NCBI GenBank assembly: GCA_013138865.1
Contig: WTBY01000004.1
Location: forward strand, 1-64,000
Length of the DNA stretch: 64,000 bases
Source: Helicobacteraceae bacterium
GTDB lineage: Bacteria; Campylobacterota; Campylobacteria; Campylobacterales; Sulfurimonadaceae
Direction of reading: 5' to 3'
Shown: piece after piece, positions 1 through 64,000 of the stretch
Numbering within the stretch: the first letter of the stretch is position 1
Layout: every line of letters starts with the position of its first letter
Position numbers and translations under genes: made by a program
Notes under the pieces: generated by a model
Databases searched by the model: none
Told to the model about the DNA's origin: nothing
The model's input: only the letters and a program-made list of their open reading frames with translations

Positions 1-492
1 CTTTTTTGATATTTTATTCAACTTTAGTTTACTAAGAAAAATATCACTTGAAAGGACTTGTTCACCGATCCTATTTATCCATAACCATGAAACTTTTAGT
101 TTTAGTATTTGAAATATGTAGGTTATAATAAATAGTACTATAGCATTTTTTGTACTTATTAGCTCATGTATTAATTTTTGACAATGTATATTTGCTTCTT
201 TATAGTCATCCTCACGCCTAAAAATTAATTTTAATTTTGATGATAAAATATATGGCTTTAAGTCATTATATATACCAAATTGATAATTTTGTGAAAATAT
301 AAGAAGTTTATCAATATTCAAATGATTAATTCTGTCCTGGTTATATATATTTTCACCTTTCTTACTTTTATCTATAAAACCTTCTATTTTAATATTAAAT
401 TTATTTTCTATATACTCTTTCAATTCTATTGTAGAGTCCGTATATGGAGTAATATATATTTTGTCTTCAGAGTTTAAATTAAGATCTTTCAT
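1..492 (-). CDS. Partial protein of glycan operon, unknown function (runs off left edge)
   Basis: An open frame of 164 codons starts with ATG at 492 and runs off the window, so the C-terminus is missing. Its ATG overlaps the TGA of the upstream nucleotidyltransferase gene (ATGA), so it belongs to the same operon. Visible features are a short beta-alpha-beta-like N-terminus (KIYITPYTD, then IEGFIDKSKKG), a charged helix near residues 94-112, a hydrophobic stretch at about 116-131 and the segment RIGEQVLSSDIFLSK at 141-155. That last segment faintly recalls the start of TIGR04372-type surface-carbohydrate glycosyltransferases. This is only an impression, and the downstream half would be needed to decide. 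A role in glycan assembly is inferred from context. Confidence 0.6.
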   Translation of the reverse strand, partial: MKDLNLNSEDKIYITPYTDSTIELKEYIENKFNIKIEGFIDKSKKGENIYNQDRINHLNIDKLLIFSQNYQFGIYNDLKPYILSSKLKLIFRREDDYKEANIHCQKLIHELISTKNAIVLFIITYIFQILKLKVSWLWINRIGEQVLSSDIFLSKLKLNKISKK

Positions 493-1199
493 CTGTTTTC
501 TATCTCATACATGTGAATTTGTACTAGAGCATAACTTTCAACACTTCCTATATCTCTATGGTAAACATCATTTATAAATGCCCCAATTTTTCCAGTAAAA
601 TGTGGTATCACGTCGTTACTAAAGTCAATCTTTTTAGTCCCTAAATCTTCTAAAAAGTTAAATATTGAAGGCTCACAAATATATACAGCACCATTTGCTA
701 AGTTTGATGGTGGGTTATCAACCTTTTCATGAAATTTTTGAACTATTTTATTATTATCTAGTTCAACTATACCACAACTACTAGGGTTGTCACTTCTAAA
801 TATCATCATAGTCATTTCACAATATTTTGCTCTTTTTTTATGAGTATCAATAAAATCATTGAAGTTACAGATAGACATATTATCAGCATGTATAAGCATA
901 AATGATTCATCATTAAAAAAAGATCTATTTGCTAAAAGTGTACCACCTGTGTCCAACAACTCTTCTTCATATACTAAAGTTATTTTATCCCTATATTTAC
1001 TCTGTTTAACATACTCTTCAACACTCTTGTGCAAATAAGATGTATTAATTAAAAAATCTGTTATACCTACTTCAGATAGATTATTTAACCAATACTCCAA
1101 CAATGGTTTTCCATTAATTGGAACTAAGCATTTAGGTATAGTGTCTGTAATTGGTCTCAACCTTGTTCCTAATCCAGCAGCTAATAATAAAGCTTTCAT
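489..1199 (-). CDS. Sugar-1-phosphate nucleotidyltransferase (HddC/RmlA-like)
   Basis: This 236-residue protein is a single GT-A-like nucleotidyltransferase domain. It starts with the NTP-binding signature LAAGLGTRLRPITD (residues 6-19) followed by PKCLVPINGKPLLEYW. The family joins a sugar 1-phosphate to an NTP, releasing pyrophosphate. The gene lies one base downstream of an HldE-like kinase/nucleotidyltransferase, so the substrate may be a heptose or another kinase-activated sugar, as with HddC of the GDP-heptose pathway. The nucleotide specificity (GTP, CTP or dTTP) cannot be read from the sequence. It lacks the C-terminal acyltransferase repeats of GlmU and is at the short end of the family. 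Confidence 0.8.
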   Translation of the reverse strand: MKALLLAAGLGTRLRPITDTIPKCLVPINGKPLLEYWLNNLSEVGITDFLINTSYLHKSVEEYVKQSKYRDKITLVYEEELLDTGGTLLANRSFFNDESFMLIHADNMSICNFNDFIDTHKKRAKYCEMTMMIFRSDNPSSCGIVELDNNKIVQKFHEKVDNPPSNLANGAVYICEPSIFNFLEDLGTKKIDFSNDVIPHFTGKIGAFINDVYHRDIGSVESYALVQIHMYEIENR

Positions 1200-1200
1200 A

Positions 1201-2622
1201 TTAATTTAGTTCACCTTTTAGTTCTTCTTTTGAAATAGGTATATTACCTACTCTTGCGACCTGAATAGCAGCTGCCACTGAACCAAGATAAGCACTTTGC
1301 CATATACTTGCACCAACACTCAATGCCATAGAGCTACTTATCATTAACGAATCTCCAGCACCACTAACATCTTTTACAATCTTACTTAGTGCTGGTATAT
1401 TATCTGTTAAGAAGCCGTTACCTTTATTGTAAATCATCAACCCCTCAGAACCTAATGTTGTAAAAATATACTTCGCATTTGTTTTTTCAGATAACTCCTC
1501 TGATAATACAACTAAACCAGAATCAAAATCATTCACAGATAGCCTAATTTCTCTCTCAGTAGGAGTAAGAAGTGTCATATTTTTAAACTTTGATATATCA
1601 CCTATCTGAGATGAACTTTGTGAGTCTGCTGACATTAAAATATTGTTTTTCTTCCCAAGTTCTGATATTTGCTCTATAATATCTTTTGTTAAAACTCCAT
1701 AGCTAAAATCTGAAAATATTATTAAATTTATTTTATCAATATTATCTTTGATCTCTTTTAGTATATTATTCTCAATATCTTTACTTATTGAATGTTGTTT
1801 AAGATGATTGACTCTTAGTAATGTTTTACTATTTGCTCTAAATCTTTGTTTTAGTGTAGTAGGTCTAGTAGTATCTGTATATAATGATATATCAATATTC
1901 AATTTACTTAACTTTTCTTCCACATAAGTATAGTTTTCATCATTACCTAAAACTGAAATAAACTTAACATTTGCACCAAGTGTTTTAGCATGACTTGCTA
2001 CTATAGCAGCCCCACCAATAAACTTGTCACTCATAATTGGACTAACTACAATTGTTGGATCTTCTTGACTCATACCTATTGGATCACAACTAATGTATTC
2101 ATCAACAATAGTGTCACCAATAACTAACACATTCAAGTTACTAAATTTTTCAATAATAGTTTTAATCTCATTAACTTCAATGCAATGTCTATCGATATAG
2201 TTAGAGCATTTTTTTAAACTATTTTTACTATATAAAAAATCATCTTTTAATAAATCTAATGATGAAAAGCCTATCTCTCCTGAACTAAATAACAAAGAGC
2301 CATCGTATCCTTTAACAATTTCTAGCTCTTTGTTGTAATGGTTTTCATACTCTTTACCCTTTACAACAATATCGGGCTCATATTTCTTGATATAATATAC
2401 CGCTGGGATATCTAATATAAATGCTTCATCAACATAACTTGTTGCTTTTATAAACTCCAATCTTACATCTTGTGAAATTCCCTTATTTGAAGAGAGACGA
2501 TCACTATTAACACCAACTATTAAATAATTCCCACTATCTTTGGCAAACTTAAGGAATCTTAGATGACCTGGGTGAAGAATATTAAAATCACCGCTTACAA
2601 ATACTTTATTTATTTTTTTCAT
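1201..2622 (-). CDS. Bifunctional HldE-like protein, nucleotidyltransferase domain first, PfkB kinase second
   Basis: This 473-residue protein has two domains. Residues 1-135 form a cytidylyltransferase-like domain with the HxGH motif (NILHPGHLRFL) and GVNSDRLSSNKG. Residues 160-473 form a PfkB carbohydrate kinase with VIGDTIVDEY, GGAAIVASHAKTLGA and the catalytic loop DVSGAGDSL. Both halves resemble HldE, which phosphorylates heptose 7-phosphate at C1 and then adenylylates heptose 1-phosphate. Classical HldE has the kinase first and the transferase second; here the order is reversed. Both catalytic signatures appear intact. The product is probably an ADP- or CDP-activated heptose-like sugar for the glycan built by this operon, which is inference. 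Confidence 0.8.
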   Translation of the reverse strand: MKKINKVFVSGDFNILHPGHLRFLKFAKDSGNYLIVGVNSDRLSSNKGISQDVRLEFIKATSYVDEAFILDIPAVYYIKKYEPDIVVKGKEYENHYNKELEIVKGYDGSLLFSSGEIGFSSLDLLKDDFLYSKNSLKKCSNYIDRHCIEVNEIKTIIEKFSNLNVLVIGDTIVDEYISCDPIGMSQEDPTIVVSPIMSDKFIGGAAIVASHAKTLGANVKFISVLGNDENYTYVEEKLSKLNIDISLYTDTTRPTTLKQRFRANSKTLLRVNHLKQHSISKDIENNILKEIKDNIDKINLIIFSDFSYGVLTKDIIEQISELGKKNNILMSADSQSSSQIGDISKFKNMTLLTPTEREIRLSVNDFDSGLVVLSEELSEKTNAKYIFTTLGSEGLMIYNKGNGFLTDNIPALSKIVKDVSGAGDSLMISSSMALSVGASIWQSAYLGSVAAAIQVARVGNIPISKEELKGELN

Positions 2623-2626
2623 TAAC

Positions 2627-3355
2627 CTAATAACTACCTAAGTCAAGTTTAATAATACTACCAGTAATTAATAAATTTTTCGTATTAATCAAATTCTCAA
2701 TATATGGCGATACTTCATTTGGCATTGAAAATTTACCTAGTGGCTGTTCTTGCTTAACTTTTTTATACTTATTATTATCAATTGTTTGCTTTTTATCCCA
2801 GTCGCTACCTTTATGCCCTAAGATTCCTGGCAATACTGCACATATTAATATATTATATTTCAAATATTCACTTGATATATTTTTTACATAAGTATTAATT
2901 AAACTTTTACTTAGTGTGTATGAGGGTGATGCTTTTGCATGTAAAGAAGCAGTTGAGCCTATATATATTATTTTACTAGGATCGCCTTTTAGTTTTTGAT
3001 ATAACAATTCATTTATTTTAAGAGATACTGTAAAATTATTGTAAATACTTTGATTTAAAATATCAATATCTATAGGATGGCAATCATTTTCTAACTTTGT
3101 TCCAAAATTATGGACGATAGAGACAATATTTAAACCCTCAATTTTTTTAATTAATTTTTCATTTACATCATCTGTAGATAAATCTATCTCTATACAGATG
3201 TGCTTTAGCTTACTATTTAGCTGTTTTAGTGCAATACCTAAATTTTTTTCACTTCTTGAAGTAAGTATTATATTGTAACCAGCGTATGAGAGTTCTTTGG
3301 CAATTTCTAAACCTAATCCTCTGCTAGATGCTGTGACCAATATATACTTTAACAT
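2627..3355 (-). CDS. SDR-family NAD(P)-dependent oxidoreductase
   Basis: A 242-residue classical short-chain dehydrogenase. The Rossmann glycine motif is TASSRGLG (about residues 8-15). The catalytic Ser-Tyr-Lys set is visible as YIGSTASLHA and YTLSK (about 131-150). The family reduces or oxidises a hydroxyl or keto group using NAD(P)H. It abuts the radical SAM gene upstream and lies four bases before the HldE-like gene, so it is cotranscribed within the glycan operon. It probably tailors a sugar or polyol precursor; the substrate cannot be determined from sequence. Confidence 0.8.
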   Translation of the reverse strand: MLKYILVTASSRGLGLEIAKELSYAGYNIILTSRSEKNLGIALKQLNSKLKHICIEIDLSTDDVNEKLIKKIEGLNIVSIVHNFGTKLENDCHPIDIDILNQSIYNNFTVSLKINELLYQKLKGDPSKIIYIGSTASLHAKASPSYTLSKSLINTYVKNISSEYLKYNILICAVLPGILGHKGSDWDKKQTIDNNKYKKVKQEQPLGKFSMPNEVSPYIENLINTKNLLITGSIIKLDLGSY

Positions 3356-4423
3356 TTAAACAAACCCTAGATGTTCAACATCTAAATAATCTAAAATCAT
3401 TTTATTTTTATCGTTTGCAACACAATGGTTTTGACAATCCTTAGAAGGATCTATTTTAAAAAATTTATCTTTATCATTAAACCAAAACTTTTTAAAACTT
3501 TTTTCTTTAATGCTACCTACTAATCCATTTTCTAAATTATATGCCTTATCCTGACAAGGATAAATATTTAAATCTGCCCCTATAACAGGAAGTATCTGTG
3601 AATATGGACACCATGTATAATCTTTATTAAACTTATCTTCAAGCAGATGATAACTATCAAACACCTCAAAATTTTCATCATCTAACTCATCTTTTACTTT
3701 TTTAGATAATGCTTTTGCCTCTTTATAAAATGTTTCGTGATACTCATTGTTTTTTTCACCTTCGTTGGCAACTACACAACCTGAGAGTTTAATACTATCT
3801 ACCCCTATGCTTTTCATAAGTTCAGAAAACTCATATATCTTAGTATAGTTTTTCTCATCAATAATAAAACTAACCCCTAGGTTACAACTTCTATTTTTTA
3901 ATGCAGCGAAGTTTTTCATATTTTCAATTATTTTACTAAACTCACCTACCTTTACATCTCTTGCTTTTGCATAACTTTCATCATCATATCCATCTATCGA
4001 AACTCTAAGCCATGTAGCATGATGTGCAAAAAGTTCAGCAACTTCTCCATTTAACTTACTTCCATTTGTTAAGCTAGCAAAAGATATATTATTATCTATA
4101 ATTTTTTTTACTGTATCAAGAAAGAATCTATAAGTAAAAGGCTCACCACCTCCGCTAAAAGTTATAGCTTTCACTCCCATATCTGAGCAATCTTCTATAA
4201 TTTCCATCATTTTATCTTTAGGTATGAAATCTCTCTCAACCATATCTTGACCCAACTGAAGATGATCTACTTTATAAGCACAGTACCAGCAGTTGTGGTT
4301 ACATACATTAGTAGGTTTAATTCTTATATGTATTGGTGCTTTTATCTGATCAACTTCTTTTGATAAGCTATCCAATTTATCTTGATAGTGAAATACTTTT
4401 AAACTTGAATATTTATTTGCCAC
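3356..4423 (-). CDS. Radical SAM/SPASM domain protein
   Basis: A 355-residue radical SAM enzyme. The cluster-binding motif CNHNCWYC (CxxxCxxC, about residues 42-49) is followed by the GGGEP motif that contacts SAM (SGGGEPF, about 91-97). A C-terminal SPASM-type region carries further cysteines (WCPYSQ, IYPCQDK, DCQNHCVAND) for auxiliary iron-sulfur clusters. The start is GTG at 4423, preceded by an AGGA box at a reasonable distance. A second protein of the same architecture is encoded near the head of the operon (13.9-15.0 kb). SPASM enzymes often modify peptides but also act on aminoglycoside and sugar substrates, so a sugar-modifying role here is an inference. Confidence 0.85.
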   Translation of the reverse strand: MANKYSSLKVFHYQDKLDSLSKEVDQIKAPIHIRIKPTNVCNHNCWYCAYKVDHLQLGQDMVERDFIPKDKMMEIIEDCSDMGVKAITFSGGGEPFTYRFFLDTVKKIIDNNISFASLTNGSKLNGEVAELFAHHATWLRVSIDGYDDESYAKARDVKVGEFSKIIENMKNFAALKNRSCNLGVSFIIDEKNYTKIYEFSELMKSIGVDSIKLSGCVVANEGEKNNEYHETFYKEAKALSKKVKDELDDENFEVFDSYHLLEDKFNKDYTWCPYSQILPVIGADLNIYPCQDKAYNLENGLVGSIKEKSFKKFWFNDKDKFFKIDPSKDCQNHCVANDKNKMILDYLDVEHLGFV

Positions 4424-4432
4424 AACTCATCC

Positions 4433-5095
4433 TTATTCAAAATATATAAATTCGTATTCGCCTGTATAACCGAACTCTTCAAAAATCCAAGTCCACTCAT
4501 CAGGTTTAAAAAATGACTCACAAGTTAAAGCCCAGCATTCAAGATTAAATAGTTCTTGATCATTTCTGTAAGCTTCCATCATCACAAACTTATTTTTAGC
4601 AACTCTTTCTATTTCTAGTAAAGCATTTTTAAGATCATAAATTTTTAAGTTGTGCAATGCTCCTAAAGAGATTACCAAATCAAAACTTTTATCTTCATAT
4701 TTATACTTATCTTGTGCTTTGTGGATATATAAATTTTCTTTTACACCTTCTAATGCATTCTCAAGACCATGTTTTGATATATCAAAACCTTCTACTGTAA
4801 TTCCTGGAAGTAGTTGAGTCAACTCATATATTAAAAAAGCTTTACCACAACCAACATCTAATACTTTTGATTTAGAAGTTAAACTATACTCTTTAATCAA
4901 ATCTTGAGCTATCTCTTTCCATCTACCATCATACGTATAGCCACCATAGCCATATCGTCGATCACCATCCCAGTAATCAAACTCATACTCTTTTGCTTTT
5001 GACATGCAATGCACTTTGTCATCTACCATTCTATCTATATATTTTCTTGCGGTTTTTTTATGTAATTTATTAAATATATTTAATAATTTTCCCAT
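4433..5095 (-). CDS. Class I SAM-dependent methyltransferase
   Basis: A 220-residue Rossmann-fold methyltransferase. SAM-binding motif I is VLDVGCGKAFL (about residues 78-88), followed by GFDIS and later FDLVISLGALHNL. The N-terminal segment YWDGDRRYGYGGY is a distinctive conserved stretch. The gene overlaps the cytidylyltransferase gene upstream by 16 bases. C. jejuni MeOPN loci carry two methyltransferase genes beside the four donor-synthesis genes, and this operon also has two (this one and that at 8.8-9.5 kb). One of them may therefore methylate the phosphoramidate group, but which one cannot be told from the sequence. Confidence 0.8.
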   Translation of the reverse strand: MGKLLNIFNKLHKKTARKYIDRMVDDKVHCMSKAKEYEFDYWDGDRRYGYGGYTYDGRWKEIAQDLIKEYSLTSKSKVLDVGCGKAFLIYELTQLLPGITVEGFDISKHGLENALEGVKENLYIHKAQDKYKYEDKSFDLVISLGALHNLKIYDLKNALLEIERVAKNKFVMMEAYRNDQELFNLECWALTCESFFKPDEWTWIFEEFGYTGEYEFIYFE

Positions 5096-5835
5096 TTTTT
5101 ATCCTCGTATGCGCTTAAATCACTTAACGTGTCAACTTCAATCCATCCACCCTCAACTATAACTGGCTTAGCATCTATTAAAAAATCAATTATAAGTTGT
5201 ATAAAACTAGTCATATACATATTGTTAAAATCTTTTCCATCATACATATCGTCTCTATTTAGATTTTTATAAAATGCTATCACTTCATTGATTACTTTTT
5301 TAGAAATTTTTATTAACCCTATATATTGACCATCAATTTCATTATAGCTATGTGGTACTTTTCCTATTTCAATAATTTTTCCATTTTCTATTTTCAATGT
5401 TTCTGCATCATCTAGTGGATTATCCATTCTTATTTGCCATAGTTCTTTCCACTCCTTATCAACTACAACTGAAAAATCATCATCAGATACAATTAGTTTT
5501 TTTAATATCTCTTTTGTATAAATAATATCAGCATATGAAATGATTAAATCATCGTTCATAAACTCTTCTGCACAAAACAGTGTAGATACCATATTGGTTT
5601 TATCATAATTTATATTTGTATAAGTAGTAATACCTTTAGTATCTAAATATGCACTTAAAATATCTTTTTTATATCCATTCACAATAGCAATATTATCAAT
5701 ACTACACTCTTTCATCACTTCTAAAATGTAATCTATAATTGGCTTTTTATTATATTCTACCATACATTTTGGTCTATCATTAGTTAGAGGTCTAAGTCTT
5801 TTGCCCTCTCCTGCTGCTAATATTATTGCTTTCAT
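5080..5835 (-). CDS. CTP:phosphoglutamine cytidylyltransferase-like (Cj1416-type)
   Basis: A 251-residue nucleotidyltransferase with LAAGEGKRLRPLTND (residues 6-20), PKCMVEYNKKPIIDY and a metal-binding acidic segment ISYADIIY. NPLDDAETLK and NNMYMTSFIQ match what I know of the LicC-like group containing C. jejuni Cj1416. That enzyme couples CTP to L-glutamine phosphate, giving CDP-L-glutamine. The assignment rests on context: it overlaps by four bases a Cj1417-like glutaminase gene, followed upstream by a Cj1418-like glutamine kinase gene. Alternative: a LicC-type choline-phosphate cytidylyltransferase, for which no kinase or choline gene is visible nearby. Confidence 0.8.
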   Translation of the reverse strand: MKAIILAAGEGKRLRPLTNDRPKCMVEYNKKPIIDYILEVMKECSIDNIAIVNGYKKDILSAYLDTKGITTYTNINYDKTNMVSTLFCAEEFMNDDLIISYADIIYTKEILKKLIVSDDDFSVVVDKEWKELWQIRMDNPLDDAETLKIENGKIIEIGKVPHSYNEIDGQYIGLIKISKKVINEVIAFYKNLNRDDMYDGKDFNNMYMTSFIQLIIDFLIDAKPVIVEGGWIEVDTLSDLSAYEDKKWENY

Positions 5836-6458
5836 CTAAAGAACTCTTTTATTAAATTTATTTGATTTATATCAAATACTTTTTCTCTTTCACTATGCCA
5901 CATTTGTGCAAATATTTTATACTTTTTATGTTCAATAGCTTTAATAACACTATTTTTATTGGTAGCTACTACAATAAAATCATCAGAAATCTGATCTATT
6001 TCAAAGTTATGATAAGAGTTAACATAATCTATTTTATATAAGTTGCTACTATATTGTGAATCACTGTTTACCATAATTTTCTCTTTCTTATTCACTTCGC
6101 CATCTATCATCTTAAAAGTACTTCCAAAAAAACTTGCTATTATTTGCATTCCTCTACATATTCCAAAAATTGGTATTTCTTTCACTATACAATACTCAAG
6201 TAATTTTTTTTCAAAATCATCTCGTTTTTTAGATAGTTCATTTATATTGCAAACATCCAAATCATTTCCACCTGTTAGTATTACACCATCTATCCCAATA
6301 TCATCAAAATAGTTTATAAAATCAACCTCATAAGGTAGCACAATTGGTAACAATTGACAGACATCTACAAGTTTACAATATTTTATATCTAAAGATTCTC
6401 TAATTTCATAATACGAACTATTTTCTACCAATCGTTGTGTAATAGCAATTTTTTTCAT
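5832..6458 (-). CDS. Class I glutamine amidotransferase-like hydrolase (Cj1417-type, gamma-glutamyl-CDP-amidate hydrolase)
   Basis: A 208-residue peptidase C26/class I GATase domain. The nucleophile elbow is FGICRGMQ with the catalytic Cys near residue 101; ILTGGNDLD is the oxyanion region, and the catalytic His-Glu pair is probably in MWHSERE near residue 191. In C. jejuni, Cj1417 hydrolyses CDP-L-glutamine to glutamate plus cytidine diphosphoramidate. Four-base overlaps with the cytidylyltransferase on one side and the PEP-synthase-like kinase on the other give the same three-gene group as in C. jejuni. The generic annotation would be gamma-glutamyl-gamma-aminobutyrate hydrolase (PuuD), but no putrescine pathway gene is present. 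Confidence 0.82.
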   Translation of the reverse strand: MKKIAITQRLVENSSYYEIRESLDIKYCKLVDVCQLLPIVLPYEVDFINYFDDIGIDGVILTGGNDLDVCNINELSKKRDDFEKKLLEYCIVKEIPIFGICRGMQIIASFFGSTFKMIDGEVNKKEKIMVNSDSQYSSNLYKIDYVNSYHNFEIDQISDDFIVVATNKNSVIKAIEHKKYKIFAQMWHSEREKVFDINQINLIKEFFR

Positions 6459-8776
6459 GAAATTATTCTAACTTGTTTATTTGCTGCATCTACAGTTAAA
6501 ACATTTGCTTTAATATATTTTGAATACATACTCTCTCCACAACCTATGACTGCTGGTATTCCAAGTTCTGCACATCGTATAGCCATATGTGAGTTAGCTC
6601 CGCCATAACAAGTGATTAACCCTCCAATATTTTTTGAGAATAGGTAGTCATAACCTGGGTCTGCGGACTTAATACATATAATCTTGCCATTTACGGCAAC
6701 ACTATCATTCAAATCCAAATCAATAACTTTTTCACTTATGCTACCAAGTGTTACAAAATTTGCCTCTTCAACATTTAGCTCAAAACTGTATATATCATCT
6801 TCATTTATAATTAAGGTTGGTAGTTTTATCGCTTGTGTGTATTTATAATACTCTCTATTTTTTGTAATGTCTGCTTCAAAAATATCTTTTACGTCTCTGT
6901 GATCTAAAGTAGCATATAGATTTTTCAATTTTTGAATATCTAAATAAGCCAAATCTTCTTTAATAAGTCCAAGTTTTTCTCCAAACTCTTCAATATAACT
7001 CAATACTTTACTTAAATGCTTAGTAAATATAAATTTTGAATACTCTCTACCCTCTATTGACTCTTTAATAAAAGCCATCATTCCATCAACATTACACCGT
7101 AATCCATTTTCAACTATTAGTTGTTCTATTTTTTCTATCTGAATTGAAGTAAATTGAAAATTATCTTGAATAGTTTCATATTCAAAATTTGAAAAATATT
7201 TATCATAAGCTTCATCATATCTTAAAGAAGATATATCATAAGTACCAGGTCGAAGGTGTCCATATTTTTTTAAAAATTTTTCTTTAGCTAAAAATTGTTT
7301 ATCATTGGTTAGCTTTTTAGAAATAGTTTCAATACTATTTAAAAATTTGTTTTTATCCTCTAAGCTTAATACCCCCTCATCTACGAGTGAGTTTAAAAAC
7401 TGCACTGCTATAAATGCAGCTCTAGCTACTCCAGCAAATGGTAAAGTCCCGTATCTTTTGCAATCTTCTATCAACCAGTATATTTTATCTATAGTTGAAA
7501 GACTTGAGTGAACTATATCGCTATACTTCTCTTTTAATAACTCTACTTTTTCTAAATCTTTTTTATAAAATCCATTTTTATTGTCAATAATTTTATTTGT
7601 TAGTTCTAAAAGCTCAAACTCTATCCGTTTAATTTCATTATCACTAAAACCTCTAGTTTTCATACTTTCAAGTTTTTTAGCAATTCCAAAATAGTAACAA
7701 GAATAGACAATTTCAAATTCAATTTTATCATGATGATTGGAATTTTTTGACAACTCCTCAAGATAATAATTAACTAATTTTGAGGCTATTGATTCATTTA
7801 ATTTTTTAGGTATAAAAGAGTTAAATGATATTCTAATATCTATATATGGAACTCCTAAAAAAGAGACTAAAAGAGGGAATGATCTTAAATTTCTATATCC
7901 ATAATTATCTCTTTGATAAGCCCATATTTCATCTGTTACTAACTCTTTGTAAAGAGATAGTGCTAATCTTTTAGGTTTTACACCAATAATTTCAGCTGGG
8001 TTCCAGTCTGGCATCACACCAAATATGCTCTTGTTACCTAATATTTTCGGGTGTGGTGCATTAAGTTTTTTGAGTTTTTTATACAATTTTTTTAAGCTTT
8101 CATCCAAATCAATACCACTTAAGTCTGTTTTATTCTGTTGTACAATGGCTCTAACTTGTAATATATAAAGCTTACCATTAGCAAATGCAAACTCTATATC
8201 TAAAAAATTATTATTAAATATCTTTTCACACTCTTTAGAAGCTATAATTATTTGTTTAACTCTTTTGTCAGTGTATTTATTATAATTTTTAAACACTATT
8301 GTAGTCTTTAAATTTTTACCATCACCTTGAGTTACGCTACTAGTACTTCCACTTTCATCATAGTTAATTATATAATAAGGAGCTAATGTATCTATGTCTG
8401 AAGTAAAAACCACTCCACTCATAGAAACATTTTTAAGCATAGGTTGAACAAAAACTTCATCATTTTTATTTAAACTTTTACCATAAGATTTTATGACAGT
8501 TTGTATCGCTTTATCTAACTCTTCTTTATTGCGCTTTACATTAGCTACACTATCAAATCCACCTGCATTTGAAGTTATATTATTGTCTTCATTTACTGAT
8601 GAAGATCGAACTATTAAGTTTTGGTCAAATTTTGCAACAATATCTTCTAGTATCAGATGGCTACTATCTAAATACTCACTTACCTTAAACCGTAACATTG
8701 GTAATACATCAGCAAAAGATATGATTTTAGCTAACTGTTCAAGCGTGTGTGATTTAGAAGACAACTTTAGTTTCAT
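6455..8776 (-). CDS. L-glutamine kinase-like PEP-synthase-family enzyme (Cj1418-type)
   Basis: A 773-residue protein. The N-terminal part is an ATP-grasp domain of the PEP/pyruvate-binding type (LIVRSSSVNEDN, about residues 54-65, then NAGGFDSV). The C-terminus is a mobile phosphohistidine domain with GGANSHMAIRCAELGIPAVIG (His near residue 733). A PEP/pyruvate carboxylate-binding barrel is absent. C. jejuni Cj1418 has this layout and comparable length; it phosphorylates the amide of glutamine using ATP, releasing AMP and phosphate, the first step of MeOPN synthesis. The adjoining hydrolase, cytidylyltransferase and APS-kinase-like genes make this the best reading. A generic tool would call it phosphoenolpyruvate synthase. 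Confidence 0.82.
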   Translation of the reverse strand: MKLKLSSKSHTLEQLAKIISFADVLPMLRFKVSEYLDSSHLILEDIVAKFDQNLIVRSSSVNEDNNITSNAGGFDSVANVKRNKEELDKAIQTVIKSYGKSLNKNDEVFVQPMLKNVSMSGVVFTSDIDTLAPYYIINYDESGSTSSVTQGDGKNLKTTIVFKNYNKYTDKRVKQIIIASKECEKIFNNNFLDIEFAFANGKLYILQVRAIVQQNKTDLSGIDLDESLKKLYKKLKKLNAPHPKILGNKSIFGVMPDWNPAEIIGVKPKRLALSLYKELVTDEIWAYQRDNYGYRNLRSFPLLVSFLGVPYIDIRISFNSFIPKKLNESIASKLVNYYLEELSKNSNHHDKIEFEIVYSCYYFGIAKKLESMKTRGFSDNEIKRIEFELLELTNKIIDNKNGFYKKDLEKVELLKEKYSDIVHSSLSTIDKIYWLIEDCKRYGTLPFAGVARAAFIAVQFLNSLVDEGVLSLEDKNKFLNSIETISKKLTNDKQFLAKEKFLKKYGHLRPGTYDISSLRYDEAYDKYFSNFEYETIQDNFQFTSIQIEKIEQLIVENGLRCNVDGMMAFIKESIEGREYSKFIFTKHLSKVLSYIEEFGEKLGLIKEDLAYLDIQKLKNLYATLDHRDVKDIFEADITKNREYYKYTQAIKLPTLIINEDDIYSFELNVEEANFVTLGSISEKVIDLDLNDSVAVNGKIICIKSADPGYDYLFSKNIGGLITCYGGANSHMAIRCAELGIPAVIGCGESMYSKYIKANVLTVDAANKQVRIIS

Positions 8777-9543
8777 ACTTTTTTAGCTGTCCAACACCTA
8801 GTAGTATATTTAATATCAAACTCTATTGGCATTTTTTCTCGCATTTTATTTGTAATTTTTTCAAATAATTCTCTACCTTCATTCGTAGCTAAATCCCAGT
8901 ATTTGTTTTTTACACTTTGCCACGCTAAAATATAATTTTCTAAAGTTTGGTGAAAATAAAAATCTACCTCTATATAAAATATTTCATCAAATAAATTTTT
9001 ATTTTTTTCAATTACCTCTCTTTGGTCTTCTCTTCTTGTTCCTCTATTATAATTAGCTACAAACTCTTCTATAATATCTTCTGCTTGTTTTTGTATTGGA
9101 TCATTTAAGTCTCTATGATTCCACATGCAAGAGAAATATCCTTCATCTTTTAAAAGTCTATGCGTCTCTTTAAGTGCTAAATTTCTATCCATTACATTAA
9201 AACTACTTCCAAAAGTTACCCAATCAGCACATTTATCTTCTAAAGTTGTTTCCAGTCCAGTAGCTCTAATCCAATTTATCTTTGCGCCTTCTGTTTTTTG
9301 AATACCTATTTCTCTCATGGCATCATTAGGCTCTATGGATACTGTTTCTAATCCTCTTTCGAGCAACATAATTGATAAATTACCCGTACCAGCACCAATA
9401 TCAACAACTTTAAAATCATCTTTTATATTTGCTTCTACATATCGTTTTAATACATCAATAGCTTTTGGTGCATAATTTGGTCTAAATTCATAAAATTTAG
9501 CATGTTTTGTATAACTCCAGTGATTTTCTACCAATTCTTTCAT
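8773..9543 (-). CDS. Class I SAM-dependent methyltransferase (UbiE/MeOPN-cluster type)
   Basis: A 256-residue methyltransferase with SAM motif I VVDIGAGTGNLSI (about residues 46-58) and the acidic motif II residue in SIEPND. The N-terminal YTKHAKFYEFRPNYAP resembles the lead-in of the methyltransferase_11 family. Four-base overlaps link it to the glutamine-kinase-like gene downstream and the CDP-amidate-kinase-like gene upstream. In C. jejuni, Cj1419 is a methyltransferase in the same position next to Cj1418, thought to methylate the phosphoramidate. The same role is inferred here. Confidence 0.82.
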   Translation of the reverse strand: MKELVENHWSYTKHAKFYEFRPNYAPKAIDVLKRYVEANIKDDFKVVDIGAGTGNLSIMLLERGLETVSIEPNDAMREIGIQKTEGAKINWIRATGLETTLEDKCADWVTFGSSFNVMDRNLALKETHRLLKDEGYFSCMWNHRDLNDPIQKQAEDIIEEFVANYNRGTRREDQREVIEKNKNLFDEIFYIEVDFYFHQTLENYILAWQSVKNKYWDLATNEGRELFEKITNKMREKMPIEFDIKYTTRCWTAKKV

Positions 9544-10055
9544 TTAATATCTCCTATTAATTCTAAAATTTTATAAACTTTTGTGTCAAGGTCATTTAGC
9601 TGTGTGTTGTCTATTATTAACTCACAATTTAGTGGCTTATCAAAAGGTGCGTTTATACCAACTATGTCATCTAATTTACCTTTTAGAGCTTTTGAATATA
9701 ACTCTTTTTGATCTCTTCTTATAAGCTCTTCCATACTACACTCTATAAAAATTTCTATATAATTATTGATCTCTTTTCTATTTAAATCATGTACTTCTTT
9801 ATATAGTGACATGGTTGTGCATACTACATTGATATTTTCTGAAACTAAAAATTTGCACATTCTATGAATTCTTTTTGCATTTTCCAACCTATCTTGCTGA
9901 TTATGTCTTAAGTCATTTCCTAGAATTTCTCTAAAGCTATCTCCATCTAAAAAAACAGTGTTCGAATCTTTTCTTTTAAGTTTATCATATACACCTTTTC
10001 CTATAGTTGTCTTTCCACTACCGCTTAATCCAGTTATCCATATTGCTTTAGCCAT
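9540..10055 (-). CDS. Cytidine diphosphoramidate kinase-like P-loop kinase (Cj1415-type, APS-kinase fold)
   Basis: A 171-residue P-loop kinase of the adenylylsulfate-kinase fold. Walker A is GLSGSGKT (residues 9-16), followed by LDGDSFREILGNDLRHN and the lid-like segment LYSKALKGKL. C. jejuni Cj1415 is about this size; it was annotated as APS kinase but phosphorylates the 3'-hydroxyl of cytidine diphosphoramidate. No ATP sulfurylase gene is visible in the window, and the other three MeOPN donor genes are present, favouring the Cj1415 role. A true APS kinase cannot be excluded because a sulfotransferase-like gene lies directly upstream. Confidence 0.78.
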   Translation of the reverse strand: MAKAIWITGLSGSGKTTIGKGVYDKLKRKDSNTVFLDGDSFREILGNDLRHNQQDRLENAKRIHRMCKFLVSENINVVCTTMSLYKEVHDLNRKEINNYIEIFIECSMEELIRRDQKELYSKALKGKLDDIVGINAPFDKPLNCELIIDNTQLNDLDTKVYKILELIGDIK

Positions 10056-11226
10056 TATTTAACTTCCATATTTTTTTTGAGGAGTTTAAAAACCAAATAC
10101 TATCTTTTACTCTTTGTTTATAGGCTAAAAATGCACTCTTATGCTCTTGTATATTTAAACTTTTATCTAATGCCTCTTTCTCTATTTTTGTTGGCACTTC
10201 AATCATATCTTCTAGAATACCCATATATTCACTATCTTCTAATAAATATTTATACTCTTTATGCTTAAGTGCACTCAACGTATTTAAAACAAATAGATCG
10301 TGTGTGTTAAAACACTTTTCATTAGTTGAAGTTTTGGTATGTGAAGAAGAAAAACCATTTATCTTACCTACCGCTCTATTATCTCCCCAATATTTTAAAC
10401 CACAAAATGTACTTTGCATTAATGAGTCTTCAAAATCAATATTTAAAAATTTTGCTATTTTTTTTAATACTTTTTTTGGATTGTCATGTAATTTTTCTAA
10501 CTTTACTGCCAAAAGTAACAACTTATAGTCATGTGCAACTTTTTTCCAACCGATTAATTGATGCTTATAGTACCATCCATACTGTCCATCATAAACTGTA
10601 TGGTATTCTTCATATAGTTTACTTTCGTTATTTTCTTGTAAATTACCTTTATGCTGTTTTATATGAGAATACAATGCTCTAACAGGCTCTCTATATGTTC
10701 CTAAATATTTTGCATTTGGAAAATCCTGGCAAAACTCTGAAACCCTCTCAGAAGCAGGTGTATGAAGTTGATAATTTATTAATTTTTTTAATAACACATC
10801 ATTGCCTTGTGCTATCTCGTATGAATAATGACTAGCAATAAAAAAAAGTTTCCTATTAAATAAGTTATATTTTTTATGATACTTTTTCATAGATATTTTA
10901 AATTTTTCTACATCTACACTAAGACAAGTTACGGAGTCATCACCCATAAACTCAAAATTAGATCCTTTATCATATTTACCATCAAAAGCTCCCCTATGGT
11001 CTTTAATAAAAGTATCAAGCAGTATGTCAAAATCAGATATATTGTTATTAATAATTTTCTGCCAAAAACCATTTTCACCATAAAAATTAAATAGATACCC
11101 ACCAGGGATGGTCATAATATTTTTATGGTTATCTAGCAAACTACCAAGAAAAAAACTGCCACTTCTTCCCCAAAAAAATATTGCTGAGATATCAATATTA
11201 GTATCGAGAAAGTATTTTAAACTCAT
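10048..11226 (-). CDS. Sulfotransferase-family protein
   Basis: A 392-residue protein with the two nucleotide-binding elements of the sulfotransferase fold. The 5'-phosphosulfate-binding loop is FFWGRSGSFFLGSLLDNH (about residues 17-34), and a 3'-phosphate-binding segment is GTYREPVRALYSHIKQH (about 176-192). The family moves sulfate from PAPS to a hydroxyl. The gene overlaps the Cj1415-like kinase gene by eight bases. The product of that kinase would be a 3'-phosphorylated nucleotide carrying a phosphoramidate, formally analogous to PAPS. This protein is therefore a candidate phosphoramidate transferase as well as a candidate ordinary glycan sulfotransferase. The sequence alone does not decide between them. 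Confidence 0.72.
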   Translation of the reverse strand: MSLKYFLDTNIDISAIFFWGRSGSFFLGSLLDNHKNIMTIPGGYLFNFYGENGFWQKIINNNISDFDILLDTFIKDHRGAFDGKYDKGSNFEFMGDDSVTCLSVDVEKFKISMKKYHKKYNLFNRKLFFIASHYSYEIAQGNDVLLKKLINYQLHTPASERVSEFCQDFPNAKYLGTYREPVRALYSHIKQHKGNLQENNESKLYEEYHTVYDGQYGWYYKHQLIGWKKVAHDYKLLLLAVKLEKLHDNPKKVLKKIAKFLNIDFEDSLMQSTFCGLKYWGDNRAVGKINGFSSSHTKTSTNEKCFNTHDLFVLNTLSALKHKEYKYLLEDSEYMGILEDMIEVPTKIEKEALDKSLNIQEHKSAFLAYKQRVKDSIWFLNSSKKIWKLNNG

Positions 11227-12120
11227 CTATTTATCTTTTACTATATTTACAATTGATTCTGAATCAATAAGTAACTCTTTTCTTAGATAATCACAATTAC
11301 CAATTTTATGTATATATTCGTTATCAATTGCTATTTTTACAATATTTGCATACACATTGTGTTTAACTGCAATATCTGAAATAATCGTACCTAGTCCACC
11401 ATCTTTAAAATGCTCTTCAACTACAAAAATATCCTCATACTTGTTCAATATTTCTAAAATTTTCTCAACATCTATTGGTGAAATCATTGGAACTGAAATA
11501 ACACTCACCTCATCTAACTTTTCACTAGCTTTCAATACTTCGTCAACTATTGAACCATGAAATAGCAAACACTGTTTTGCTCCTCTTTTTAAATATATTG
11601 GTTTTTTAATATCAATATTATCATCAAAAATTATTGGTTCACCACTTCTACTAATTCTAATGTAGGTTGGTTTATCACTCTCTATTGCATAAGCTACAGC
11701 TTTTTGAACTTGCACTGGATCACTAGGAGAGATAATATTCAAATTAGGGATAGTTTTAGCCAATGCAATATCTTCAACACTATAGTGTGTCATACCAGCA
11801 GGTGCATATGTTATACCTGAACCTATTCCAATAAGCACTATTGGCAAGTTATGATAAGCTATATCAAGTCTTACTTGTTCATAACACCTCATCAACACAA
11901 ATGGTATGATATTGTAATAGAAGACCTTATGTCCACTAAGTGCCATTCCACTTGCTAGTCCAATTGTAGCTTGCTCATTAATACCAGGGTTTATATACTG
12001 TGTTGGTAACTCTTTTTGAAAAGCGTCCCATACACCAAATCCAGCATCACCAGCTATTAAAAATCCATTTTCATTATTTTTACAATAATTACTTATCTCT
12101 TTTGCTGCAGTATTTCTCAT
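11227..12120 (-). CDS. Transketolase, C-terminal subunit (split form)
   Basis: A 297-residue protein with the pyrimidine-binding and C-terminal domains of transketolase: QYINPGINEQATIGLASGMA, including the conserved Glu that activates ThDP, and FVVEEHFKDGGLG near residue 240. It overlaps the N-terminal subunit gene by four bases. Together they would form a two-subunit ThDP enzyme moving a two-carbon ketol unit between sugar phosphates. The position inside a glycan operon suggests synthesis of an unusual sugar rather than the pentose phosphate pathway, which normally uses a single-chain transketolase. The substrate is unknown. Confidence 0.85.
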   Translation of the reverse strand: MRNTAAKEISNYCKNNENGFLIAGDAGFGVWDAFQKELPTQYINPGINEQATIGLASGMALSGHKVFYYNIIPFVLMRCYEQVRLDIAYHNLPIVLIGIGSGITYAPAGMTHYSVEDIALAKTIPNLNIISPSDPVQVQKAVAYAIESDKPTYIRISRSGEPIIFDDNIDIKKPIYLKRGAKQCLLFHGSIVDEVLKASEKLDEVSVISVPMISPIDVEKILEILNKYEDIFVVEEHFKDGGLGTIISDIAVKHNVYANIVKIAIDNEYIHKIGNCDYLRKELLIDSESIVNIVKDK

Positions 12121-12908
12121 ATTTTACACTCCAACTCTTTCACGCCCTGTTCTAAAAGCTCATTAGTTACAATAAAATAGTGCCATTTCATTTCATCTTC
12201 CATAAAAGAGACACCTTTTCCTTTTGTAGTATCACATATTATTATTTTTGGTTTATCAGATGGTGTTTGGATTGCGCATTTAATTTCATCCATATTATGT
12301 CCATCTACTCTCAATACATCCCAGTTAAAGCTTTCAAATTTTTTATCAATTGGCTCAAATGAGACAAGTTCACTTGGTCTTCCATAGCCTTGAAGATCAT
12401 TTCTATCTATAAACACAACTAAATTGTCAAGTCCCATTTTAGGTGCTAACATGGCAGCTTCCCAAATCGAGCCCTCTTGCGTCTCACCATCGCCCATTAA
12501 AACATACACTTTACCATCTAAATTTTTAACTTTTTTAGAGTATGCAAATCCTAAACTCTGTGGCAATCCATGACCTAAACTTCCACTTGATACTTCTATG
12601 GCAGAGTTTGTCTCTTTATCTAAATGAGCAGGTAATGCCCCAGCATTTTGATAATAACTTAAAAAATCATTCTCAGGTAGGTAGCCTTTTTCATACAAGG
12701 TTGAATACAGTGCCATAGCACCATGTCCCTTACTTAAAATAAAAATATCTCTATTTGGATCATCGAATGACTCGATATTCATAATATCAAAATATAATAC
12801 ACATAAAATATCAACGCATGATAATGCTGTACCAGTATGTGGTCCTTTAGAACTATTTGCAATTTTTAAAATATTTTTTCTAATATTGACTGCTGTTTTT
12901 GTTAGCAT
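12117..12908 (-). CDS. Transketolase, N-terminal (ThDP-binding) subunit
   Basis: A 263-residue protein with the ThDP/Mg-binding half of transketolase. GPHTGTALSCVDIL sits near the N-terminus, LSKGHGAMALYSTLYEKG at about 58-75, and the metal-diphosphate signature GDGETQEGSIWEAAM at about 140-154. It overlaps the epimerase gene upstream by seven bases and the C-terminal subunit gene by four. Split transketolases are common outside central metabolism; this pair lies in an operon with two radical SAM enzymes and an epimerase. A specialised sugar-building role is inferred. Confidence 0.87.
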   Translation of the reverse strand: MLTKTAVNIRKNILKIANSSKGPHTGTALSCVDILCVLYFDIMNIESFDDPNRDIFILSKGHGAMALYSTLYEKGYLPENDFLSYYQNAGALPAHLDKETNSAIEVSSGSLGHGLPQSLGFAYSKKVKNLDGKVYVLMGDGETQEGSIWEAAMLAPKMGLDNLVVFIDRNDLQGYGRPSELVSFEPIDKKFESFNWDVLRVDGHNMDEIKCAIQTPSDKPKIIICDTTKGKGVSFMEDEMKWHYFIVTNELLEQGVKELECKI

Positions 12909-13897
12909 TTATCGTCTCCTAAACATTCAAACCAATCTTTAGTTGCATCTTTTATAGAGTTTTCATCCCACACTGGTGCCTCTCTCCACTGCTCAATGTT
13001 ATTAAGCATAATTTGAACACCTTTTTCAAAATTTATTTTTGGACTCCATCCAAGTTTAGTTTTTATTTTACTAATATCGGCATACGTACAATCAGGCTCT
13101 CCTGGTCTTTTAGGAATATACTGCTTTTTTCCACCTAAGAGTTCTACAAGATAGTTTATACTGTAAGTATTATCACTTCCAACATTAAATATTTCATTTG
13201 ATATATCACTCTGACTCGCAAGATAACATGCGTCAACTATATCAGTTACATATGTAAAGTCTCTAGTTTGTTTACCATCTCCAACTATAGTTAAAGGTTT
13301 ATTGTTTAAAAGTTGTGCTAAAAATACACCAAAAACAGCTCCATAAGTGCCACTTGTACGATGTCTTACACCATAAACATTAAAAAATCGCATAGATATT
13401 ACAGGCATATTGTAAACTTGACCCCAATGCATAACATATTGTTCCCCAACTGTTTTTGTATGTGCATAAGGGTATTCTGGTTGAATAGATGAGGCTTCAG
13501 GAGTTGGATACACTTCAGGTATGCCATAGCATGAACTAGATGCTGCATAAATAAATTTCTTAAGTTTTTTACTTTTTTTAGAAGCTTCTAAAACTCTTAT
13601 AGTTCCATCAACATTCGCTTTATGGTACTGCAGAGGGTTATTAATAGAGGGTACTATGTCCGCTAAAGCTGCATAATGAAACACATAATCAACATCATCA
13701 AAATACTCTTCTAAACCAATACCATAATTACCAATATCTACATTGACAAATTTAACAACATTTTTATGATGTTCTATATTTGACAATTGTCCATTTGCTA
13801 GATTATCAATAATGGTAACTTCGTAACCATTTTTAATTAATAAATCAACCATATGTGAACCAATAAACCCTGCTCCACCTGTTACAATAGCTTTCAT
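12902..13897 (-). CDS. NAD-dependent sugar epimerase/dehydratase (GalE/WbpP-like)
   Basis: A 331-residue extended SDR. The NAD-binding motif is VTGGAGFIGSHMVD (residues 5-18). The catalytic region contains AASSSCYG and YAHTK (YxxxK, about 153-157), with FFNVYG and GDGKQTRDFTYVTDIV downstream, as in UDP-hexose 4-epimerases and WbpP-type enzymes. It should epimerise or dehydrate a nucleotide-activated sugar in the cytoplasm. It lies nine bases downstream of the first radical SAM gene. Substrate specificity cannot be assigned. Confidence 0.88.
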   Translation of the reverse strand: MKAIVTGGAGFIGSHMVDLLIKNGYEVTIIDNLANGQLSNIEHHKNVVKFVNVDIGNYGIGLEEYFDDVDYVFHYAALADIVPSINNPLQYHKANVDGTIRVLEASKKSKKLKKFIYAASSSCYGIPEVYPTPEASSIQPEYPYAHTKTVGEQYVMHWGQVYNMPVISMRFFNVYGVRHRTSGTYGAVFGVFLAQLLNNKPLTIVGDGKQTRDFTYVTDIVDACYLASQSDISNEIFNVGSDNTYSINYLVELLGGKKQYIPKRPGEPDCTYADISKIKTKLGWSPKINFEKGVQIMLNNIEQWREAPVWDENSIKDATKDWFECLGDDKC

Positions 13898-13906
13898 ACC
13901 ATACCT

Positions 13907-14998
13907 TTAAATAAAATTATCATGAGCATTTGGATTTTTTATTCTCCATAAATATCTATTTACTTCATCCATCCTACAGTTAACTCTACAATTATTAATA
14001 TCTAACTCATTTTGAATAAAATTATAGGATTCTTTTCGCTTTTTACCTTCCCAAATCTCCTCAAAACTATTATCATAAATACTTCCATAACAAAACTTAT
14101 CATCACCCAAATAAGCACTACATCCAAACACTTTACCATCTGCAGCTATGTACCCCCAAAAAAATGGTGTTGAGTGGCACTTATCATAAGCTTGACTTTT
14201 TTGAACATACTTTTTCATAGTATTTGCACGAAATATAACACTAAAGTTTTCATTAGAAACAGCAGTAACTTCATCTTCTAAATTCATCATTGAACTATAG
14301 TCAATATTTTCATATTTATCAGTTTCACTAAAAAGATGCTGAGAATATGGTTTGATAACTAGGTAATCGACTCCTAGCTCCTTACATTTTTTTGCTAACA
14401 AAACAGTTTCATGTTGATTATCCGGGAGCAAAAGCATCTGTACACCTATTGTACAATTTAAGTTATTTTTATTTTTATATTCTATAGCATTTTTGATGTT
14501 TTCCATAACACGTTCAAAATCTTTTTCTGTAGTTTGATGAATATTTGCGTATGTTTCAGCGGTACCAGCATTCAAACTTACCTTAATCCAAGAACAGTTT
14601 TCTACATACCTTTGTACTGCCCTTTTATGTGATGGCACAAAATTTGTAGTTAACGATGTATCAATTCCTACCTTACTACAATGTTCGACAATTAGATCTA
14701 AATCTTTAAAAAGTAGCGGTTCACCCTCTCCTGCAAACATTACACTCTTTACACCATTGCTTGCCATATTTGATATAGCAGATTTTAATATGTTAAAATC
14801 TAAACCCACATTTTCATATCCCATATAATCCAAAGCACAAAAAGTACACCTATGATTACATCCACCATATGGTGAAACTTCTACATAAATAGGATAAATT
14901 TTTTTTAACTTATTCCAATCATTTTTAGCCTCATACCATTTTGATACTCGTACTGGATGTAAGATTAATTTATGGCTATCTATATTAAATTTATCCAT
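13907..14998 (-). CDS. Radical SAM/SPASM domain protein
   Basis: A radical SAM protein of about 363 residues with cluster motif CNHRCTFC and the SAM-contact motif AGEGEPLLF. A C-terminal SPASM-like region has cysteines in YDKCHSTPFFWGY, FGCSAYLG and NNCRVNCRMDE. I chose ATG 14998 over ATG 15013. The sequence between them, ATGAGGAGAATAGTA, contains AGGAG at good spacing for 14998, so the upstream ATG is part of the ribosome site. With this start the overlap with maf is eight bases. It has the same architecture as the protein at 3.4-4.4 kb. It probably modifies a glycan precursor; the reaction is unknown. Confidence 0.85.
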   Translation of the reverse strand: MDKFNIDSHKLILHPVRVSKWYEAKNDWNKLKKIYPIYVEVSPYGGCNHRCTFCALDYMGYENVGLDFNILKSAISNMASNGVKSVMFAGEGEPLLFKDLDLIVEHCSKVGIDTSLTTNFVPSHKRAVQRYVENCSWIKVSLNAGTAETYANIHQTTEKDFERVMENIKNAIEYKNKNNLNCTIGVQMLLLPDNQHETVLLAKKCKELGVDYLVIKPYSQHLFSETDKYENIDYSSMMNLEDEVTAVSNENFSVIFRANTMKKYVQKSQAYDKCHSTPFFWGYIAADGKVFGCSAYLGDDKFCYGSIYDNSFEEIWEGKKRKESYNFIQNELDINNCRVNCRMDEVNRYLWRIKNPNAHDNFI

Positions 14999-17900
14999 TA
15001 CTATTCTCCTCATATGGAACTATTAAATTATTCATAGCTACACGTGTTCTTCTATCCATGTCATACATGTATTGTACAAATCCTTTGTACTCTAGTGCAT
15101 ACCCGACAACGTCTATTAACATGCCATCGTAAAAAGTTTTAGATAAGTCAATTTCAAAATTCACTCCGATAAGTTTTTTCATACTTGAATTGAGAACTAA
15201 TTTAATCCCACAATTTTCAGCCATTTCATACTCTTCTTCTGTGTAATTATAGAATTCTTTGTGATTAAATATAAAGTCATTACTGTATGTTTGCATTGCA
15301 TTGTTAAAATCACTTGGTGCAAATGCAACAACATATATATTTTCACAATATGTTCTTAAAATTTTAGTAACAGCTAAATTAATTGCCGACTTTTTTGAAG
15401 AGTTAATATAAATCTGAGTGTTAGTTGTAATATCATATATATTGCTAAATAATATCAACTCTAGCTTACTAATAATATTAAAATATTGTGATCTTATTGT
15501 ATCTATTTGATTTTCATCAAAATAAAAAATCTTGAAAGTTACTTTCGGGTATTTATTACTTAAGTTTTCAACATATAAGATAAAATCTTCATCTTGAATA
15601 TTTTCTTCAATTGCAACAAAGCTTATACTTCCCTTTTTATAGCTATTTTTTAGCTCTAATAAATTAATATTTTGATCTAATTTATTCACTAAAATATTTT
15701 CCATTATATTTACTTTTTTCTTATCATCAAGTGTAAATGTAATATAACTGTCACTCACTGCACCATCAGTTACAAATGAAATTTTATGAGTTTTACCATC
15801 ACAATATTTTTTATTGTTAATTATATATTCAAATCCAAGTTCAATATTTTCAATATTTTTATTTTTCATAAATATGTTTGGTTTATTTGCTATTATTGTT
15901 TCAATAAACTCACCATCTATATAAATATTAATTTGTTGAGGCTCTAAACTTCCGATGTGCTTACACCAACCTGTATAAACTATACTATCTTTAGTCTCAA
16001 CAATACCATTTACACTTTCATTACCATTAAAGCCACTATACTGTTCAGTACAGTAACCTTTTATAGAATTAACATCCAGTTCATTTGCAAAAGCCAAAAT
16101 ATATTTAGCAAAAATTATTTTACTCTTTTCTTCTTCACTTAGCTTAAATATTTTATACTCTTTATTTAAAATTATACTACTTTTAGAACCTGTAAAAGCA
16201 ATGGTATGTTCTTTTTCATCAAAATACTTTTCAGGTACTACATAAGCATACCCATGTTTTGAATCTCCATCATTTATAAACTCTGTAAATGGGCTAGGCT
16301 TATCTGCTACTATTGTCTCTTCATACTCTTGATCTATATAGACATCAACCTCTTGTACTTCACTACTTTCAACCTTTTTACACCATCCAGTATACATATA
16401 TGGTACTTTTCCGTGTACATATATATCACCACTAACAGCTCCATCTTCTAAAAAAGCATCTTTAAAAGTTGCATAGTGCAAATATTTTTCTTTTTTATGC
16501 TCTTTTAGTGAAATTGTATGCATTTGGTTATCATATATTTTTAGTGGTAATTCTATTAAAAACCTATGATCTTGACTCTCATCTTCTGTCATTAAGAAAG
16601 TTGGCATCTCTATATTTGCTTCGTAAATTGCTTCAAGTTTATCATCAATATAGAGGTCTACTTTACACTCCTTTGATGGATCTTCAAAATCATACATATA
16701 GCCATCTATAACATTTCCTACTATTCTTGACTGACTTATAACTGTTGACTCACTTGCACGTCGTTCGATCGCAACAACTACTGCATTTACTAAACCTGCT
16801 AGTGTATAAAGCCATATTTTATGAGAGTAGATCCAATCAAGAAGTTTTATTTTCTTCTCTTCATCACTCTGAGAGTTTCTAACTTGTATTTTTGCTAACT
16901 CTAACTCTTGGTGCATTATAAGTGCTTGCGTTGCATCTATAAAAATGTCAACAAACTCTTGATCGCTAAACTTTATCTTAACTTTATCAATATCTTCCAT
17001 CAAAGATATAATTTCATCGAAATTAATTTTTTGTATATTTTTATAAGCATTTAATTTATCTAACTCTTCACACTTCTCACTTACTTTTTCAAAAAGAGAG
17101 CTTACCTCTTCTTCAATAGCGATCGCATACTCTTGCATATGCTCTATTTTTTCTCTCATATATTCTTTTTTTTTTTCAATAAGCTCTTTACTTGGTGCTT
17201 CTAAAACTATAAGCTCTTTATTTGTCTCTTTGTTTATGATCGTATTTGTAACTTCTTCAAAACTCTTCTCGATCGAGCCTTGAATTCTAGCCCCACCCTC
17301 TGTCGCATTATAGGTTTGCATACCATTTTTATTTGCATAGTGTATATCAGTTTCAAAAAAGTTTCTAAACATATTCCAAAGAAGTGTTGTTCTTACACTT
17401 CCATCTCCTCCATATGCTACTACATCAGAGTCACTATGCTTTGATCCACCACCTACTCCGTAAAGACTATCTTCTGAGTGGGTTGTTCCATCGTCGCCAT
17501 AAGCTAAATCTTGCCCTATTAAAATACAGTTTTTAAATTTTGAGTGAAACACTAATTCAAAAGCCATATTAGCTGCACTCATTCCTATTCCTACGTATCC
17601 ATATTCAGGTAATTTAAAATAGCGTGTATATCCAAAAGGTCTCATACTCATACACATAGTTCCAGCTTTGATCTGATCAAGCAAAAGCGGGTGCTGAATA
17701 GAAGTTGTCGCAAAAACTACATCTTCATGAAACTCTTTTGAAGTATTTTTAAAAAATAGTGCCGTCTCGATTACTCTTTCCATGGAGACAACAATGTCTG
17801 GCTTAATGCCCTCTTTTTCTAAGATCGGAAATGATGAGTCAATGCAAAAAAGTGTTACATGATCTTGAATTTTTTTAAGTAGTGGAAGTTGCTTTTTAAG

Positions 17901-18629
17901 TGATGGTCCAGTTGAAACTATAACTGCTGTCTCTGTATTTGTAGCTTTTTTTAAAAACTCTAGTAAAGTTGGTGTTTCAACCATTCGCTCAGCATTTGCT
18001 ATATGATGCTCTAAGCCTATAAGAGCATCAGTAGAATCATTACCAAGTCCATAAATTACATGCTCGATCGCTCTTGTAAAAATTTTATTGATTTTTATAA
18101 TATTTTCACCATAGTGTTTAAAATAGAAATCATTTAAAACTTCAAGATGATAAGTCTTAGAAAAAATCTTTGCATCTTGATTACCAAAAATATCAACAGC
18201 TGCGATCGCAAAACTAACTTGATTATTTTCTAAAATAATAAGTCTATTTTTACTAATGTCATCAACAAAATCATTGAAATGAAGAGCCATATAAATGAGT
18301 TCTAGCTCTGGTTCTACGATCACAACTCTTTTATGTTCTATATTTTGTAAAAGTAGTTTATAAAATACGCCATTGCCTAAACCGTAGAAATATAAAAAAG
18401 GGTATCTAGAGAACTTTTTATTAAACTCATCAGCTTTGTCTGCTGTCTCTTCTATTGGAATACCACTGTAAACAGGAATACCATCAGAGGTTGTCATATT
18501 TATATTTAAAGGATCTTTTTCATCAACAAAAACTTCAAACTTTTTATTTTCACTTATTGCAAATAGTTGAGCCCCAAGCTCACTATTTTGTTTTATAAGT
18601 GCTTTAAGATTTTGTTCATAAAAATGCAT
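14991..18629 (-). CDS. maf: Maf-family (DUF115) flagellin glycosyltransferase with three inserted beta-repeat domains
   Basis: A 1212-residue protein. The N-terminal 600 residues are a motility accessory factor: a Maf N-domain with LYFYGLGNGVFYK, then DUF115 (about 228-400) with STGPSLKKQL and GQDLAYGDDGTTHS, then coiled-coil helices at about 475-570. Maf proteins transfer nonulosonic-type sugars to flagellin Ser/Thr in the cytoplasm. Residues of about 632-962 contain three related repeats, each with a VDLYIDD/VDVYIDQ/INIYIDG-like strand; repeats 2 and 3 share YTGWCK. A unique C-terminal region follows. It is much longer than typical Maf proteins (600-700 residues). The ATG is preceded by AAGGA. 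A sigma28-like promoter lies just upstream, as expected for a flagellar gene. Confidence 0.88.
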   Translation of the reverse strand: MHFYEQNLKALIKQNSELGAQLFAISENKKFEVFVDEKDPLNINMTTSDGIPVYSGIPIEETADKADEFNKKFSRYPFLYFYGLGNGVFYKLLLQNIEHKRVVIVEPELELIYMALHFNDFVDDISKNRLIILENNQVSFAIAAVDIFGNQDAKIFSKTYHLEVLNDFYFKHYGENIIKINKIFTRAIEHVIYGLGNDSTDALIGLEHHIANAERMVETPTLLEFLKKATNTETAVIVSTGPSLKKQLPLLKKIQDHVTLFCIDSSFPILEKEGIKPDIVVSMERVIETALFFKNTSKEFHEDVVFATTSIQHPLLLDQIKAGTMCMSMRPFGYTRYFKLPEYGYVGIGMSAANMAFELVFHSKFKNCILIGQDLAYGDDGTTHSEDSLYGVGGGSKHSDSDVVAYGGDGSVRTTLLWNMFRNFFETDIHYANKNGMQTYNATEGGARIQGSIEKSFEEVTNTIINKETNKELIVLEAPSKELIEKKKEYMREKIEHMQEYAIAIEEEVSSLFEKVSEKCEELDKLNAYKNIQKINFDEIISLMEDIDKVKIKFSDQEFVDIFIDATQALIMHQELELAKIQVRNSQSDEEKKIKLLDWIYSHKIWLYTLAGLVNAVVVAIERRASESTVISQSRIVGNVIDGYMYDFEDPSKECKVDLYIDDKLEAIYEANIEMPTFLMTEDESQDHRFLIELPLKIYDNQMHTISLKEHKKEKYLHYATFKDAFLEDGAVSGDIYVHGKVPYMYTGWCKKVESSEVQEVDVYIDQEYEETIVADKPSPFTEFINDGDSKHGYAYVVPEKYFDEKEHTIAFTGSKSSIILNKEYKIFKLSEEEKSKIIFAKYILAFANELDVNSIKGYCTEQYSGFNGNESVNGIVETKDSIVYTGWCKHIGSLEPQQINIYIDGEFIETIIANKPNIFMKNKNIENIELGFEYIINNKKYCDGKTHKISFVTDGAVSDSYITFTLDDKKKVNIMENILVNKLDQNINLLELKNSYKKGSISFVAIEENIQDEDFILYVENLSNKYPKVTFKIFYFDENQIDTIRSQYFNIISKLELILFSNIYDITTNTQIYINSSKKSAINLAVTKILRTYCENIYVVAFAPSDFNNAMQTYSNDFIFNHKEFYNYTEEEYEMAENCGIKLVLNSSMKKLIGVNFEIDLSKTFYDGMLIDVVGYALEYKGFVQYMYDMDRRTRVAMNNLIVPYEENSNG

Positions 18630-18646
18630 AATTATCCTTGAACGTT

Positions 18647-18673
18647 ATATCGACTATTTCTAATATTCACTTA
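18647..18673 (-). promoter_or_regulatory. Sigma28 (FliA)-like promoter of the maf/glycan operon
   Basis: Reading on the minus strand, TAAG at 18673-18670 is followed after exactly 15 bases by GTCGATAT at 18654-18647. This fits the FliA pattern TAAA-N15-GCCGATAA and the campylobacterial form with CGATAT. The same -10 box with the same spacing stands before the flagellin at 21.7-23.2 kb. It lies about 18 bases before the maf start codon. No other clear promoter was seen in the overlapping genes downstream, so it may drive the whole glycan operon. Confidence 0.65.
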
Positions 18674-18730
18674 ACTTTTAACTTTCTTTCTTTGTTTTAA
18701 CAATTCTACTAACTTTAGCAAAACCAAGAT

Positions 18731-18859
18731 TTAATTAAAATGGTTAGCTTCATACAAAATTTGAGCTGATAACAGATCATGATAAGCTTTTTTTATCTCT
18801 TCTATAGTTAGCAAATCATCTTTTGCTGCCAAAAGCCACTCTTTTGTAAAAGTTCTCAT
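18731..18859 (-). pseudogene. Truncated HEPN-domain gene (42 codons)
   Basis: A short frame starting at ATG 18859, which overlaps the stop of the MNT gene (ATGA), encodes 42 residues. MRTFTKEWLLAAKDDLLTIE aligns with the N-terminus of HEPN proteins (compare AKEWLTFSQKNLD in the intact copy 0.8 kb away). It then stops at TAA. HEPN proteins are about 110-140 residues and carry an R-x4-6-H RNase motif, which this remnant lacks. It looks like the 5' stub of a toxin gene whose antitoxin survives. No remaining HEPN sequence was found between it and maf. Confidence 0.6.
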
Positions 18860-19191
18860 GTTAACAATATTCCACTATTTAAAATCTTTCTACTAAACAT
18901 ACTATCCATATCTAAAAATTTATTATGCATAGCTTCGGTATGTACTATTAAATCAATAGGAATATCTTTTTGTAAATCTCTTAATTTAGTACTATATTCC
19001 AAGTATAAATCACTTTTAGCTCTCCAACTTTGAGGCATAAAATTATCATTAGTAACTACATATAAGTCTATATCACTGTCATCAGTAGGAGTTCCATAAG
19101 CATAACTTCCAAAAAGTATGATTTTGTCAGGGTTAAGTGGTTTTAATTTCTCAACTATTTGAGGTTTTAACTTTTCTATATCAACTAGCAT
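18856..19191 (-). CDS. MNT-family nucleotidyltransferase antitoxin (copy 1)
   Basis: A 111-residue minimal nucleotidyltransferase with the polymerase-beta-like signature LFGSYAYGTPTDDSDIDLYV (about residues 26-45): GS followed by paired acidic residues DID. MntA-type proteins AMPylate and silence a partner HEPN toxin. The N-terminal 35 residues are almost identical to those of copy 2 at 19.7-20.0 kb, so the two modules arose by duplication. The partner HEPN gene immediately downstream is truncated, so this copy may be an orphan antitoxin or may act on the intact HEPN. Confidence 0.85.
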   Translation of the reverse strand: MLVDIEKLKPQIVEKLKPLNPDKIILFGSYAYGTPTDDSDIDLYVVTNDNFMPQSWRAKSDLYLEYSTKLRDLQKDIPIDLIVHTEAMHNKFLDMDSMFSRKILNSGILLT

Positions 19192-19258
19192 AAGTTATTA
19201 TTCCAAATAGTACATAATAATAAAGGTACTTGTAAATTTTGTTCATAGAAATCGTTCA

Positions 19259-19663
19259 TTAGTTTTTATCCATATTAATACTTAAAGTAGTACATACTTT
19301 ATCAAACAACTCTACACTAAAGTCTAAAACTTGTTTAATCTCTTTTTTTGGTGGTAAACTATAGTTTGGATTAGGATATCTATCTTCTTTATAATAATTT
19401 GTTGCTATTTTTAGTAGGATTATTTCATCTTCATTGATTTCTATATACTTTTCTACAATAAAATACAATTTAACTAAATCGTGTTCTTTTGGTATTCTTA
19501 TATTTTGGTTAGCCATGATAGATTTAAGTAGTTTTTCTAATGTTTGTTGTAACTCTATACCTATAATATCTGTATGATGGTTTGCATTAAAAAGAAGTAT
19601 AGCAGTATCTAAATTTTTTTGTGAAAAAGTTAGCCACTCTTTAGCATATGGTAAATTAGCCAT
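19259..19663 (-). CDS. HEPN-domain toxin
   Basis: A HEPN-domain protein of about 134 residues (MANLPYAKEWLTFSQKNLD...). The family RNase motif R-x4-H is visible as RIPKEH, followed by DLVKLYFIVEKY, with YYKEDRYPNP near the end. HEPN toxins cleave RNA and are kept inactive by AMPylation from the cognate MNT protein encoded just upstream. I prefer the ATG at 19663 because GGAAAAG stands about eight bases before it and it aligns with the start of the truncated copy. An ATG at 19678 would add five residues. It overlaps the MNT gene. Confidence 0.82.
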   Translation of the reverse strand: MANLPYAKEWLTFSQKNLDTAILLFNANHHTDIIGIELQQTLEKLLKSIMANQNIRIPKEHDLVKLYFIVEKYIEINEDEIILLKIATNYYKEDRYPNPNYSLPPKKEIKQVLDFSVELFDKVCTTLSINMDKN

Positions 19664-19991
19664 AAACAACTTTTCCATGTGCCAGAATATCGCTATAAAA
19701 CTGATCTTTTATATTTAGTATTCGATCTTCCATACGTGATCTACTATCCACAAAAATATCTATTCCTAGTAAGTATTTTTTTTGTATATCAAAAAGAGAT
19801 TTTTGCAGTTCTAGTCTATACCCTCTTATTTCGTCTTGATCTATCTCATCTTTTAACAAGAATAAGTCTACATCACTATTTTCATTAGGCGTACCATATG
19901 CATAACTACCAAAAAGTATGATCTTATCTGGATTTAATGGCTTTAATTTCTCTATAATTTCAGGCATTAATTTTTCAATATTAACTAACAT
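19656..19991 (-). CDS. MNT-family nucleotidyltransferase antitoxin (copy 2)
   Basis: A 111-residue minimal nucleotidyltransferase with LFGSYAYGTPNENSDVDLFL (GS...DVD catalytic pattern). It pairs with the intact HEPN gene, which overlaps its 3' end. The expected role is AMPylation of the HEPN toxin. The C-terminal two-thirds differ from copy 1 although the first 35 residues nearly match, showing an old duplication or recombination at the 5' end. The module lies between maf and the flagellin genes, a place where transferred modules are often found. Confidence 0.87.
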   Translation of the reverse strand: MLVNIEKLMPEIIEKLKPLNPDKIILFGSYAYGTPNENSDVDLFLLKDEIDQDEIRGYRLELQKSLFDIQKKYLLGIDIFVDSRSRMEDRILNIKDQFYSDILAHGKVVYG

Positions 19992-20015
19992 ACTTTATTA
20001 TACCATTTGCTTATG

Positions 20016-20055
20016 AAAATGTACTAAGACTACTGAAGTAGTCTTAGTACATTTT
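20016..20055 (-). terminator. Strong hairpin terminator at the end of the second flagellin gene
   Basis: An 18-bp perfect inverted repeat (20016-20033 and 20038-20055) with loop TGAA. On the minus strand its 3' arm ends in ACATTTT. The 5' arm overlaps the last codons and the stop of the flagellin gene, so it acts as the transcript end of that gene. Confidence 0.75.
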
Positions 20056-21544
20056 GTTGGACTGCATTAGCTTGACTCATTGCGTAAGAACCTGATTGAG
20101 CTAAAATATTATATTTTGAAAAGTCTGCTGATTCTGCTGCAAAGTCAACATCTCTAATTTGGCTTTCTGCTGAAGCTAGATTTACTTGAGTTACAGATAT
20201 ATTATTTATAGTAGATGTCATCTGATTTTGAACAGAACCTATATCTGCACGTACCTGGTCAAGTCTAGTTCTTGCTGAATCCGCAATAGACATAACACTC
20301 ATAGCACCTTGAAGAGTTGTAACTCCAGCTCCCTTTTGAGAGCTTATGTTAATTGTTTGTTGATTCGAATTGAAACCCATTGCACTAGCCATATCAGCAC
20401 TTGTAGGACCAGCTATACCACGTAAGTTTGCTGTTATTTCTGCAGAAGAATCAATAGCGGTTTGTAAAGCAGGAGCATTACCAGCTGCTCCTCCTGCAGA
20501 CATTACAATGTCAGCTGCACCAATACGTGTTAATGTCATACGACCAGCGTTAAAATCCATATCAGTTGTATCAGAAGCACCAATATTAGTAACGTAACTT
20601 AAATTAGTTCCTGAAATTTGAATTGCACGTCCATCATTAGAAGTTAATTCTAAGTGACCTCTACTATCTGTTGATGCTACTACACCAGTATTGGCACTAA
20701 AATTATTAATAGCTGCTACTAGAACACCTTTAGAATCATTTGCATCATCAACCTGAATATTACCAAAACTCACACCATTAATAGTAAGTCCAGTAATTGT
20801 ACCAGACAATATAGGTGAAGTTCCTGTTGATTCTACATCGTAACTAGCTTTAATGCCTCCCAAAATATTTGAGTTCTTATTAATAACCTGAGTTAAAAGG
20901 CCAATACCAGTTCCTGTACTTGAAGATATTTTTACACTCTCTAAAGTATAGTCATTTACACCATCAGCTGCTTTAAATGTTAAACTAACTAAACCTGCTG
21001 CTGTAATATTTGCTGTTGTTTCAAAACGAGTATTTCCTATTTTATCTGAAGAAGTTGGATCGATAGAAGCCTGAATCGATTCATTAGCATAAGCTCCTAT
21101 TTGAAACTCTTTATTTGTAAACTGTCCTGAAAGAAGTGTTAGTCCATTATAACTTGTAGTATTTGCAATATTATCAAGCTCTTCCATAAGACGAGTTATA
21201 TCTGCTTGTAGTGCTTTACGAGAGTTTGCACTTTGACCATCTTGTGCAGCTTGAGTAGCTTTTACTTTAATAGTGTCAAGAATTTTGATCTGCTCGTCCA
21301 TCGCTTTATCAGCAATTTGTAAAATACTAATACCATCATTGGCATTTCTAATAGCTTGACCTAATGATTGTGTCTGAGAACGAAGTGAATCTGCGATCGA
21401 GAGACCTGAAGCATCATCTGCAGCAGAATTAATACGAAGACCTGAACTTAACTTTTGAAGTGAACTATCAATATTACGATTATTTGCTGTAGCATTAACA
21501 TGTGCATTTAACGCAGCAATATTTGTATTTATACGAAAACCCAT
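20030..21544 (-). CDS. Flagellin, paralogue with sigma54-like promoter
   Basis: A 504-residue flagellin. The conserved N-terminal D0/D1 segment contains [19 protein letters not shown] (about 32-50), and the C-terminal D0/D1 contains [20 protein letters not shown] and ends NVLRLLQ. The middle (about 170-400) is the surface-exposed variable domain. The protein is exported and builds the filament. It is the same length as the flagellin encoded just upstream and clearly a tandem duplicate. By analogy with Campylobacter, where flaA uses sigma28 and flaB sigma54, this copy is FlaB-like. Serines and threonines are plentiful in the central domain, giving targets for Maf-dependent glycosylation. Confidence 0.95.
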
Positions 21545-21596
21545 AACTATTTCCTTTTATGTCGTAATTGCATCCATGCAATATTTTGACAATAAA

Positions 21597-21612
21597 AGCA
21601 AACTATGTTCCA
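21597..21612 (-). promoter_or_regulatory. Sigma54 (RpoN)-like promoter of the second flagellin
   Basis: On the minus strand the sequence reads TGGAACATAGTTTGCT, which fits TGGCAC-N5-TTGC with GG and GC separated by exactly ten bases. It lies about 53 bases before the ATG, after the terminator of the upstream flagellin gene. Confidence 0.75.
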
Positions 21613-21643
21613 GTTTTACATTTTATTAAGAAAGTATTAAAAT

Positions 21644-21669
21644 TTTATCAGTCCAAGTGGACTGATAAA
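21644..21669 (-). terminator. Terminator between the flagellin genes
   Basis: A perfect 11-bp stem (21644-21654 with 21659-21669) and loop AAGT. On the minus strand it is followed by AAATTTTAATAC. It ends transcription of the upstream flagellin (21682-23196) so that each flagellin is a separate unit. Confidence 0.75.
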
Positions 21670-21681
21670 GGTAACTAAAAA

Positions 21682-23196
21682 CTATTGTAATAGTCTTAGA
21701 ACACCTTGTTGCATTGAATTAGCTTGACTCATTGCATAAGATCCAGCTTGCGCTAGGATATTAAGTTTTGAGAAGTTTGCACTCTCAGAAGCGAAATCAA
21801 CATCACGAATTTGACTCTCAGCAGCCGCAACATTAACTTGCGTTACAGAGATATTATTGATCGTTGCTTGCATCTGATTAGAAGCCGAACCTAAGTTAGC
21901 ACGAACTTTATCAAGACCTTCACGAGCAGAATCAGCAATAGTCATAACACTCATAGCACCCTGAAGAGTAGTAACACCAGCACCAACATCTAAAGCATCA
22001 CTAGCAGCTCTAGTATTAACATTAGAGTTAAAGCCCATAGCACTTGCTTGGTCAGCTGTCATTGAACCACCAACATCACGTAAATTAACACTAGTTTCCA
22101 TTGCATTAGTACTAACATTAGCAGTTAAACCAGTTGAAGCACCAGAACCAGAAACTTGAATATCACCAGCACCAACACGAGTAAGTGTTAAACGACCAGC
22201 ATTAAAATCAGCATCGGTTGTATCAGAAGCACCAATATTAGTTGCAGCACTTAAACCAGCACCAGAGATCTGGATAGCACGTCCATCATTTGAAGTTAAC
22301 TCCAAGTGACCACGACTATCAACAGAAGCAACAACACCAGTTTGAGCTGATTTATCATTAATTGCAGAAACTAAAGCACCATTAGAGTCATTCGCAGAAG
22401 TAACATCAATGTCACCAAATTCAATACCATTAATAGCTAAACCAGTAATAGTACCAGAAGCAATTGCAGCAGTACCCGTTGAACTAACGTCAAAACTAGC
22501 TTTAATTCCTCCAAGAATATCAGAGTTTTTATTAATAGTCTCAGCCATAACACCAATACCTGTTCCAGCACTTGTAGAAATAGTAACACTTTCTAAAGTA
22601 AAGTTGTTAGTACCATCAACCTGAGTAAAAGTTAAAGACTCATTTGCTGAAGCTGTAATGTTAGTAGATGTTTCAAAACGAGTATTACCAATTTTATCAG
22701 AACTTGTAGCTCCAATACTTACATCAATAGTCTCATTACCACTTGCACCAATTTGAAATGATTTGTTTGTAAATTGACCAGATAAAAGAGCTTGTCCATT
22801 ATATGTAGTAGTACCAGCAATATTATCAAGTTCTTGCATTAGACGAGAAATATCATCTTGAAGAGCACCACGTGATTTAGCATTTTGCCCATCTTGTGCA
22901 GCTTGAGTTGCTTTGATCTTAATAGTATCAAGAATTTTTACTTGCTCATCCATAGCTTTATCTGCGATCGTAATGATAGACATACCATCATTAGCATTTT
23001 TAACTGCTTGACCTAAAGTTTGTGATTGAGAACGAAGTGAATCAGCGATCGTAAGACCTGAAGCATCATCTGCAGCCGAGTTAATTCTTAAACCTGAAGA
23101 TAGTTTCTGTAAAGAACTCTCCATTAATCTGTTAGTATTACCTGAGTTTACTTGAGCGTTAAGTGACGCAACATTTGTATTTACTTGAAATGCCAT
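21682..23196 (-). CDS. Flagellin, paralogue with sigma28-like promoter
   Basis: A 504-residue flagellin with the same conserved ends as its neighbour ([19 protein letters not shown] at the N-terminus; [20 protein letters not shown] and VLRLLQ at the C-terminus) and a related but diverged central domain. It is exported by the flagellar type III system and polymerises into the filament. It is probably the major subunit, since a good FliA promoter lies about 85-110 bases upstream. AAAGGA precedes the ATG. Downstream is a separate terminator. Confidence 0.95.
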
Positions 23197-23279
23197 GATA
23201 AATCCTTTTATCGTATATATATAGAAAGTTCTATATATTTTGTTTGTTTAAATTTCAGCTTCCTTGCTGTTACTTAAAT

Positions 23280-23306
23280 ATATCGACAAGTTAAAATATT
23301 TGTTTA
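23280..23306 (-). promoter_or_regulatory. Sigma28 (FliA)-like promoter of the first flagellin
   Basis: Minus strand: TAAA (23306-23303), exactly 15 bases, then GTCGATAT (23287-23280). This matches the FliA consensus TAAA-N15-GCCGATAA at most positions. It lies in the gap between the divergent flagellin and topA genes, with an untranslated leader of roughly 75 bases. Confidence 0.75.
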
Positions 23307-23380
23307 ATCTTTTTACTATTTACCACTTTTTTTGATATAGTTTCACTATTAAACTCCATATATAGTAAATAGGAAGTAAT

Positions 23381-25606
23381 TTGAAACTAATAATAGTCGA
23401 GTCACCAGCAAAAGCAAAAACGATTAAGAACTTTTTAGGTAAAGAGTATGAAGTTATCGCTTCTAAGGGGCATATACGTGATCTTCCAAAGAGTCGTTTT
23501 GGTATAAAAATAACAGATGAAAATATTTTAACACCTGAGTATTCAGTTGCAAAAGAGAACTCTGCGATCGTAAAGCAGATAAAAGATTTGGCAAAAAAGA
23601 GTGATACTATCTATATCGCGACCGATGAGGATCGCGAGGGAGAAGCTATAGGTTGGCACATTGCTCATGCAATTAAAAAAGATCCCGAGTCACTTCCAAG
23701 AATTGTGTTTCATGAGATTACCAAAACAGCGATCCAACATGCACTAGACAACCCAAGAACTATTGACATGCCTAGTGTAAATGCTCAGCAAACACGTCGC
23801 CTGCTTGATCGTATAGTTGGTTATAAACTCTCACCACTTCTTGCTTCTAAAATTCAAAAAGGGCTTTCAGGTGGGCGTGTTCAATCTAGCTCACTTAAAA
23901 TAGTTATTGATCGTGAACGTGAGATCAATGCCTTTGTTCCTCAAGAATTTTGGAGCATAGACACTATTTTTAACCCTAACATAGACGCTAATCTTATAAA
24001 ATTTCAAAATGAGAAAATAGAGAAGCTTACAATCACAAATGAGACAAGAGCAAAAGAGATAACACAAACTATAAAAGGTGAAAGCTTTAACGTTCAAAAA
24101 ATAGAGACAAAACAGCGTAAAAGTTCAACTCCTCCACCATATATGACTTCAACACTTCAACAAAGTGCTTCAAGCAAGTTAAGCTACTCACCAAAAAAGA
24201 CTATGATGGTAGCACAAACTCTTTACGAAGGTGTTAAGACTCCGGAAGGAACTTCAGGTGTGATCACATACATGAGAACAGATTCACTTAACCTTGCTAA
24301 AGAAGCTGTTGAGGGAGCTCGTGAATTTATATTAAGTAATTATGGTGAAAAATATTTACCTAAAGATATTAAAACTTATAACAAAAAGTCAAAAGGTGCT
24401 CAAGAAGCCCATGAAGCGATCCGTCCTACTATGCTTAGTTTCACTCCTCGTCTTGCAGCTTCATTTTTGAAACCTGATGAGTTAAAACTTTACACTCTAA
24501 TATACAACAGATTTTTAGCATGTCAAATGAATGATGCTCAGTTTGAACAACAAAGCATTATTTTCAGAAGTGATAGTGCAGAGTATAGAGCAAGTGGTAG
24601 AAAACTTATTTTTGATGGTTTTTATATTTTAGAAGGGAGTGATGACAAAGATAAACTTCTTCCCATTTTAACTGAAGGAGATGCCATAGATATCACTTCA
24701 ATAAAACCAGAACAACACTTTACAGAGCCACCTGCTCGTTACTCTGAAGCAAGTCTTATTAAAAAATTGGAAGCTGAGGGAATTGGTCGACCTTCTACTT
24801 ACGCACCTACAATCTCAACTCTAACTGCGCGTCAGTACATAACAATAGAGAAACGTCAACTTATTCCCACAAAAATAGCTTTTACAGTTACAGAAATGCT
24901 AGAGAAGCACTTCGCTGATATTGTTGATGCTCAATTTACTTCAAATATGGAAGAGACTCTTGACGAGATTGCTGAGGGTAGAGAGTGGCAGAGTGTTTTG
25001 AGTGACTTCTACTTTCCTTTTATGGAAAAGATCGCAGAAGGTAAAGAGAAAATAGTAAGTCTTAAACTTGCTAAACCATTAGGACGTAACTGTCCTGAGT
25101 GTGATTCTGAACTACTTTTACGTGGTGGACGTTATGGTAATTTTATTGCATGTTCTGGTTTTCCAAAGTGTAAATATACAGAACAAGTTGCGGATGAGAA
25201 TAGTGAAGATGGAACTCCAGCTCCTAAAAGTGAAGCAGATAATACAGATGAAAAATGTGATAAATGTGGGTCAGACATGACAGTCAAAGCTGGACGTAAT
25301 GGTAAATTTTTAGCATGTTCAGCTTATCCAAAATGTAAAAATACAAAGTCACTAGAACAAGAGAGTAAAACTTCAGATATACCTTGTCCTGATTGTGGTG
25401 GAAAACTGCTTTACCGTCAATCTAAAAGAGGAGCTTTTTGGGGCTGTGAGCACTACCCTACTTGTAAGTTTATCTCTAAGTTTGAGCTAACAGACAAAAA
25501 GTGTGCACTAGAGGGTTGTGGTGGAGCATTAAGTACAAGAACTTACAGAAATAAAGATGTTTATGAGTGTACAAAGTGTAAAGATAGAACTGATAGATCA
25601 GAGTAG
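23381..25606 (+). CDS. topA: DNA topoisomerase I
   Basis: A 741-residue type IA topoisomerase that relaxes negative supercoils. The Toprim domain starts at residue 1 (KLIIVESPAKAKTIKNFLG) with the acidic ATDEDREGEA. The active-site Tyr is in ITYMRTDS (about residue 300). Four C-terminal zinc-ribbon-like modules follow: CPECDSEL...CSGFPKC, CDKCGSDM...CSAYPKC, CPDCGGKL...CEHYPTC and CALEGCGG...CTKC. The start is TTG at 23381, preceded by AGGAAG at good distance; TTG begins the first codon of the conserved MKLIIVESP start. It heads a plus-strand group with the phosphodiesterase and bioB. Confidence 0.96.
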   Translation: MKLIIVESPAKAKTIKNFLGKEYEVIASKGHIRDLPKSRFGIKITDENILTPEYSVAKENSAIVKQIKDLAKKSDTIYIATDEDREGEAIGWHIAHAIKKDPESLPRIVFHEITKTAIQHALDNPRTIDMPSVNAQQTRRLLDRIVGYKLSPLLASKIQKGLSGGRVQSSSLKIVIDREREINAFVPQEFWSIDTIFNPNIDANLIKFQNEKIEKLTITNETRAKEITQTIKGESFNVQKIETKQRKSSTPPPYMTSTLQQSASSKLSYSPKKTMMVAQTLYEGVKTPEGTSGVITYMRTDSLNLAKEAVEGAREFILSNYGEKYLPKDIKTYNKKSKGAQEAHEAIRPTMLSFTPRLAASFLKPDELKLYTLIYNRFLACQMNDAQFEQQSIIFRSDSAEYRASGRKLIFDGFYILEGSDDKDKLLPILTEGDAIDITSIKPEQHFTEPPARYSEASLIKKLEAEGIGRPSTYAPTISTLTARQYITIEKRQLIPTKIAFTVTEMLEKHFADIVDAQFTSNMEETLDEIAEGREWQSVLSDFYFPFMEKIAEGKEKIVSLKLAKPLGRNCPECDSELLLRGGRYGNFIACSGFPKCKYTEQVADENSEDGTPAPKSEADNTDEKCDKCGSDMTVKAGRNGKFLACSAYPKCKNTKSLEQESKTSDIPCPDCGGKLLYRQSKRGAFWGCEHYPTCKFISKFELTDKKCALEGCGGALSTRTYRNKDVYECTKCKDRTDRSE

Positions 25607-26125
25607 ATGAAAATAGCTGTACTCTCTGACTCACATATGAAAAAAAAACGATCACAAAATGTGATCGATCACTTAGTTCAGTGTGGTGCAGAATTTTTTA
25701 TACACGCTGGTGACATAGGAACTAAAGAGACACTAGATCAACTTAAAAATACAAAATTAAAATATGTAGCAGTTTATGGAAATAACGATGCTTCTTTAGT
25801 TCAGTACCATAGTGACTACAACTTAGTACAAGAGCCATATACTTTTAAAGTAGCAACTACCACTATGAAACTTATGCACATGCCTTTTTACATGAATGCT
25901 GATGCTGAAGTGATTATTTCAGGTCATACGCATATTTTTCATGCAGAACAAAAGAGTGGTGTGCTATTTTTAAACCCTGGGGAAGTGTGCGCCAGGGAGA
26001 AACCTCTTGTTGAGTGTGCAATGCTAGAGATTACAAAAGAGAGTTTTGAAGTAACTCACTACTTTAAAGATCCAAAAGCCAAAAAGTTTGATCAAAGAAA
26101 ATTTAATTTTAAAAGAGCTTCATAA
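25607..26125 (+). CDS. MJ0936/YfcE-type metallophosphoesterase
   Basis: A 172-residue calcineurin-like phosphodiesterase. Metal-binding motifs appear in order: LSDSHMKKK (D8, H10), HAGDIG, YGNND and SGHTHIFHAE. The family hydrolyses phosphodiesters with Mn2+ or similar ions; the physiological substrate is generally unknown. It starts directly after the topA stop codon and shares one base with the biotin synthase gene (TAATG), so the three are cotranscribed. Confidence 0.88.
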   Translation: MKIAVLSDSHMKKKRSQNVIDHLVQCGAEFFIHAGDIGTKETLDQLKNTKLKYVAVYGNNDASLVQYHSDYNLVQEPYTFKVATTTMKLMHMPFYMNADAEVIISGHTHIFHAEQKSGVLFLNPGEVCAREKPLVECAMLEITKESFEVTHYFKDPKAKKFDQRKFNFKRAS

Positions 26126-26982
26126 TGAGTAAAAAAATATTTCTGTGCTCTATCTGTAACATAAATAGTGGTACATGTAATGAAGACTGCCAGTTTTGTT
26201 CACAAAGTGTAAAATATAGCGCCAATATAGAGCGTTACAAGCAAAAGCCCATAGAAGCTATTTTAGAAGAAGCACGATCAGTTGAGAGAGCTGGGGCTTT
26301 AGGATTTTGTCTCGTAACTTCAGCAAAAGGGTTAAATGAAACAACTCTTAAATTTGTATGTGAAGTAGCAACTGCTGTAAAAAAAGAAGTTCCTCGTCTT
26401 CGCCTAATTGCATGTAATGGAACTGCAACACTAGAACAACTTTTAATACTTAAAGAGTCTGGTGTCGATGCATACAACCACAACCTAGAGAGCTCACGTG
26501 AGTATTACCCTCAAATATGTACCTCACACTCATGGCAAGAGAGATACGAAACTTGTGAAAATGTAACCCGCTCCGGTCTTAAACTAATAAGTGGTGGAAT
26601 TTTTGGTCTTGGTGAGTCACAAGAAGACCGAGTATCTATGTTGAACTCACTTAAAGAGTTAAAGCCTATATCGGTTCCCATAAATTTCTATCATCACAAC
26701 GAAGCACTACCACTTAAACCATCAGAACTTAGTGTAGATGAGGCACTATCTCTAATCACACTCACTAGATCTATTTTAAGTGAGAGTGATCGTATTATGA
26801 TCGCTGGTGGCAGAGAGAGTATGTTTGGAAATCGTCAAAATGAGATCTTTAAAGCTGGTGCAAACTCAATTGTTATAGGTAACTACCTAACAACACTTGG
26901 ACGTGAATGCGATCGTGACTTAGAGATGTTACGCTCTCTTAACTTTGACATAGCAACTTCACCCCAAGATGGTAAAAAATAG
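26125..26982 (+). CDS. bioB: Biotin synthase-like radical SAM enzyme (one auxiliary cysteine replaced)
   Basis: A 285-residue protein of the short campylobacterial BioB type. The [4Fe-4S] motif CNEDCQFC is at residues 18-25. Of the residues that bind the auxiliary cluster in E. coli BioB, counterparts are seen for Cys97 (GFCLVTS, residue 62), Cys128 (IACNGT, residue 97) and Arg260 (AGGRESM). The Cys188 position reads LKLISGGIFGLGE, with Ile155 instead of Cys. YNHNLESS is conserved. The family inserts sulfur into dethiobiotin. Either the cluster has another ligand set here or the sulfur donor differs. Confidence 0.88.
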   Translation: MSKKIFLCSICNINSGTCNEDCQFCSQSVKYSANIERYKQKPIEAILEEARSVERAGALGFCLVTSAKGLNETTLKFVCEVATAVKKEVPRLRLIACNGTATLEQLLILKESGVDAYNHNLESSREYYPQICTSHSWQERYETCENVTRSGLKLISGGIFGLGESQEDRVSMLNSLKELKPISVPINFYHHNEALPLKPSELSVDEALSLITLTRSILSESDRIMIAGGRESMFGNRQNEIFKAGANSIVIGNYLTTLGRECDRDLEMLRSLNFDIATSPQDGKK

Positions 26983-28160
26983 TGCAAGAAGAGATCACTC
27001 TAATATTAACTATTTCATTTATAATTATATTTTCTCCATTTCTAGCACGTGTAACAAAACTTTTAACAACTCCTGTTGAGATCATTTTAGGTGCTATTCT
27101 TGGTTACTTAGGCTACTTGCACCATAGTGAGCTTTTTACTCTGATCGCAGAAGTTGGGTTTTTATACTTAATGTTTCTAGCAGGTACAGAAATTAACCTC
27201 AAAAAAATACTTAATATAAAAGCAGATACACTTAAAAATGTAATAGGTTATATCTTTTTTCTTTATGTTCTCTCCGCTGCCTTTACGATCTTTTTGGACC
27301 TTGGCAAAATTCTTATGGTAATTTTACCTCTTATCTCAGTAGGTCTTGTTGTAACTCTTTCAAAAGAGTATGGTAAAACGCCTTGGCTAGAACTAGGGAT
27401 GATGGCAGGCGCCGTTGGTGAAGTTGTAAGTATTACTGTTCTCTCATTTAGTGCAGCAGCCTTGCAGTTTGGCTTTGGCTACGAGCTAATTCAAGCAGGC
27501 TTTGTTTTAGGATTTTTTATATTTTTTATATTTTTACTATTCAAATTTTTACAAATACTTTTCTGGTGGTACCCAGAGGTTTCAACTGTTCTTATGCCTC
27601 ACTCTGACAACCAAGAGCAAGATATACGCCTATCAATGGGGATCTTCTTTATTCTGATTGCTATGATGCTCTATTTAAAACTTGAACTTGCATTTGGTGC
27701 CTTTATAGCGGGAATGTTTATTCCTACATTTTTTGAACATAAAGAGGAGTTACCAGAAAAGCTAGCTAGTTATGGCTTTGGTTTTTTAATACCTATCTTC
27801 TTCATTCATGTTGGAACACTCTTTGATATCAAAGCACTGAGCATGGATGGCTTAATTGAAAAAGCTATATTAATTACGGTCATAATGATCCTTATTCGTC
27901 TTCTAAGTTCAGTTGTATTCATAAAGGAACTAGGCTTTAGAGATGCTATGCTAGTAGCACTCTCACACTCCATGCCACTAACACTACTTATCGCGGTTGC
28001 AACACTTGCTCACCACGCTCAAAGTATTGACGACCTCCACTATTACGCTTTTGTTTTAGCAGCACTTTTTGAAGTTATAGTCGTCATGAGTGCTATTAAA
28101 CTTATACAAAATAGTACAACCGAGAAAGATTTAGATACAATAACTACAACAAAAACCTAA
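26982..28160 (+). CDS. Cation:proton antiporter (CPA2/KefB-like)
   Basis: A 392-residue integral membrane protein with about 12 hydrophobic segments. It begins with GTG, which shares one base with the TAG of bioB. The family features are LTTPVEIILGAILGYLGY near residues 28-45, and FLYLMFLAGTEINLKK near 60-75, typical of the Na+/H+ exchanger domain. There is no C-terminal RCK/TrkA-N domain. It exchanges a monovalent cation for protons across the inner membrane. Ion specificity cannot be told. Confidence 0.88.
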   Translation: MQEEITLILTISFIIIFSPFLARVTKLLTTPVEIILGAILGYLGYLHHSELFTLIAEVGFLYLMFLAGTEINLKKILNIKADTLKNVIGYIFFLYVLSAAFTIFLDLGKILMVILPLISVGLVVTLSKEYGKTPWLELGMMAGAVGEVVSITVLSFSAAALQFGFGYELIQAGFVLGFFIFFIFLLFKFLQILFWWYPEVSTVLMPHSDNQEQDIRLSMGIFFILIAMMLYLKLELAFGAFIAGMFIPTFFEHKEELPEKLASYGFGFLIPIFFIHVGTLFDIKALSMDGLIEKAILITVIMILIRLLSSVVFIKELGFRDAMLVALSHSMPLTLLIAVATLAHHAQSIDDLHYYAFVLAALFEVIVVMSAIKLIQNSTTEKDLDTITTTKT

Positions 28161-28169
28161 AGGAAAGTA

Positions 28170-28742
28170 GTGGATCAATCAATTTTACTTAAAATTGCTA
28201 GAGAGTCTATAGAAGAGGTTGTTTTAGCTACTCGTACTATTGATAAGAAAGAACTTCTTCGCGTATTTCCTGTTTTAAATGAAAAAATAGCTACTTTTGT
28301 AACTATCAACCTAGATGGAAAACTACGTGGTTGCATAGGCTCACTCGTAGCTCAAAAAACTCTACTAAATGACATAATTCATAATGCTAAATCTGCTGCA
28401 TTTGAAGATCCTCGCTTTACTCCAATCACAACTAGTGAGTACCTGCATTGTAGCATTGAAATTTCACTTTTAAGTGAACCCAAAGAGCTTGTTTATACAG
28501 ATGTTCAAGATCTTAAAGAGAGTATTAATGTTGGTAAAGATGGTGTTATTCTAATTTTAGGTGAAAAAAATTCAACTTTTTTACCACAAGTTTGGAGTCA
28601 GCTTAAAACTTTTGAGGAGTTCTTTGCTGGACTTTGTCTTAAAGCTGATCTTGAAGAAAGTGCACTCTCACTTCACCCACAAATATACACATACTATGTA
28701 GAGACAATAGAAGATGAACCTAAAGTAAAAACTGAACTTTAA
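28170..28742 (+). CDS. AMMECR1-domain protein (AmmA-like)
   Basis: A 190-residue AMMECR1 domain. The conserved LRGCIGSL hexapeptide region appears as GKLRGCIGSLVAQ (about 49-61), followed by AAFEDPRFTPIT. The GTG at 28170 follows AGGAAAG. The function is not established, although the family is nearly always found beside MEMO-type proteins, as here: the next gene starts directly after its stop. Its tiny spacing to the antiporter suggests cotranscription. Confidence 0.88.
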   Translation: MDQSILLKIARESIEEVVLATRTIDKKELLRVFPVLNEKIATFVTINLDGKLRGCIGSLVAQKTLLNDIIHNAKSAAFEDPRFTPITTSEYLHCSIEISLLSEPKELVYTDVQDLKESINVGKDGVILILGEKNSTFLPQVWSQLKTFEEFFAGLCLKADLEESALSLHPQIYTYYVETIEDEPKVKTEL

Positions 28743-29513
28743 ATGAGAAAAAGTTTTTTTTCTGGAACCTTTTACTCGTCTGATAAAGATGAGCTTCTAA
28801 AACAGTTCTCAGCTTTTAATTCATATAAAAACTCAACTGAGAAACAAAATGTAAGAGCTATTATTTCACCACATGCAGGGTTTATTTACTCTGGAGAAGG
28901 TGCAAATATGCTATATTCACTTTGCTCTACAAAAAATGTTGCAAGAGTAATCGTTATAGGACCATCACATAAGTACTCATTTAAAGGATCAACTATCTGC
29001 CTTGATGATAGCTATGAAACACCTTTTGCAAATATAGAGATTGATAAAAAATACTCAAAAAAACTATATGATGAGTTCCAACTAGAGTACCTAGCAACAG
29101 CACATAGTGAGCACTCTACTGAAGTTCAAATGCCTTTTATAAAGCACTATTTACCTCAGAGTAAAGTAGTAGAAATTATATATAGTGATCAAGAGGTTAA
29201 TTCTCTCTCGAAACTAATAACATACTTACTTAAAGATAGTGCAAACCTAGTAGTTATAAGTAGTGACCTTAGTCATTTTCAGTCTGAAACTGTTGCAAAT
29301 AAAAAAGATCATAACTGTTTAAATGCAATTGAAAATCTCGAGACAGATTTTCTTAAAGAGTGTGAGGCATGTGGTAAAATAGGTATGAGTGCACTTTTAT
29401 TAAGTGCAAAAGAGTTAAATTTAACTTCTAAAATTATAGACTACAGAACAAGTGCCAAAGTAAGTAACAATAAAAATAGTGTTGTAGGCTATGGCTCTGC
29501 TATTTTTTACTAA
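28743..29513 (+). CDS. MEMO-family (AmmB-like) dioxygenase-type protein
   Basis: A 256-residue protein of the MEMO1 family, related to class III extradiol dioxygenases. Likely metal-binding histidines are in SPHAGFIYSGEG (about 39-50), AHSEHSTEVQMPF and SSDLSHFQ. AMMECR1-MEMO pairs often occur with a third radical SAM gene (AmmX/AmmS); no such gene follows here. The 3' end overlaps the convergent TetR gene by 14 bases. The biochemical role in bacteria is unresolved. Confidence 0.88.
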   Translation: MRKSFFSGTFYSSDKDELLKQFSAFNSYKNSTEKQNVRAIISPHAGFIYSGEGANMLYSLCSTKNVARVIVIGPSHKYSFKGSTICLDDSYETPFANIEIDKKYSKKLYDEFQLEYLATAHSEHSTEVQMPFIKHYLPQSKVVEIIYSDQEVNSLSKLITYLLKDSANLVVISSDLSHFQSETVANKKDHNCLNAIENLETDFLKECEACGKIGMSALLLSAKELNLTSKIIDYRTSAKVSNNKNSVVGYGSAIFY

Positions 29514-30093
29514 TTTTTAAAGTTCTTCTACCATCTAAAAATAGGCTTATTGTTTCATCTATAGCGTTTATAATATCAAATTTTTTAATTATATAACTTT
29601 CAGTATAACCATCAGAAAGCTTTTTAAATAAGATTGCACTTCGCATACACTCTTCTAAAGGCTGATCCAAAATATTACTTAACTGTTTTGCAATAAAGTC
29701 ATAAATACAACTCATAACTTGCGAACTATCACTGTTCAGTTTATGAAAAAAGAATGGATCACTAGTTATGGTATGCTCTATAGAGTCTCTATTTGCCACA
29801 AATGGTTCATATTTGTAACGTAAATATAACTTTAAATTCTCTAATGGATCACCACCTGCATTTTCATTAAGTTGTGTTAATAGGTGATTCTTCTTAGCTA
29901 TAATATACTCAAAATAGAGGTTCTCCTTAGAGTCGAACATCTTGTATATAGTACCTACAGAGACCTCTAATATAGCTGCTAATTCACTCATCTTAGCATT
30001 CTCATAACCATATTTATCAAAATACTTTGTAGATGCTTCTACGTAAAAATCATGTTTTAGTTTTTTTATTTGTTCATTTATAGCTATTGGCAT
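29500..30093 (-). CDS. TetR/AcrR-family transcriptional regulator
   Basis: A 197-residue repressor-type protein. The N-terminal helix-turn-helix covers about residues 14-60 (TKYFDKYGYENAKMSELAAI, VSVGTIYKMFDSKENLY). The C-terminal ligand-binding region is helical and unassignable. It lies just downstream of the chemoreceptor gene on the same strand and convergent with the MEMO gene. Its target is not obvious from position. Confidence 0.88.
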   Translation of the reverse strand: MPIAINEQIKKLKHDFYVEASTKYFDKYGYENAKMSELAAILEVSVGTIYKMFDSKENLYFEYIIAKKNHLLTQLNENAGGDPLENLKLYLRYKYEPFVANRDSIEHTITSDPFFFHKLNSDSSQVMSCIYDFIAKQLSNILDQPLEECMRSAILFKKLSDGYTESYIIKKFDIINAIDETISLFLDGRRTLKISKK

Positions 30094-30126
30094 TATATAC
30101 TCATTTAAAGTGAAATTTTATAAATT

Positions 30127-31563
30127 TTATTTTCTTGTTGGATCTAATTCACTAACAACAGAATCCAATATACCAAAAAGCTTTTCACTCTCACTCTCCA
30201 TATTTGAAAAGTTAGTAATTATCTCAGTTTCATTTTTAGACCCTATCTCACCGCTGTCTTTAACAAGTGCTATATTTTTAAGTACATTTGAGTGAACTTT
30301 AGAGTGAGGATCGTCTATACTTACAAAATTTGCAGTATGACCATATCTCTCTTTACCTTCACCAACATACCATTTGCCTAATCTACATTTTGTATGATCA
30401 ACAAATGTGCTATCACTATTTTGTGATATTACTGCTGTGTATGCATTTGACTTAAACAGAATGTGATCTATTTTTACTAAAACCATAAATAGAGAGTCTC
30501 TTATATAGCTTGAGTACTCTGCTGAGCTTTGTGCATTGTGTTGAAAACCTTTAAGCGTTTGAGCAAACTCATCAATAGCTTGAGTAGCATTATTAGAAAT
30601 TTCTGTCATACCCTCTGAGTGCGACTGCATCTCTTGTGCTTCTTGTTGTAGTGTCTGAATAGTTATAGAGATCTCTTGCGTAGATTTTTGAGTTCTCTCA
30701 GCAAGTTTTCTTACTTCATCAGCAACAACAGCAAAACCACGACCATGCTCACCAGCTCGTGCAGCTTCGATCGCAGCATTAAGTGCTAGTAAGTTTGTTT
30801 GCTCAGCTATATCTTTGATCATCTCTGCAATAGATGAAATCTCATTAGAGCGTTCAGAGAGACCATTTATATTTGCATTTGATGCATCAAGCTTATGTGT
30901 TAAATCGCCAAATAGTGATAAAATATTTTCCATTGAGTTTAAACTTTTGTCAGCTTCATCTGATGTTTGATTTGACATCTTTGAGATTTTATCTACCTCA
31001 CTAGAGTTGTTTAAAAGGTTACTTTGTATAACTGTTAAGCCTTGTGCAATACCTCCACCCAAGTCGTGTAGCTTCTCTGTAAACTCACCTCTAATTTGTG
31101 CTTTATAACCAGCTTCGATCACTTTAACAGACTCATTAATAGTATCTACTGCTTTAGTTAAAGATGGGTTAAGACCCTCGCTACTTGCATAATAAGATGC
31201 TGAAGTATCTTCCGCGATTTTAATAGCTTTTATAGTCTCATGCATATAATCTCTTAACTGTTTTAACATAGAGTTAAACTCTGTTGCTAACTCTATTGTT
31301 TCACCTTTTCCTACTAAAGGGGCATCAACACTAAAATCACCACCACTTACCTTGCTCATACTTGCAGTTACACCTTCAACTGACTCTTTAACAATTAAAA
31401 GTTGTGATCTAAGGTAAAGAGCAAGTGCAATATGTACAATAGTTATAAAAACTATCACAAAAGAAAAACCAAAAGAAAAAACCTCTATGCCCAGACCAAC
31501 AATAAATAGAACAATTTGCCATATATTTGATGTAGCAACATTTTGAAGTGTAGAGTGATTCAT
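30127..31563 (-). CDS. Methyl-accepting chemotaxis protein with C-terminal CZB zinc-binding domain
   Basis: A 478-residue chemoreceptor. Two adjoining hydrophobic segments (about residues 13-55) anchor it without a large periplasmic sensor. A HAMP-like region follows ([12 protein letters not shown]), then the signalling hairpin with [38 protein letters not shown]. The C-terminus is a CZB domain: [12 protein letters not shown], then [10 protein letters not shown] and DPHSKVHSN give the His/Cys zinc ligands. CZB receptors sense zinc or oxidants such as HOCl. It couples to CheW/CheA. Confidence 0.93.
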
Positions 31564-31711
31564 TTAATCTCCGAAATTTAATTTAATAAATATAATAGCA
31601 AAATATTATGAATTTAAGTAAGAAAATTGTTTAAATTCATAACTCTTTTAATATTTCCTCCTCTTAGGTAAACTTAATTCATTATTAAGTAATTGATGGT
31701 TATACTTTTGA

Positions 31712-31775
31712 GTCTCGTATTTGCAATACAAATGTTTTATACCTCACTCTTAACAATACATTTGCAATACGAGAC
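31712..31775. repeat. Inverted repeat in divergent intergenic region
   Basis: GTCTCGTATT at 31712-31721 is repeated in inverted orientation at 31766-31775 (AATACGAGAC), with 44 bases between. The inner sequences also share TTGCAATAC (31720-31728 and 31762-31770). It lies between the chemoreceptor and YeiH genes. It could be an operator for either gene or a relic of a small mobile element; there is no coding sequence inside. Confidence 0.55.
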
Positions 31776-31843
31776 ACCTTAAATAGTAAGAAATATAATT
31801 CAAAAATATTAGCTATACTTTCACATTAATTTAAAGGCTACAA

Positions 31844-32869
31844 GTGAACTTTTCAAAAGATATTTTAAATGGATTAATATTTGTCTCAATTTTTGCAGCA
31901 GCTGCAACTATGATCGCAGATATTAGCTATGTTAAAGATCTTGGCATATCTCCTTTAGTTGTTGGTATTGTTATGGGTATTTTCTATGCCAATACTCTTC
32001 ATAATCACGTCCCACGTGCTTGGGATGCTGGTATTACTTTTAGTGCTAAAAAAGTACTTCGATTTGCAATCGTATTCTATGGCTTCAGGATTACCTTTAC
32101 TCAAATAGTAGAGGTTGGATTAGATGGTTTTTTAGTCTCACTTATCATGCTTCTTACAACCTTTATTTTAGGTACTTACTTAGGTATCAAAGTTTTTAAA
32201 ATGGATCGCGACACTTCAATGCTTACCGCTTCTGGCGCAGCAGTTTGTGGTGCAGCAGCAGTATTAGCCACAGAACCTGTCTTAAAAGCAGAAGAGCATA
32301 AAACTGCTGTCGCAGTAAGCATGGTTGTGCTCTTTGGTACGATCGCAATGTTTTTATATCCAGCTTTGTATAGTGCAGGTATTTTTGAGATGAGTGATAA
32401 AGAGTTCGGTATCTATATTGGAGCAACTATTCATGAAGTTGCCCAAGTTGTAGCAGTAGCTAGTTCTTATAGCCAAGAAGTTAGTGACGATGCAGTAATT
32501 GTAAAGATGACAAGAGTTATTTTAATAGCACCTATGCTTATACTTTTGGGACTATACTTAGCTTATGAGGCTAGAAAAAAGAACACTACTGGAGAAAAAC
32601 TTAAAGTTGTTATTCCTTGGTTTGCTGTTTACTTTGTAATAGTTGCAGGTTTTAACTCATTTGACCTTATTCCACACACAATAGTAAATGTAATTAATGA
32701 AATAGATACCTTCCTTTTAACAGTAGCCATGACAGCTCTTGGAATGGGAACTCGTTTTGCAAAATTTAAAGGGCTTGGTTTAGCACCGCTATATACGGCA
32801 CTTAGTATGTTTATTTGGTTATTAGTTGGTGGTTATTTTATAACGAAGTTTATAGTAGCATATGTATAA
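31844..32869 (+). CDS. YeiH-family (UPF0324) putative membrane transporter
   Basis: A 341-residue membrane protein with about nine to ten hydrophobic segments. Conserved features are LGISPLVVGIVMGIFYANT near the N-terminus, DRDTSMLTASGAAVCGAAAV at about 126-145, and IHEVAQVVAVASSY at about 200-213. The family is annotated as a putative sulfate exporter without firm biochemical proof. The start is GTG at 31844, preceded by AAAGG. It is monocistronic. Confidence 0.88.
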   Translation: MNFSKDILNGLIFVSIFAAAATMIADISYVKDLGISPLVVGIVMGIFYANTLHNHVPRAWDAGITFSAKKVLRFAIVFYGFRITFTQIVEVGLDGFLVSLIMLLTTFILGTYLGIKVFKMDRDTSMLTASGAAVCGAAAVLATEPVLKAEEHKTAVAVSMVVLFGTIAMFLYPALYSAGIFEMSDKEFGIYIGATIHEVAQVVAVASSYSQEVSDDAVIVKMTRVILIAPMLILLGLYLAYEARKKNTTGEKLKVVIPWFAVYFVIVAGFNSFDLIPHTIVNVINEIDTFLLTVAMTALGMGTRFAKFKGLGLAPLYTALSMFIWLLVGGYFITKFIVAYV

Positions 32870-32991
32870 AAGTAAATTAATTACAAATTAATTATTTTGC
32901 TCGTAGCTCTGTTAACAGTTCGTTAACCAAACTCTTGTACAATACTAATACTCCTTAAGATTTAAAGCTTGACTAAGTGCCCGCTAAGCGC

Positions 32992-34497
32992 TTATCGCTT
33001 TCTATAACTCAAAGCTTCTAAAACATCTGTTTTATTAATTGTCTTTGAGTTATTAATATCGGCAATCGTTCGAGAAACTTTCTTTATTTTATTTATTGAT
33101 CTAAACGACAAAGCAAATTTACCTATAGCCATGTCTAAAATATTCTGAGCATCTTCATCTAATAGACAATACTTTTCAATATCACTATCACATAGAAGTC
33201 CATTTAAGACACTTTGCCCTCTACTTTTAGTAATTGAAAAAACTTCTAAAACTATTTTGTGCATCTTCTTTGATGTTAATGTTGCTCTATCTTCAGATCT
33301 AACACTCTGCATCTGTATAATGAGATCCATTCGATCTAAAAAGGGATCTGAAAGTCGACTTTTATAGCGTTTGATCTCTAGCTCACTACAATGACAAGTG
33401 AGTTCTTGTGATAGTAAGTTACCACAAGGGCAAGGATTCATAGCTCCTATAAAAAGAAAAGATGCATCATACTCGATCTTAGAGTGCACACGAGAGACTC
33501 TTATTTTTTTATCTTCCAATGGTTCACGTAAAGCTTCTAAAACACTCTTTGCAAAGTGTGGAATTTCGTCAAAAAATAAAATCCCATTGTGAGCTAAGCC
33601 AACTTCCCCAATTTGTGCTTTTTTACTTCCTCCACCAAAAACACTTGCTAACGTTGCAGAGTGATGGGGAGCCTTATATGGGCGGCTTGGCGAAAAAGTT
33701 GGCTCAATACTTTGCATACTTTCAAGCATTGAGCTATGTAGAATTTCATTCAGACTCATAGGTGGAAGTATAAAAGGTAATCGTTTTGCGATCATAGACT
33801 TTCCACAACCTGGAGTTCCTTCAAGTAGTAAGTTATGCATACCACAAGCTGAAATAAGAGCAGCACGTTTAGCTACCTCTTGACCTTTTACATCTGAAAA
33901 ATCTAACTCATAGTTTTCACTATAGTAATATTTTTCACTATTAAATTCTAAATATTTAAACTCTAATTCTGAACTTTTCAGACTAGGAAAAGCTGTTGCA
34001 GTTGTTAAAACTTCAATAGCTTCATTGAGTGTTTTAACACCAATCAAAGCTATATTTGGAATTTTAGATAGCTTCGCTAATGCTTCAAATGGAACAATAG
34101 CTTTACTTATTAGACCTTTATTAGCAAGTGATAAAACTAAAGAAAAAAGTAGAGTGTTCTCTTTTACTGCTCCATCAAGTCCAAGCTCACCAAAAACAAA
34201 AATATCTTGCAGATCGATCTCTTTCGCATCAAGTGCTATAAGCAGTGCTATAGAGAGATCAAAATGAGATCCACTTTTACTCAAGTCTGATGGAGAGAGG
34301 TTTATAGTTATACGTTTTGGTGGGAATTTAAACTCATTACTCAAAAGTGCAGATTTAACTCTCTCTTTTGATTCACTTATAGAAGTAGAAGCAATCCCTA
34401 CTATACTAAACGAGGGAAGACCTTTTGTAAGTGTTGACTCTACTTCTACTACAGTTGCATCAAGAGAGTCAAATGTTGCACAGAGAAGTTTTTTCAA
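32992..34497 (-). CDS. comM: YifB/ComM-family AAA+ ATPase
   Basis: A 501-residue protein with an N-terminal Lon-protease-like fold (GLPSFSIVGIASTSISESKERV, then INLSPSDLSKSGSHFDL). A Mg-chelatase-type AAA+ ATPase follows, with Walker A EGTPGCGKSMIAKRLP (about 231-246) and Walker B GILFFDEIP, and the C-terminal domain ends LEALSYRK. ComM is a branch-migration helicase in natural transformation. It ends three bases from def, and the two genes lie in the same minus-strand group. Confidence 0.93.
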   Translation of the reverse strand: MKKLLCATFDSLDATVVEVESTLTKGLPSFSIVGIASTSISESKERVKSALLSNEFKFPPKRITINLSPSDLSKSGSHFDLSIALLIALDAKEIDLQDIFVFGELGLDGAVKENTLLFSLVLSLANKGLISKAIVPFEALAKLSKIPNIALIGVKTLNEAIEVLTTATAFPSLKSSELEFKYLEFNSEKYYYSENYELDFSDVKGQEVAKRAALISACGMHNLLLEGTPGCGKSMIAKRLPFILPPMSLNEILHSSMLESMQSIEPTFSPSRPYKAPHHSATLASVFGGGSKKAQIGEVGLAHNGILFFDEIPHFAKSVLEALREPLEDKKIRVSRVHSKIEYDASFLFIGAMNPCPCGNLLSQELTCHCSELEIKRYKSRLSDPFLDRMDLIIQMQSVRSEDRATLTSKKMHKIVLEVFSITKSRGQSVLNGLLCDSDIEKYCLLDEDAQNILDMAIGKFALSFRSINKIKKVSRTIADINNSKTINKTDVLEALSYRKR

Positions 34498-34500
34498 CTG

Positions 34501-35037
34501 TTAGTTCTTCTTAGCTTTCTCTTTTTGAGCTCTCTTATACTCTTTTTCAAACTTTTTTCGACGAATATATGAGAGTTTATCAATAAAAAGCTTACCCTCT
34601 AAGTGATCTAGTTCATGTTGAATTGCGATCGCTAAAAGACCATCACACTCTAAAGTTTGCTCTTCTGCATCTCTATTTTGAAAAGTAATTACAATAGCTT
34701 CATGACGCTCTACATCTTCATAAAATTCAGGCACACTTAAACAGCCCTCTTGGTACATAGTAGTACCTTCACTACTCTTTATAACTGGATTTATAAACTC
34801 TACTAGATCATTTTTACTTTGAGTTTGTTCTTCATCATCATCGTTCATTGGTAGGTTTATGATAAATAAACGAATAGGTTTTGCTACTTGTACTGAAGCC
34901 AAGCCTATACCATTAAAGCGTAACATTGTCTCATACATATTGTCTAAATGTGTATGTAAGCTCTCATCAAATAACTCTACATTTTTTGACTTAATTTTTA
35001 ATCTATTGTCTGGATACTTTACTATATCTAAAATCAT
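34501..35037 (-). CDS. def: Peptide deformylase
   Basis: A 178-residue deformylase that removes the formyl group from nascent chains. All three motifs are present: GIGLASVQV (motif 1, GxGxAxxQ), EGCLSVPE (motif 2 with the metal-ligand Cys) and QHELDHLEG (motif 3, HExxH). It shares one base with the GGDEF gene upstream. Linkage to clpP and tig in this order is conserved among Campylobacterota and groups proteins acting at the ribosome exit and in quality control. Confidence 0.95.
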   Translation of the reverse strand: MILDIVKYPDNRLKIKSKNVELFDESLHTHLDNMYETMLRFNGIGLASVQVAKPIRLFIINLPMNDDDEEQTQSKNDLVEFINPVIKSSEGTTMYQEGCLSVPEFYEDVERHEAIVITFQNRDAEEQTLECDGLLAIAIQHELDHLEGKLFIDKLSYIRRKKFEKEYKRAQKEKAKKN

Positions 35038-36062
35038 TATTTATCACTCACACTTATTTTGGTTTTTTGGTTTTTTGAAGCATTTTCTAACTCATCTAAA
35101 GCTAATACTATATCTTCTTCTAATATTTTATCAGCTTTTATGGCTGATACACCTATATTTATTTTTAACTTAACTTGATCGCTACCAATTGTTAATGTTG
35201 TAGCTTCTACAAGTTTCACTAAACGTTCAGCTGTTTTTTTAGCCTCTTGTAAGTTTGTATGACGCAACAGCATTGCAAATTTACCATGTCCATAATGAGC
35301 CACTTCATCACTTCTTTTTGAACTTTTTAAAATTTGCAGACCTATATTTTTATTTATTAACTCTTTGCTGTCTTCTCTATCGTTTAGACCTATACCAATA
35401 TTTCGATCTTGCTCAATAAGTAAAAATGAACTCTCGAACTTTAGTGCTTTGACAGCTTTATACTCACGACGAAGTCTACTCATCAGATATTTTTTATTAT
35501 ACATGTTGTATGTTGGATCATAAATAGTTTCATCATCTATGCGTTTGATACTTTTTAAAGTATCTTCATGAATCTCTTTAACATTTGAGTTTTGCACTTT
35601 TATAACAGCACTAAGTTTTACAATATCTTCACTAACCTCTTTTAGAACATGTGCTATATCTTTTGAACTATGAGCATTTTTAAGCTCAGCGTATCTCTCT
35701 TTTAATAACTTACTCATAACAGCAATATTTTTATAAAGAGCGCTAGTAGCATTTAAAACACTCTTAACACTTATCAGACCCTTTTTCAGAGCCTTCTCTA
35801 CCTCTAAGTTCTTCTCATTGCTTAGCTCTTCTTCTAGATCTAAAATAGACTCTATCTCTATTCGTATAGTGTCACTTTTAGAGCCGAGTACCTGATCAAA
35901 ATAGAGTGAATAGTTAGATGGAGTAGGCATGATATCTTTATTTATTAAATACTCTAAAGTTTCTTTTGCGATCAGCTCTATGTCACTAGTCGCTTCATTG
36001 ACATCTGCAGCTGTACTTATCGATTTGGGTGGTAAAGGGGTTTGTCTTGTCTCGTGTGCCAT
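35037..36062 (-). CDS. GGDEF-domain protein with degenerate active site
   Basis: A 341-residue protein. The N-terminal 160 residues are helical. The C-terminal GGDEF fold (about 165-335) contains YNMYNKKYLMSRLRREY and SSFLLIEQD. At the signature position the sequence reads YGHGKFAMLL, so GGDEF has become GHGKF and the catalytic acidic residue is lost. It is probably not an active diguanylate cyclase but may bind GTP or c-di-GMP or act through protein contact. It lies between def and clpP. Confidence 0.85.
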   Translation of the reverse strand: MAHETRQTPLPPKSISTAADVNEATSDIELIAKETLEYLINKDIMPTPSNYSLYFDQVLGSKSDTIRIEIESILDLEEELSNEKNLEVEKALKKGLISVKSVLNATSALYKNIAVMSKLLKERYAELKNAHSSKDIAHVLKEVSEDIVKLSAVIKVQNSNVKEIHEDTLKSIKRIDDETIYDPTYNMYNKKYLMSRLRREYKAVKALKFESSFLLIEQDRNIGIGLNDREDSKELINKNIGLQILKSSKRSDEVAHYGHGKFAMLLRHTNLQEAKKTAERLVKLVEATTLTIGSDQVKLKINIGVSAIKADKILEEDIVLALDELENASKNQKTKISVSDK

Positions 36063-36102
36063 TAACTACTCCTTGTAAAAGAAGCAGTTAAAATAGAGAG
36101 TT

Positions 36103-36699
36103 CTATTTTTTAGCATCTTCTTTTTTTAATAATACTTCATCAACCATTCCGTAAGTTACAGCTTCTTTAGCACTCATGAAGTTATCACGATCGGTATCTT
36201 TCTCAACTTTTGTAATTTTTTGTCCACAATTCTTAGCTAAAATAGAGTTTAACTCTTTTTTCATACGAAGAATTTCGTTTGCTTGAATCTCTATGTCAGT
36301 CGCTTGACCTTGAGCACCACCTAATGGTTGGTGGATCATAATTCTTGCATGTGGCAGTGCGTAACGTTTACCTTTTTCACCACTTGAGAGTAAAAAAGCT
36401 CCCATTGATGCAGCTTGACCTATACAGATAGTTACAACTTCTGGACGAATATAGTTCATAGTATCATAAATAGCCATACCTGCTGTTACAACTCCACCTG
36501 GAGAGTTAATGTAAAAGTAGATATCTTTTTCAGGATCTTCTGCTTCTAAAAAAAGAAATTGCGCTACTACTGTAGAAGCAACTTGATCGTTAACTTCACC
36601 ACTAAGCATAATAATTCGATCTTTTAAAAGACGAGAGTAGATGTCGTAACTTCTCTCTCCACGTCCTGTCTTTTCTACAACATAAGGAATGTAACTCAT
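36103..36699 (-). CDS. clpP: ATP-dependent Clp protease proteolytic subunit
   Basis: A 198-residue serine protease. The catalytic triad can be traced: Ser in [11 protein letters not shown] (about residue 98), His in [12 protein letters not shown] (about 123) and Asp near 172 (DTDRDNF). YINSPGGVV is the substrate-strand motif. The subunits form the 14-mer chamber used by ClpX/ClpA. The ATG overlaps the stop of tig by one base. Confidence 0.97.
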
Positions 36700-37991
36700 T
36701 ACTTAGCTTCTACTTTTGTATCTAAAATTTTAGTTAAAAGTCTATCTTCTACCATTGACATTTGAACAGCTGGTAAATAACCAGAGTCCTTGTACTGTGT
36801 ATATATAGCTTGTGGATCTTGACCAGTTTGTAGTGCTTCCATGTAAAGTGTTTGCATAACTTCTTGCTCATTTACTACTATATTCTCTTTTGCAGCAAGT
36901 GCATCGATAATAAATGTTGCTTTAACTGAACGAGATGCATCAGCTCTAAAAGTTTCACGAAGCTCATCTACCTTAGTAGGGTTTTCACGTAAGTCTTTGA
37001 TCTCATCTTCACTCATGCTTTGTGCTTTTTTGTTAAGCTCTAAGTCAATCTCTTGTTCAACAACAAACTCTGGAAGATCAAAGTTGAAGTGGTTAACTAA
37101 GTTGTCAAGTAGTTTAGCTTTAAGATCACCATATACTTCACCTTTAGACTCAGTTGCAAGTTGCTCTTCAACTTTATCGTTAAGTTGCTCCATAGTCGCA
37201 TCATCTTGACCTGGCAACATTTTCTTAGCAAGTTCTGCATTCATTGTTACTTTTTCTTTAGTCTGAATAGAGTTAATTTTTACTTTAAATTCAGCGTCTT
37301 TACCAGCTAACTCTTTTCCACCATACTCAGCAGGGAAAGTTACTTTGATTACTTTCTCTTCATCTTTTTTCATACCAACAACTTGGTCTTCAAAACCAGG
37401 AATGAACTGCTTAGAACCTAATGTTAATGAAAAGTCTTCAGCTGTACCACCTTCAAAAACTACACCATCAACGCTACCTTCAAAGTTAAGCTTAGCAGTA
37501 TCACCATCAACAAGAGCACGATCTTCATCAACATCTATAAAAGGTGCTTGTGCTTTTGCTAACTCTTGAACTCTCTCAGTTACAGCTTTTTTAGTAACTT
37601 TTTTAAGTTTTACATCTGGAATAGCTTTTGAATAATCATCTATACTGATCTCAGGACGAAGAGCAATTTTGATCTCAACATCGATCTTCTCGTCTGTTTT
37701 CTCCCACTTGGTAACTTTAGGCTCACCAATTAGTTTAGAGTTATCAACATCCATCTCTTTTAGTGCGTCAGCTAAAATAGCTTTTAATACATCGCCTTCA
37801 GCATCTTCAACAAGTTTTTCACCGTATTGCTTTTTAACAGCACTAACAGGAACCTTACCTTTTCTAAAACCATCAATTTTAGCAGTCTTGCTTAACTGTT
37901 TAGCTATTTTTTCAACACTTTTGTTGATCTCATCTTGTACTATTGTCGCCTCTATTGTAGCGTTTGCACTATCTATTTTAGTTACTTTCAT
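36699..37991 (-). CDS. tig: Trigger factor (ribosome-associated chaperone)
   Basis: A protein of about 430 residues. The N-terminal ribosome-binding domain has the signature GFRKGKVP (about residues 43-50). The FKBP-like PPIase domain is at about 150-240 ([27 protein letters not shown]), and the C-terminal helical chaperone arm follows. I prefer ATG 37991 (MKVTKIDS). The alternative ATG 38003 has its AAGGA only one base away, too close to work, while family members begin close to the 37991 start. Confidence 0.93.
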
Positions 37992-38166
37992 GAATATATT
38001 CATTCCTTCGTTTTTTAGTTGAGCTTCTAGCCCTTAATTTATGAAAGTAATAATAGCTAAAAATTGCTTCCATGTAAATGAAGCCATCTTTTTTATGGTC
38101 TGATACCTTTTTGTTACCTTTTGATAATATAATTTTATAATTAAAAAGTAATGAGGAATTAACATT

Positions 38167-38331
38167 ATGAATAAAAATACAACAAGAGCTCAAAACAACT
38201 CACTTTTCAAAAGTAATTACGAGATGAACGTAGTAAAAAAAGCTTTCAAAATACCTAATGAAAAAGAGGTTGACTTAATGGAGCAACTCAAAAGTGAGTG
38301 GCTCAAAGAGCATAAAGTGAAAGATTGTTAA
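38167..38331 (+). CDS. Small protein of 54 residues, unknown function
   Basis: A short frame with ATG at 38167 preceded by GAGGA at good spacing. The product begins MNKNTTRAQNNSLFKSNY and continues with a charged helix (KEVDLMEQLKSEWLKEHKV) ending in Cys. It has no signal peptide or membrane segment. It ends four bases inside the 3' end of the convergent RND exporter gene. The ribosome site, an uninterrupted frame and soluble-protein composition support a real gene. I do not recognise the family. Confidence 0.6.
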   Translation: MNKNTTRAQNNSLFKSNYEMNVVKKAFKIPNEKEVDLMEQLKSEWLKEHKVKDC

Positions 38332-40589
38332 GACTTTCTCTTCGCTAGGAGTGAAAGCATAGCAGGTAAAAGAACTAAGTCTGTTACCATAGCGATCACT
38401 AACGCGATCGAGGTTACGATTGCAAAGTAGAAGTTCGGGTTGAAGCTACTGAATACAAAAACCATAAACGACATTGTTAAAATTATAGTAGTAAATATGA
38501 TCGCACTTCCAGCATAGTGCATAACATACTCTAATGCCTCCTCAAAACTATCTCCTCTTTTTTTTGCTTCAAAATATTTCGCAAAGAAGTGAATCGTGTC
38601 ATCAACCGCGATCCCTATTACGATCGCACCTGCGATCGCAACTCCTAAGTCTATACTTACACCTAAATAACCCATAGCTCCGATCACAAGTGCTATAGGA
38701 ACTATATTTGGAAGTATATAAAGAGGCAGTAGTTTAAAGTTTCTAAAAATAAGTAACATCATGATCGAAACTAGTGTGATCGCTAATGTAATCGAGTACA
38801 GAAGTGTCTCGGTTACATCACTTTGCATATGTGCAAACATAACAGTTTGTCCCTCAACACTAGCACTATATGGACTCTTTTGCCACCAAGACTCGATCCA
38901 CTCTATCATCTCTAAGTCTTTTGAAGTGTCTACTATGTTCATGCTAACACTACTTCTCCACAGTCGCTCATTTATATCCATTTGGTCATTTAATTCCATA
39001 CCTTGTGGAAGAGAGAGTGAGTACAAAAGTAGGTATTGGGCTACTAAGTTTTTATCATCTGGAATCTCTTTTGAGCCATTTAGAACTAAGTTGAACTTCT
39101 TGATCGCATTCATAAGTGAGCCTATATGTCTTGCATCATCAAACTTCTCTTTAAGCTCTTTATGGAACTTTTCAACAGTTCTTAAAAAGGCTGGATCTTT
39201 TATGCCATCTTTTTCTTTAGAGTCAATTACAACTTCATACATCATAGGTCCACCAATGTTTTCTTGCATAAACTCTGTTGAAGCTCTAAATTCAACCTCT
39301 TTTTTAAAGTAACGTACTGTATTTGAATCCACTTTTACCAAAGTGATACCAAAGGCTAACACTACGAAAATAGTTGCTGTAATAAAAAGAATTTTACGAT
39401 CGTTGTTTATTATGAAGTTTGTATATTTTTTAGCTAAGTTACTCTTTATTTTATCTTTTAGTTTTATATTTGGCTTTATGATCGAGAGCACGGCTGGTAT
39501 AAAAAGTATAGTCATAACAAATGCTAAAAGTGCCGCTGAAGCCGTTGCGATCCCTAGTGTTTTTACAGGTATGACGTTACTTATACTGAGACTTGCAAAA
39601 CCTACTGCGGTTGTAAGTGAGGTAAAAAGAACTGGCATAAAATTTTTGTTAAGTGAGTAGTGAATAGCCTCATCTGCTCCTAAGCCTTTTTTACGTCCAA
39701 TTGTGTAGATCCATAAAATATGCATAGCGTCTGCGATTCCGATCGCTACTACAAAGACTGGCATATTTGCTGTAAAGTTATTAAGCTTGAAGCCCAACAT
39801 AACTTGAATGGATAGTACGATCATAAAGGTAAAAATAACGACTGCAATACTCATAAACATAGCATCGATACGTCTAAATATAATGAACAATAACACCATA
39901 GAAATAACGATTACAAGTGGCGTAAATAGTGCACCATCAGCTTGTGCTATCTGTATAAAAGCAGAGTTTAATACAGGTGAGCCATTCAAGTAAAAGGTAT
40001 AACCACTCTCACTCTCTGCTTTGACTAACTCTTTTGCGATCGCATTTAACTCTAGTGAAACGTACGGATCATCTGAAGCATTTGGAGTTAGTCTTGCACT
40101 TATGGTTGTTGTTTTAAAGTCGTTACTTATGACACGACCTATAATATTCTCACCCTTTATAGCCACTTTTTTTGAGTCTATTTGCTCTTGTGTTAAACCC
40201 TGTACGTCTTCAAATAGATCTTCAACGATCACATCTTCTGGGTACTCTTCATCGTTATGAATGTATTGAAAGTTTGTAATCGAGTCTACTCTAGCTATAT
40301 AGGGTGTCTGCCAAAGTTTTTCAGTCAAACGCTCAACAACTCCTAATGCTTTTGGAGTTAATATGCCTTTCTCATCTTTAAAGGTAATGATTAAAGCTTC
40401 ATCATTCCCAAAAGTTGATCGAAACGAGTCGTAATCTTTTAAGATCTTAGAATCTTCTCCAAACCAAACTCTATAACTACCCTCAAAACCTAAGTTTTTT
40501 AAATTAACTGATAAAGCGATCACAACAATCGGAATTAAAATAACAATCAACCACTTAAACTTTATAATATTATCTACAAATTTATCCAA
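38328..40589 (-). CDS. RND-superfamily (MMPL-type) exporter
   Basis: A 753-residue membrane protein with two related halves. Each half has one hydrophobic segment, a large periplasmic loop and five more segments; the first segment is WLIVILIPIVVIALSV (about 14-29). The transmembrane motif GIADAMHILWIY (first half) and GIAVDDTIHFFAKY (second half) carry the acidic residues of proton-coupled RND proteins of the MMPL/hopanoid-transporter group. It forms an operon with a beta-barrel and a LolA-like periplasmic protein, suggesting lipid or hydrophobic-compound transport to the outer membrane. A divergent TetR gene probably controls it. Confidence 0.88.
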   Translation of the reverse strand: MDKFVDNIIKFKWLIVILIPIVVIALSVNLKNLGFEGSYRVWFGEDSKILKDYDSFRSTFGNDEALIITFKDEKGILTPKALGVVERLTEKLWQTPYIARVDSITNFQYIHNDEEYPEDVIVEDLFEDVQGLTQEQIDSKKVAIKGENIIGRVISNDFKTTTISARLTPNASDDPYVSLELNAIAKELVKAESESGYTFYLNGSPVLNSAFIQIAQADGALFTPLVIVISMVLLFIIFRRIDAMFMSIAVVIFTFMIVLSIQVMLGFKLNNFTANMPVFVVAIGIADAMHILWIYTIGRKKGLGADEAIHYSLNKNFMPVLFTSLTTAVGFASLSISNVIPVKTLGIATASAALLAFVMTILFIPAVLSIIKPNIKLKDKIKSNLAKKYTNFIINNDRKILFITATIFVVLAFGITLVKVDSNTVRYFKKEVEFRASTEFMQENIGGPMMYEVVIDSKEKDGIKDPAFLRTVEKFHKELKEKFDDARHIGSLMNAIKKFNLVLNGSKEIPDDKNLVAQYLLLYSLSLPQGMELNDQMDINERLWRSSVSMNIVDTSKDLEMIEWIESWWQKSPYSASVEGQTVMFAHMQSDVTETLLYSITLAITLVSIMMLLIFRNFKLLPLYILPNIVPIALVIGAMGYLGVSIDLGVAIAGAIVIGIAVDDTIHFFAKYFEAKKRGDSFEEALEYVMHYAGSAIIFTTIILTMSFMVFVFSSFNPNFYFAIVTSIALVIAMVTDLVLLPAMLSLLAKRKS

Positions 40590-40600
40590 AATAACTCTCC

Positions 40601-41812
40601 TTAAAAATAGTAGCCAACTTCAACAGCTACTCGCTTATGTGCCCCTAAGCTTCTAAAAGCTGTTGGCGTGTCAAGCGAAGGTTCTATGTAACGAACGTCC
40701 GCACTAAGTTTAAAACTCTCACCTACTCTTCGTTCATACTCAACGTAATAACTCTGCTCATGATAGTCAAAGTCTTGTACGACTCCGCCTACAACTTTTG
40801 TATCGTCTACATCATTTAGACTCCACCTTAAACCTAAGAAGAGATCATTTTGAAACGTAACGTAGAGATCTAAGTCACTAAATTTAGTATCATCATAAGT
40901 TTTATAGTTGTAGTACTCTGCAATAAGACCTAGCTCACTTCCATCTTCTAAGATCTCTAAAGTGTGCTCAACACCTAAACCTATATTCATATAATCACTA
41001 ACATTTTTGTTATCAATTACATCTGTATAGAGTGCTTCTAGCTTAACTAAAGTTGCATCAATCACAAAAGTGTTATATGTCATAAACTTGTTTACTAAGT
41101 ATGCGTTTTCACTTAATGTTGTTCCATTTGCACTAAAGTAGCGTTGAGAGTCATAGCCATTTTGCACTATAAAAGCATAGTCTATTGGGTACTCGCTATC
41201 AGTTGAGCCATTTAAAGTTGCGTAGATAGTTGGACGGTTACGACCTTGTTCAGTTTGCAAATTATCGTTATAACTAAGCGCTTTTGGAAATGTATAATAA
41301 ACATAGGGATAAGCTGACATTTTTTGATCAACCTCGTTAGTTTTTACGATCAAACTCATTTCACCACTCTCAGTAAAATAAGTAAGTTCAGCGTTGTAAG
41401 CACCAAGACGATCGTTATCTAAAAAGTCATTTCTAAGGTCTTGTGTGTTAAAAACATCTACAATATTCATAACCTCCAACGCTCCCCAAAACTTTACACT
41501 CTTACCGATCTGTACGCGGTAATCACCTTGCTCTTTAGAGAGATAAAACTCTTTCAAGTCAACAAAACTACGGTGATTATGCTCGGATGCAAAAAAGTCG
41601 TAATAGTCCTCTTGAGCGTAAAGTTTGGCATAAAGATCAAACTCATTAGAGTTATAAGTAAGCTCAAACTCTTGCTTTGAAGTAAAGTTATTTTGATGCT
41701 TGTCACTTGGTGCTTTTATGAAAAAATTACTATCAAGTGAGATGTGGCCTTGTACATTTACCTCAGCAAAAAGAGCTGTACTAAGGAGTACAAAGGCTAC
41801 TATTTTTTTCAT
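40601..41812 (-). CDS. Outer-membrane beta-barrel protein of the RND operon
   Basis: A 403-residue protein with a signal peptide (MKKIVAFVLLSTALFAEV, cleavage after about residue 16). Amphipathic strands repeat along its length (e.g. FELTYNSNEFDLYAKLY, YYVEYERRVGESFKLSADV). It ends VAVEVGYYF, the aromatic C-terminal beta-signal recognised by BAM. It may be the outer-membrane partner of the exporter. It overlaps the LolA-like gene by four bases. The substrate is unknown. Confidence 0.82.
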   Translation of the reverse strand: MKKIVAFVLLSTALFAEVNVQGHISLDSNFFIKAPSDKHQNNFTSKQEFELTYNSNEFDLYAKLYAQEDYYDFFASEHNHRSFVDLKEFYLSKEQGDYRVQIGKSVKFWGALEVMNIVDVFNTQDLRNDFLDNDRLGAYNAELTYFTESGEMSLIVKTNEVDQKMSAYPYVYYTFPKALSYNDNLQTEQGRNRPTIYATLNGSTDSEYPIDYAFIVQNGYDSQRYFSANGTTLSENAYLVNKFMTYNTFVIDATLVKLEALYTDVIDNKNVSDYMNIGLGVEHTLEILEDGSELGLIAEYYNYKTYDDTKFSDLDLYVTFQNDLFLGLRWSLNDVDDTKVVGGVVQDFDYHEQSYYVEYERRVGESFKLSADVRYIEPSLDTPTAFRSLGAHKRVAVEVGYYF

Positions 41813-42564
41813 TTTTTAAGAACACGCTTATGAAAGTCTTTTGCTTTAAGTGAGTTTTTTATAGTCTCATTTTTCCAAACAAGAATGGTCTTTTTGTTGT
41901 TTTGGTGGTTTAACATAACGATCTTACCGATACGCCAAATACCACCTATTTTTTTGTACTCTGAATAAGTTGCACTCTTCAAAAGTGAATGTTTACGATC
42001 GTAATAGTCAACTTTATAAGCCAAGAATGAACTAGGATCTATAAGTGTCACTTGTGAAGTATAACCTGAGTACTTAGACTTTGGAGTAGCTATATTTTCT
42101 AAATATTTTTTACCCTCATATGTTACTTCTTTAGCTGGTTCATCTTTGTAAGTGTACTTGTCAATATTAAAAGCTCCAAGGTCTTCATACGAAAACTGGC
42201 TACCCATAAAAGAGCCTGACTTATTTTTAGAGCTTATACGTTTTACACGCTTAAGTGCTGGTAAATAAAGCCACTGGTCATCATCACGATCGGCGTGTTC
42301 ATAGTTTAAAAACTTTGTTCCTTTAACATCAGCAGGAGAGTCAAACTCCATAAGTGACTTATCACCACCAGAGAGTTCAAGTGTTTTGATCTTCATATCA
42401 CGAACTCTTGTAGCTCCTGAGGCATTTACTAAAGTCATCTGCATAACACCAATAGCATCTTCAAAACCACTCATTTGAGCATCGACCTTTTGTGCTAACT
42501 CATACTGAGTCATAGAAAAAAGGGATGTTACACTAAACGCGATCGCTAAAAATATTTTCGTCAT
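41809..42564 (-). CDS. LolA-like outer membrane lipoprotein-sorting family protein
   Basis: A 251-residue periplasmic protein with signal peptide MTKIFLAIAFSVTSLFSM. The mature part matches the LolA-like family often annotated as outer membrane lipoprotein-sorting protein: MKIKTLELSGGDKSLMEFDSPADVKGTKFL, DDQWLYLPALKRVKRI, and GSQFSYEDL. Such proteins occur beside MMPL/RND exporters and are thought to carry hydrophobic cargo across the periplasm. First gene of the operon downstream of the divergent promoter. Confidence 0.87.
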   Translation of the reverse strand: MTKIFLAIAFSVTSLFSMTQYELAQKVDAQMSGFEDAIGVMQMTLVNASGATRVRDMKIKTLELSGGDKSLMEFDSPADVKGTKFLNYEHADRDDDQWLYLPALKRVKRISSKNKSGSFMGSQFSYEDLGAFNIDKYTYKDEPAKEVTYEGKKYLENIATPKSKYSGYTSQVTLIDPSSFLAYKVDYYDRKHSLLKSATYSEYKKIGGIWRIGKIVMLNHQNNKKTILVWKNETIKNSLKAKDFHKRVLKK

Positions 42565-42582
42565 TTAAATTCTCCATATAAA

Positions 42583-42636
42583 TTATGTTGACAATGTTAA
42601 CATAACAAGTAATCAATGTCAACATTATGTTATAAT
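42583..42636. promoter_or_regulatory. Divergent promoter and TetR operator region
   Basis: Between the LolA-like and TetR genes. On the minus strand TTGACA (42622-42617), 17 bases, then TAACAT (42599-42594) forms a sigma70-type promoter for the exporter operon. On the plus strand TATAAT (42631-42636) lies seven bases before the preferred TetR ATG, so the regulator mRNA may be leaderless. ATGTTGACA (42585-42593) and TGTCAACAT (42617-42625) are perfect inverted copies, and TTATGTT...AACATAA (42583-42605) is a second nested palindrome: likely TetR binding sites overlapping both promoters. Confidence 0.7.
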
Positions 42637-42642
42637 TATTCC

Positions 42643-43251
42643 ATGAATAAAAAAAGTGATACTTATCATCATGGTAATTTAAAAGAAGAACTCATCTCTA
42701 TTGCACTAGAAATGATCGAAAATGAGGGTGTTGAGAAGATCACTCTTCGAGAGTTAGGTAGTAGGGTTGGAACTTCAAGAAGTGCGATCTATAGGCACTT
42801 TAGCTCTAAAAATGATCTTATTCAGAGTGTTTTTATTGCAGGTTTTGAAAAATTAGACAAAGCTATACTTCCCTCTCTACAAAATGATGAATATATTTTA
42901 ACACGTCTTTTCAACATGGGGAAAGAGTACATAAACTTTGCAATAAAAAATCCAAATATATACAGGCTTCTTTTTGGTAATAACTTCTCTAATGAGCGTG
43001 AAGAGTCTTGTGATATAGAAGACAAAGAGATAGCGTGTGGGTTTCACTACTTGGTAGCAGTTGTAGTACAAGCTCAAGAGAAAAAACTATTTAAAAAAGA
43101 TGATCCAATGAAACAGGCTTTTGTAATTCACGCAATGATCCATGGTGTAGCTTCTATGCTTATAGACAACCATTCGCATATAAAAGAGAATTTAGATGAA
43201 ATTTATAAAATGAGTTTTGATACTTTGAGTAGTGGGATGTTGCTTAAATAA
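42643..43251 (+). CDS. TetR-family regulator of the RND exporter operon
   Basis: A repressor of about 202 residues. The N-terminal HTH begins DTYHHGNLKEELISIALEMI and contains LGSRVGTSRSAIYRHFSSKNDLI; a C-terminal WHG-type ligand domain is likely (GCG-like helices up to LLK). I chose ATG 42643 (MNKKSD). The frame is open back to an ATG at 42616, but that would put coding sequence across the operator and the -10 box. It is divergent from the exporter operon and presumably represses both units. Confidence 0.85.
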   Translation: MNKKSDTYHHGNLKEELISIALEMIENEGVEKITLRELGSRVGTSRSAIYRHFSSKNDLIQSVFIAGFEKLDKAILPSLQNDEYILTRLFNMGKEYINFAIKNPNIYRLLFGNNFSNEREESCDIEDKEIACGFHYLVAVVVQAQEKKLFKKDDPMKQAFVIHAMIHGVASMLIDNHSHIKENLDEIYKMSFDTLSSGMLLK

Positions 43252-43270
43252 GTAGAGAGACTCTACTTAT
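43248..43270. terminator. Bidirectional terminator between convergent genes
   Basis: ATAAGTAGAG at 43248-43257 pairs perfectly with CTCTACTTAT at 43261-43270, loop AGA. It covers the stop codons of the TetR gene and of the convergent DHH gene. There is no clear T-run on either side, so its strength is uncertain. Confidence 0.6.
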
Positions 43271-44196
43271 CCGTCACTGTTAATTGCAGTTATAAGTTCT
43301 TGAAGGACAACTTCACATTTGTCATTGTCTATTTGACAAGTACCAGCGGCACCATGTCCACCACCACCATTTTTAAGCATAAGCTCACCAACATTAGTTT
43401 TTGAACTACGGTCGATGATCGATTTACCTGTTGCAAAAACTGTATTTTGGTTTTTGAAGCCCCAAATAACATGAATAGATATATTACACTGAGGGAAAAG
43501 TGCATAGATCATAAAACGGTTACCTGGGAAAATAGTCTCTTCATCTCTAAGGTCGAGAACAACTAAGTTTTTATGAACAGTAGTACATCTTAGAAGTTGA
43601 TCGCGGAACTCTTTGTCGTATCTATTAAATAGTTCAACTCTCTCTGCTACATCTGGCAGTTTCATAATATCATCTATACCGTGATCGTGACAGTAGTCAA
43701 TTAGGTTCATCATTAACTCATAGTTAGCTATTCTAAACTCACGAAAACGTCCAAGACCTGTTCTTGAGTCCATTAGAAAACTTAGTAAATCCCAACCTTT
43801 AGGGTTTAAAATGTCCTCTTCACTAAACTGTGCAGCGTCAGCTTTGTCAACTGCTACCATCATATCTTCTCTGATCATTGAGAGGTCATGTCCCTCTTTT
43901 GTGTAGTGATCGTAAACAACACGAGCAGCTGAAGGTGCATCTGGAATGATTATGTAGTTGTCTGCTTCGCCATTACGAATAGACTCACTCTCATGGTGAT
44001 CGAAAACCAAGTTAGCACAAGCAACATAAGGTAAATTTGTAATAATGTCATTTTCAGTAATAGTTACAGTGCCATCTTGCATATCTTTAGGGTGAACAAA
44101 CTTGATCTCATCAATCAAGTTAAGTTGTTTTAAAATTACCGCACAAACCAAACCATCCATATCACTTCTAGTTACTAAACGAAATTTTTTACTCAT
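43267..44196 (-). CDS. DHH-family phosphoesterase
   Basis: A 309-residue protein with the DHH family motifs: SDMDGLVCAV near residue 12 (motif I), NLVFDHHES at about 62-70 (the DHH motif) and the DHHA1-type glycine-rich GGGGHGAAGTC at about 285-295. Members hydrolyse phosphodiester or polyphosphate bonds (NrnA-type oligoribonucleases, c-di-AMP phosphodiesterases, exopolyphosphatase-like proteins). Which substrate is used cannot be decided here. Single-gene unit. Confidence 0.87.
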   Translation of the reverse strand: MSKKFRLVTRSDMDGLVCAVILKQLNLIDEIKFVHPKDMQDGTVTITENDIITNLPYVACANLVFDHHESESIRNGEADNYIIIPDAPSAARVVYDHYTKEGHDLSMIREDMMVAVDKADAAQFSEEDILNPKGWDLLSFLMDSRTGLGRFREFRIANYELMMNLIDYCHDHGIDDIMKLPDVAERVELFNRYDKEFRDQLLRCTTVHKNLVVLDLRDEETIFPGNRFMIYALFPQCNISIHVIWGFKNQNTVFATGKSIIDRSSKTNVGELMLKNGGGGHGAAGTCQIDNDKCEVVLQELITAINSDG

Positions 44197-44414
44197 CTAT
44201 TGACTGCCTTTTTTTTAAATATTTGTAAGATTATAGAACAAAATTATTAAAGTTTCTCTTTATAGGTAACTATAAAAACATAAGTTATATAAATTAATCT
44301 AAACTAAGCTAAATTTAATAAAATAAAGAATAAAGTTTAATTAAATATTTATAGAAAATGAAGTATTTTTAAGGGTTTTAATTGTATGATACTACATTAC
44401 TTGTTATACAATTT

Positions 44415-44470
44415 AACCAACCAACCAACCAACCAACCAACCAACCAACCAACCAACCAACCAACCAACC
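44415..44470 (+). repeat. Tetranucleotide tract (AACC)14
   Basis: Fourteen uninterrupted copies of AACC (56 bases). Long pure tetranucleotide tracts are typical slipped-strand phase-variation sites. It is about 220 bases upstream of the DHH gene start on one side and about 295 bases upstream of the envelope operon on the other. A 31-codon frame (ATG 44386, stop 44481) runs through it but shows no other sign of being a gene. Confidence 0.95.
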
Positions 44471-44565
44471 ACTTAACTTAAAAGACAAAGATCCCCCTTA
44501 ACTTCTAGCATCACTACTAACTAAATATGTATTGCCTAAAAAACATGTTTTTTGTAAAACGGTAA

Positions 44566-44712
44566 GCTAAACTAGTCACAAAAACTAAAAATATAGTAAA
44601 CAGACTAGAAAAAGGAAGCGAGTACTTCTTCAAAATTGCTACAACATCAGCTAAAAGCCCAGAGCTAGAGCGTTACAACTATACAGATACTGTTAGTCGC
44701 ATAAGTCAATAG
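44566..44712 (+). pseudogene. C-terminal remnant of a fibronectin type III-domain protein
   Basis: A 48-codon open stretch between two stops, with no start codon of its own. The translation (KLVTKTKNIVNRLEKGSEYF and onward to FKIATTSAKSPELERYNY) has the spacing of the last strands of an FN3 domain: the L-E-x-G-x-x-Y-F-F-K-I-A pattern. A good terminator follows eight bases after the stop, as expected for the true end of a gene whose 5' part has been lost. It is probably a relic of a deletion that joined it to the SSR region. Confidence 0.5.
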
Positions 44713-44720
44713 AATCGCAT

Positions 44721-44749
44721 ATGCTTCTCTATAGAGAAGCATTTTAAAT
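44721..44749 (+). terminator. Rho-independent terminator
   Basis: ATGCTTCTC (44721-44729) pairs with GAGAAGCAT (44734-44742), loop TATA, followed by TTTAAATTT. It ends the FN3 remnant and stands only about 17 bases before the ATG of the next operon, so it may also attenuate it. Confidence 0.75.
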
Positions 44750-44765
44750 TTAAAGGAAATTTTAA

Positions 44766-45614
44766 ATGAATGTATCAGAACAAAATAACAAAATTAAAGA
44801 CAAATGGGGCAAACTATTCAAGGGTATTGATGATGAGCTAGAACCACCTCTTTTGATTGAGGAGTTACCAGATGCTAAATTTAATCATTATGAACAAGCA
44901 ATAGATACATTCTCTAAAAAGAACTCTATTTTAATAGATCATAAATACCAATACACAAGAGAGTACGACAACCTCTTTGAAGATGAGCAGAGGTTACCTC
45001 ATGTAGGTAAACCACTACTTTATATGGTATGGTTAATATTTCTAGTTATGCTAGAAGTTCCTACAAACTACACAACGATAGAGCAGTTTTTACATAAGCC
45101 AGTTGTTTCAGCAATGGTAACTATTGCGATCGGTGCTCTTTTAGTTTTTATAGCACATTCGCATGGTAAGTTTTTCAAACAACTAAAATATATTAATAAT
45201 ACATCAACTTACGACACTTCACACAATAGTGTATCAAGAGGTACTAGATGGGTTTATGCCATTGCTGGTTTTATTGGACTAAGCATTATTATGTATGGTC
45301 TTTATTATGCAAGACTTCAATACTTTAATACAATCAGTGGTGTAGATGTAAATGATCCTTTCGCAGAAGACAATGGTGGCATTGATCTAGTTAGTGCAAC
45401 TATATTTACAAAGGTTGGAATCTTAATGCTAGCAAACTTTGCTATTTATATTCTAGGTACGGTTGGATCATATTTTGCACATGATGCAGTTCCAGGTTTT
45501 CAAGAGGCCTACTTCAAGATGCACAAGTTCACTAAGTCATTTACTAAAGAGTATTTAGAATTAAAAAAACAGTTAGACAGAATAGCTAACATTAAAACTA
45601 CAAGGGCAAGATAA
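44766..45614 (+). CDS. Uncharacterised four-TM inner membrane protein (envelope operon gene 1)
   Basis: A 282-residue protein. A soluble N-terminus of about 80 residues is acidic and charged. Hydrophobic segments at about 84-101 (PLLYMVWLIFLVMLEVP), 113-134, 162-182 and 214-235 follow, and the C-terminus is a lysine-rich helix. Charged-residue placement suggests both ends are cytoplasmic. AAAGGAAAT precedes the ATG. I do not recognise the family with confidence. It is translationally linked (one-base overlap) to two secreted VWA-like proteins and an OmpA lipoprotein, so it is likely the inner-membrane part of an envelope complex. Confidence 0.75.
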   Translation: MNVSEQNNKIKDKWGKLFKGIDDELEPPLLIEELPDAKFNHYEQAIDTFSKKNSILIDHKYQYTREYDNLFEDEQRLPHVGKPLLYMVWLIFLVMLEVPTNYTTIEQFLHKPVVSAMVTIAIGALLVFIAHSHGKFFKQLKYINNTSTYDTSHNSVSRGTRWVYAIAGFIGLSIIMYGLYYARLQYFNTISGVDVNDPFAEDNGGIDLVSATIFTKVGILMLANFAIYILGTVGSYFAHDAVPGFQEAYFKMHKFTKSFTKEYLELKKQLDRIANIKTTRAR

Positions 45615-46735
45615 TGAAAAAAATATTATTGCTTCTTTTAATCATAGGATTAAGTGTAGGTTTTGCATCTAATCAAAAGTATTGTACTAAAATAAGTGAT
45701 GAACAGAGAAAAACTGTGATCTATCTTGATCTAAGTAGTACTAACGATAAACAGTTTGCAAATGAAATATTCAATAATGTAAGTAATAACTTTTTACCTC
45801 ATGAAAGAGTTCAAATTTTTACTATTGATCCTCAAGAGAGTTCAGTTAAAGAAGTATTTAACTCTTGTGCTCCAATTTTAACAGCTCAAGAGATTAAAAA
45901 GGTAAATAGTGAAAGTGGTTTAAAGTATGCATTTGGTGGTAATCCAATAGAAGGGGCGAAAGAGGACTATTCTTTTTTTAAATCTGCTATTAAATCCACT
46001 TTAGCTAAAGTTTACAAAAAATCAAAAAAAGGTAGTTCTGATAAAAAAGAGTTAATTGAACTACTATACGCAGAGAACTCACAATTTAAGAACTCTGCTA
46101 TGAGCAGAGTGATTATATTAAGTGACATGATACAAAACTCTGAGTTTGTAAGCAATAACGATATCTATGATGTAGCGAATATCTCTAAAGTTAAAAATGA
46201 GTATGGAATAGATTTTAATAATGCTGAAATTTATGTATATACTTTAAAAAAGAAACTTGGTGCTAGCAAGACAAAGCTACTAAAAGAGTTTTGGAGCGAA
46301 TACTTTGAGAGCAACAATGGATATTTAAAATATTTTAACGATCGGTTAGAAGTTCCAAAAATACGAGCTTTATACTCAAAAAAGTTTGAAGGAAAAATCA
46401 AGATTGCTGACAAAGAGTATTCTTCAAAAATTCTTTTGAATTATGATAATAAAGGTAAAGTTTACAACTCATGGATTATCATAAATGAACTTGATAGTAT
46501 TCCACTAGAAGGTGTTGTTAAAAAAACATCTAATAGCCTAAGTGCAAACCTAAAGGTTCCTACAATTAGTGATAACCAACATAAGCTTTTTTGTAAAGGT
46601 CAAAAAGTTAATTTAAGTCTATCAGATGGTACTCTTCAAGGTACAATCAAACTTGATAACACTAACCTAAGTGTTAATGGTAAGGTTTTAAAAGATGGAG
46701 CTTTTAGTATTAAGATGAAAGAGGTTGAGTTGTGA
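45614..46735 (+). CDS. Secreted VWA-like protein (envelope operon gene 2)
   Basis: A 373-residue protein with signal peptide KKILLLLLIIGLSVGFAS. The mature N-terminal part has a von Willebrand A-like pattern: TVIYLDLSSTNDKQF (degenerate MIDAS DxSxT), HERVQIFTID and SRVIILSDMIQNS. The C-terminal part (about 250-373) is beta-rich and related to that of the next gene (KFEGKIKI...WIIINELDSIPLEG). It shares one base with gene 1 and four with gene 3. Localisation to the periplasm is inferred; function unknown. Confidence 0.75.
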   Translation: MKKILLLLLIIGLSVGFASNQKYCTKISDEQRKTVIYLDLSSTNDKQFANEIFNNVSNNFLPHERVQIFTIDPQESSVKEVFNSCAPILTAQEIKKVNSESGLKYAFGGNPIEGAKEDYSFFKSAIKSTLAKVYKKSKKGSSDKKELIELLYAENSQFKNSAMSRVIILSDMIQNSEFVSNNDIYDVANISKVKNEYGIDFNNAEIYVYTLKKKLGASKTKLLKEFWSEYFESNNGYLKYFNDRLEVPKIRALYSKKFEGKIKIADKEYSSKILLNYDNKGKVYNSWIIINELDSIPLEGVVKKTSNSLSANLKVPTISDNQHKLFCKGQKVNLSLSDGTLQGTIKLDNTNLSVNGKVLKDGAFSIKMKEVEL

Positions 46736-47733
46736 GAATAGTTTTATTCTTAGGCTTAATTGCTTCGGTTCTTTTTGGATCTATTGATTATGAAAAGTAT
46801 CAAAGTGATGATGTAAATAGAGAGAGTATTATTTTAATTGATTTAGGCTCTAAAAATAAATTTTTATTTGGTAAAGTAATTAAGGCTCTAAAATTTGCTC
46901 CTCACGAGCTTGTTAAAATGTATTATTATAATCCTAAAAATGGAGTAGTTCGTAACTTTTACTCATTCTGCTATCCAAAATTGACAAATGTTGAAATTAA
47001 AAAAATAGATAATGGAAGTTTTTTTGATAAAGCACTTGGTACAGATGTTGATAGAATGAGTGATGACTTGATGTTTTTAGAAAGTAAAATAATCCAAAAA
47101 CTATCTATTGTTCAAAAGATGATGAAAACAAACAGAAACAGTAATATATCATCTGCTCTAAAGAGCTTATCAAGTGATCTAAATAACAAGAGTAGAATTT
47201 TTATATTTAGCGACAGTGATTTCAAAGGCGAAAAGGTGGATCTTAAAGATTCGTATGTTTATCTTTATAGATCTCAAATACCAAGTAAAAAGTTTAATAA
47301 AGATTCAAAAAAGTATATTCACGTATCAAATGGTTATTTAAGTAGTTGTGCAACTAGAGTTATTGATACACATGATACTAACTCTAAGATCTTGCTTTTC
47401 GATGAAAACATGTTTATTAAAGTTAAGGGGAAAAAGTTTAAAGCTGAACTTAGATTGAGTGTTAGTAATAATAAAATTATTAACGGATGGTTTGAGATCT
47501 ATGGAGTTATGAGAATACCTATAGTCGGTAAAGCTTCTCTTGATAGTAACAAATTAAAAAGTATTGAAGCTATTGTTCCAGAAAATTTAACTCTTGGTAA
47601 AAATATTGTAAAAAAAGGAGATAAATTATCTTTAAAACGCAAAAATGGTAAATTAAAAGGTAAATATTTTAATGATGCCTATGTTTTTAATGGTAGTAGA
47701 TTTAATTATTACTCTTACGAAGTAAGTCAATGA
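46732..47733 (+). CDS. Secreted VWA-like paralogue (envelope operon gene 3)
   Basis: A 333-residue protein with the signal peptide IVLFLGLIASVLFGS. It has the same layout as gene 2: SIILIDLGSKNKFLFGKVI, HELVKMYYYNPKNG, SRIFIFSDSDFKG, then a C-terminal beta-rich part with KFKAELRLS and IINGWFEIYGVMRIPIVG. The metal-site residues are more degenerate than in gene 2. The start is GTG at 46732, overlapping the previous stop (GTGA). The two genes are diverged tandem duplicates. Function unknown. Confidence 0.72.
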   Translation: MRIVLFLGLIASVLFGSIDYEKYQSDDVNRESIILIDLGSKNKFLFGKVIKALKFAPHELVKMYYYNPKNGVVRNFYSFCYPKLTNVEIKKIDNGSFFDKALGTDVDRMSDDLMFLESKIIQKLSIVQKMMKTNRNSNISSALKSLSSDLNNKSRIFIFSDSDFKGEKVDLKDSYVYLYRSQIPSKKFNKDSKKYIHVSNGYLSSCATRVIDTHDTNSKILLFDENMFIKVKGKKFKAELRLSVSNNKIINGWFEIYGVMRIPIVGKASLDSNKLKSIEAIVPENLTLGKNIVKKGDKLSLKRKNGKLKGKYFNDAYVFNGSRFNYYSYEVSQ

Positions 47734-48482
47734 TGATATTGAGATATATAATTAAATTAGGTATTTTATTTCTTTTTACAGGGTGTGCAACCATTACAGG
47801 CTTAAATAATACAACAAAACCAAGTGATAGCGAGTATAAAAAATTTGAACACAGTATAGCTAAAGAGGCAGATAAATATGGCTTTGAAGCTATAAGGGGG
47901 ATTTCAGAAAATGGAGATAAGTTTATAATTTTAAATCCAAATAAGAAAGTCTATTTTAATAGTGGAAGTTATTTTATTAAAGATTCAAGAGCTATAAAAA
48001 AATTCCTTAGTAATTTTACTCAAAAGAATAAAATAGCTATGTACATAGTCGGTCACACTGATTCTATGGGAAGTGATAAATCTAATCAGCTCTTGAGTGA
48101 GCTAAGAGCAAGAGAGGTTTACAAGTTTTTAGATAAATTTGGTTACGACAAAAAAAGTATAGAGTACATAGGTTATGGTGAAGAACACCCTATTTTTTCA
48201 AATGCTACGATCAAAGGTAGAGCTAAAAACAGGAGAGTTGAATTAATTTTATCTAACAATATTACGGGCATAGAGACTTTTCTTAAAAATCGTAACATCA
48301 ATACTCAGTATTTAAATAATCACTCAAGGATTGGGGCTGGCAAAGTAGAGTTAAGTCAAAAAGGTCAAACAAGAAATCAAAACGATGAAGAAGTTAAAAA
48401 TATATATAAAAATTTCAACAAGCCTAAGCGAGATATTTTTACTATTGAGTTAAAAAAGAGGGAGGTATTTATTAAAAACTAA
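47730..48482 (+). CDS. OmpA-family lipoprotein (envelope operon gene 4)
   Basis: A 250-residue lipoprotein: signal peptide ending in the lipobox LFTGC (Cys near residue 19). The OmpA-type peptidoglycan-binding domain spans about 90-180, with VGHTDSMGSDKSNQLLSELRA and GYGEEHPIFSN...RAKNRRVELIL. The C-terminal 60 residues are basic and unusual for the family. It overlaps gene 3 by four bases. It would anchor the complex to the cell wall from the outer membrane. Confidence 0.85.
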   Translation: MMILRYIIKLGILFLFTGCATITGLNNTTKPSDSEYKKFEHSIAKEADKYGFEAIRGISENGDKFIILNPNKKVYFNSGSYFIKDSRAIKKFLSNFTQKNKIAMYIVGHTDSMGSDKSNQLLSELRAREVYKFLDKFGYDKKSIEYIGYGEEHPIFSNATIKGRAKNRRVELILSNNITGIETFLKNRNINTQYLNNHSRIGAGKVELSQKGQTRNQNDEEVKNIYKNFNKPKRDIFTIELKKREVFIKN

Positions 48483-48557
48483 AGAATTTATAAACATAGT
48501 TTTTGGGATACCTAGTATTGGTAGTAACATTTAATAAACAAAATTTAGGAGTAAGAT

Positions 48558-48995
48558 ATGAAGGGTAAAATTTTAGATTATAGTATTCAAAACAGCAGCG
48601 GAGTTATATCTGCTGAAGATGGTAAAAGATATAAGTTTGTAGCTACAGAGTGGAAAAGTGAAAAAGCACCAAGTGTAAATCAAGAAGTTGACTTTGACAT
48701 TACTGAAGATAGTGCTATTTCTATTTATTTACTCAATGGAAATAGTTCAGAGGATAGTAAAACGATATTTGGATTAGTTGCAATTGCTTTAACATTTTTC
48801 TTAGGCTTCATAGGTACTTTTATATCAAGAGTTGTTGTAGGAAAAGAGTCAGTTGGGGCAGCCACAATGCCAACATTGATACATTTTATTTTAACTATAT
48901 TGTTAGTTATTCCAGTTGTTGGTGCAATTGCATATTTAATTGGAACTGTATATTATATGATTTCAAATTATAAGCTTGTAGTAAACAATAACTAA
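48558..48995 (+). CDS. Small membrane protein with N-terminal cold-shock-like OB domain
   Basis: A 145-residue protein. Residues 1-60 have a cold-shock/OB-like pattern (KGKILDYSIQNSSGVISAED, then GKRYKF and VDFDI). Two hydrophobic segments follow (about 72-92 and 104-135, VAIALTFFLGFIGTF and LIHFILTILLVIPVVGAIAYLIG). AGGAG precedes the ATG. It lies 75 bases after the OmpA gene on the same strand and may be an extra member of that operon or separate. I know this architecture only as an uncharacterised membrane-protein family. Confidence 0.7.
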   Translation: MKGKILDYSIQNSSGVISAEDGKRYKFVATEWKSEKAPSVNQEVDFDITEDSAISIYLLNGNSSEDSKTIFGLVAIALTFFLGFIGTFISRVVVGKESVGAATMPTLIHFILTILLVIPVVGAIAYLIGTVYYMISNYKLVVNNN

Positions 48996-49026
48996 TTTCA
49001 AACTATGACAAGTTAGCTACTTGTTA

Positions 49027-49051
49027 TTTAACACCTATTGCAGGTGTTAAA
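49027..49051. terminator. Hairpin after the OB/membrane protein gene
   Basis: TTTAACACCT (49027-49036) pairs with AGGTGTTAAA (49042-49051), loop ATTGC. It lies 30 bases past the stop codon. It has no real T-tract, so it may be a weak terminator. Confidence 0.45.
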
Positions 49052-49236
49052 ACTTCTAACAAAAAACTAATAAACCTCTTTAACACATCTTTTAGATAAT
49101 ATTCTAATTCTAAATAACAAACTTTCACCTTTAGATCCTGATAAAATTATGACCTTTGGATCTATAAAACTGACTTTTTAGGTATTTAAACTTCATAAAA
49201 TAGTGTAAAATAACCACAAATTAGATAACATTCCTT

Positions 49237-49821
49237 ATGAATAAAAATGATACTCAAGAAGCTTTTGAAGAGGCTGTAAAAACAATGATGAAAACAGTTG
49301 GAGAAGATCCCGATCGCGAGGGACTAGAAAAAACTCCTGAACGTGTTTTCAAAGCTTATAACTTTATGTTTGGTGGTTACAAAGAAGATCCTCAAGAGAT
49401 ACTTGGTTCTGCTCTTTTTAGCACAACTAACCAAGAGATGGTTCTTATAAAAGATATAGAGCTATACTCTACTTGTGAACACCACTTACTACCGATTATA
49501 GGTCGCGCACATGTTGCATACATTCCTGATGGGAAAGTTGTAGGTCTTTCTAAAATACCTCGTGTTGTAAATGTTTTTTCACGTCGTATGCAGATCCAAG
49601 AGCAGTTAACTGAGCAGATTGCAGATGCGATCATGGAAGCTATCAACCCTAAAGGTGTTGCAGTTGTGATCCAAGCACGTCATATGTGTATGGAGATGCG
49701 CGGAGTTGAGAAGATAAATTCAACTACAACTAGCTCTGCACTTCGTGGAATTTTTCATGAAGAGAAGACTAGAGCAGAATTTTTCAACCTTATAAATGCT
49801 CCTCACGGAACACGGTACTAA
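49237..49821 (+). CDS. folE: GTP cyclohydrolase I
   Basis: A 194-residue enzyme converting GTP to dihydroneopterin triphosphate, the first step of folate (and often queuosine) synthesis. Zinc ligands are seen in [10 protein letters not shown] (Cys and His, about 87-96) and [10 protein letters not shown] (Cys near 158). GLSKIPRVV and [12 protein letters not shown] are family motifs. It starts at ATG 49237; the 242 bases upstream hold no gene. Confidence 0.96.
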
Positions 49822-49880
49822 TATAATTGATAACATTTGATATTAGTTCTAACTCATTCATTACTGTAGTTGATCTAACA

Positions 49881-50750
49881 TTAATTTACTTTTTTATTGA
49901 AATGATTTTCTAGAATATAATTTTTTGAGTACTTTATAAACTTTTTTTCTATATCTTTTAAATCTTTAGTATCTCTTTTTAGCTCATTAAAATTAGTTAA
50001 GAAGTTTTTGAAGGTACAGTTCTTTAATGCTTGTTTATCGCTAAACAAAAACTGATGAGAATTATCAAATGTATCTTTTTTATTTACAATTCTATATGTT
50101 CTATTTTTTAAATGATTAGATACATATTCTTTTATTTTTGGATATAAAATTTTGTACTTAAAGGTACTTATAAATTTTTGAAGCTTCTTAAGCTTTCGTT
50201 CTCTTCCATAAGCCTTTGTTGTAAAGTCCATTGTATAGAAGTATTCTTTTTTCTTTGTTAAAGGATTTGTTCGCTTCTTGTCTTCTTTTTGAGATGTTGT
50301 ATCTATCGTATGAGGGTATAAATGATTTTCAAATTTCATAAGTTCATCTATTACTTGGTCATAAATATAGGTATGGACGGATAAAATAGTTCCGTATATA
50401 AGTTTTTTATTTTCTATCAGTTTACACCAATCACCAAAGAGATAAATTTTGTATTGCTCATCAAGATTTGTTTGACCACGCTTCTTCTGATAAATATATT
50501 GTTCTTTATCCCACTCTTTTAAACTTTTATATTTAGATACATCAAAGCTTGACCTATACTCTTCTAAAGTGAATTTATTTTTACCAAAGCCTATTTTTTT
50601 TTGAACTTTAAGATTAATTGTATATATTTCATAGTCACTAAATATACCCCAAAGCTCTTCTTTATCACTATCAGTTAATTTTTTATAGAATTTAATTTTC
50701 TTATTTAAAATTTTCTCTATAGTAGCTTTCCTATCCATAAATGACATCAT
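49881..50750 (-). CDS. Hypothetical basic protein downstream of toxin-antitoxin genes
   Basis: A 289-residue lysine-rich soluble protein that I do not recognise. It has no signal peptide or membrane segment. The N-terminal part contains KKLTDSDKEELWGIFSDYE, the middle IYLFGDWCKLIENKKLIYG, and the C-terminal half is strongly basic (RKLKKLQKFISTFKYKILYP), compatible with nucleic-acid binding. It overlaps the toxin gene by 20 bases and is the last gene of that operon. Alternative starts exist at 50747 and 50738. Confidence 0.62.
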   Translation of the reverse strand: MMSFMDRKATIEKILNKKIKFYKKLTDSDKEELWGIFSDYEIYTINLKVQKKIGFGKNKFTLEEYRSSFDVSKYKSLKEWDKEQYIYQKKRGQTNLDEQYKIYLFGDWCKLIENKKLIYGTILSVHTYIYDQVIDELMKFENHLYPHTIDTTSQKEDKKRTNPLTKKKEYFYTMDFTTKAYGRERKLKKLQKFISTFKYKILYPKIKEYVSNHLKNRTYRIVNKKDTFDNSHQFLFSDKQALKNCTFKNFLTNFNELKRDTKDLKDIEKKFIKYSKNYILENHFNKKVN

Positions 50751-51168
50751 TTTGAATATTTGAGATAATGATTTGATTATTGTATTTATGTTTAAACTCT
50801 ATATCACTATCTTTAGCGTAGCTACCGAACAAGCCTATCTTATCAACTTCAAATTTTTGTTCTATATAACTCTTGTTTTTAGATAGTTCATTTAGCTTGT
50901 TTTTCTTGAAAATTCTTAAAATTTCTATCTCTTGTTTTATAGGTCTTACTCTGTAAACTATCGTATATTTTTTAAATGTCATATTTCTAATATTTTTATT
51001 ATTGAAATATTGTGATTGTTCATATTGATATGGGTTATTGGTAATGAGGTTTATATTTTCTTTTAGCTTATTTTTAAAATTCATACTTGCACTAGGTTTG
51101 TCTTGTGCAATGTACTCAATAATTTGTTTTAATTGTTGTGAAAAAGTTGGCTTATGTATGATTGTCAT
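50731..51168 (-). CDS. ParE/RelE-type toxin with appended partial MNT motif
   Basis: A 145-residue protein. Residues 1-92 fit the ParE/RelE toxin fold (IIEYIAQDKPSASMNFKNKL, NNPYQYEQSQYF, MTFKKYTIVYRV). From about 95 there is an extension with DKIGLFGSYAKDSDIEF, which is the beginning of a minimal nucleotidyltransferase signature. It then ends after about 25 more residues without a complete second catalytic segment. It overlaps the antitoxin gene by four bases. The toxin part looks intact. The tail may be a relic of fusion to a neighbouring MNT gene. Confidence 0.72.
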   Translation of the reverse strand: MTIIHKPTFSQQLKQIIEYIAQDKPSASMNFKNKLKENINLITNNPYQYEQSQYFNNKNIRNMTFKKYTIVYRVRPIKQEIEILRIFKKNKLNELSKNKSYIEQKFEVDKIGLFGSYAKDSDIEFKHKYNNQIIISNIQNDVIYG

Positions 51169-51410
51169 TTTTGTAAAGATTGGGTAAAGCTGTCTATATC
51201 ATCCCAAAAATCTTCATTATTAATCATTTTAACTTTACCATTGTCAATATCATTAATATCTTGCTGAAGTTGTTTTTTTCTTTCATAAAAATATGGGTCA
51301 TATTCTAAGTTGCTATCTTTTGTTATAGTAATATTTTCACTATGACTATTAACATAACTTATGAATTTTTTCATATAACCATCTTGAATTTGAACTGCTA
51401 CAGTCTGCAT
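51165..51410 (-). CDS. Antitoxin of the ParE-type pair
   Basis: A small protein of 81 residues (MQTVAVQIQDGYMKKFISYV...), with the short N-terminal strand and helix of ribbon-type antitoxins and an acidic toxin-binding tail (NEDFWDDIDSF). I chose ATG 51410. The frame also has ATG at 51422, but the intervening GGAGTTT is the ribosome site for 51410. It is the first gene of the three-gene operon and presumably represses its own promoter. Confidence 0.72.
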   Translation of the reverse strand: MQTVAVQIQDGYMKKFISYVNSHSENITITKDSNLEYDPYFYERKKQLQQDINDIDNGKVKMINNEDFWDDIDSFTQSLQK

Positions 51411-51815
51411 AATAAACTCCAATAAATAATTTATCTACTATTATATCAAACTAAAGTGAAGCACACTTTAGTTTTTAGATAGTTCATTTAGTATGTCATC
51501 TTTAAAAAGATATGTTTGATATTTTTATGTTTCCTCATTATATCAACTTTTTGTAACACTTAACTTTTTCTTATAATTAACTAGGTACTCCTTGATTTAA
51601 TTGGTATACTGTCCCCGGATTTTTGGGATTTTTGAAATAAGAGAAGGATAGCTCTTTATATCGCCAGTTTTAGACTCTATATGCTAAATTATTTACAATA
51701 TATTTTTATGGTACAATTTTCAAAAAAATATTCTCTTTAATTTAGATTTTTAGAGAATTATGGACTGTTGTGGTTAAATTATTTCACAGTCTCTGCGTTT
51801 TGTTAGCACCTTTAT
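51411..51815. other. Intergenic region upstream of the antitoxin
   Basis: About 400 bases without an intact gene. It holds a candidate -10 box for the antitoxin operon (minus TATAAT, 51445-51440) and a perfect hairpin with T-tail at 51448-51474. A 20-base stretch at about 51474-51495 repeats part of the toxin gene (minus strand reads LNELSKN in both). The motif TACTGTCCCCGGA at 51608-51620 is of the kind often seen beside REP-type transposase relics. No transposase frame is present. Confidence 0.5.
51448..51474 (+). terminator. Hairpin terminator
   Basis: AAACTAAAGTG (51448-51458) pairs with CACTTTAGTTT (51464-51474), loop of five bases, followed on the plus strand by TTAG. It could end a plus-strand transcript or mark the end of decayed minus-strand sequence further right. 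Confidence 0.55.
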
Positions 51816-52268
51816 TTACTTTTTAGGTAAAGAACTATAGGATGATTCAATCCAAGAATCAAATTTATTGCCTTTTTCAAACTTCATTACATCGTACATC
51901 TCAGGGTTCAGAATTTTGAAAGTTTCTTTAAAAATACTCAAATTGAAATCATCCATTGTCTTGTCTTTTTTTACCCTCGAAAATATCTTGGTAAAGTCTT
52001 TAACTTTATAGCCAATATCTTTTCTACCAAGGTGTATGGGGTTTCCATTTTTTTCGATGCCTAGAATCTGACTAGCTCGAAAAGCCTCTTCCTTGACTTT
52101 ATAAACCTTGTCATGTAACGCTAACCGAAGAATCACATCTCGTGATTGAGTGCAATCATATTTTTTTAACTCATCCAAAGCTGAAAGACGTGCTTCCCAG
52201 TTATCTTTTAATCCAGCTTCTTTGACCAATTGATTTATATTGTCAGGAGTTTCTTTTAGTAATTCCAT
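51816..52268 (-). CDS. HEAT-repeat domain protein
   Basis: A 150-residue soluble protein. The first 75 residues contain two HEAT-like helical repeats (NWEARLSALDELKKYDCTQS, DVILRLALHDKVYKVKEEAF). The rest (GRKDIGYKVKDFTKIFSRVK onward) is unassigned. HEAT repeats form protein-binding scaffolds. The gene stands alone with over 300 bases free on both sides. Function unknown. Confidence 0.72.
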   Translation of the reverse strand: MELLKETPDNINQLVKEAGLKDNWEARLSALDELKKYDCTQSRDVILRLALHDKVYKVKEEAFRASQILGIEKNGNPIHLGRKDIGYKVKDFTKIFSRVKKDKTMDDFNLSIFKETFKILNPEMYDVMKFEKGNKFDSWIESSYSSLPKK

Positions 52269-52681
52269 TTAATTTCCTTTAGAGTAATTTTCAATGCAAG
52301 TATGTGTGCTAACTATTTATTCAAGGAACACTTTATCATATTAATACTTTCTTTATAGTATTAATAGCATATGCTAATGTCCTCTCTGTTCCCTTAAAAT
52401 AGCAAAATGAAGTGAAAAATATGACAAATTGGAATGGAATTGAGTTATTTGTATTTTTTATACTAGTATTCTTAAATATGAGATGTCATTTTTAATAAGA
52501 AATATCGTGTTAGAAGGATAAAGTGTCTGTTAATTATTGGATATAGAGTTAAAAGGACATTATGTCCCTTAAAAATTAAAGTACCGTGTCATGAATTTAC
52601 ACTTTTATTCTTTCAAAATAGGGCATAGATCCAATGTAAGTAACTTTTCTTAACTTTAGCTTTTTCCACCCTTCGCCTTGT
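52269..52681. other. Gene-free accessory DNA with inverted repeat
   Basis: About 410 AT-rich bases with no convincing frame. It contains a perfect 10-bp inverted repeat TATTAATACT/AGTATTAATA at 52339-52348 and 52357-52366, and the short palindrome GGACATTATGTCC at 52555-52567. Either could be a regulator site for the HEAT-repeat gene or leftover from decayed genes. Confidence 0.5.
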
Positions 52682-52710
52682 TTTACATTTTTTTCCTTTT
52701 GTTGTATAAT
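52682..52710 (+). promoter_or_regulatory. Sigma70-type promoter of small membrane protein gene
   Basis: TTTACA (52682-52687), 17 bases, TATAAT (52705-52710). The predicted transcription start falls at the ATG at 52716, so the mRNA would be leaderless or nearly so. Confidence 0.6.
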
Positions 52711-52715
52711 GCTCA

Positions 52716-52862
52716 ATGGCTAAAATAGATGAAATAAAAGAGTATATAGGTTTCTTGAAGGCTATTTTTATAGCAGTTATGTTGGTAGATTTTTCTATGA
52801 TTGCATATCTGTACAATAAGTCAATTATTGGAAATATGTTAGTGATTCTTGCTATTATTTAA
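52716..52862 (+). CDS. Small membrane protein, probably frameshifted
   Basis: A 48-residue product starting MAKIDEIKEYIGFLKAIFIA with hydrophobic stretches at about 13-32 and 38-48. It resembles small two-TM proteins of about 80 residues known to me from many bacteria, which continue with a basic tail. After the TAA the +1 frame continues LILKEIKSIKKV before a stop, which looks like that tail, so a frameshift near 52860 is likely. A consensus promoter precedes it. Gene or recent pseudogene; function unknown. Confidence 0.5.
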   Translation: MAKIDEIKEYIGFLKAIFIAVMLVDFSMIAYLYNKSIIGNMLVILAII

Positions 52863-52980
52863 ATTAATTTTAAAAGAAATTAAAAGCATAAAAAAGGTCT
52901 AAAGGGTCATTATGAAAACAATTACACTAAAAGTAAATGTATAAATATGGAGAATTTTAAAACTTCGATCGGCTCTCTTA

Positions 52981-54306
52981 GTGCCATTTAGCTCACTCAA
53001 AAGTAAAATATCAAACAAAAACCTTTCAACTCACTTTGGTGAAATTTTAAAAATTAACGCTACTACTATTGTAGCTAGTGGGCTCAAAGTAAGTATTGGG
53101 GACACTGTTGTGATCAGCTCTCAGACTCATGGTGAAGAGACTCGTGGGATGGTAACAGAAGTTGAGGGTGTTAAGTTTTTTATAACCCCTTTTAGTTTTG
53201 TTGAGGGTTACAGAAGCGGCGACAAGGTTTTTAGCGATCGTAGTGGTATGAGCATACCTGTTTGTGATGGACTTTTAGGTCGAGTGGTTGATCCCTTTAT
53301 GCGTCCTATTGACGAAAAAGGCACTGTTCATGCTACCTCTTCACAACCTATTATAAAAGCTCCGATCGCTGCTATGAAGCGTGGTATGATCGATGAGATC
53401 TTTAGTGTTGGTGTTAAGACTATTGACGGTTTTTTGACTTGCGGTAAAGGTCAAAAGATGGGGATTTTTGCAGGATCTGGTGTTGGTAAATCAACTCTTA
53501 TGGGGATGATCGTTCGTGGCTCTACTGCTCCTATAAAAGTAGTTGCTCTGATCGGCGAGCGTGGTAGAGAGATCCCTGAGTTTATACAAAAAAACCTTGG
53601 TGGAAATTTAGAGAACACTGTGATCGTAGTTGCGACTTCTGATGAGTCTCCACTTATGAGAAAGTATGGAGCTTTTTCAGCTATGAGTGTTGCTGAGTAC
53701 TTTAAAGATCAAGGTCATGACGTGCTGTTTATGATGGACTCTGTTACTCGTTTTGCTATGGCTCAACGTGAGATCGGTCTAGCACTTGGAGAGCCACCAA
53801 CTTCAAAAGGTTACCCACCAAGTTCACTTACAATTCTGCCACAACTTATGGAAAGAGCTGGAAAAGAGGATGGAAAAGGTAGTATTACTGCTTTTTTTAC
53901 AGTTTTGATCGAGGGTGATGACATGAGTGATCCGATCGCGGATCAATCACGTTCTATTTTAGATGGTCATATAGTTTTAGATCGTGCTTTAACAGACTTT
54001 GGGATCTACCCACCCATTAATATATTAAACTCTGCGTCACGTGTTATGAATGATATTGTAGATGAAGATCATATGAAAGCTGTTAGAAAATTTCGCCGTC
54101 TCTACTCACTACAAAAAGAGAATGAGATGATTATAAGAATTGGGGCTTACACAAAAGGTAACGATCCTGAACTTGATGAAGCGATAGATAAAAAAGTACG
54201 AATGGAAGAGTTTATGTCTCAAGGCTCAGGTGATGCACCCTCTTATGAAGAGAGTGTTCATATGTTAATGGAGCTTATGGGTATAGCTAAAACTCCAGCT
54301 TCATAA
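52981..54306 (+). CDS. fliI: Flagellum-specific ATPase
   Basis: A 441-residue ATPase of the flagellar type III export apparatus. Walker A is AGSGVGKST (about 165-173); Walker B-type LFMMDSVTRFAMAQREIGLA and the family segment GEPPTSKGYPPS follow. It is homologous to F1-beta and works as a hexamer at the export gate. The start is GTG at 52981; there is no better start in the short open stretch upstream. The 3' end overlaps the convergent moeA by 20 bases. No other flagellar gene is adjacent. Confidence 0.94.
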   Translation: MPFSSLKSKISNKNLSTHFGEILKINATTIVASGLKVSIGDTVVISSQTHGEETRGMVTEVEGVKFFITPFSFVEGYRSGDKVFSDRSGMSIPVCDGLLGRVVDPFMRPIDEKGTVHATSSQPIIKAPIAAMKRGMIDEIFSVGVKTIDGFLTCGKGQKMGIFAGSGVGKSTLMGMIVRGSTAPIKVVALIGERGREIPEFIQKNLGGNLENTVIVVATSDESPLMRKYGAFSAMSVAEYFKDQGHDVLFMMDSVTRFAMAQREIGLALGEPPTSKGYPPSSLTILPQLMERAGKEDGKGSITAFFTVLIEGDDMSDPIADQSRSILDGHIVLDRALTDFGIYPPINILNSASRVMNDIVDEDHMKAVRKFRRLYSLQKENEMIIRIGAYTKGNDPELDEAIDKKVRMEEFMSQGSGDAPSYEESVHMLMELMGIAKTPAS

Positions 54307-55498
54307 CGTTAACTAAAGTATCTTTTTCAAGAGTTCCATCGCTCTCACCTGTTAGAAGTAAAGCTGTTTGCTTACCTAGCATATTTGTTAAAATGGCACT
54401 ACTTCCATTTTTCTTTTGGCTAAAATCTACATAATAAGAACCATCTTCAAAGCTTAAGTTACATGTTGTAAACTCACTCTTTTTACTTCTTTTGTTAAAT
54501 GTCTCTTTTAGAGTTGCCTCTACAATCACACTCTGTTGATCAAAATTTAAAAACTTACGAATTAATGGAATAACATATAAAATAAAAGTAACCGTTGAGC
54601 TATACGCAAAACCCGGAAGTGCTACTATAAACTTTTTACCATATTTAGCTAAAAGAATATGCTGACCTGGTTTAATATTTACACCTTTGTAAATAACTTC
54701 TGCCCCAAGTGCGGGAATAATATCTTTTACAAAATCATAATCTCCAACACTCACACCTCCTGTACTTACAACTATATCTGAGCACTCTAGTGCATTTTCA
54801 AAAGCCTCTTTTATAGAAGCTTTGTCATCTTTAACACAACCCATTTGAACGGCTTTTGCTCCGCTTTGAGTTGCAAGTGCTTGAAGTGTGTAGCTGTTAG
54901 AGCTTCTAATTTGCGAAGAGCGTGTTTGTTCAACTCCAAGGTCTAAAAGTTCACTTCCAGTACTTAAAATACTAACACGAGGTTGAAGAGAGACACTAAC
55001 CATTACTTTGTTAAGACCAGCCATAACTCCGATCTCTGCGAAAGTAATTTTAACACCCTTTGTAATAAGAGTGTCATCTTTTGAGTAGCTCTCAGCGATC
55101 GGACGCGTTGCAAAACCTAAAGGTACTTTTTCATCAATAGTTATTTTATTATCTTTAAAAGTGACATTCTCTATGTTTATAAGTGTATCAGCCCCAATAG
55201 GCATAATAGAACCAGTAAATGTTTTTATACAGGTACCATTTGTCACTTCTTCACTATTTTCACTCCCAGCAGGGTTATCGCCTAGTACTTTTATAACTCC
55301 ACTATCTTGATCGCTAAACTTGATCGCATAACCATCCATTGAGGCGGTTACTGCTTCTGGGTAGTTATTAGATGCTACTATATCTTCAGCTAAAATTCTG
55401 CCTTGTGAGTCATTTAAAAAAATGCTTTCTACTCTACTGTTTGTAACATCTAAAGCATTTAAGATCTCTTGCGACTTGCTATATGACATAAAACTCAT
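54287..55498 (-). CDS. moeA: Molybdopterin molybdenumtransferase
   Basis: A 403-residue MoeA that inserts molybdate into adenylylated molybdopterin. Family signatures: SMDGYAIKFSD (about 58-68), STGSELLDLG (about 175-184) and VVSTGGVSVGDYDFVKD (about 235-251), followed by KPGQHILLAKYGKKFIVALPG. It overlaps moaE by four bases. The MoaD-MoaE-MoeA group lies next to the molybdenum oxidoreductase operon, so its products probably serve that enzyme among others. Confidence 0.94.
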   Translation of the reverse strand: MSFMSYSKSQEILNALDVTNSRVESIFLNDSQGRILAEDIVASNNYPEAVTASMDGYAIKFSDQDSGVIKVLGDNPAGSENSEEVTNGTCIKTFTGSIMPIGADTLINIENVTFKDNKITIDEKVPLGFATRPIAESYSKDDTLITKGVKITFAEIGVMAGLNKVMVSVSLQPRVSILSTGSELLDLGVEQTRSSQIRSSNSYTLQALATQSGAKAVQMGCVKDDKASIKEAFENALECSDIVVSTGGVSVGDYDFVKDIIPALGAEVIYKGVNIKPGQHILLAKYGKKFIVALPGFAYSSTVTFILYVIPLIRKFLNFDQQSVIVEATLKETFNKRSKKSEFTTCNLSFEDGSYYVDFSQKKNGSSAILTNMLGKQTALLLTGESDGTLEKDTLVNVMKLEF

Positions 55499-55932
55499 GA
55501 TAGAAGTCCACTCCCTTTTATTTCAGTTGAGCGCTCAAGTGCGTAGATACGCTTACCCTCACGCAGGTCATATTTCCAAATAGGAGCACTTGCTTTGAAG
55601 TCCTCTACAAACTCATCTATCATCTCTAAAGCAACGCGACGTTTTGGTGAGAATACTGCAGCTATGTAAGAGCTCTCATGAAGTAAAACATCACCCTCGC
55701 TATGTGCCATTTTAAGTTTTGCACCTTTTTCTTTTGCTTTTGCTTGCCATGCGTTAAACCAACTTTTAAGTATTGGCTCATAAAGATCAAAACTAAGACC
55801 ATCTATGTTATCTTCACTTCTTACAGTTCCAACAAAAGGGATATATGCCCCATAGTTACTCTTAGCTTCTTCTTCGTACCATTTTTGTAAAATAGTAGGA
55901 ACGTCAAGTGAGCCTTTATGTAGTTCTAACAT
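55495..55932 (-). CDS. moaE: Molybdopterin synthase, catalytic (large) subunit
   Basis: A 145-residue MoaE: GAYIPFVGTVRSEDNIDGL is the family GxxxxFxGxVR segment, and KWYEEEAKSNYGA precedes it. HSEGDVLLHESSYIAAVFSPKRR contains the conserved basic residues of the active site. With MoaD thiocarboxylate it converts precursor Z (cPMP) into molybdopterin. Three bases separate it from moaD. Confidence 0.93.
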   Translation of the reverse strand: MLELHKGSLDVPTILQKWYEEEAKSNYGAYIPFVGTVRSEDNIDGLSFDLYEPILKSWFNAWQAKAKEKGAKLKMAHSEGDVLLHESSYIAAVFSPKRRVALEMIDEFVEDFKASAPIWKYDLREGKRIYALERSTEIKGSGLLS

Positions 55933-55935
55933 AAA

Positions 55936-56157
55936 TTAGCCACCACATACAGGAGGTAAAAGTGAGATTTTATCTCCATCTTTAAGCTCAATATCAAGTG
56001 AAGATGTAAGTGTATCGTTTACAGCCACTGCACAGTTTTCTAGCCATGATGTAAGCTCACTATCTTGTTTCAAAATATTTGAAACTTCTTTTAGTGTTGA
56101 TGCATCAAGCTCTACACTTGGTTTTTGAATAGGTCCTAAAAATTCTACTTTTACCAT
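55936..56157 (-). CDS. moaD: Molybdopterin synthase sulfur carrier subunit
   Basis: A 73-residue ubiquitin-like protein ending PPVCGG; the terminal Gly-Gly is the site of thiocarboxylation. AVAVNDTL and LKDGDKISLLPP are typical. It supplies sulfur to MoaE. The gene starts 12 bases after the ferredoxin gene. Confidence 0.93.
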   Translation of the reverse strand: MVKVEFLGPIQKPSVELDASTLKEVSNILKQDSELTSWLENCAVAVNDTLTSSLDIELKDGDKISLLPPVCGG

Positions 56158-56169
56158 TCTTTTAGCCTT

Positions 56170-57246
56170 TTATATATCTTTTGCCATTGTAAACATATCT
56201 GTAAAGTTAACAGTAAAGTCTTCACATCTATCACAAATAGGTTCTCCACCCTTATATGGGAATGGACATTTACACTCTTGACATACAACCATATCGTAGT
56301 GAACTAATGTAGTACCTCGATCGTAAACTATATTTACAAGGTCATAGTTCTCTTTAGATGTGATCGCATTTGACTTGCATATATCATCACAAATACCACA
56401 ACTTGTACATGAAGAGTAAATTATATTTATTCCCTGCTTGTCTGAAGTTGCTACGAGAGCTTCTGTTGGACAAAATTGTACACAATCACTACAGTTTATA
56501 CACTTTTGAAAATCTATAATCTTTTCAGTAAAAAGAGTATCAGACATTGTCTTATTTTCAAAAAGATCTAGCTTTAACTTAATAGAGTTCTTTAAAATAG
56601 TATGCTTAAGTGGTAGTTTTGAGTTTAACTTTGCTTGATGAAGCTCGGTAATAGCTGGCTCTTCCTCACCCTCTTGTAGCTTCTCTTTAGTTTTTGAGAA
56701 TATCTCCTTAAACATAGCACGGCGATCATTTTCATCATCAATATACTCTTTAGTATTGATCTTAATTTTCACATTAGAGTCTTCAAAAAACTTATTTGAG
56801 TGTGCTATATTTTCTCTTATATGCTTTTCAACTGTTTCATCTTTATTTAGTTCACACTCTTCACATAAAGACATATCACAAGTGATCTCTGCTTCATTTC
56901 TTAGTGCCATAGATATAAAGTGATGTTTATCAAAAGCACTAAGACATGAACTATTTTTTTTACAAGAAATTAAACTATCATCTGTTTCACTGAATCGTAC
57001 AGTAAACTCATTAGGATCAAAATTCTCAATAGAGATAGCTTCAGTAGGACAAATACCTATGCAAACAGCACAATCATTACAGCTTTTTGAGTCAAGTATT
57101 ATTTTATTTCTAATAACTTCAAATGCATCTTTAGGACATAGGTCTATACATAGTGTACAGTCGTTATGGTAGTAAGCATTACGAAGACATCTAGTCCCCT
57201 TAAAACTTAGGAGTTCTGACTTCTGTATAAAGTTATCTAAACCCAT
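56170..57246 (-). CDS. Polyferredoxin with four [4Fe-4S] motifs
   Basis: A 358-residue protein. Cysteine clusters appear as CTLCIDLCPKDAF (about 31-43), CNDCAVCIGICPTEAI (about 56-71), CINCSDCVQFCPTEAL (about 249-264) and CTSCGICDDICKSNAI (about 279-294). A C-terminal CQECKCPFPYKGGE...CDRC module could bind zinc or another cluster. It has no signal peptide, so it is cytoplasmic. It abuts the TorD gene. Such ferredoxins accompany type II/III DMSO reductase-family loci and may help in enzyme maturation or electron supply. Confidence 0.87.
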   Translation of the reverse strand: MGLDNFIQKSELLSFKGTRCLRNAYYHNDCTLCIDLCPKDAFEVIRNKIILDSKSCNDCAVCIGICPTEAISIENFDPNEFTVRFSETDDSLISCKKNSSCLSAFDKHHFISMALRNEAEITCDMSLCEECELNKDETVEKHIRENIAHSNKFFEDSNVKIKINTKEYIDDENDRRAMFKEIFSKTKEKLQEGEEEPAITELHQAKLNSKLPLKHTILKNSIKLKLDLFENKTMSDTLFTEKIIDFQKCINCSDCVQFCPTEALVATSDKQGINIIYSSCTSCGICDDICKSNAITSKENYDLVNIVYDRGTTLVHYDMVVCQECKCPFPYKGGEPICDRCEDFTVNFTDMFTMAKDI

Positions 57247-57825
57247 CTACTCTTCTTCCTCTTTAGGCTTATTAGCTTCTAAGTACTCAAGATCTGCACA
57301 CAAGAACTCTATAGTGAAATCACAAAAGTCTTTATAAAATGGTGTCTGCAACATACTTTTAACACCCATCATATAAGGTATTACCCAAACAAAAAGATGT
57401 TCATTCATAAATTTAAGTTGTGGAGCATCTTCTTTTCTATAAATAAGTGTCTGCATAAACGCGAACTCTATACTTAAATGATCTGGTGCCATTATCTCAG
57501 TTTGATTCATCTTTACATCAAAGCCATTGTTGTAATAAAATGCCATTACAGGGTTTTGAAGTCCAACAAGTGACTCACTCTTAGCATCTAACACAAAAGA
57601 CTCAACAGGTTGTGCACTCATAATAAAAGTTGAGCTAAAATCTACATTTAACTCTTTAATAATATCTTCATCGCTAGTCTCACTAAACCACTTAGATGAT
57701 TCCTCACCTAAAACTTCTAGTAACTCTTTATTAGCTTTAAGATCTTTAATAAAACGCGCATCTGCGTTATCGCTCATTACACGTGAAAGAAACGCGTACG
57801 TATATAGTCTATAATCATTATCCAT
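57247..57825 (-). CDS. TorD/DmsD-family molybdoenzyme chaperone
   Basis: A 192-residue all-helical chaperone. The family motif region is APDHLSIEFAFMQTL (about 113-127), with YTYAFLSRVM at the start. TorD-type proteins bind the apoenzyme or its Tat signal and help cofactor insertion before export. The likely client is the Tat-dependent alpha subunit encoded 3 kb upstream. Transcribed separately behind a terminator, ahead of the ferredoxin and moa genes. Confidence 0.88.
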   Translation of the reverse strand: MDNDYRLYTYAFLSRVMSDNADARFIKDLKANKELLEVLGEESSKWFSETSDEDIIKELNVDFSSTFIMSAQPVESFVLDAKSESLVGLQNPVMAFYYNNGFDVKMNQTEIMAPDHLSIEFAFMQTLIYRKEDAPQLKFMNEHLFVWVIPYMMGVKSMLQTPFYKDFCDFTIEFLCADLEYLEANKPKEEEE

Positions 57826-57910
57826 AAAATACTCGCATTAAAATTTGTAGGTAGTTTGTAACATATTTAGGCTTCAAATTGCCTAATAAGAGAGGGTTAA
57901 AAGTGAAACT

Positions 57911-57933
57911 TTTAGAGTCCTAAGGACTCTAAA
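57911..57933 (-). terminator. Terminator of the molybdoenzyme structural operon
   Basis: A perfect 10-bp stem TTTAGAGTCC/GGACTCTAAA (57911-57920, 57924-57933) with loop TAA, directly after the stop of the small cysteine-rich gene. On the minus strand it is followed by AGTTTCACTTTT. It separates the reductase genes from torD. Confidence 0.75.
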
Positions 57934-57934
57934 A

Positions 57935-58330
57935 TTATAAACAACCTTTGAAGAAAGACTTCTTAGGTGGTGGTGGAGCTTCAAACTCTCTTACAGTAAT
58001 TACATTTTTAGCAGAATCATATTCGCCAATTAATGTAACACCATTCATACTAATACCAGTATCAAGTAGTGATGGAGCGATAGAACTTGTATCTAGCTTA
58101 TAGATAATATTATCATCATGAGAATACAGAACTAAAGGAGTATTTTCATTAACATCAGTCTTTAAAAAACAACCATTGCTTCCACAAAAGTAATTCTCTA
58201 AATAACAGTTAGTAAATTGTCCAGATTTTGCACACTGTTCAGTTGTTAAAAATCCACTTTTTTCAAAACCTTCATCTTCAGCAAATAGACTTACAACTAA
58301 AGCAAGTGCAACTAATGCAATCTTTTTCAT
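57935..58330 (-). CDS. Small periplasmic cysteine-rich protein of the molybdoenzyme operon
   Basis: A 131-residue protein with signal peptide MKKIALVALALVVSLFAE. The mature part has five cysteines (EQCAKSGQFTNCYLENYFCGSNGCF, and one near the C-terminus), which could form disulfides or bind a metal. PPPPKKSFFKGCL ends the protein. I do not recognise a family. Its ATG touches the stop of the haem subunit gene, so it is cotranscribed and may be an assembly factor or accessory subunit. Confidence 0.72.
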   Translation of the reverse strand: MKKIALVALALVVSLFAEDEGFEKSGFLTTEQCAKSGQFTNCYLENYFCGSNGCFLKTDVNENTPLVLYSHDDNIIYKLDTSSIAPSLLDTGISMNGVTLIGEYDSAKNVITVREFEAPPPPKKSFFKGCL

Positions 58331-59532
58331 TATTTCACCTCCGCTTTTAGTGTTTGAAGATAAGCGATAATATCATTAAGACTCTCAGCATCCAACCAAG
58401 TATAATCAGTCATACTTGAAACACGCTTACCATTATCTAAAGTATACCACATATAGTTAGAGTGAGCATTTCTATTATAACCAGGAACAATTACAGCACT
58501 TGGATTTAATAGTGATTCACGTAAATAACCAGCAGTAGCATAACCACCAATATTAGCTAAAGATGGTCCCATTAAATTAACTGGATCACTTAGCTCAATT
58601 TGGTGACAACCAGCACAACCATTAGTTGAAACTGCTTCTTTACCTTTAGCTACATCACCCTTAACTTTTGCACTTGTTGCAGCAATAAGAGCAGAAGCAT
58701 CTTGACCACCCTCTAGTTCAACACTTAACCAAGGAGTTAGGTATTTAATACCATCACGTCCAAGTTTAGCACCATCCCATGTTGCGATCGCAACTGGAAA
58801 AGCACTTTTATTAAGTGTTGCATAGCTATCACTAATAGGACGAGCTAAAGTACCCATCCATTTTTTGTCTTTATAAGACAGACGTGAATATGAGTTATAT
58901 TTACTAGCATCTTTGATCTCTGTCATAGAACGGAAACCCTCACTAACAAATGATTTCTCATAATCATTACTACCGATACCTTTAACTTTTTTGTCAAATT
59001 TCTTTAACTCTGGACCAAAGAACTCTGTTTGATTACGGTTCAGCTGATAATAAACATTACCATCGCCATTTGGTTCATAGAATCCTCTAACAGCTTTTTG
59101 TAAATATACTGCAACAGGACGGTTATCACTACCCATACCAATGTATGGAAGCTTATTAACATCTTTTACTTCTGAAGGGAATTGTAAAGCAAAACCATCA
59201 GCGTAAGAGTCTGTTTTGTAACCTGTTTGAATATTCATTGTCACGTCATCCCAAACAACTAAAAATGCAACTTCTTTACCGTTATAAACAGCAGCAACAT
59301 TAGCGATTTTTGCACCATTGTCACTATTTAGTTTATTAGCAGTTTTGTCATTCATTTTAATTGCAGTTTGAGGATACATAGTTACTTCAGAAAATTTTGC
59401 GCTCTTCCAAAAAGGTGATGTATATGACACTTTAGTTAAATCGGCATCTACTTTTTGTGCAACTATATCAGCTGCAAATGCTGCAGTTGCAGCAAGTGTT
59501 GTAGCTAATAGTGTAGATATAATCTTTTTCAT
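58330..59532 (-). CDS. Haem subunit: ethylbenzene-dehydrogenase-type b-haem domain fused to c-type cytochrome
   Basis: A 400-residue periplasmic protein with signal peptide ending AATAAFAAD. The N-terminal part (about 25-280) resembles the gamma subunit of type II DMSO reductase-family enzymes (DdhC/EbdC/SerC type), which binds b-haem through Met/Lys ligands. The C-terminal part has one c-haem site CAGCH (about residue 305), with GPSLANIGGY and a Met in the SSMTDYTW segment as a possible axial ligand. The fusion would pass electrons from the iron-sulfur subunit to a periplasmic cytochrome pool. One-base overlaps on both sides. Confidence 0.86.
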   Translation of the reverse strand: MKKIISTLLATTLAATAAFAADIVAQKVDADLTKVSYTSPFWKSAKFSEVTMYPQTAIKMNDKTANKLNSDNGAKIANVAAVYNGKEVAFLVVWDDVTMNIQTGYKTDSYADGFALQFPSEVKDVNKLPYIGMGSDNRPVAVYLQKAVRGFYEPNGDGNVYYQLNRNQTEFFGPELKKFDKKVKGIGSNDYEKSFVSEGFRSMTEIKDASKYNSYSRLSYKDKKWMGTLARPISDSYATLNKSAFPVAIATWDGAKLGRDGIKYLTPWLSVELEGGQDASALIAATSAKVKGDVAKGKEAVSTNGCAGCHQIELSDPVNLMGPSLANIGGYATAGYLRESLLNPSAVIVPGYNRNAHSNYMWYTLDNGKRVSSMTDYTWLDAESLNDIIAYLQTLKAEVK

Positions 59533-60653
59533 TAGTGGTGTCCCCCTAAAGTAGCATTCGGATCGTAGTATTGAATACCACTATCTTTAGTATATTTACC
59601 AGCTAAGTAACGTGTATCAACAGGAGCAAGAGGAGTTTGACCTTTCTCTTTAGCAACTGCTTGATAGTAGTTATTATCTAAACGGAACATATCAGAGTGC
59701 TTGAATGCAATAAGAATATCCATAAGATCACTTTTACCAGTCTCTTTACGTTTAGCCATCTCATCTTTTAAAGTTTTCACTGAAGAGTGAATATCAGCAC
59801 CAAATAGTTTTTCTAACTCTTCCATTGGAAGACGATTAGATCCTTCAATAGGTTTACCATTAGCGTCAAATTTAACAGGTGACTCTGTAGGTGGAATATA
59901 GAAAATATTTGGTTGAGTACCATAGTCACTTCTTAATGGAAGAGCCACTTTGTACTTATTTACTAATTTATGTACTTGACCTTCTTCATCATCTAAGAAA
60001 CCAACAAAACGGATACGTCCAACACATTGTTGTGCACAAGCTGGTGGTAATCCTTGCTCTATTCTTGGAAAACATAAAATACATTTCTCAGATTTAGAAA
60101 GTTTTGGATTAAAATAGATTTTTTTATAAGGACACCCTGCGATACAGTAACGGTAACCTTGACAACGATCTAAATCAACTAAAACAACACCATCTTCTTC
60201 GCGTTTAAATATAGCATCACGAGGACACGCACTTAAACAACCAGGATTTGTACAGTGGTTACAAATACGAGGAATATAGAAAAAGTAGTTATCTTGAGGA
60301 AATGTACCAGCACCCTCATCTTCATCCCAGTTAGGACCCCATGTAGGCTCTACATTTGGTTCAAAAGATTCACCTTTTGCTAAACCTTCATAGTTATAAT
60401 CCCAAGGTACACCATAGTCTGCTTCTAGATTAGGGATAATACCTGGTTGTAAATCACCAGCAGCATCAAAACCACCACCAAGTTCCATCCAATTTTTTGG
60501 ATAACCAGTTCCTGGATAAGTTTCAACGTTATTCCAATACATATACTCACGACCATTACGATTAGTCCATTGAGTTTTACATGCTACCGTACATGTTTGA
60601 CACCCAATACACTTATTGAGGTCCATTACCATTGCTAATTGTCTTTTTGACAT
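59532..60653 (-). CDS. Iron-sulfur (beta) subunit of type II molybdoenzyme
   Basis: A 373-residue NarH/DdhB-type subunit. Cluster motifs: CIGCQTCTVAC (residues 15-25), CNHCTNPGCLSACP, CQGYRYCIAGCPYKK and CILCFP...CAQQC. In the third, a Tyr stands where the second Cys would be, the signature of a [3Fe-4S] cluster as in NarH. Thus three [4Fe-4S] and one [3Fe-4S] are expected. There is no signal peptide; it is probably exported with the alpha subunit. The start is ATG 60653; the codon before it is TTG and AAAGGAG lies seven bases upstream. Confidence 0.92.
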   Translation of the reverse strand: MSKRQLAMVMDLNKCIGCQTCTVACKTQWTNRNGREYMYWNNVETYPGTGYPKNWMELGGGFDAAGDLQPGIIPNLEADYGVPWDYNYEGLAKGESFEPNVEPTWGPNWDEDEGAGTFPQDNYFFYIPRICNHCTNPGCLSACPRDAIFKREEDGVVLVDLDRCQGYRYCIAGCPYKKIYFNPKLSKSEKCILCFPRIEQGLPPACAQQCVGRIRFVGFLDDEEGQVHKLVNKYKVALPLRSDYGTQPNIFYIPPTESPVKFDANGKPIEGSNRLPMEELEKLFGADIHSSVKTLKDEMAKRKETGKSDLMDILIAFKHSDMFRLDNNYYQAVAKEKGQTPLAPVDTRYLAGKYTKDSGIQYYDPNATLGGHH

Positions 60654-60722
60654 CAATGTTCTCCTTTTTTATATCTCATCGCTTTTGCGATTAGTTAGTG
60701 CTTTAATGAAAAAGCTATAACC

Positions 60723-60741
60723 ATTTGAGTTAAACTCAAAT
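60723..60741. other. Intercistronic hairpin between alpha and beta subunit genes
   Basis: ATTTGAGT (60723-60730) pairs with ACTCAAAT (60734-60741), loop TAA, in the gap between the two genes. It may set mRNA stability or partially attenuate; a TTTTT lies about ten bases beyond on the minus strand. Confidence 0.4.
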
Positions 60742-60746
60742 AGTGA

Positions 60747-63662
60747 CTATACATTAGCCTTTTCGTAGTTAACAGCACCATCATAAGCGTACTGATTACC
60801 ATCCCATAAACCACCAAATTTAAGGTGACCCCAGCCATCTGTCATCTCTAATAAGTTAAGAGAACAAGGAACAACCTCATTATGACCTTTGTTAAATTTA
60901 TACATGTACGGTTCCCAACCATGTTCAAGAACTAAACCATCTGCTGGAGCAGAAGAGCTTAGTTTTGCCATTGCAAAGAACTCACCAAGTTTGTTAAATA
61001 CACGGATAGTATCGCCATCAGCAATACCTTTATTTGCAGCAACAACACGGTTAAGTTGAATTGCTGGAACACCACGTTGAAGACGTAACAGTGTACGACT
61101 TGTTCTGTAGTTAGAGTGAATACCCCATCTAGCATGTGGCGTCATAAGAACATAAGGATGCTCAGCAGTATCAGGACGAATTCCTTCCATACCTGTATTT
61201 ACACCACCAGTCATTCTTAAAAAGTACTCATGATCAACATAAAATGTTTGACGACCACTCATAGTATGAAGTTTTTGAAACTTATACAAGTGGTTTTCAT
61301 TAGAGTTGTAAGGACGATCAGCATACAGTGGAGATGTTTGAGCAGCTTTTTCATTAATTAAAAGGAAACCGCCAGCTTCATACATTTTTTCCATTGTCCA
61401 AGGCTCATACTGCTCACATTTTTCTAATGCAGCTTGAAGTGCCATTTTGTCTGTTCCTAAATAAACTTCACCTTCACCCTCTGACTCTTCATCAGTATTA
61501 GTATACTCTTTGTGGAATATAGTAAGGTCATGGAAACCTGGTTTACAGTAACGTTTATTATCAACTGGTTTAGCTTTAGCTATATTTTCAGGACGATTAG
61601 CAATCTCTTCTAGTTTCTTAGCAAGAAGTGTAAACATACTCCACTCATCCATAGCTTCACCAACAGGCTTAAGGTTTGCAACTGGCTGAGCCAAGTTTGT
61701 AAATCTATGGTAACCCGGAGATGTACGTAGATCGTATACCTCGTAGTGAGATTTAGCGGGTAAAAGAATATCTGCCCACTGTGCAGTATCATTTATTCTA
61801 TAATCAACATAAGTCCAGTGCTTCATTCTTTTTAAGAATGCTTTTTTGTACTCTTGACCTTTATTACGACGGAAACGTGAATCAGCAACTATGATCGCAG
61901 TATCTGGTAACCAGTAAGGTTTAACAACATTACCTTTTCCAGCATGTGGCTCCATGTTACCTTTATCTTCGTAACCCTCTTTGAATAGCTCTTCTAAAAC
62001 AGAAACATACTCATCTTTACTCATACCATTTTGAGCACGTTTTACGTCATCATCATTAAAGTATTTCTTGAATGTTTCCATCTCGTCACCAAGCATAAAC
62101 TCTCCAACAAAACCAGAACCAAAACGTGGTGAATATTTACCACTGAAACCTGAAAGTGCACCTAAGCCTGAAAGAGAAAACTCATTTTCAGTATTTAAAC
62201 CACCATAAGGACCCATACGTCCTGTAAGACCTAAGATTGAAGAGATATTCCATAAAGACATAATACCATTGAAGTATTTGTTTAGTGAGAAACCTGTAGT
62301 TACCTCAACAACTTTAGGAATAGCAATTTCACGTGCTAGTTCACGTGTAACATCAGGATGAACACCTGTTTTTGCTTGTGTAGCTTCTGGGCTAAATTTA
62401 GCTGCAGATACTTTAAGAAGTTCAAAAACTGTAGTTAACTCACGCTCATGTCCGTGCATATCAGTTACTTTGTAAGTACCTTCAAGTGCAGGATCAATTC
62501 CAAGCTCATCTAAACGAAGTGAATGGTTATCACTACCTTCAGTACCTGGCATTAAAGCGATAGCATTAGTTTTTGTATTCCAAGAGTAGAATTGCTCTTC
62601 AAATTTATGATGATCTTCTTTATTTTCAGCATGTTCCATATCTGAACGACGTAACATTTTTCCAGTTTTAGTATCAACTAAGAAAGTGTTATCAGTATAT
62701 GTTTTAACAAATTCAGGTTTAAATAGTTTTTCGTTAAGAATAACATTAATAACACTCATTGCTAAAATATTATCTGTACCAGCTTTAATAGGAATCCATA
62801 AGTCAGCAGATTTAGCAGTTGCATTAAATTCAGGAGTAATTACAATGATTTTAGCACCATTATATTTACCTTCCCAAACAAAGTGAGCATCAGGAATACG
62901 AGAAACTGAAGGGTTACCACCCCACATTACAGCTGTATCAACAGTGTACATAAAGTCCCAAGTACAACCCATATTACCCTCACCATATGCAACAGCAGCA
63001 CCAGAGAACATGTCTCCTAGGTAAGATGATGGATAAATACGGTTAGCAGAAAGCTGTGTACCAAAACGAAGTGGAGCACCACGACGACCTTCAGTTAAAA
63101 GACCTGTACCAGCCTGAATAAGAAGTTTATCTGGACCACGATCTTCATCTGTCATAACGTCGAAAAGATTTTGTGCAACTTCTTCTGCTGCATCGTCCCA
63201 ACTAACTCTTGTCCATTTACCTTCACCACGAGCAGTTCCCGGAGTTCTTTTCATTGGATAAAGAATACGATCTTTTTGGTACATTACTTGTGAATGCTGT
63301 ACACCTTTGTTACAACCACGAGGATTAAAGTCAGGGATTTTAGCATTAATTACAGGGTAACGTGCTGATTGATTTTCACGTGTTACAACACCATTATGAG
63401 ACCAAATTTCCCATGCACAGTTACCTTGACAGTTTACACAGTGATAAGCAAAACCATGTTCAGCTTTAACACCATATGTGAATGCAAATTCATTTCTATA
63501 CATCTCTTCAGTATAGTTAGTATTTGGATAGTCATTTTTTCCATTCTCAACAGAAATAACATTTGTTTTAGCAAATAAACTACCTTGAGAAGCAACCAAT
63601 GCAGCACTCATTCCTGAAACTTTCAGAAAATCTCTACGTTTATTATTCATTACTTTTGTCAT
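60747..63662 (-). CDS. Type II DMSO reductase-family molybdopterin catalytic (alpha) subunit, Tat-exported
   Basis: A 971-residue protein. A twin-arginine signal is at the start (KRRDFLKVSG, residues 8-17). The FS0 cluster site is His74-x3-Cys78-x3-Cys82-x34-Cys117, the His-containing form of type II enzymes (NarG, DdhA, SerA, PcrA, EbdA). Asp217 in SYLGDMFSG is a plausible Mo ligand. The molybdopterin domain and C-terminal MopB region (HARWGIHSNYRTS) follow. GGGAGG precedes ATG 63662. The export signal and haem partner place it in the periplasm. The substrate cannot be assigned; a rhodanese gene directly upstream points to a sulfur compound. Confidence 0.92.
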   Translation of the reverse strand: MTKVMNNKRRDFLKVSGMSAALVASQGSLFAKTNVISVENGKNDYPNTNYTEEMYRNEFAFTYGVKAEHGFAYHCVNCQGNCAWEIWSHNGVVTRENQSARYPVINAKIPDFNPRGCNKGVQHSQVMYQKDRILYPMKRTPGTARGEGKWTRVSWDDAAEEVAQNLFDVMTDEDRGPDKLLIQAGTGLLTEGRRGAPLRFGTQLSANRIYPSSYLGDMFSGAAVAYGEGNMGCTWDFMYTVDTAVMWGGNPSVSRIPDAHFVWEGKYNGAKIIVITPEFNATAKSADLWIPIKAGTDNILAMSVINVILNEKLFKPEFVKTYTDNTFLVDTKTGKMLRRSDMEHAENKEDHHKFEEQFYSWNTKTNAIALMPGTEGSDNHSLRLDELGIDPALEGTYKVTDMHGHERELTTVFELLKVSAAKFSPEATQAKTGVHPDVTRELAREIAIPKVVEVTTGFSLNKYFNGIMSLWNISSILGLTGRMGPYGGLNTENEFSLSGLGALSGFSGKYSPRFGSGFVGEFMLGDEMETFKKYFNDDDVKRAQNGMSKDEYVSVLEELFKEGYEDKGNMEPHAGKGNVVKPYWLPDTAIIVADSRFRRNKGQEYKKAFLKRMKHWTYVDYRINDTAQWADILLPAKSHYEVYDLRTSPGYHRFTNLAQPVANLKPVGEAMDEWSMFTLLAKKLEEIANRPENIAKAKPVDNKRYCKPGFHDLTIFHKEYTNTDEESEGEGEVYLGTDKMALQAALEKCEQYEPWTMEKMYEAGGFLLINEKAAQTSPLYADRPYNSNENHLYKFQKLHTMSGRQTFYVDHEYFLRMTGGVNTGMEGIRPDTAEHPYVLMTPHARWGIHSNYRTSRTLLRLQRGVPAIQLNRVVAANKGIADGDTIRVFNKLGEFFAMAKLSSSAPADGLVLEHGWEPYMYKFNKGHNEVVPCSLNLLEMTDGWGHLKFGGLWDGNQYAYDGAVNYEKANV

Positions 63663-63672
63663 ATGACCTCCC

Positions 63673-64000
63673 TTATCTTTCTATTGGTAAGCTCATAGCG
63701 TTACCCCATGTATCCCAACTACCAGTATAAACTTTAACGTTTTTATACCCTAGTAGTTGTAATCCAACAATAATTTCAGAACTTCTACCTGCACCAACAT
63801 GACAGTAAGCATAGATTTTTTTGTCTGGAGTGATATTGTAAGACTTGAATACTTTATCTAGTTCAGCTGCTGATTTAAATGATTTTTTATTATCAATATC
63901 AGAAACTTTTTTCCATTCAAGAAGTGTTGCACCTGGAATATGTCCACCACGTGCTACGTTATCCATTTTTCTTTGACCAATTATTTCAGCCATACCACGA
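63673..64000 (-). CDS. Rhodanese-type sulfurtransferase, C-terminal part (partial at window edge)
   Basis: The C-terminal rhodanese domain: RGGHIPGATLLEW and the active-site loop YCHVGAGRSSE with the persulfide Cys near 80 residues into the visible frame, then GYKNVKVYTGSWDTWGN. The codons before the first visible Met (63993) read Arg-Gly, which fits the DxR motif of the domain. That Met is therefore internal and the gene continues beyond the window. It lies ten bases upstream of the alpha subunit gene and is very probably in the same operon. It may transfer sulfane sulfur to or from the enzyme substrate. Confidence 0.85.
   Translation of the reverse strand, partial: RGMAEIIGQRKMDNVARGGHIPGATLLEWKKVSDIDNKKSFKSAAELDKVFKSYNITPDKKIYAYCHVGAGRSSEIIVGLQLLGYKNVKVYTGSWDTWGNAMSLPIER

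Follow-up and report, generated by a model that had tools for sequence, protein, structure and literature searches.

Described phosphoramidate and flagellin glycan systems

Phosphorus-nitrogen (P-N) bonds are rare in biology. The best characterised glycan phosphoramidate is the decoration of the Campylobacter capsule, which affects phage binding and serum resistance. The MeOPN capsule system of Campylobacter jejuni (Cj1415-Cj1422) comprises four donor enzymes and a Cj1419-type methyltransferase, encoded by overlapping genes. The MeOPN locus of C. jejuni strain GP013 (L047) served as reference. Its order is a DUF2972 transferase, then Cj1420-, Cj1419-, Cj1418-, Cj1417-, Cj1416- and Cj1415-type genes, followed by kpsC and kpsS.

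Flagellins are modified in other systems. Maf-type loci with pseudaminic acid genes occur in C. jejuni, Clostridium botulinum and a relative of the bacterium studied here (G015); the order in G015 is topA, flagellins and maf, then sugar genes. The type A flagellin of C. difficile and the b-type flagellin of Pseudomonas aeruginosa PAO1 have, according to the available text of one report, a CDP-activated phosphorus group on the glycan and a methyltransferase; the group is a phosphodiester-linked N-methylated threonine, with no P-N group (PMC11833859). The phosphate of the PAO1 flagellin (pa1088-pa1091) was considered as a phosphoramidate and rejected, because the same text assigns N,N-dimethylthreonine linked through this phosphate (2025, PMC11833859). 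No paper describing phosphoramidate on flagellin was found in the literature. The word occurs in a C. botulinum flagellar paper as a reference-list entry only, cited for a C. coli nonulosonic sugar.

Gene content of the locus

The window, the whole stretch of 64,000 nucleotides that was analysed, harbors a five-gene cassette at 5080-10055 (-), whose open reading frames lie at the coordinates originally given and overlap successively by 4 bp each. The cassette is part of an operon of 16 genes with spacings of -23 to +9 bp. It has no gaps and begins with maf, which lies next to flagellins, as the original prediction had it. Promoter and terminator scans gave the same result as for shuffled sequences. 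The features are as follows.

489..5095, minus strand: downstream operon genes (sugar nucleotidyltransferase, HldE-like protein, dehydrogenase, radical SAM protein, methyltransferase MT2)
5080..5835, minus strand: CTP:phosphoglutamine cytidylyltransferase, Cj1416-type, LicC-like (251 aa; PF00483/PF12804)
5832..6458, minus strand: gamma-glutamyl-CDP-amidate hydrolase, Cj1417-type, peptidase C26 (208 aa)
6455..8776, minus strand: L-glutamine kinase GlnK, Cj1418-type (773 aa)
8773..9543, minus strand: methyltransferase MT1, Cj1419-type, candidate phosphoramidate O-methyltransferase (256 aa)
9540..10055, minus strand: CDP-amidate 3'-kinase, Cj1415-type, APS-kinase-like (171 aa)
10048..11226, minus strand: sulfotransferase-fold protein, proposed phosphoramidate transferase (392 aa)
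11227..15013, minus strand: sugar-synthesis genes of the operon (split transketolase, epimerase/dehydratase, radical SAM)
14991..18629, minus strand: Maf flagellin glycosyltransferase with C-terminal extension, first gene of the operon (1212 aa; PF01973, PF20157)
20030..23196, minus strand: two flagellin genes (20030..21544 and 21682..23196), proposed final acceptors (Flagellin_N over cut-off in both)

Judged by its genes, the locus is fairly probably a flagellin-glycan operon that incorporates the whole pathway for a phosphoramidate donor. The pathway itself is already known; the setting is new. Compared with the C. jejuni MeOPN system, the cassette lacks kpsC/kpsS, a DUF2972 gene (the Cj1421/Cj1422 family) and a Cj1420-type methyltransferase. 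A sulfotransferase-family gene occupies the place of DUF2972, and the operon is led by maf beside flagellins. Compared with the Maf-type pseudaminic loci, the window has the phosphoramidate cassette and a transketolase/radical-SAM sugar module instead of the pseudaminic genes.

Donor enzymes

The five genes had been read as a Cj1415-Cj1419-type set, and identities of 40.6-71.5% to the C. jejuni proteins confirm the orthology. The cytidylyltransferase shares 52.6% identity over its full length with the product of the strain GP013 gene in the same position; in the PDB, a CTP:phosphocholine cytidylyltransferase comes closest to it. The hydrolase (40.6% identity) keeps the C, H and E catalytic motifs. 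Its best family is NF045546 with 181.5 bits, below the equivalog cut-off of 250, while the C. jejuni hydrolase reaches 330.7. The CDP-amidate kinase is 48.1% identical to its C. jejuni counterpart. MT1 shares 71.5% identity with the Cj1419-type protein and about 34% with the Cj1420-type protein. In a survey of 47 GlnK genes, 32 had an MT1 gene nearby.

GlnK shows 50.7% identity to the strain GP013 protein over its full length (783 columns). It had been described as a PEP-synthase-like kinase without the PEP-binding barrel, in keeping with its Pfam domains, PPDK_N and PEP-utilizers only; it thus has the ATP-grasp-like and phosphohistidine domains of a glutamine kinase. It scores 1013 bits against NF004508 (cut-off 501; C. 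jejuni protein 1173 bits), and all PEP synthase models of NCBIfam are far under cut-off. A grouping with true PEP synthases was thus not observed. His730, in the motif GGANSHMAIR, aligns with His737 of the C. jejuni protein. Taken by its gene content, the cell very probably makes 3'-phospho-CDP-amidate.

Sulfotransferase-fold gene and DUF2972

The gene at 10048-11226, which shares 8 bp with the CDP-amidate kinase gene, was not part of the original prediction. Its product matches PF00685/PF13469 over cut-off and contains a PSB-loop (GRSGS) and an R-x-P motif. The structure model (pLDDT 68.6) matches PAPS sulfotransferases with a Foldseek probability of 1.0. The protein resembles tyrosylprotein sulfotransferase and the CurM domain in its fold, in its 5' loop of phosphosulfate-binding type and in the R-x-P motif; the difference is the linkage to a CDP-amidate kinase cassette, not to sulfate activation.

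Sulfotransferase-like genes were located directly beside the cassette in 18 of 21 cases (P ~2e-10), in several phyla. They occurred in 14 of the 32 loci outside Campylobacter and Helicobacter, and DUF2972 in 12 of the 15 Campylobacter/Helicobacter loci; no DUF2972 match was present among the tagged window genes. On gene content, the two families are complementary by lineage and replace each other. A C. jejuni protein of the DUF2972 family, a capsule-transferase family, also modelled as a sulfotransferase, with weak Foldseek E-values, and DUF2972 appears to share this fold. Profile comparison of the two families was not significant (E 0.011, probability 3.9) and did not show homology; structure models were used instead. 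The stretch aligned in this comparison is the common R-x-P region.

It is proposed that the sulfotransferase-like protein and DUF2972 both use 3'-phospho-CDP-amidate, which is analogous to PAPS, as the donor for phosphoramidate transfer. They probably constitute a new transferase class.

Flagellar setting

Neither KpsC nor KpsS was detected in the window. The KpsC/KpsS pair is absent from the genome, where the sole Capsule_synth match is weak (28 bits), consistent with the earlier remark that no kps genes are visible. In the relative G015, pseudaminic-type sugar genes occupy the same topA-flagellin-maf site, where flagellin-sugar genes are interchangeable among relatives. The NeuB genes of the present genome are located on other contigs.

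A flagellar placement of the cassette was also found in Sulfuricurvum STB_35, an Arcobacteraceae MAG, the genomes G268 and G305, Pseudomonas and an Oscillospiraceae bacterium. The Pseudomonas cassette follows flgK-flgL. On the kinase tree, the flagellar/non-flagellar label changes at least six times. Most cassettes of Campylobacterota are non-flagellar, and many of those in relatives sit in non-flagellar sugar loci. The most similar kinase sequence (L151, 71%) comes from a locus whose retrieved 20 kb contain no flagellin. Helicobacter cassettes near topA showed no flagellin neighbour and were left out of the flagellar count. A flagellin match near the G216 cassette (249 aa, 39.9 bits) was short and weak and remained uncounted.

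Operon structure, the G015 site and the recurrent placement in unrelated lineages support the non-capsular, flagellar setting originally suggested. Since the operon is led by maf and flagellar placement recurs in unrelated bacteria, some flagella probably carry phosphoramidate chemistry. From this gene context we infer flagellin as the target.

Proposed pathway

Steps one to four are assigned by orthology, since the C. jejuni counterparts have been characterised (PMC11800397; PMC6429109). GlnK would phosphorylate the amide nitrogen of glutamine. The cytidylyltransferase would activate the phosphorylated product with CTP, and the C26 hydrolase would set free CDP-amidate. The APS-kinase-like enzyme would add a 3'-phosphate, yielding the PAPS-like 3'-phospho-CDP-amidate. 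The sulfotransferase-fold protein may then move the phosphoramidate onto a hydroxyl group of a sugar, with the 3'-phospho nucleotide in the role that PAPS has for sulfotransferases. Transfer by such an enzyme would explain why the pathway ends in a 3'-phosphorylated nucleotide. O-methylation by MT1 may occur before or after the transfer. Finally, Maf may place the decorated sugar, made by other operon genes, on flagellin.

It is tentatively suggested, at somewhat less than even confidence, that flagella of several unrelated groups carry phosphoramidate, attached by sulfotransferase-fold proteins including DUF2972, with 3'-phospho-CDP-amidate and not PAPS as donor. If true, the flagellar placement would extend P-N decoration to a protein-linked glycan in free-living bacteria of several phyla. 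The sulfotransferase reading would suggest how capsule transferases work that have a domain still listed as of 'unknown function', and some genes annotated as sulfotransferase or APS kinase may do no sulfation.

Alternative explanations and a second cassette

Pfam and NCBIfam name the P-loop kinase an adenylyl-sulfate kinase. Were it a true APS kinase, the five genes would not form one donor pathway. This is scarcely credible: the protein clades with Cj1415-type proteins, apart from CysC (tree support 100/99), and its family scores (NF004041 207.8 bits, apsK under cut-off) follow the pattern of the C. jejuni enzyme, opposite to that of CysC. A phosphodiester-linked amino acid instead of a phosphoramidate is very improbable. 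C. difficile and PAO1 flagellins offer the precedent of a phosphate-linked N-methylated threonine, with CDP-threonine as the predicted donor and a clustered methyltransferase gene, but the available text describes no glutamine kinase, hydrolase or 3'-kinase for these systems (PMC11833859). The window has all four donor enzymes, and its methyltransferase is of the Cj1419 type.

With a phosphoramidate donor as the preferred reading, its transfer and its target have to be considered. An ordinary PAPS sulfotransferase might sulfate the same glycan while another gene product transfers the phosphoramidate. The protein has the fold and motifs of PAPS enzymes and could use PAPS, since the genome carries real sulfate-activation genes (CysC-like kinase, CysN-like and PAPS-reductase-family genes). 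Its family nevertheless adjoins the CDP-amidate cassette in several phyla and alternates by lineage with DUF2972, a known phosphoramidate transferase family of apparently the same fold, which makes sulfation rather unlikely. It is likewise unlikely, and slightly more so, that the donor decorates another surface glycan, an O-antigen or exopolysaccharide, and that the flagellar neighbourhood is a shared sugar locus. The C. jejuni phosphoramidate does sit on capsule, and the non-flagellar cassettes of relatives point the same way; the leading maf gene, the exchangeable site and the recurrence in unrelated lineages argue for flagellin. The genome also harbors a second, divergent GlnK cassette, which the original prediction did not include. 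Its locus is of polysaccharide type, with glycosyltransferases and a glycerophosphotransferase-like gene. This favours a polysaccharide target for the pathway, yet the second cassette could itself serve the other glycans.

Donor pathway

The five cassette genes lie on the minus strand at 5080-10055, as originally predicted, with a 4-bp overlap between neighbours. They are listed here with the neighbouring genes of interest:

5080-5835 (-), cytidylyltransferase
5832-6458 (-), hydrolase
6455-8776 (-), L-glutamine kinase (GlnK, Cj1418-type)
8773-9543 (-), methyltransferase
9540-10055 (-), P-loop CDP-amidate kinase
10048-11226 (-), sulfotransferase-fold protein, 392 aa
14991-18629 (-), maf
20030-21544 (-) and 21682-23196 (-), flagellins

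In Campylobacter jejuni, Cj1415-1418 make CDP-phosphoramidate 3'-phosphate out of glutamine, ATP and CTP, while Cj1419 and Cj1420 are without assigned function. The O-methyl phosphoramidate (MeOPN) group is absent once Cj1421 or Cj1422 is lost (PMC11800397). Scanning named genomes with a ten-kinase alignment (A1) yielded C. jejuni loci. The locus of strain GP013 (L047) comprises a DUF2972 transferase, two methyltransferases, kinase, hydrolase, cytidylyltransferase, P-loop kinase, kpsC and kpsS, which is the order Cj1421-Cj1413. The proposed correspondence of the window cassette to Cj1415-Cj1419 holds: against L047, identity is 51% for the kinase, 41% for the hydrolase, 53% for the cytidylyltransferase, 48% for the P-loop kinase and 71% for the Cj1419-type methyltransferase. 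Such likeness reflects orthology, not chance, and the donor pathway is very probably present.

Pfam finds two PEP synthase domains in GlnK, one for ATP binding and one phosphohistidine domain, and nothing further. It is distinct from true PEP synthases: NF004508 yields 1013 bits (C. jejuni 1173), and every PEP synthase model stays far under its cut-off. H730 in the motif GGANSHMAIR aligns with C. jejuni H737, which we take to be the phosphorylated residue. For the hydrolase, gamma-glutamyl-CDP-amidate hydrolase is the best curated family, at 181 bits against a cut-off of 250 (C. jejuni 331), and the protein retains the C, H and E motifs. The P-loop kinase likewise stands apart from true APS kinases, forming one clade with Cj1415-type proteins in a 100/99 split from CysC of E. 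coli and of the own genome. Its family scores follow the C. jejuni pattern (NF004041 above, apsK below cut-off), and CysC shows the opposite. The CysC motif ISP is replaced by MSL, ISM or similar in nearly all aligned members of the Cj1415-type clade. In L032 (8715-10001), a CDP-amidate kinase and an apparent methyltransferase share a single 428-aa frame; this may be a natural fusion and, if real, would link the methyltransferase with the donor pathway.

Operon and flagellin locus

Sixteen same-direction genes extend from maf to a sugar nucleotidyltransferase (489-1199). With gaps of -23 to +9 bp in one direction, the flagellin glycosyltransferase gene maf and the cassette are expected to share a transcript. 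The reported vicinity of maf and flagellins was verified: maf heads the operon, and two flagellins and topA are located upstream. The rest of the operon (split transketolase, epimerase, HldE-like protein, dehydrogenase, two radical SAM proteins) resembles a gene set for making an uncommon sugar. In a family relative (G015), the topA-flagellin-flagellin-maf site is followed by NeuB-type synthase, PseG-like, aminotransferase, FliS-like and FliD-like genes, named by eye from their sequences. Since other sugar genes occupy the same site, it acts as a flagellin-sugar locus whose content can be exchanged.

The window Maf has 1212 aa, about 570 aa above the ~640-aa Maf of most relatives. Its extension comprises repeats of the form GxCxxxxxxxxxxxxIYIDxxxxETIxAxKP and has no Pfam match. 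Between maf and the flagellins (18856-19991, minus strand), small genes resemble two nucleotidyltransferases (MNT) and one HEPN-type partner, a toxin-antitoxin-like insertion. Similar pairs occur on contig 16 of the same genome (L015 15218-15963, L016 1191-1908).

Flagellar placement in other genomes

Sulfuricurvum STB_35 (G085; L023/L024, L037) harbors a sulfotransferase-family gene, CDP-amidate kinase (72%) and methyltransferase (82%), then maf, two flagellins and topA. In an Arcobacteraceae MAG (L034), four flagellins and maf immediately precede the cassette; in G268 and G305 the genes downstream of it include two flagellins, a methyltransferase and maf. In Pseudomonas-type loci (L086, L088, L103, L111), GlnK follows flgK and flgL (Pfam-confirmed in L111; L103 judged by a flgK-like gene, not by a flagellin-profile match), with a large multi-domain glycosyltransferase downstream. 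This position is the usual site of the flagellin glycosylation island. An Oscillospiraceae locus (L104) has a flagellin C-terminal domain near the cassette. Most cassettes of Campylobacter and Helicobacter are beside DUF2972 genes, some with kpsC/kpsS.

The flagellar label requires at least six changes on the 46-row kinase tree, which points to repeated recruitment rather than a single inherited accident. The case for flagellar placement rests on synteny and recurrence, and flagellin is the likely acceptor of the phosphoramidate. The original observation is confirmed and its interpretation supported: a known donor pathway is found in a new setting. Among flagellar modifications already described, the nearest is the N-methylated threonine that C. 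difficile and P. aeruginosa attach through phosphate (PMC4441256, PMC11833859). No description of phosphoramidate on flagellin was found in the open literature, most subscription papers lying outside the search.

Omnitrophota L051 (9893-21118) encodes the sugar module of the window (epimerase 56%, radical SAM 52%, HldE-like, split transketolase) alongside GlnK, hydrolase and cytidylyltransferase. Since both modules occur in this distant phylum, they travel together.

Candidate transferase

A probable transferase class was overlooked in the original prediction. The gene at 10048-11226 overlaps the P-loop kinase gene by 8 bp and matches Pfam sulfotransferase families. A GRSGS 5' loop and an R-x-P motif are present. 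Searched against the PDB, the family profile hit PAPS sulfotransferases (CurM at E 6e-17), as did the structure model (pLDDT 68.6, pTM 0.76; Foldseek probability 1.0). Members adjoin cassettes in Bacillota, Pseudomonadota, Planctomycetota, Bacteroidota, Spirochaetota and Campylobacterota. Direct adjacency was found for 18/21 family genes versus 194/940 available positions (P ~2e-10), a figure that somewhat favours the claim, the profile being seeded from cassette neighbours.

DUF2972, the family of known MeOPN transferases (PMC5808241), occurs instead in Campylobacter and Helicobacter loci, 12 of 15 versus 0 of 32 others. For the C. jejuni DUF2972 protein L047:3-1235 (partial at a contig edge; model pLDDT 83), all 50 best PDB matches are sulfotransferases, with weak E-values (best 1.4e-3). 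An APS-kinase relative would form a 3'-phospho nucleotide donor, which a sulfotransferase relative would then use. This mechanism is coherent; the donor choice of the transferase is a proposal. The sulfotransferase-fold protein may well be the phosphoramidate transferase.

Proteins of L034 (13685-15157, 490 aa) and L101 (4911-6758, 615 aa), related-looking and without Pfam match, share the motifs GGxQRTSxGYLWGI and HRNPxxExxS and look like a further sulfotransferase-type family adjoining the cassette. In Helicobacteraceae-type relatives (L168, L169, L170, L197), five or six consecutive DUF2972 frames adjoin the cassette. This pattern hints at transferase genes that have expanded or been frame-shifted and may be phase-variable.

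Rest of the genome

A whole-genome search revealed no KpsC/KpsS pair. A second, deeply divergent cassette of GlnK, hydrolase and cytidylyltransferase is located in a polysaccharide-type locus on contig 16 (L016 10821-15231), followed by a CDP-glycerol glycerophosphotransferase-like gene. Its kinase (1012 aa, N-terminal extension of ~230 aa) forms a deep separate clade with L029. Contig 16 also encodes a CysN-like GTPase with a C-terminal PemK-like toxin domain match (L015 9149-10891) and a second APS kinase that carries a fused DUF2061 membrane domain (L015 11828-12553).
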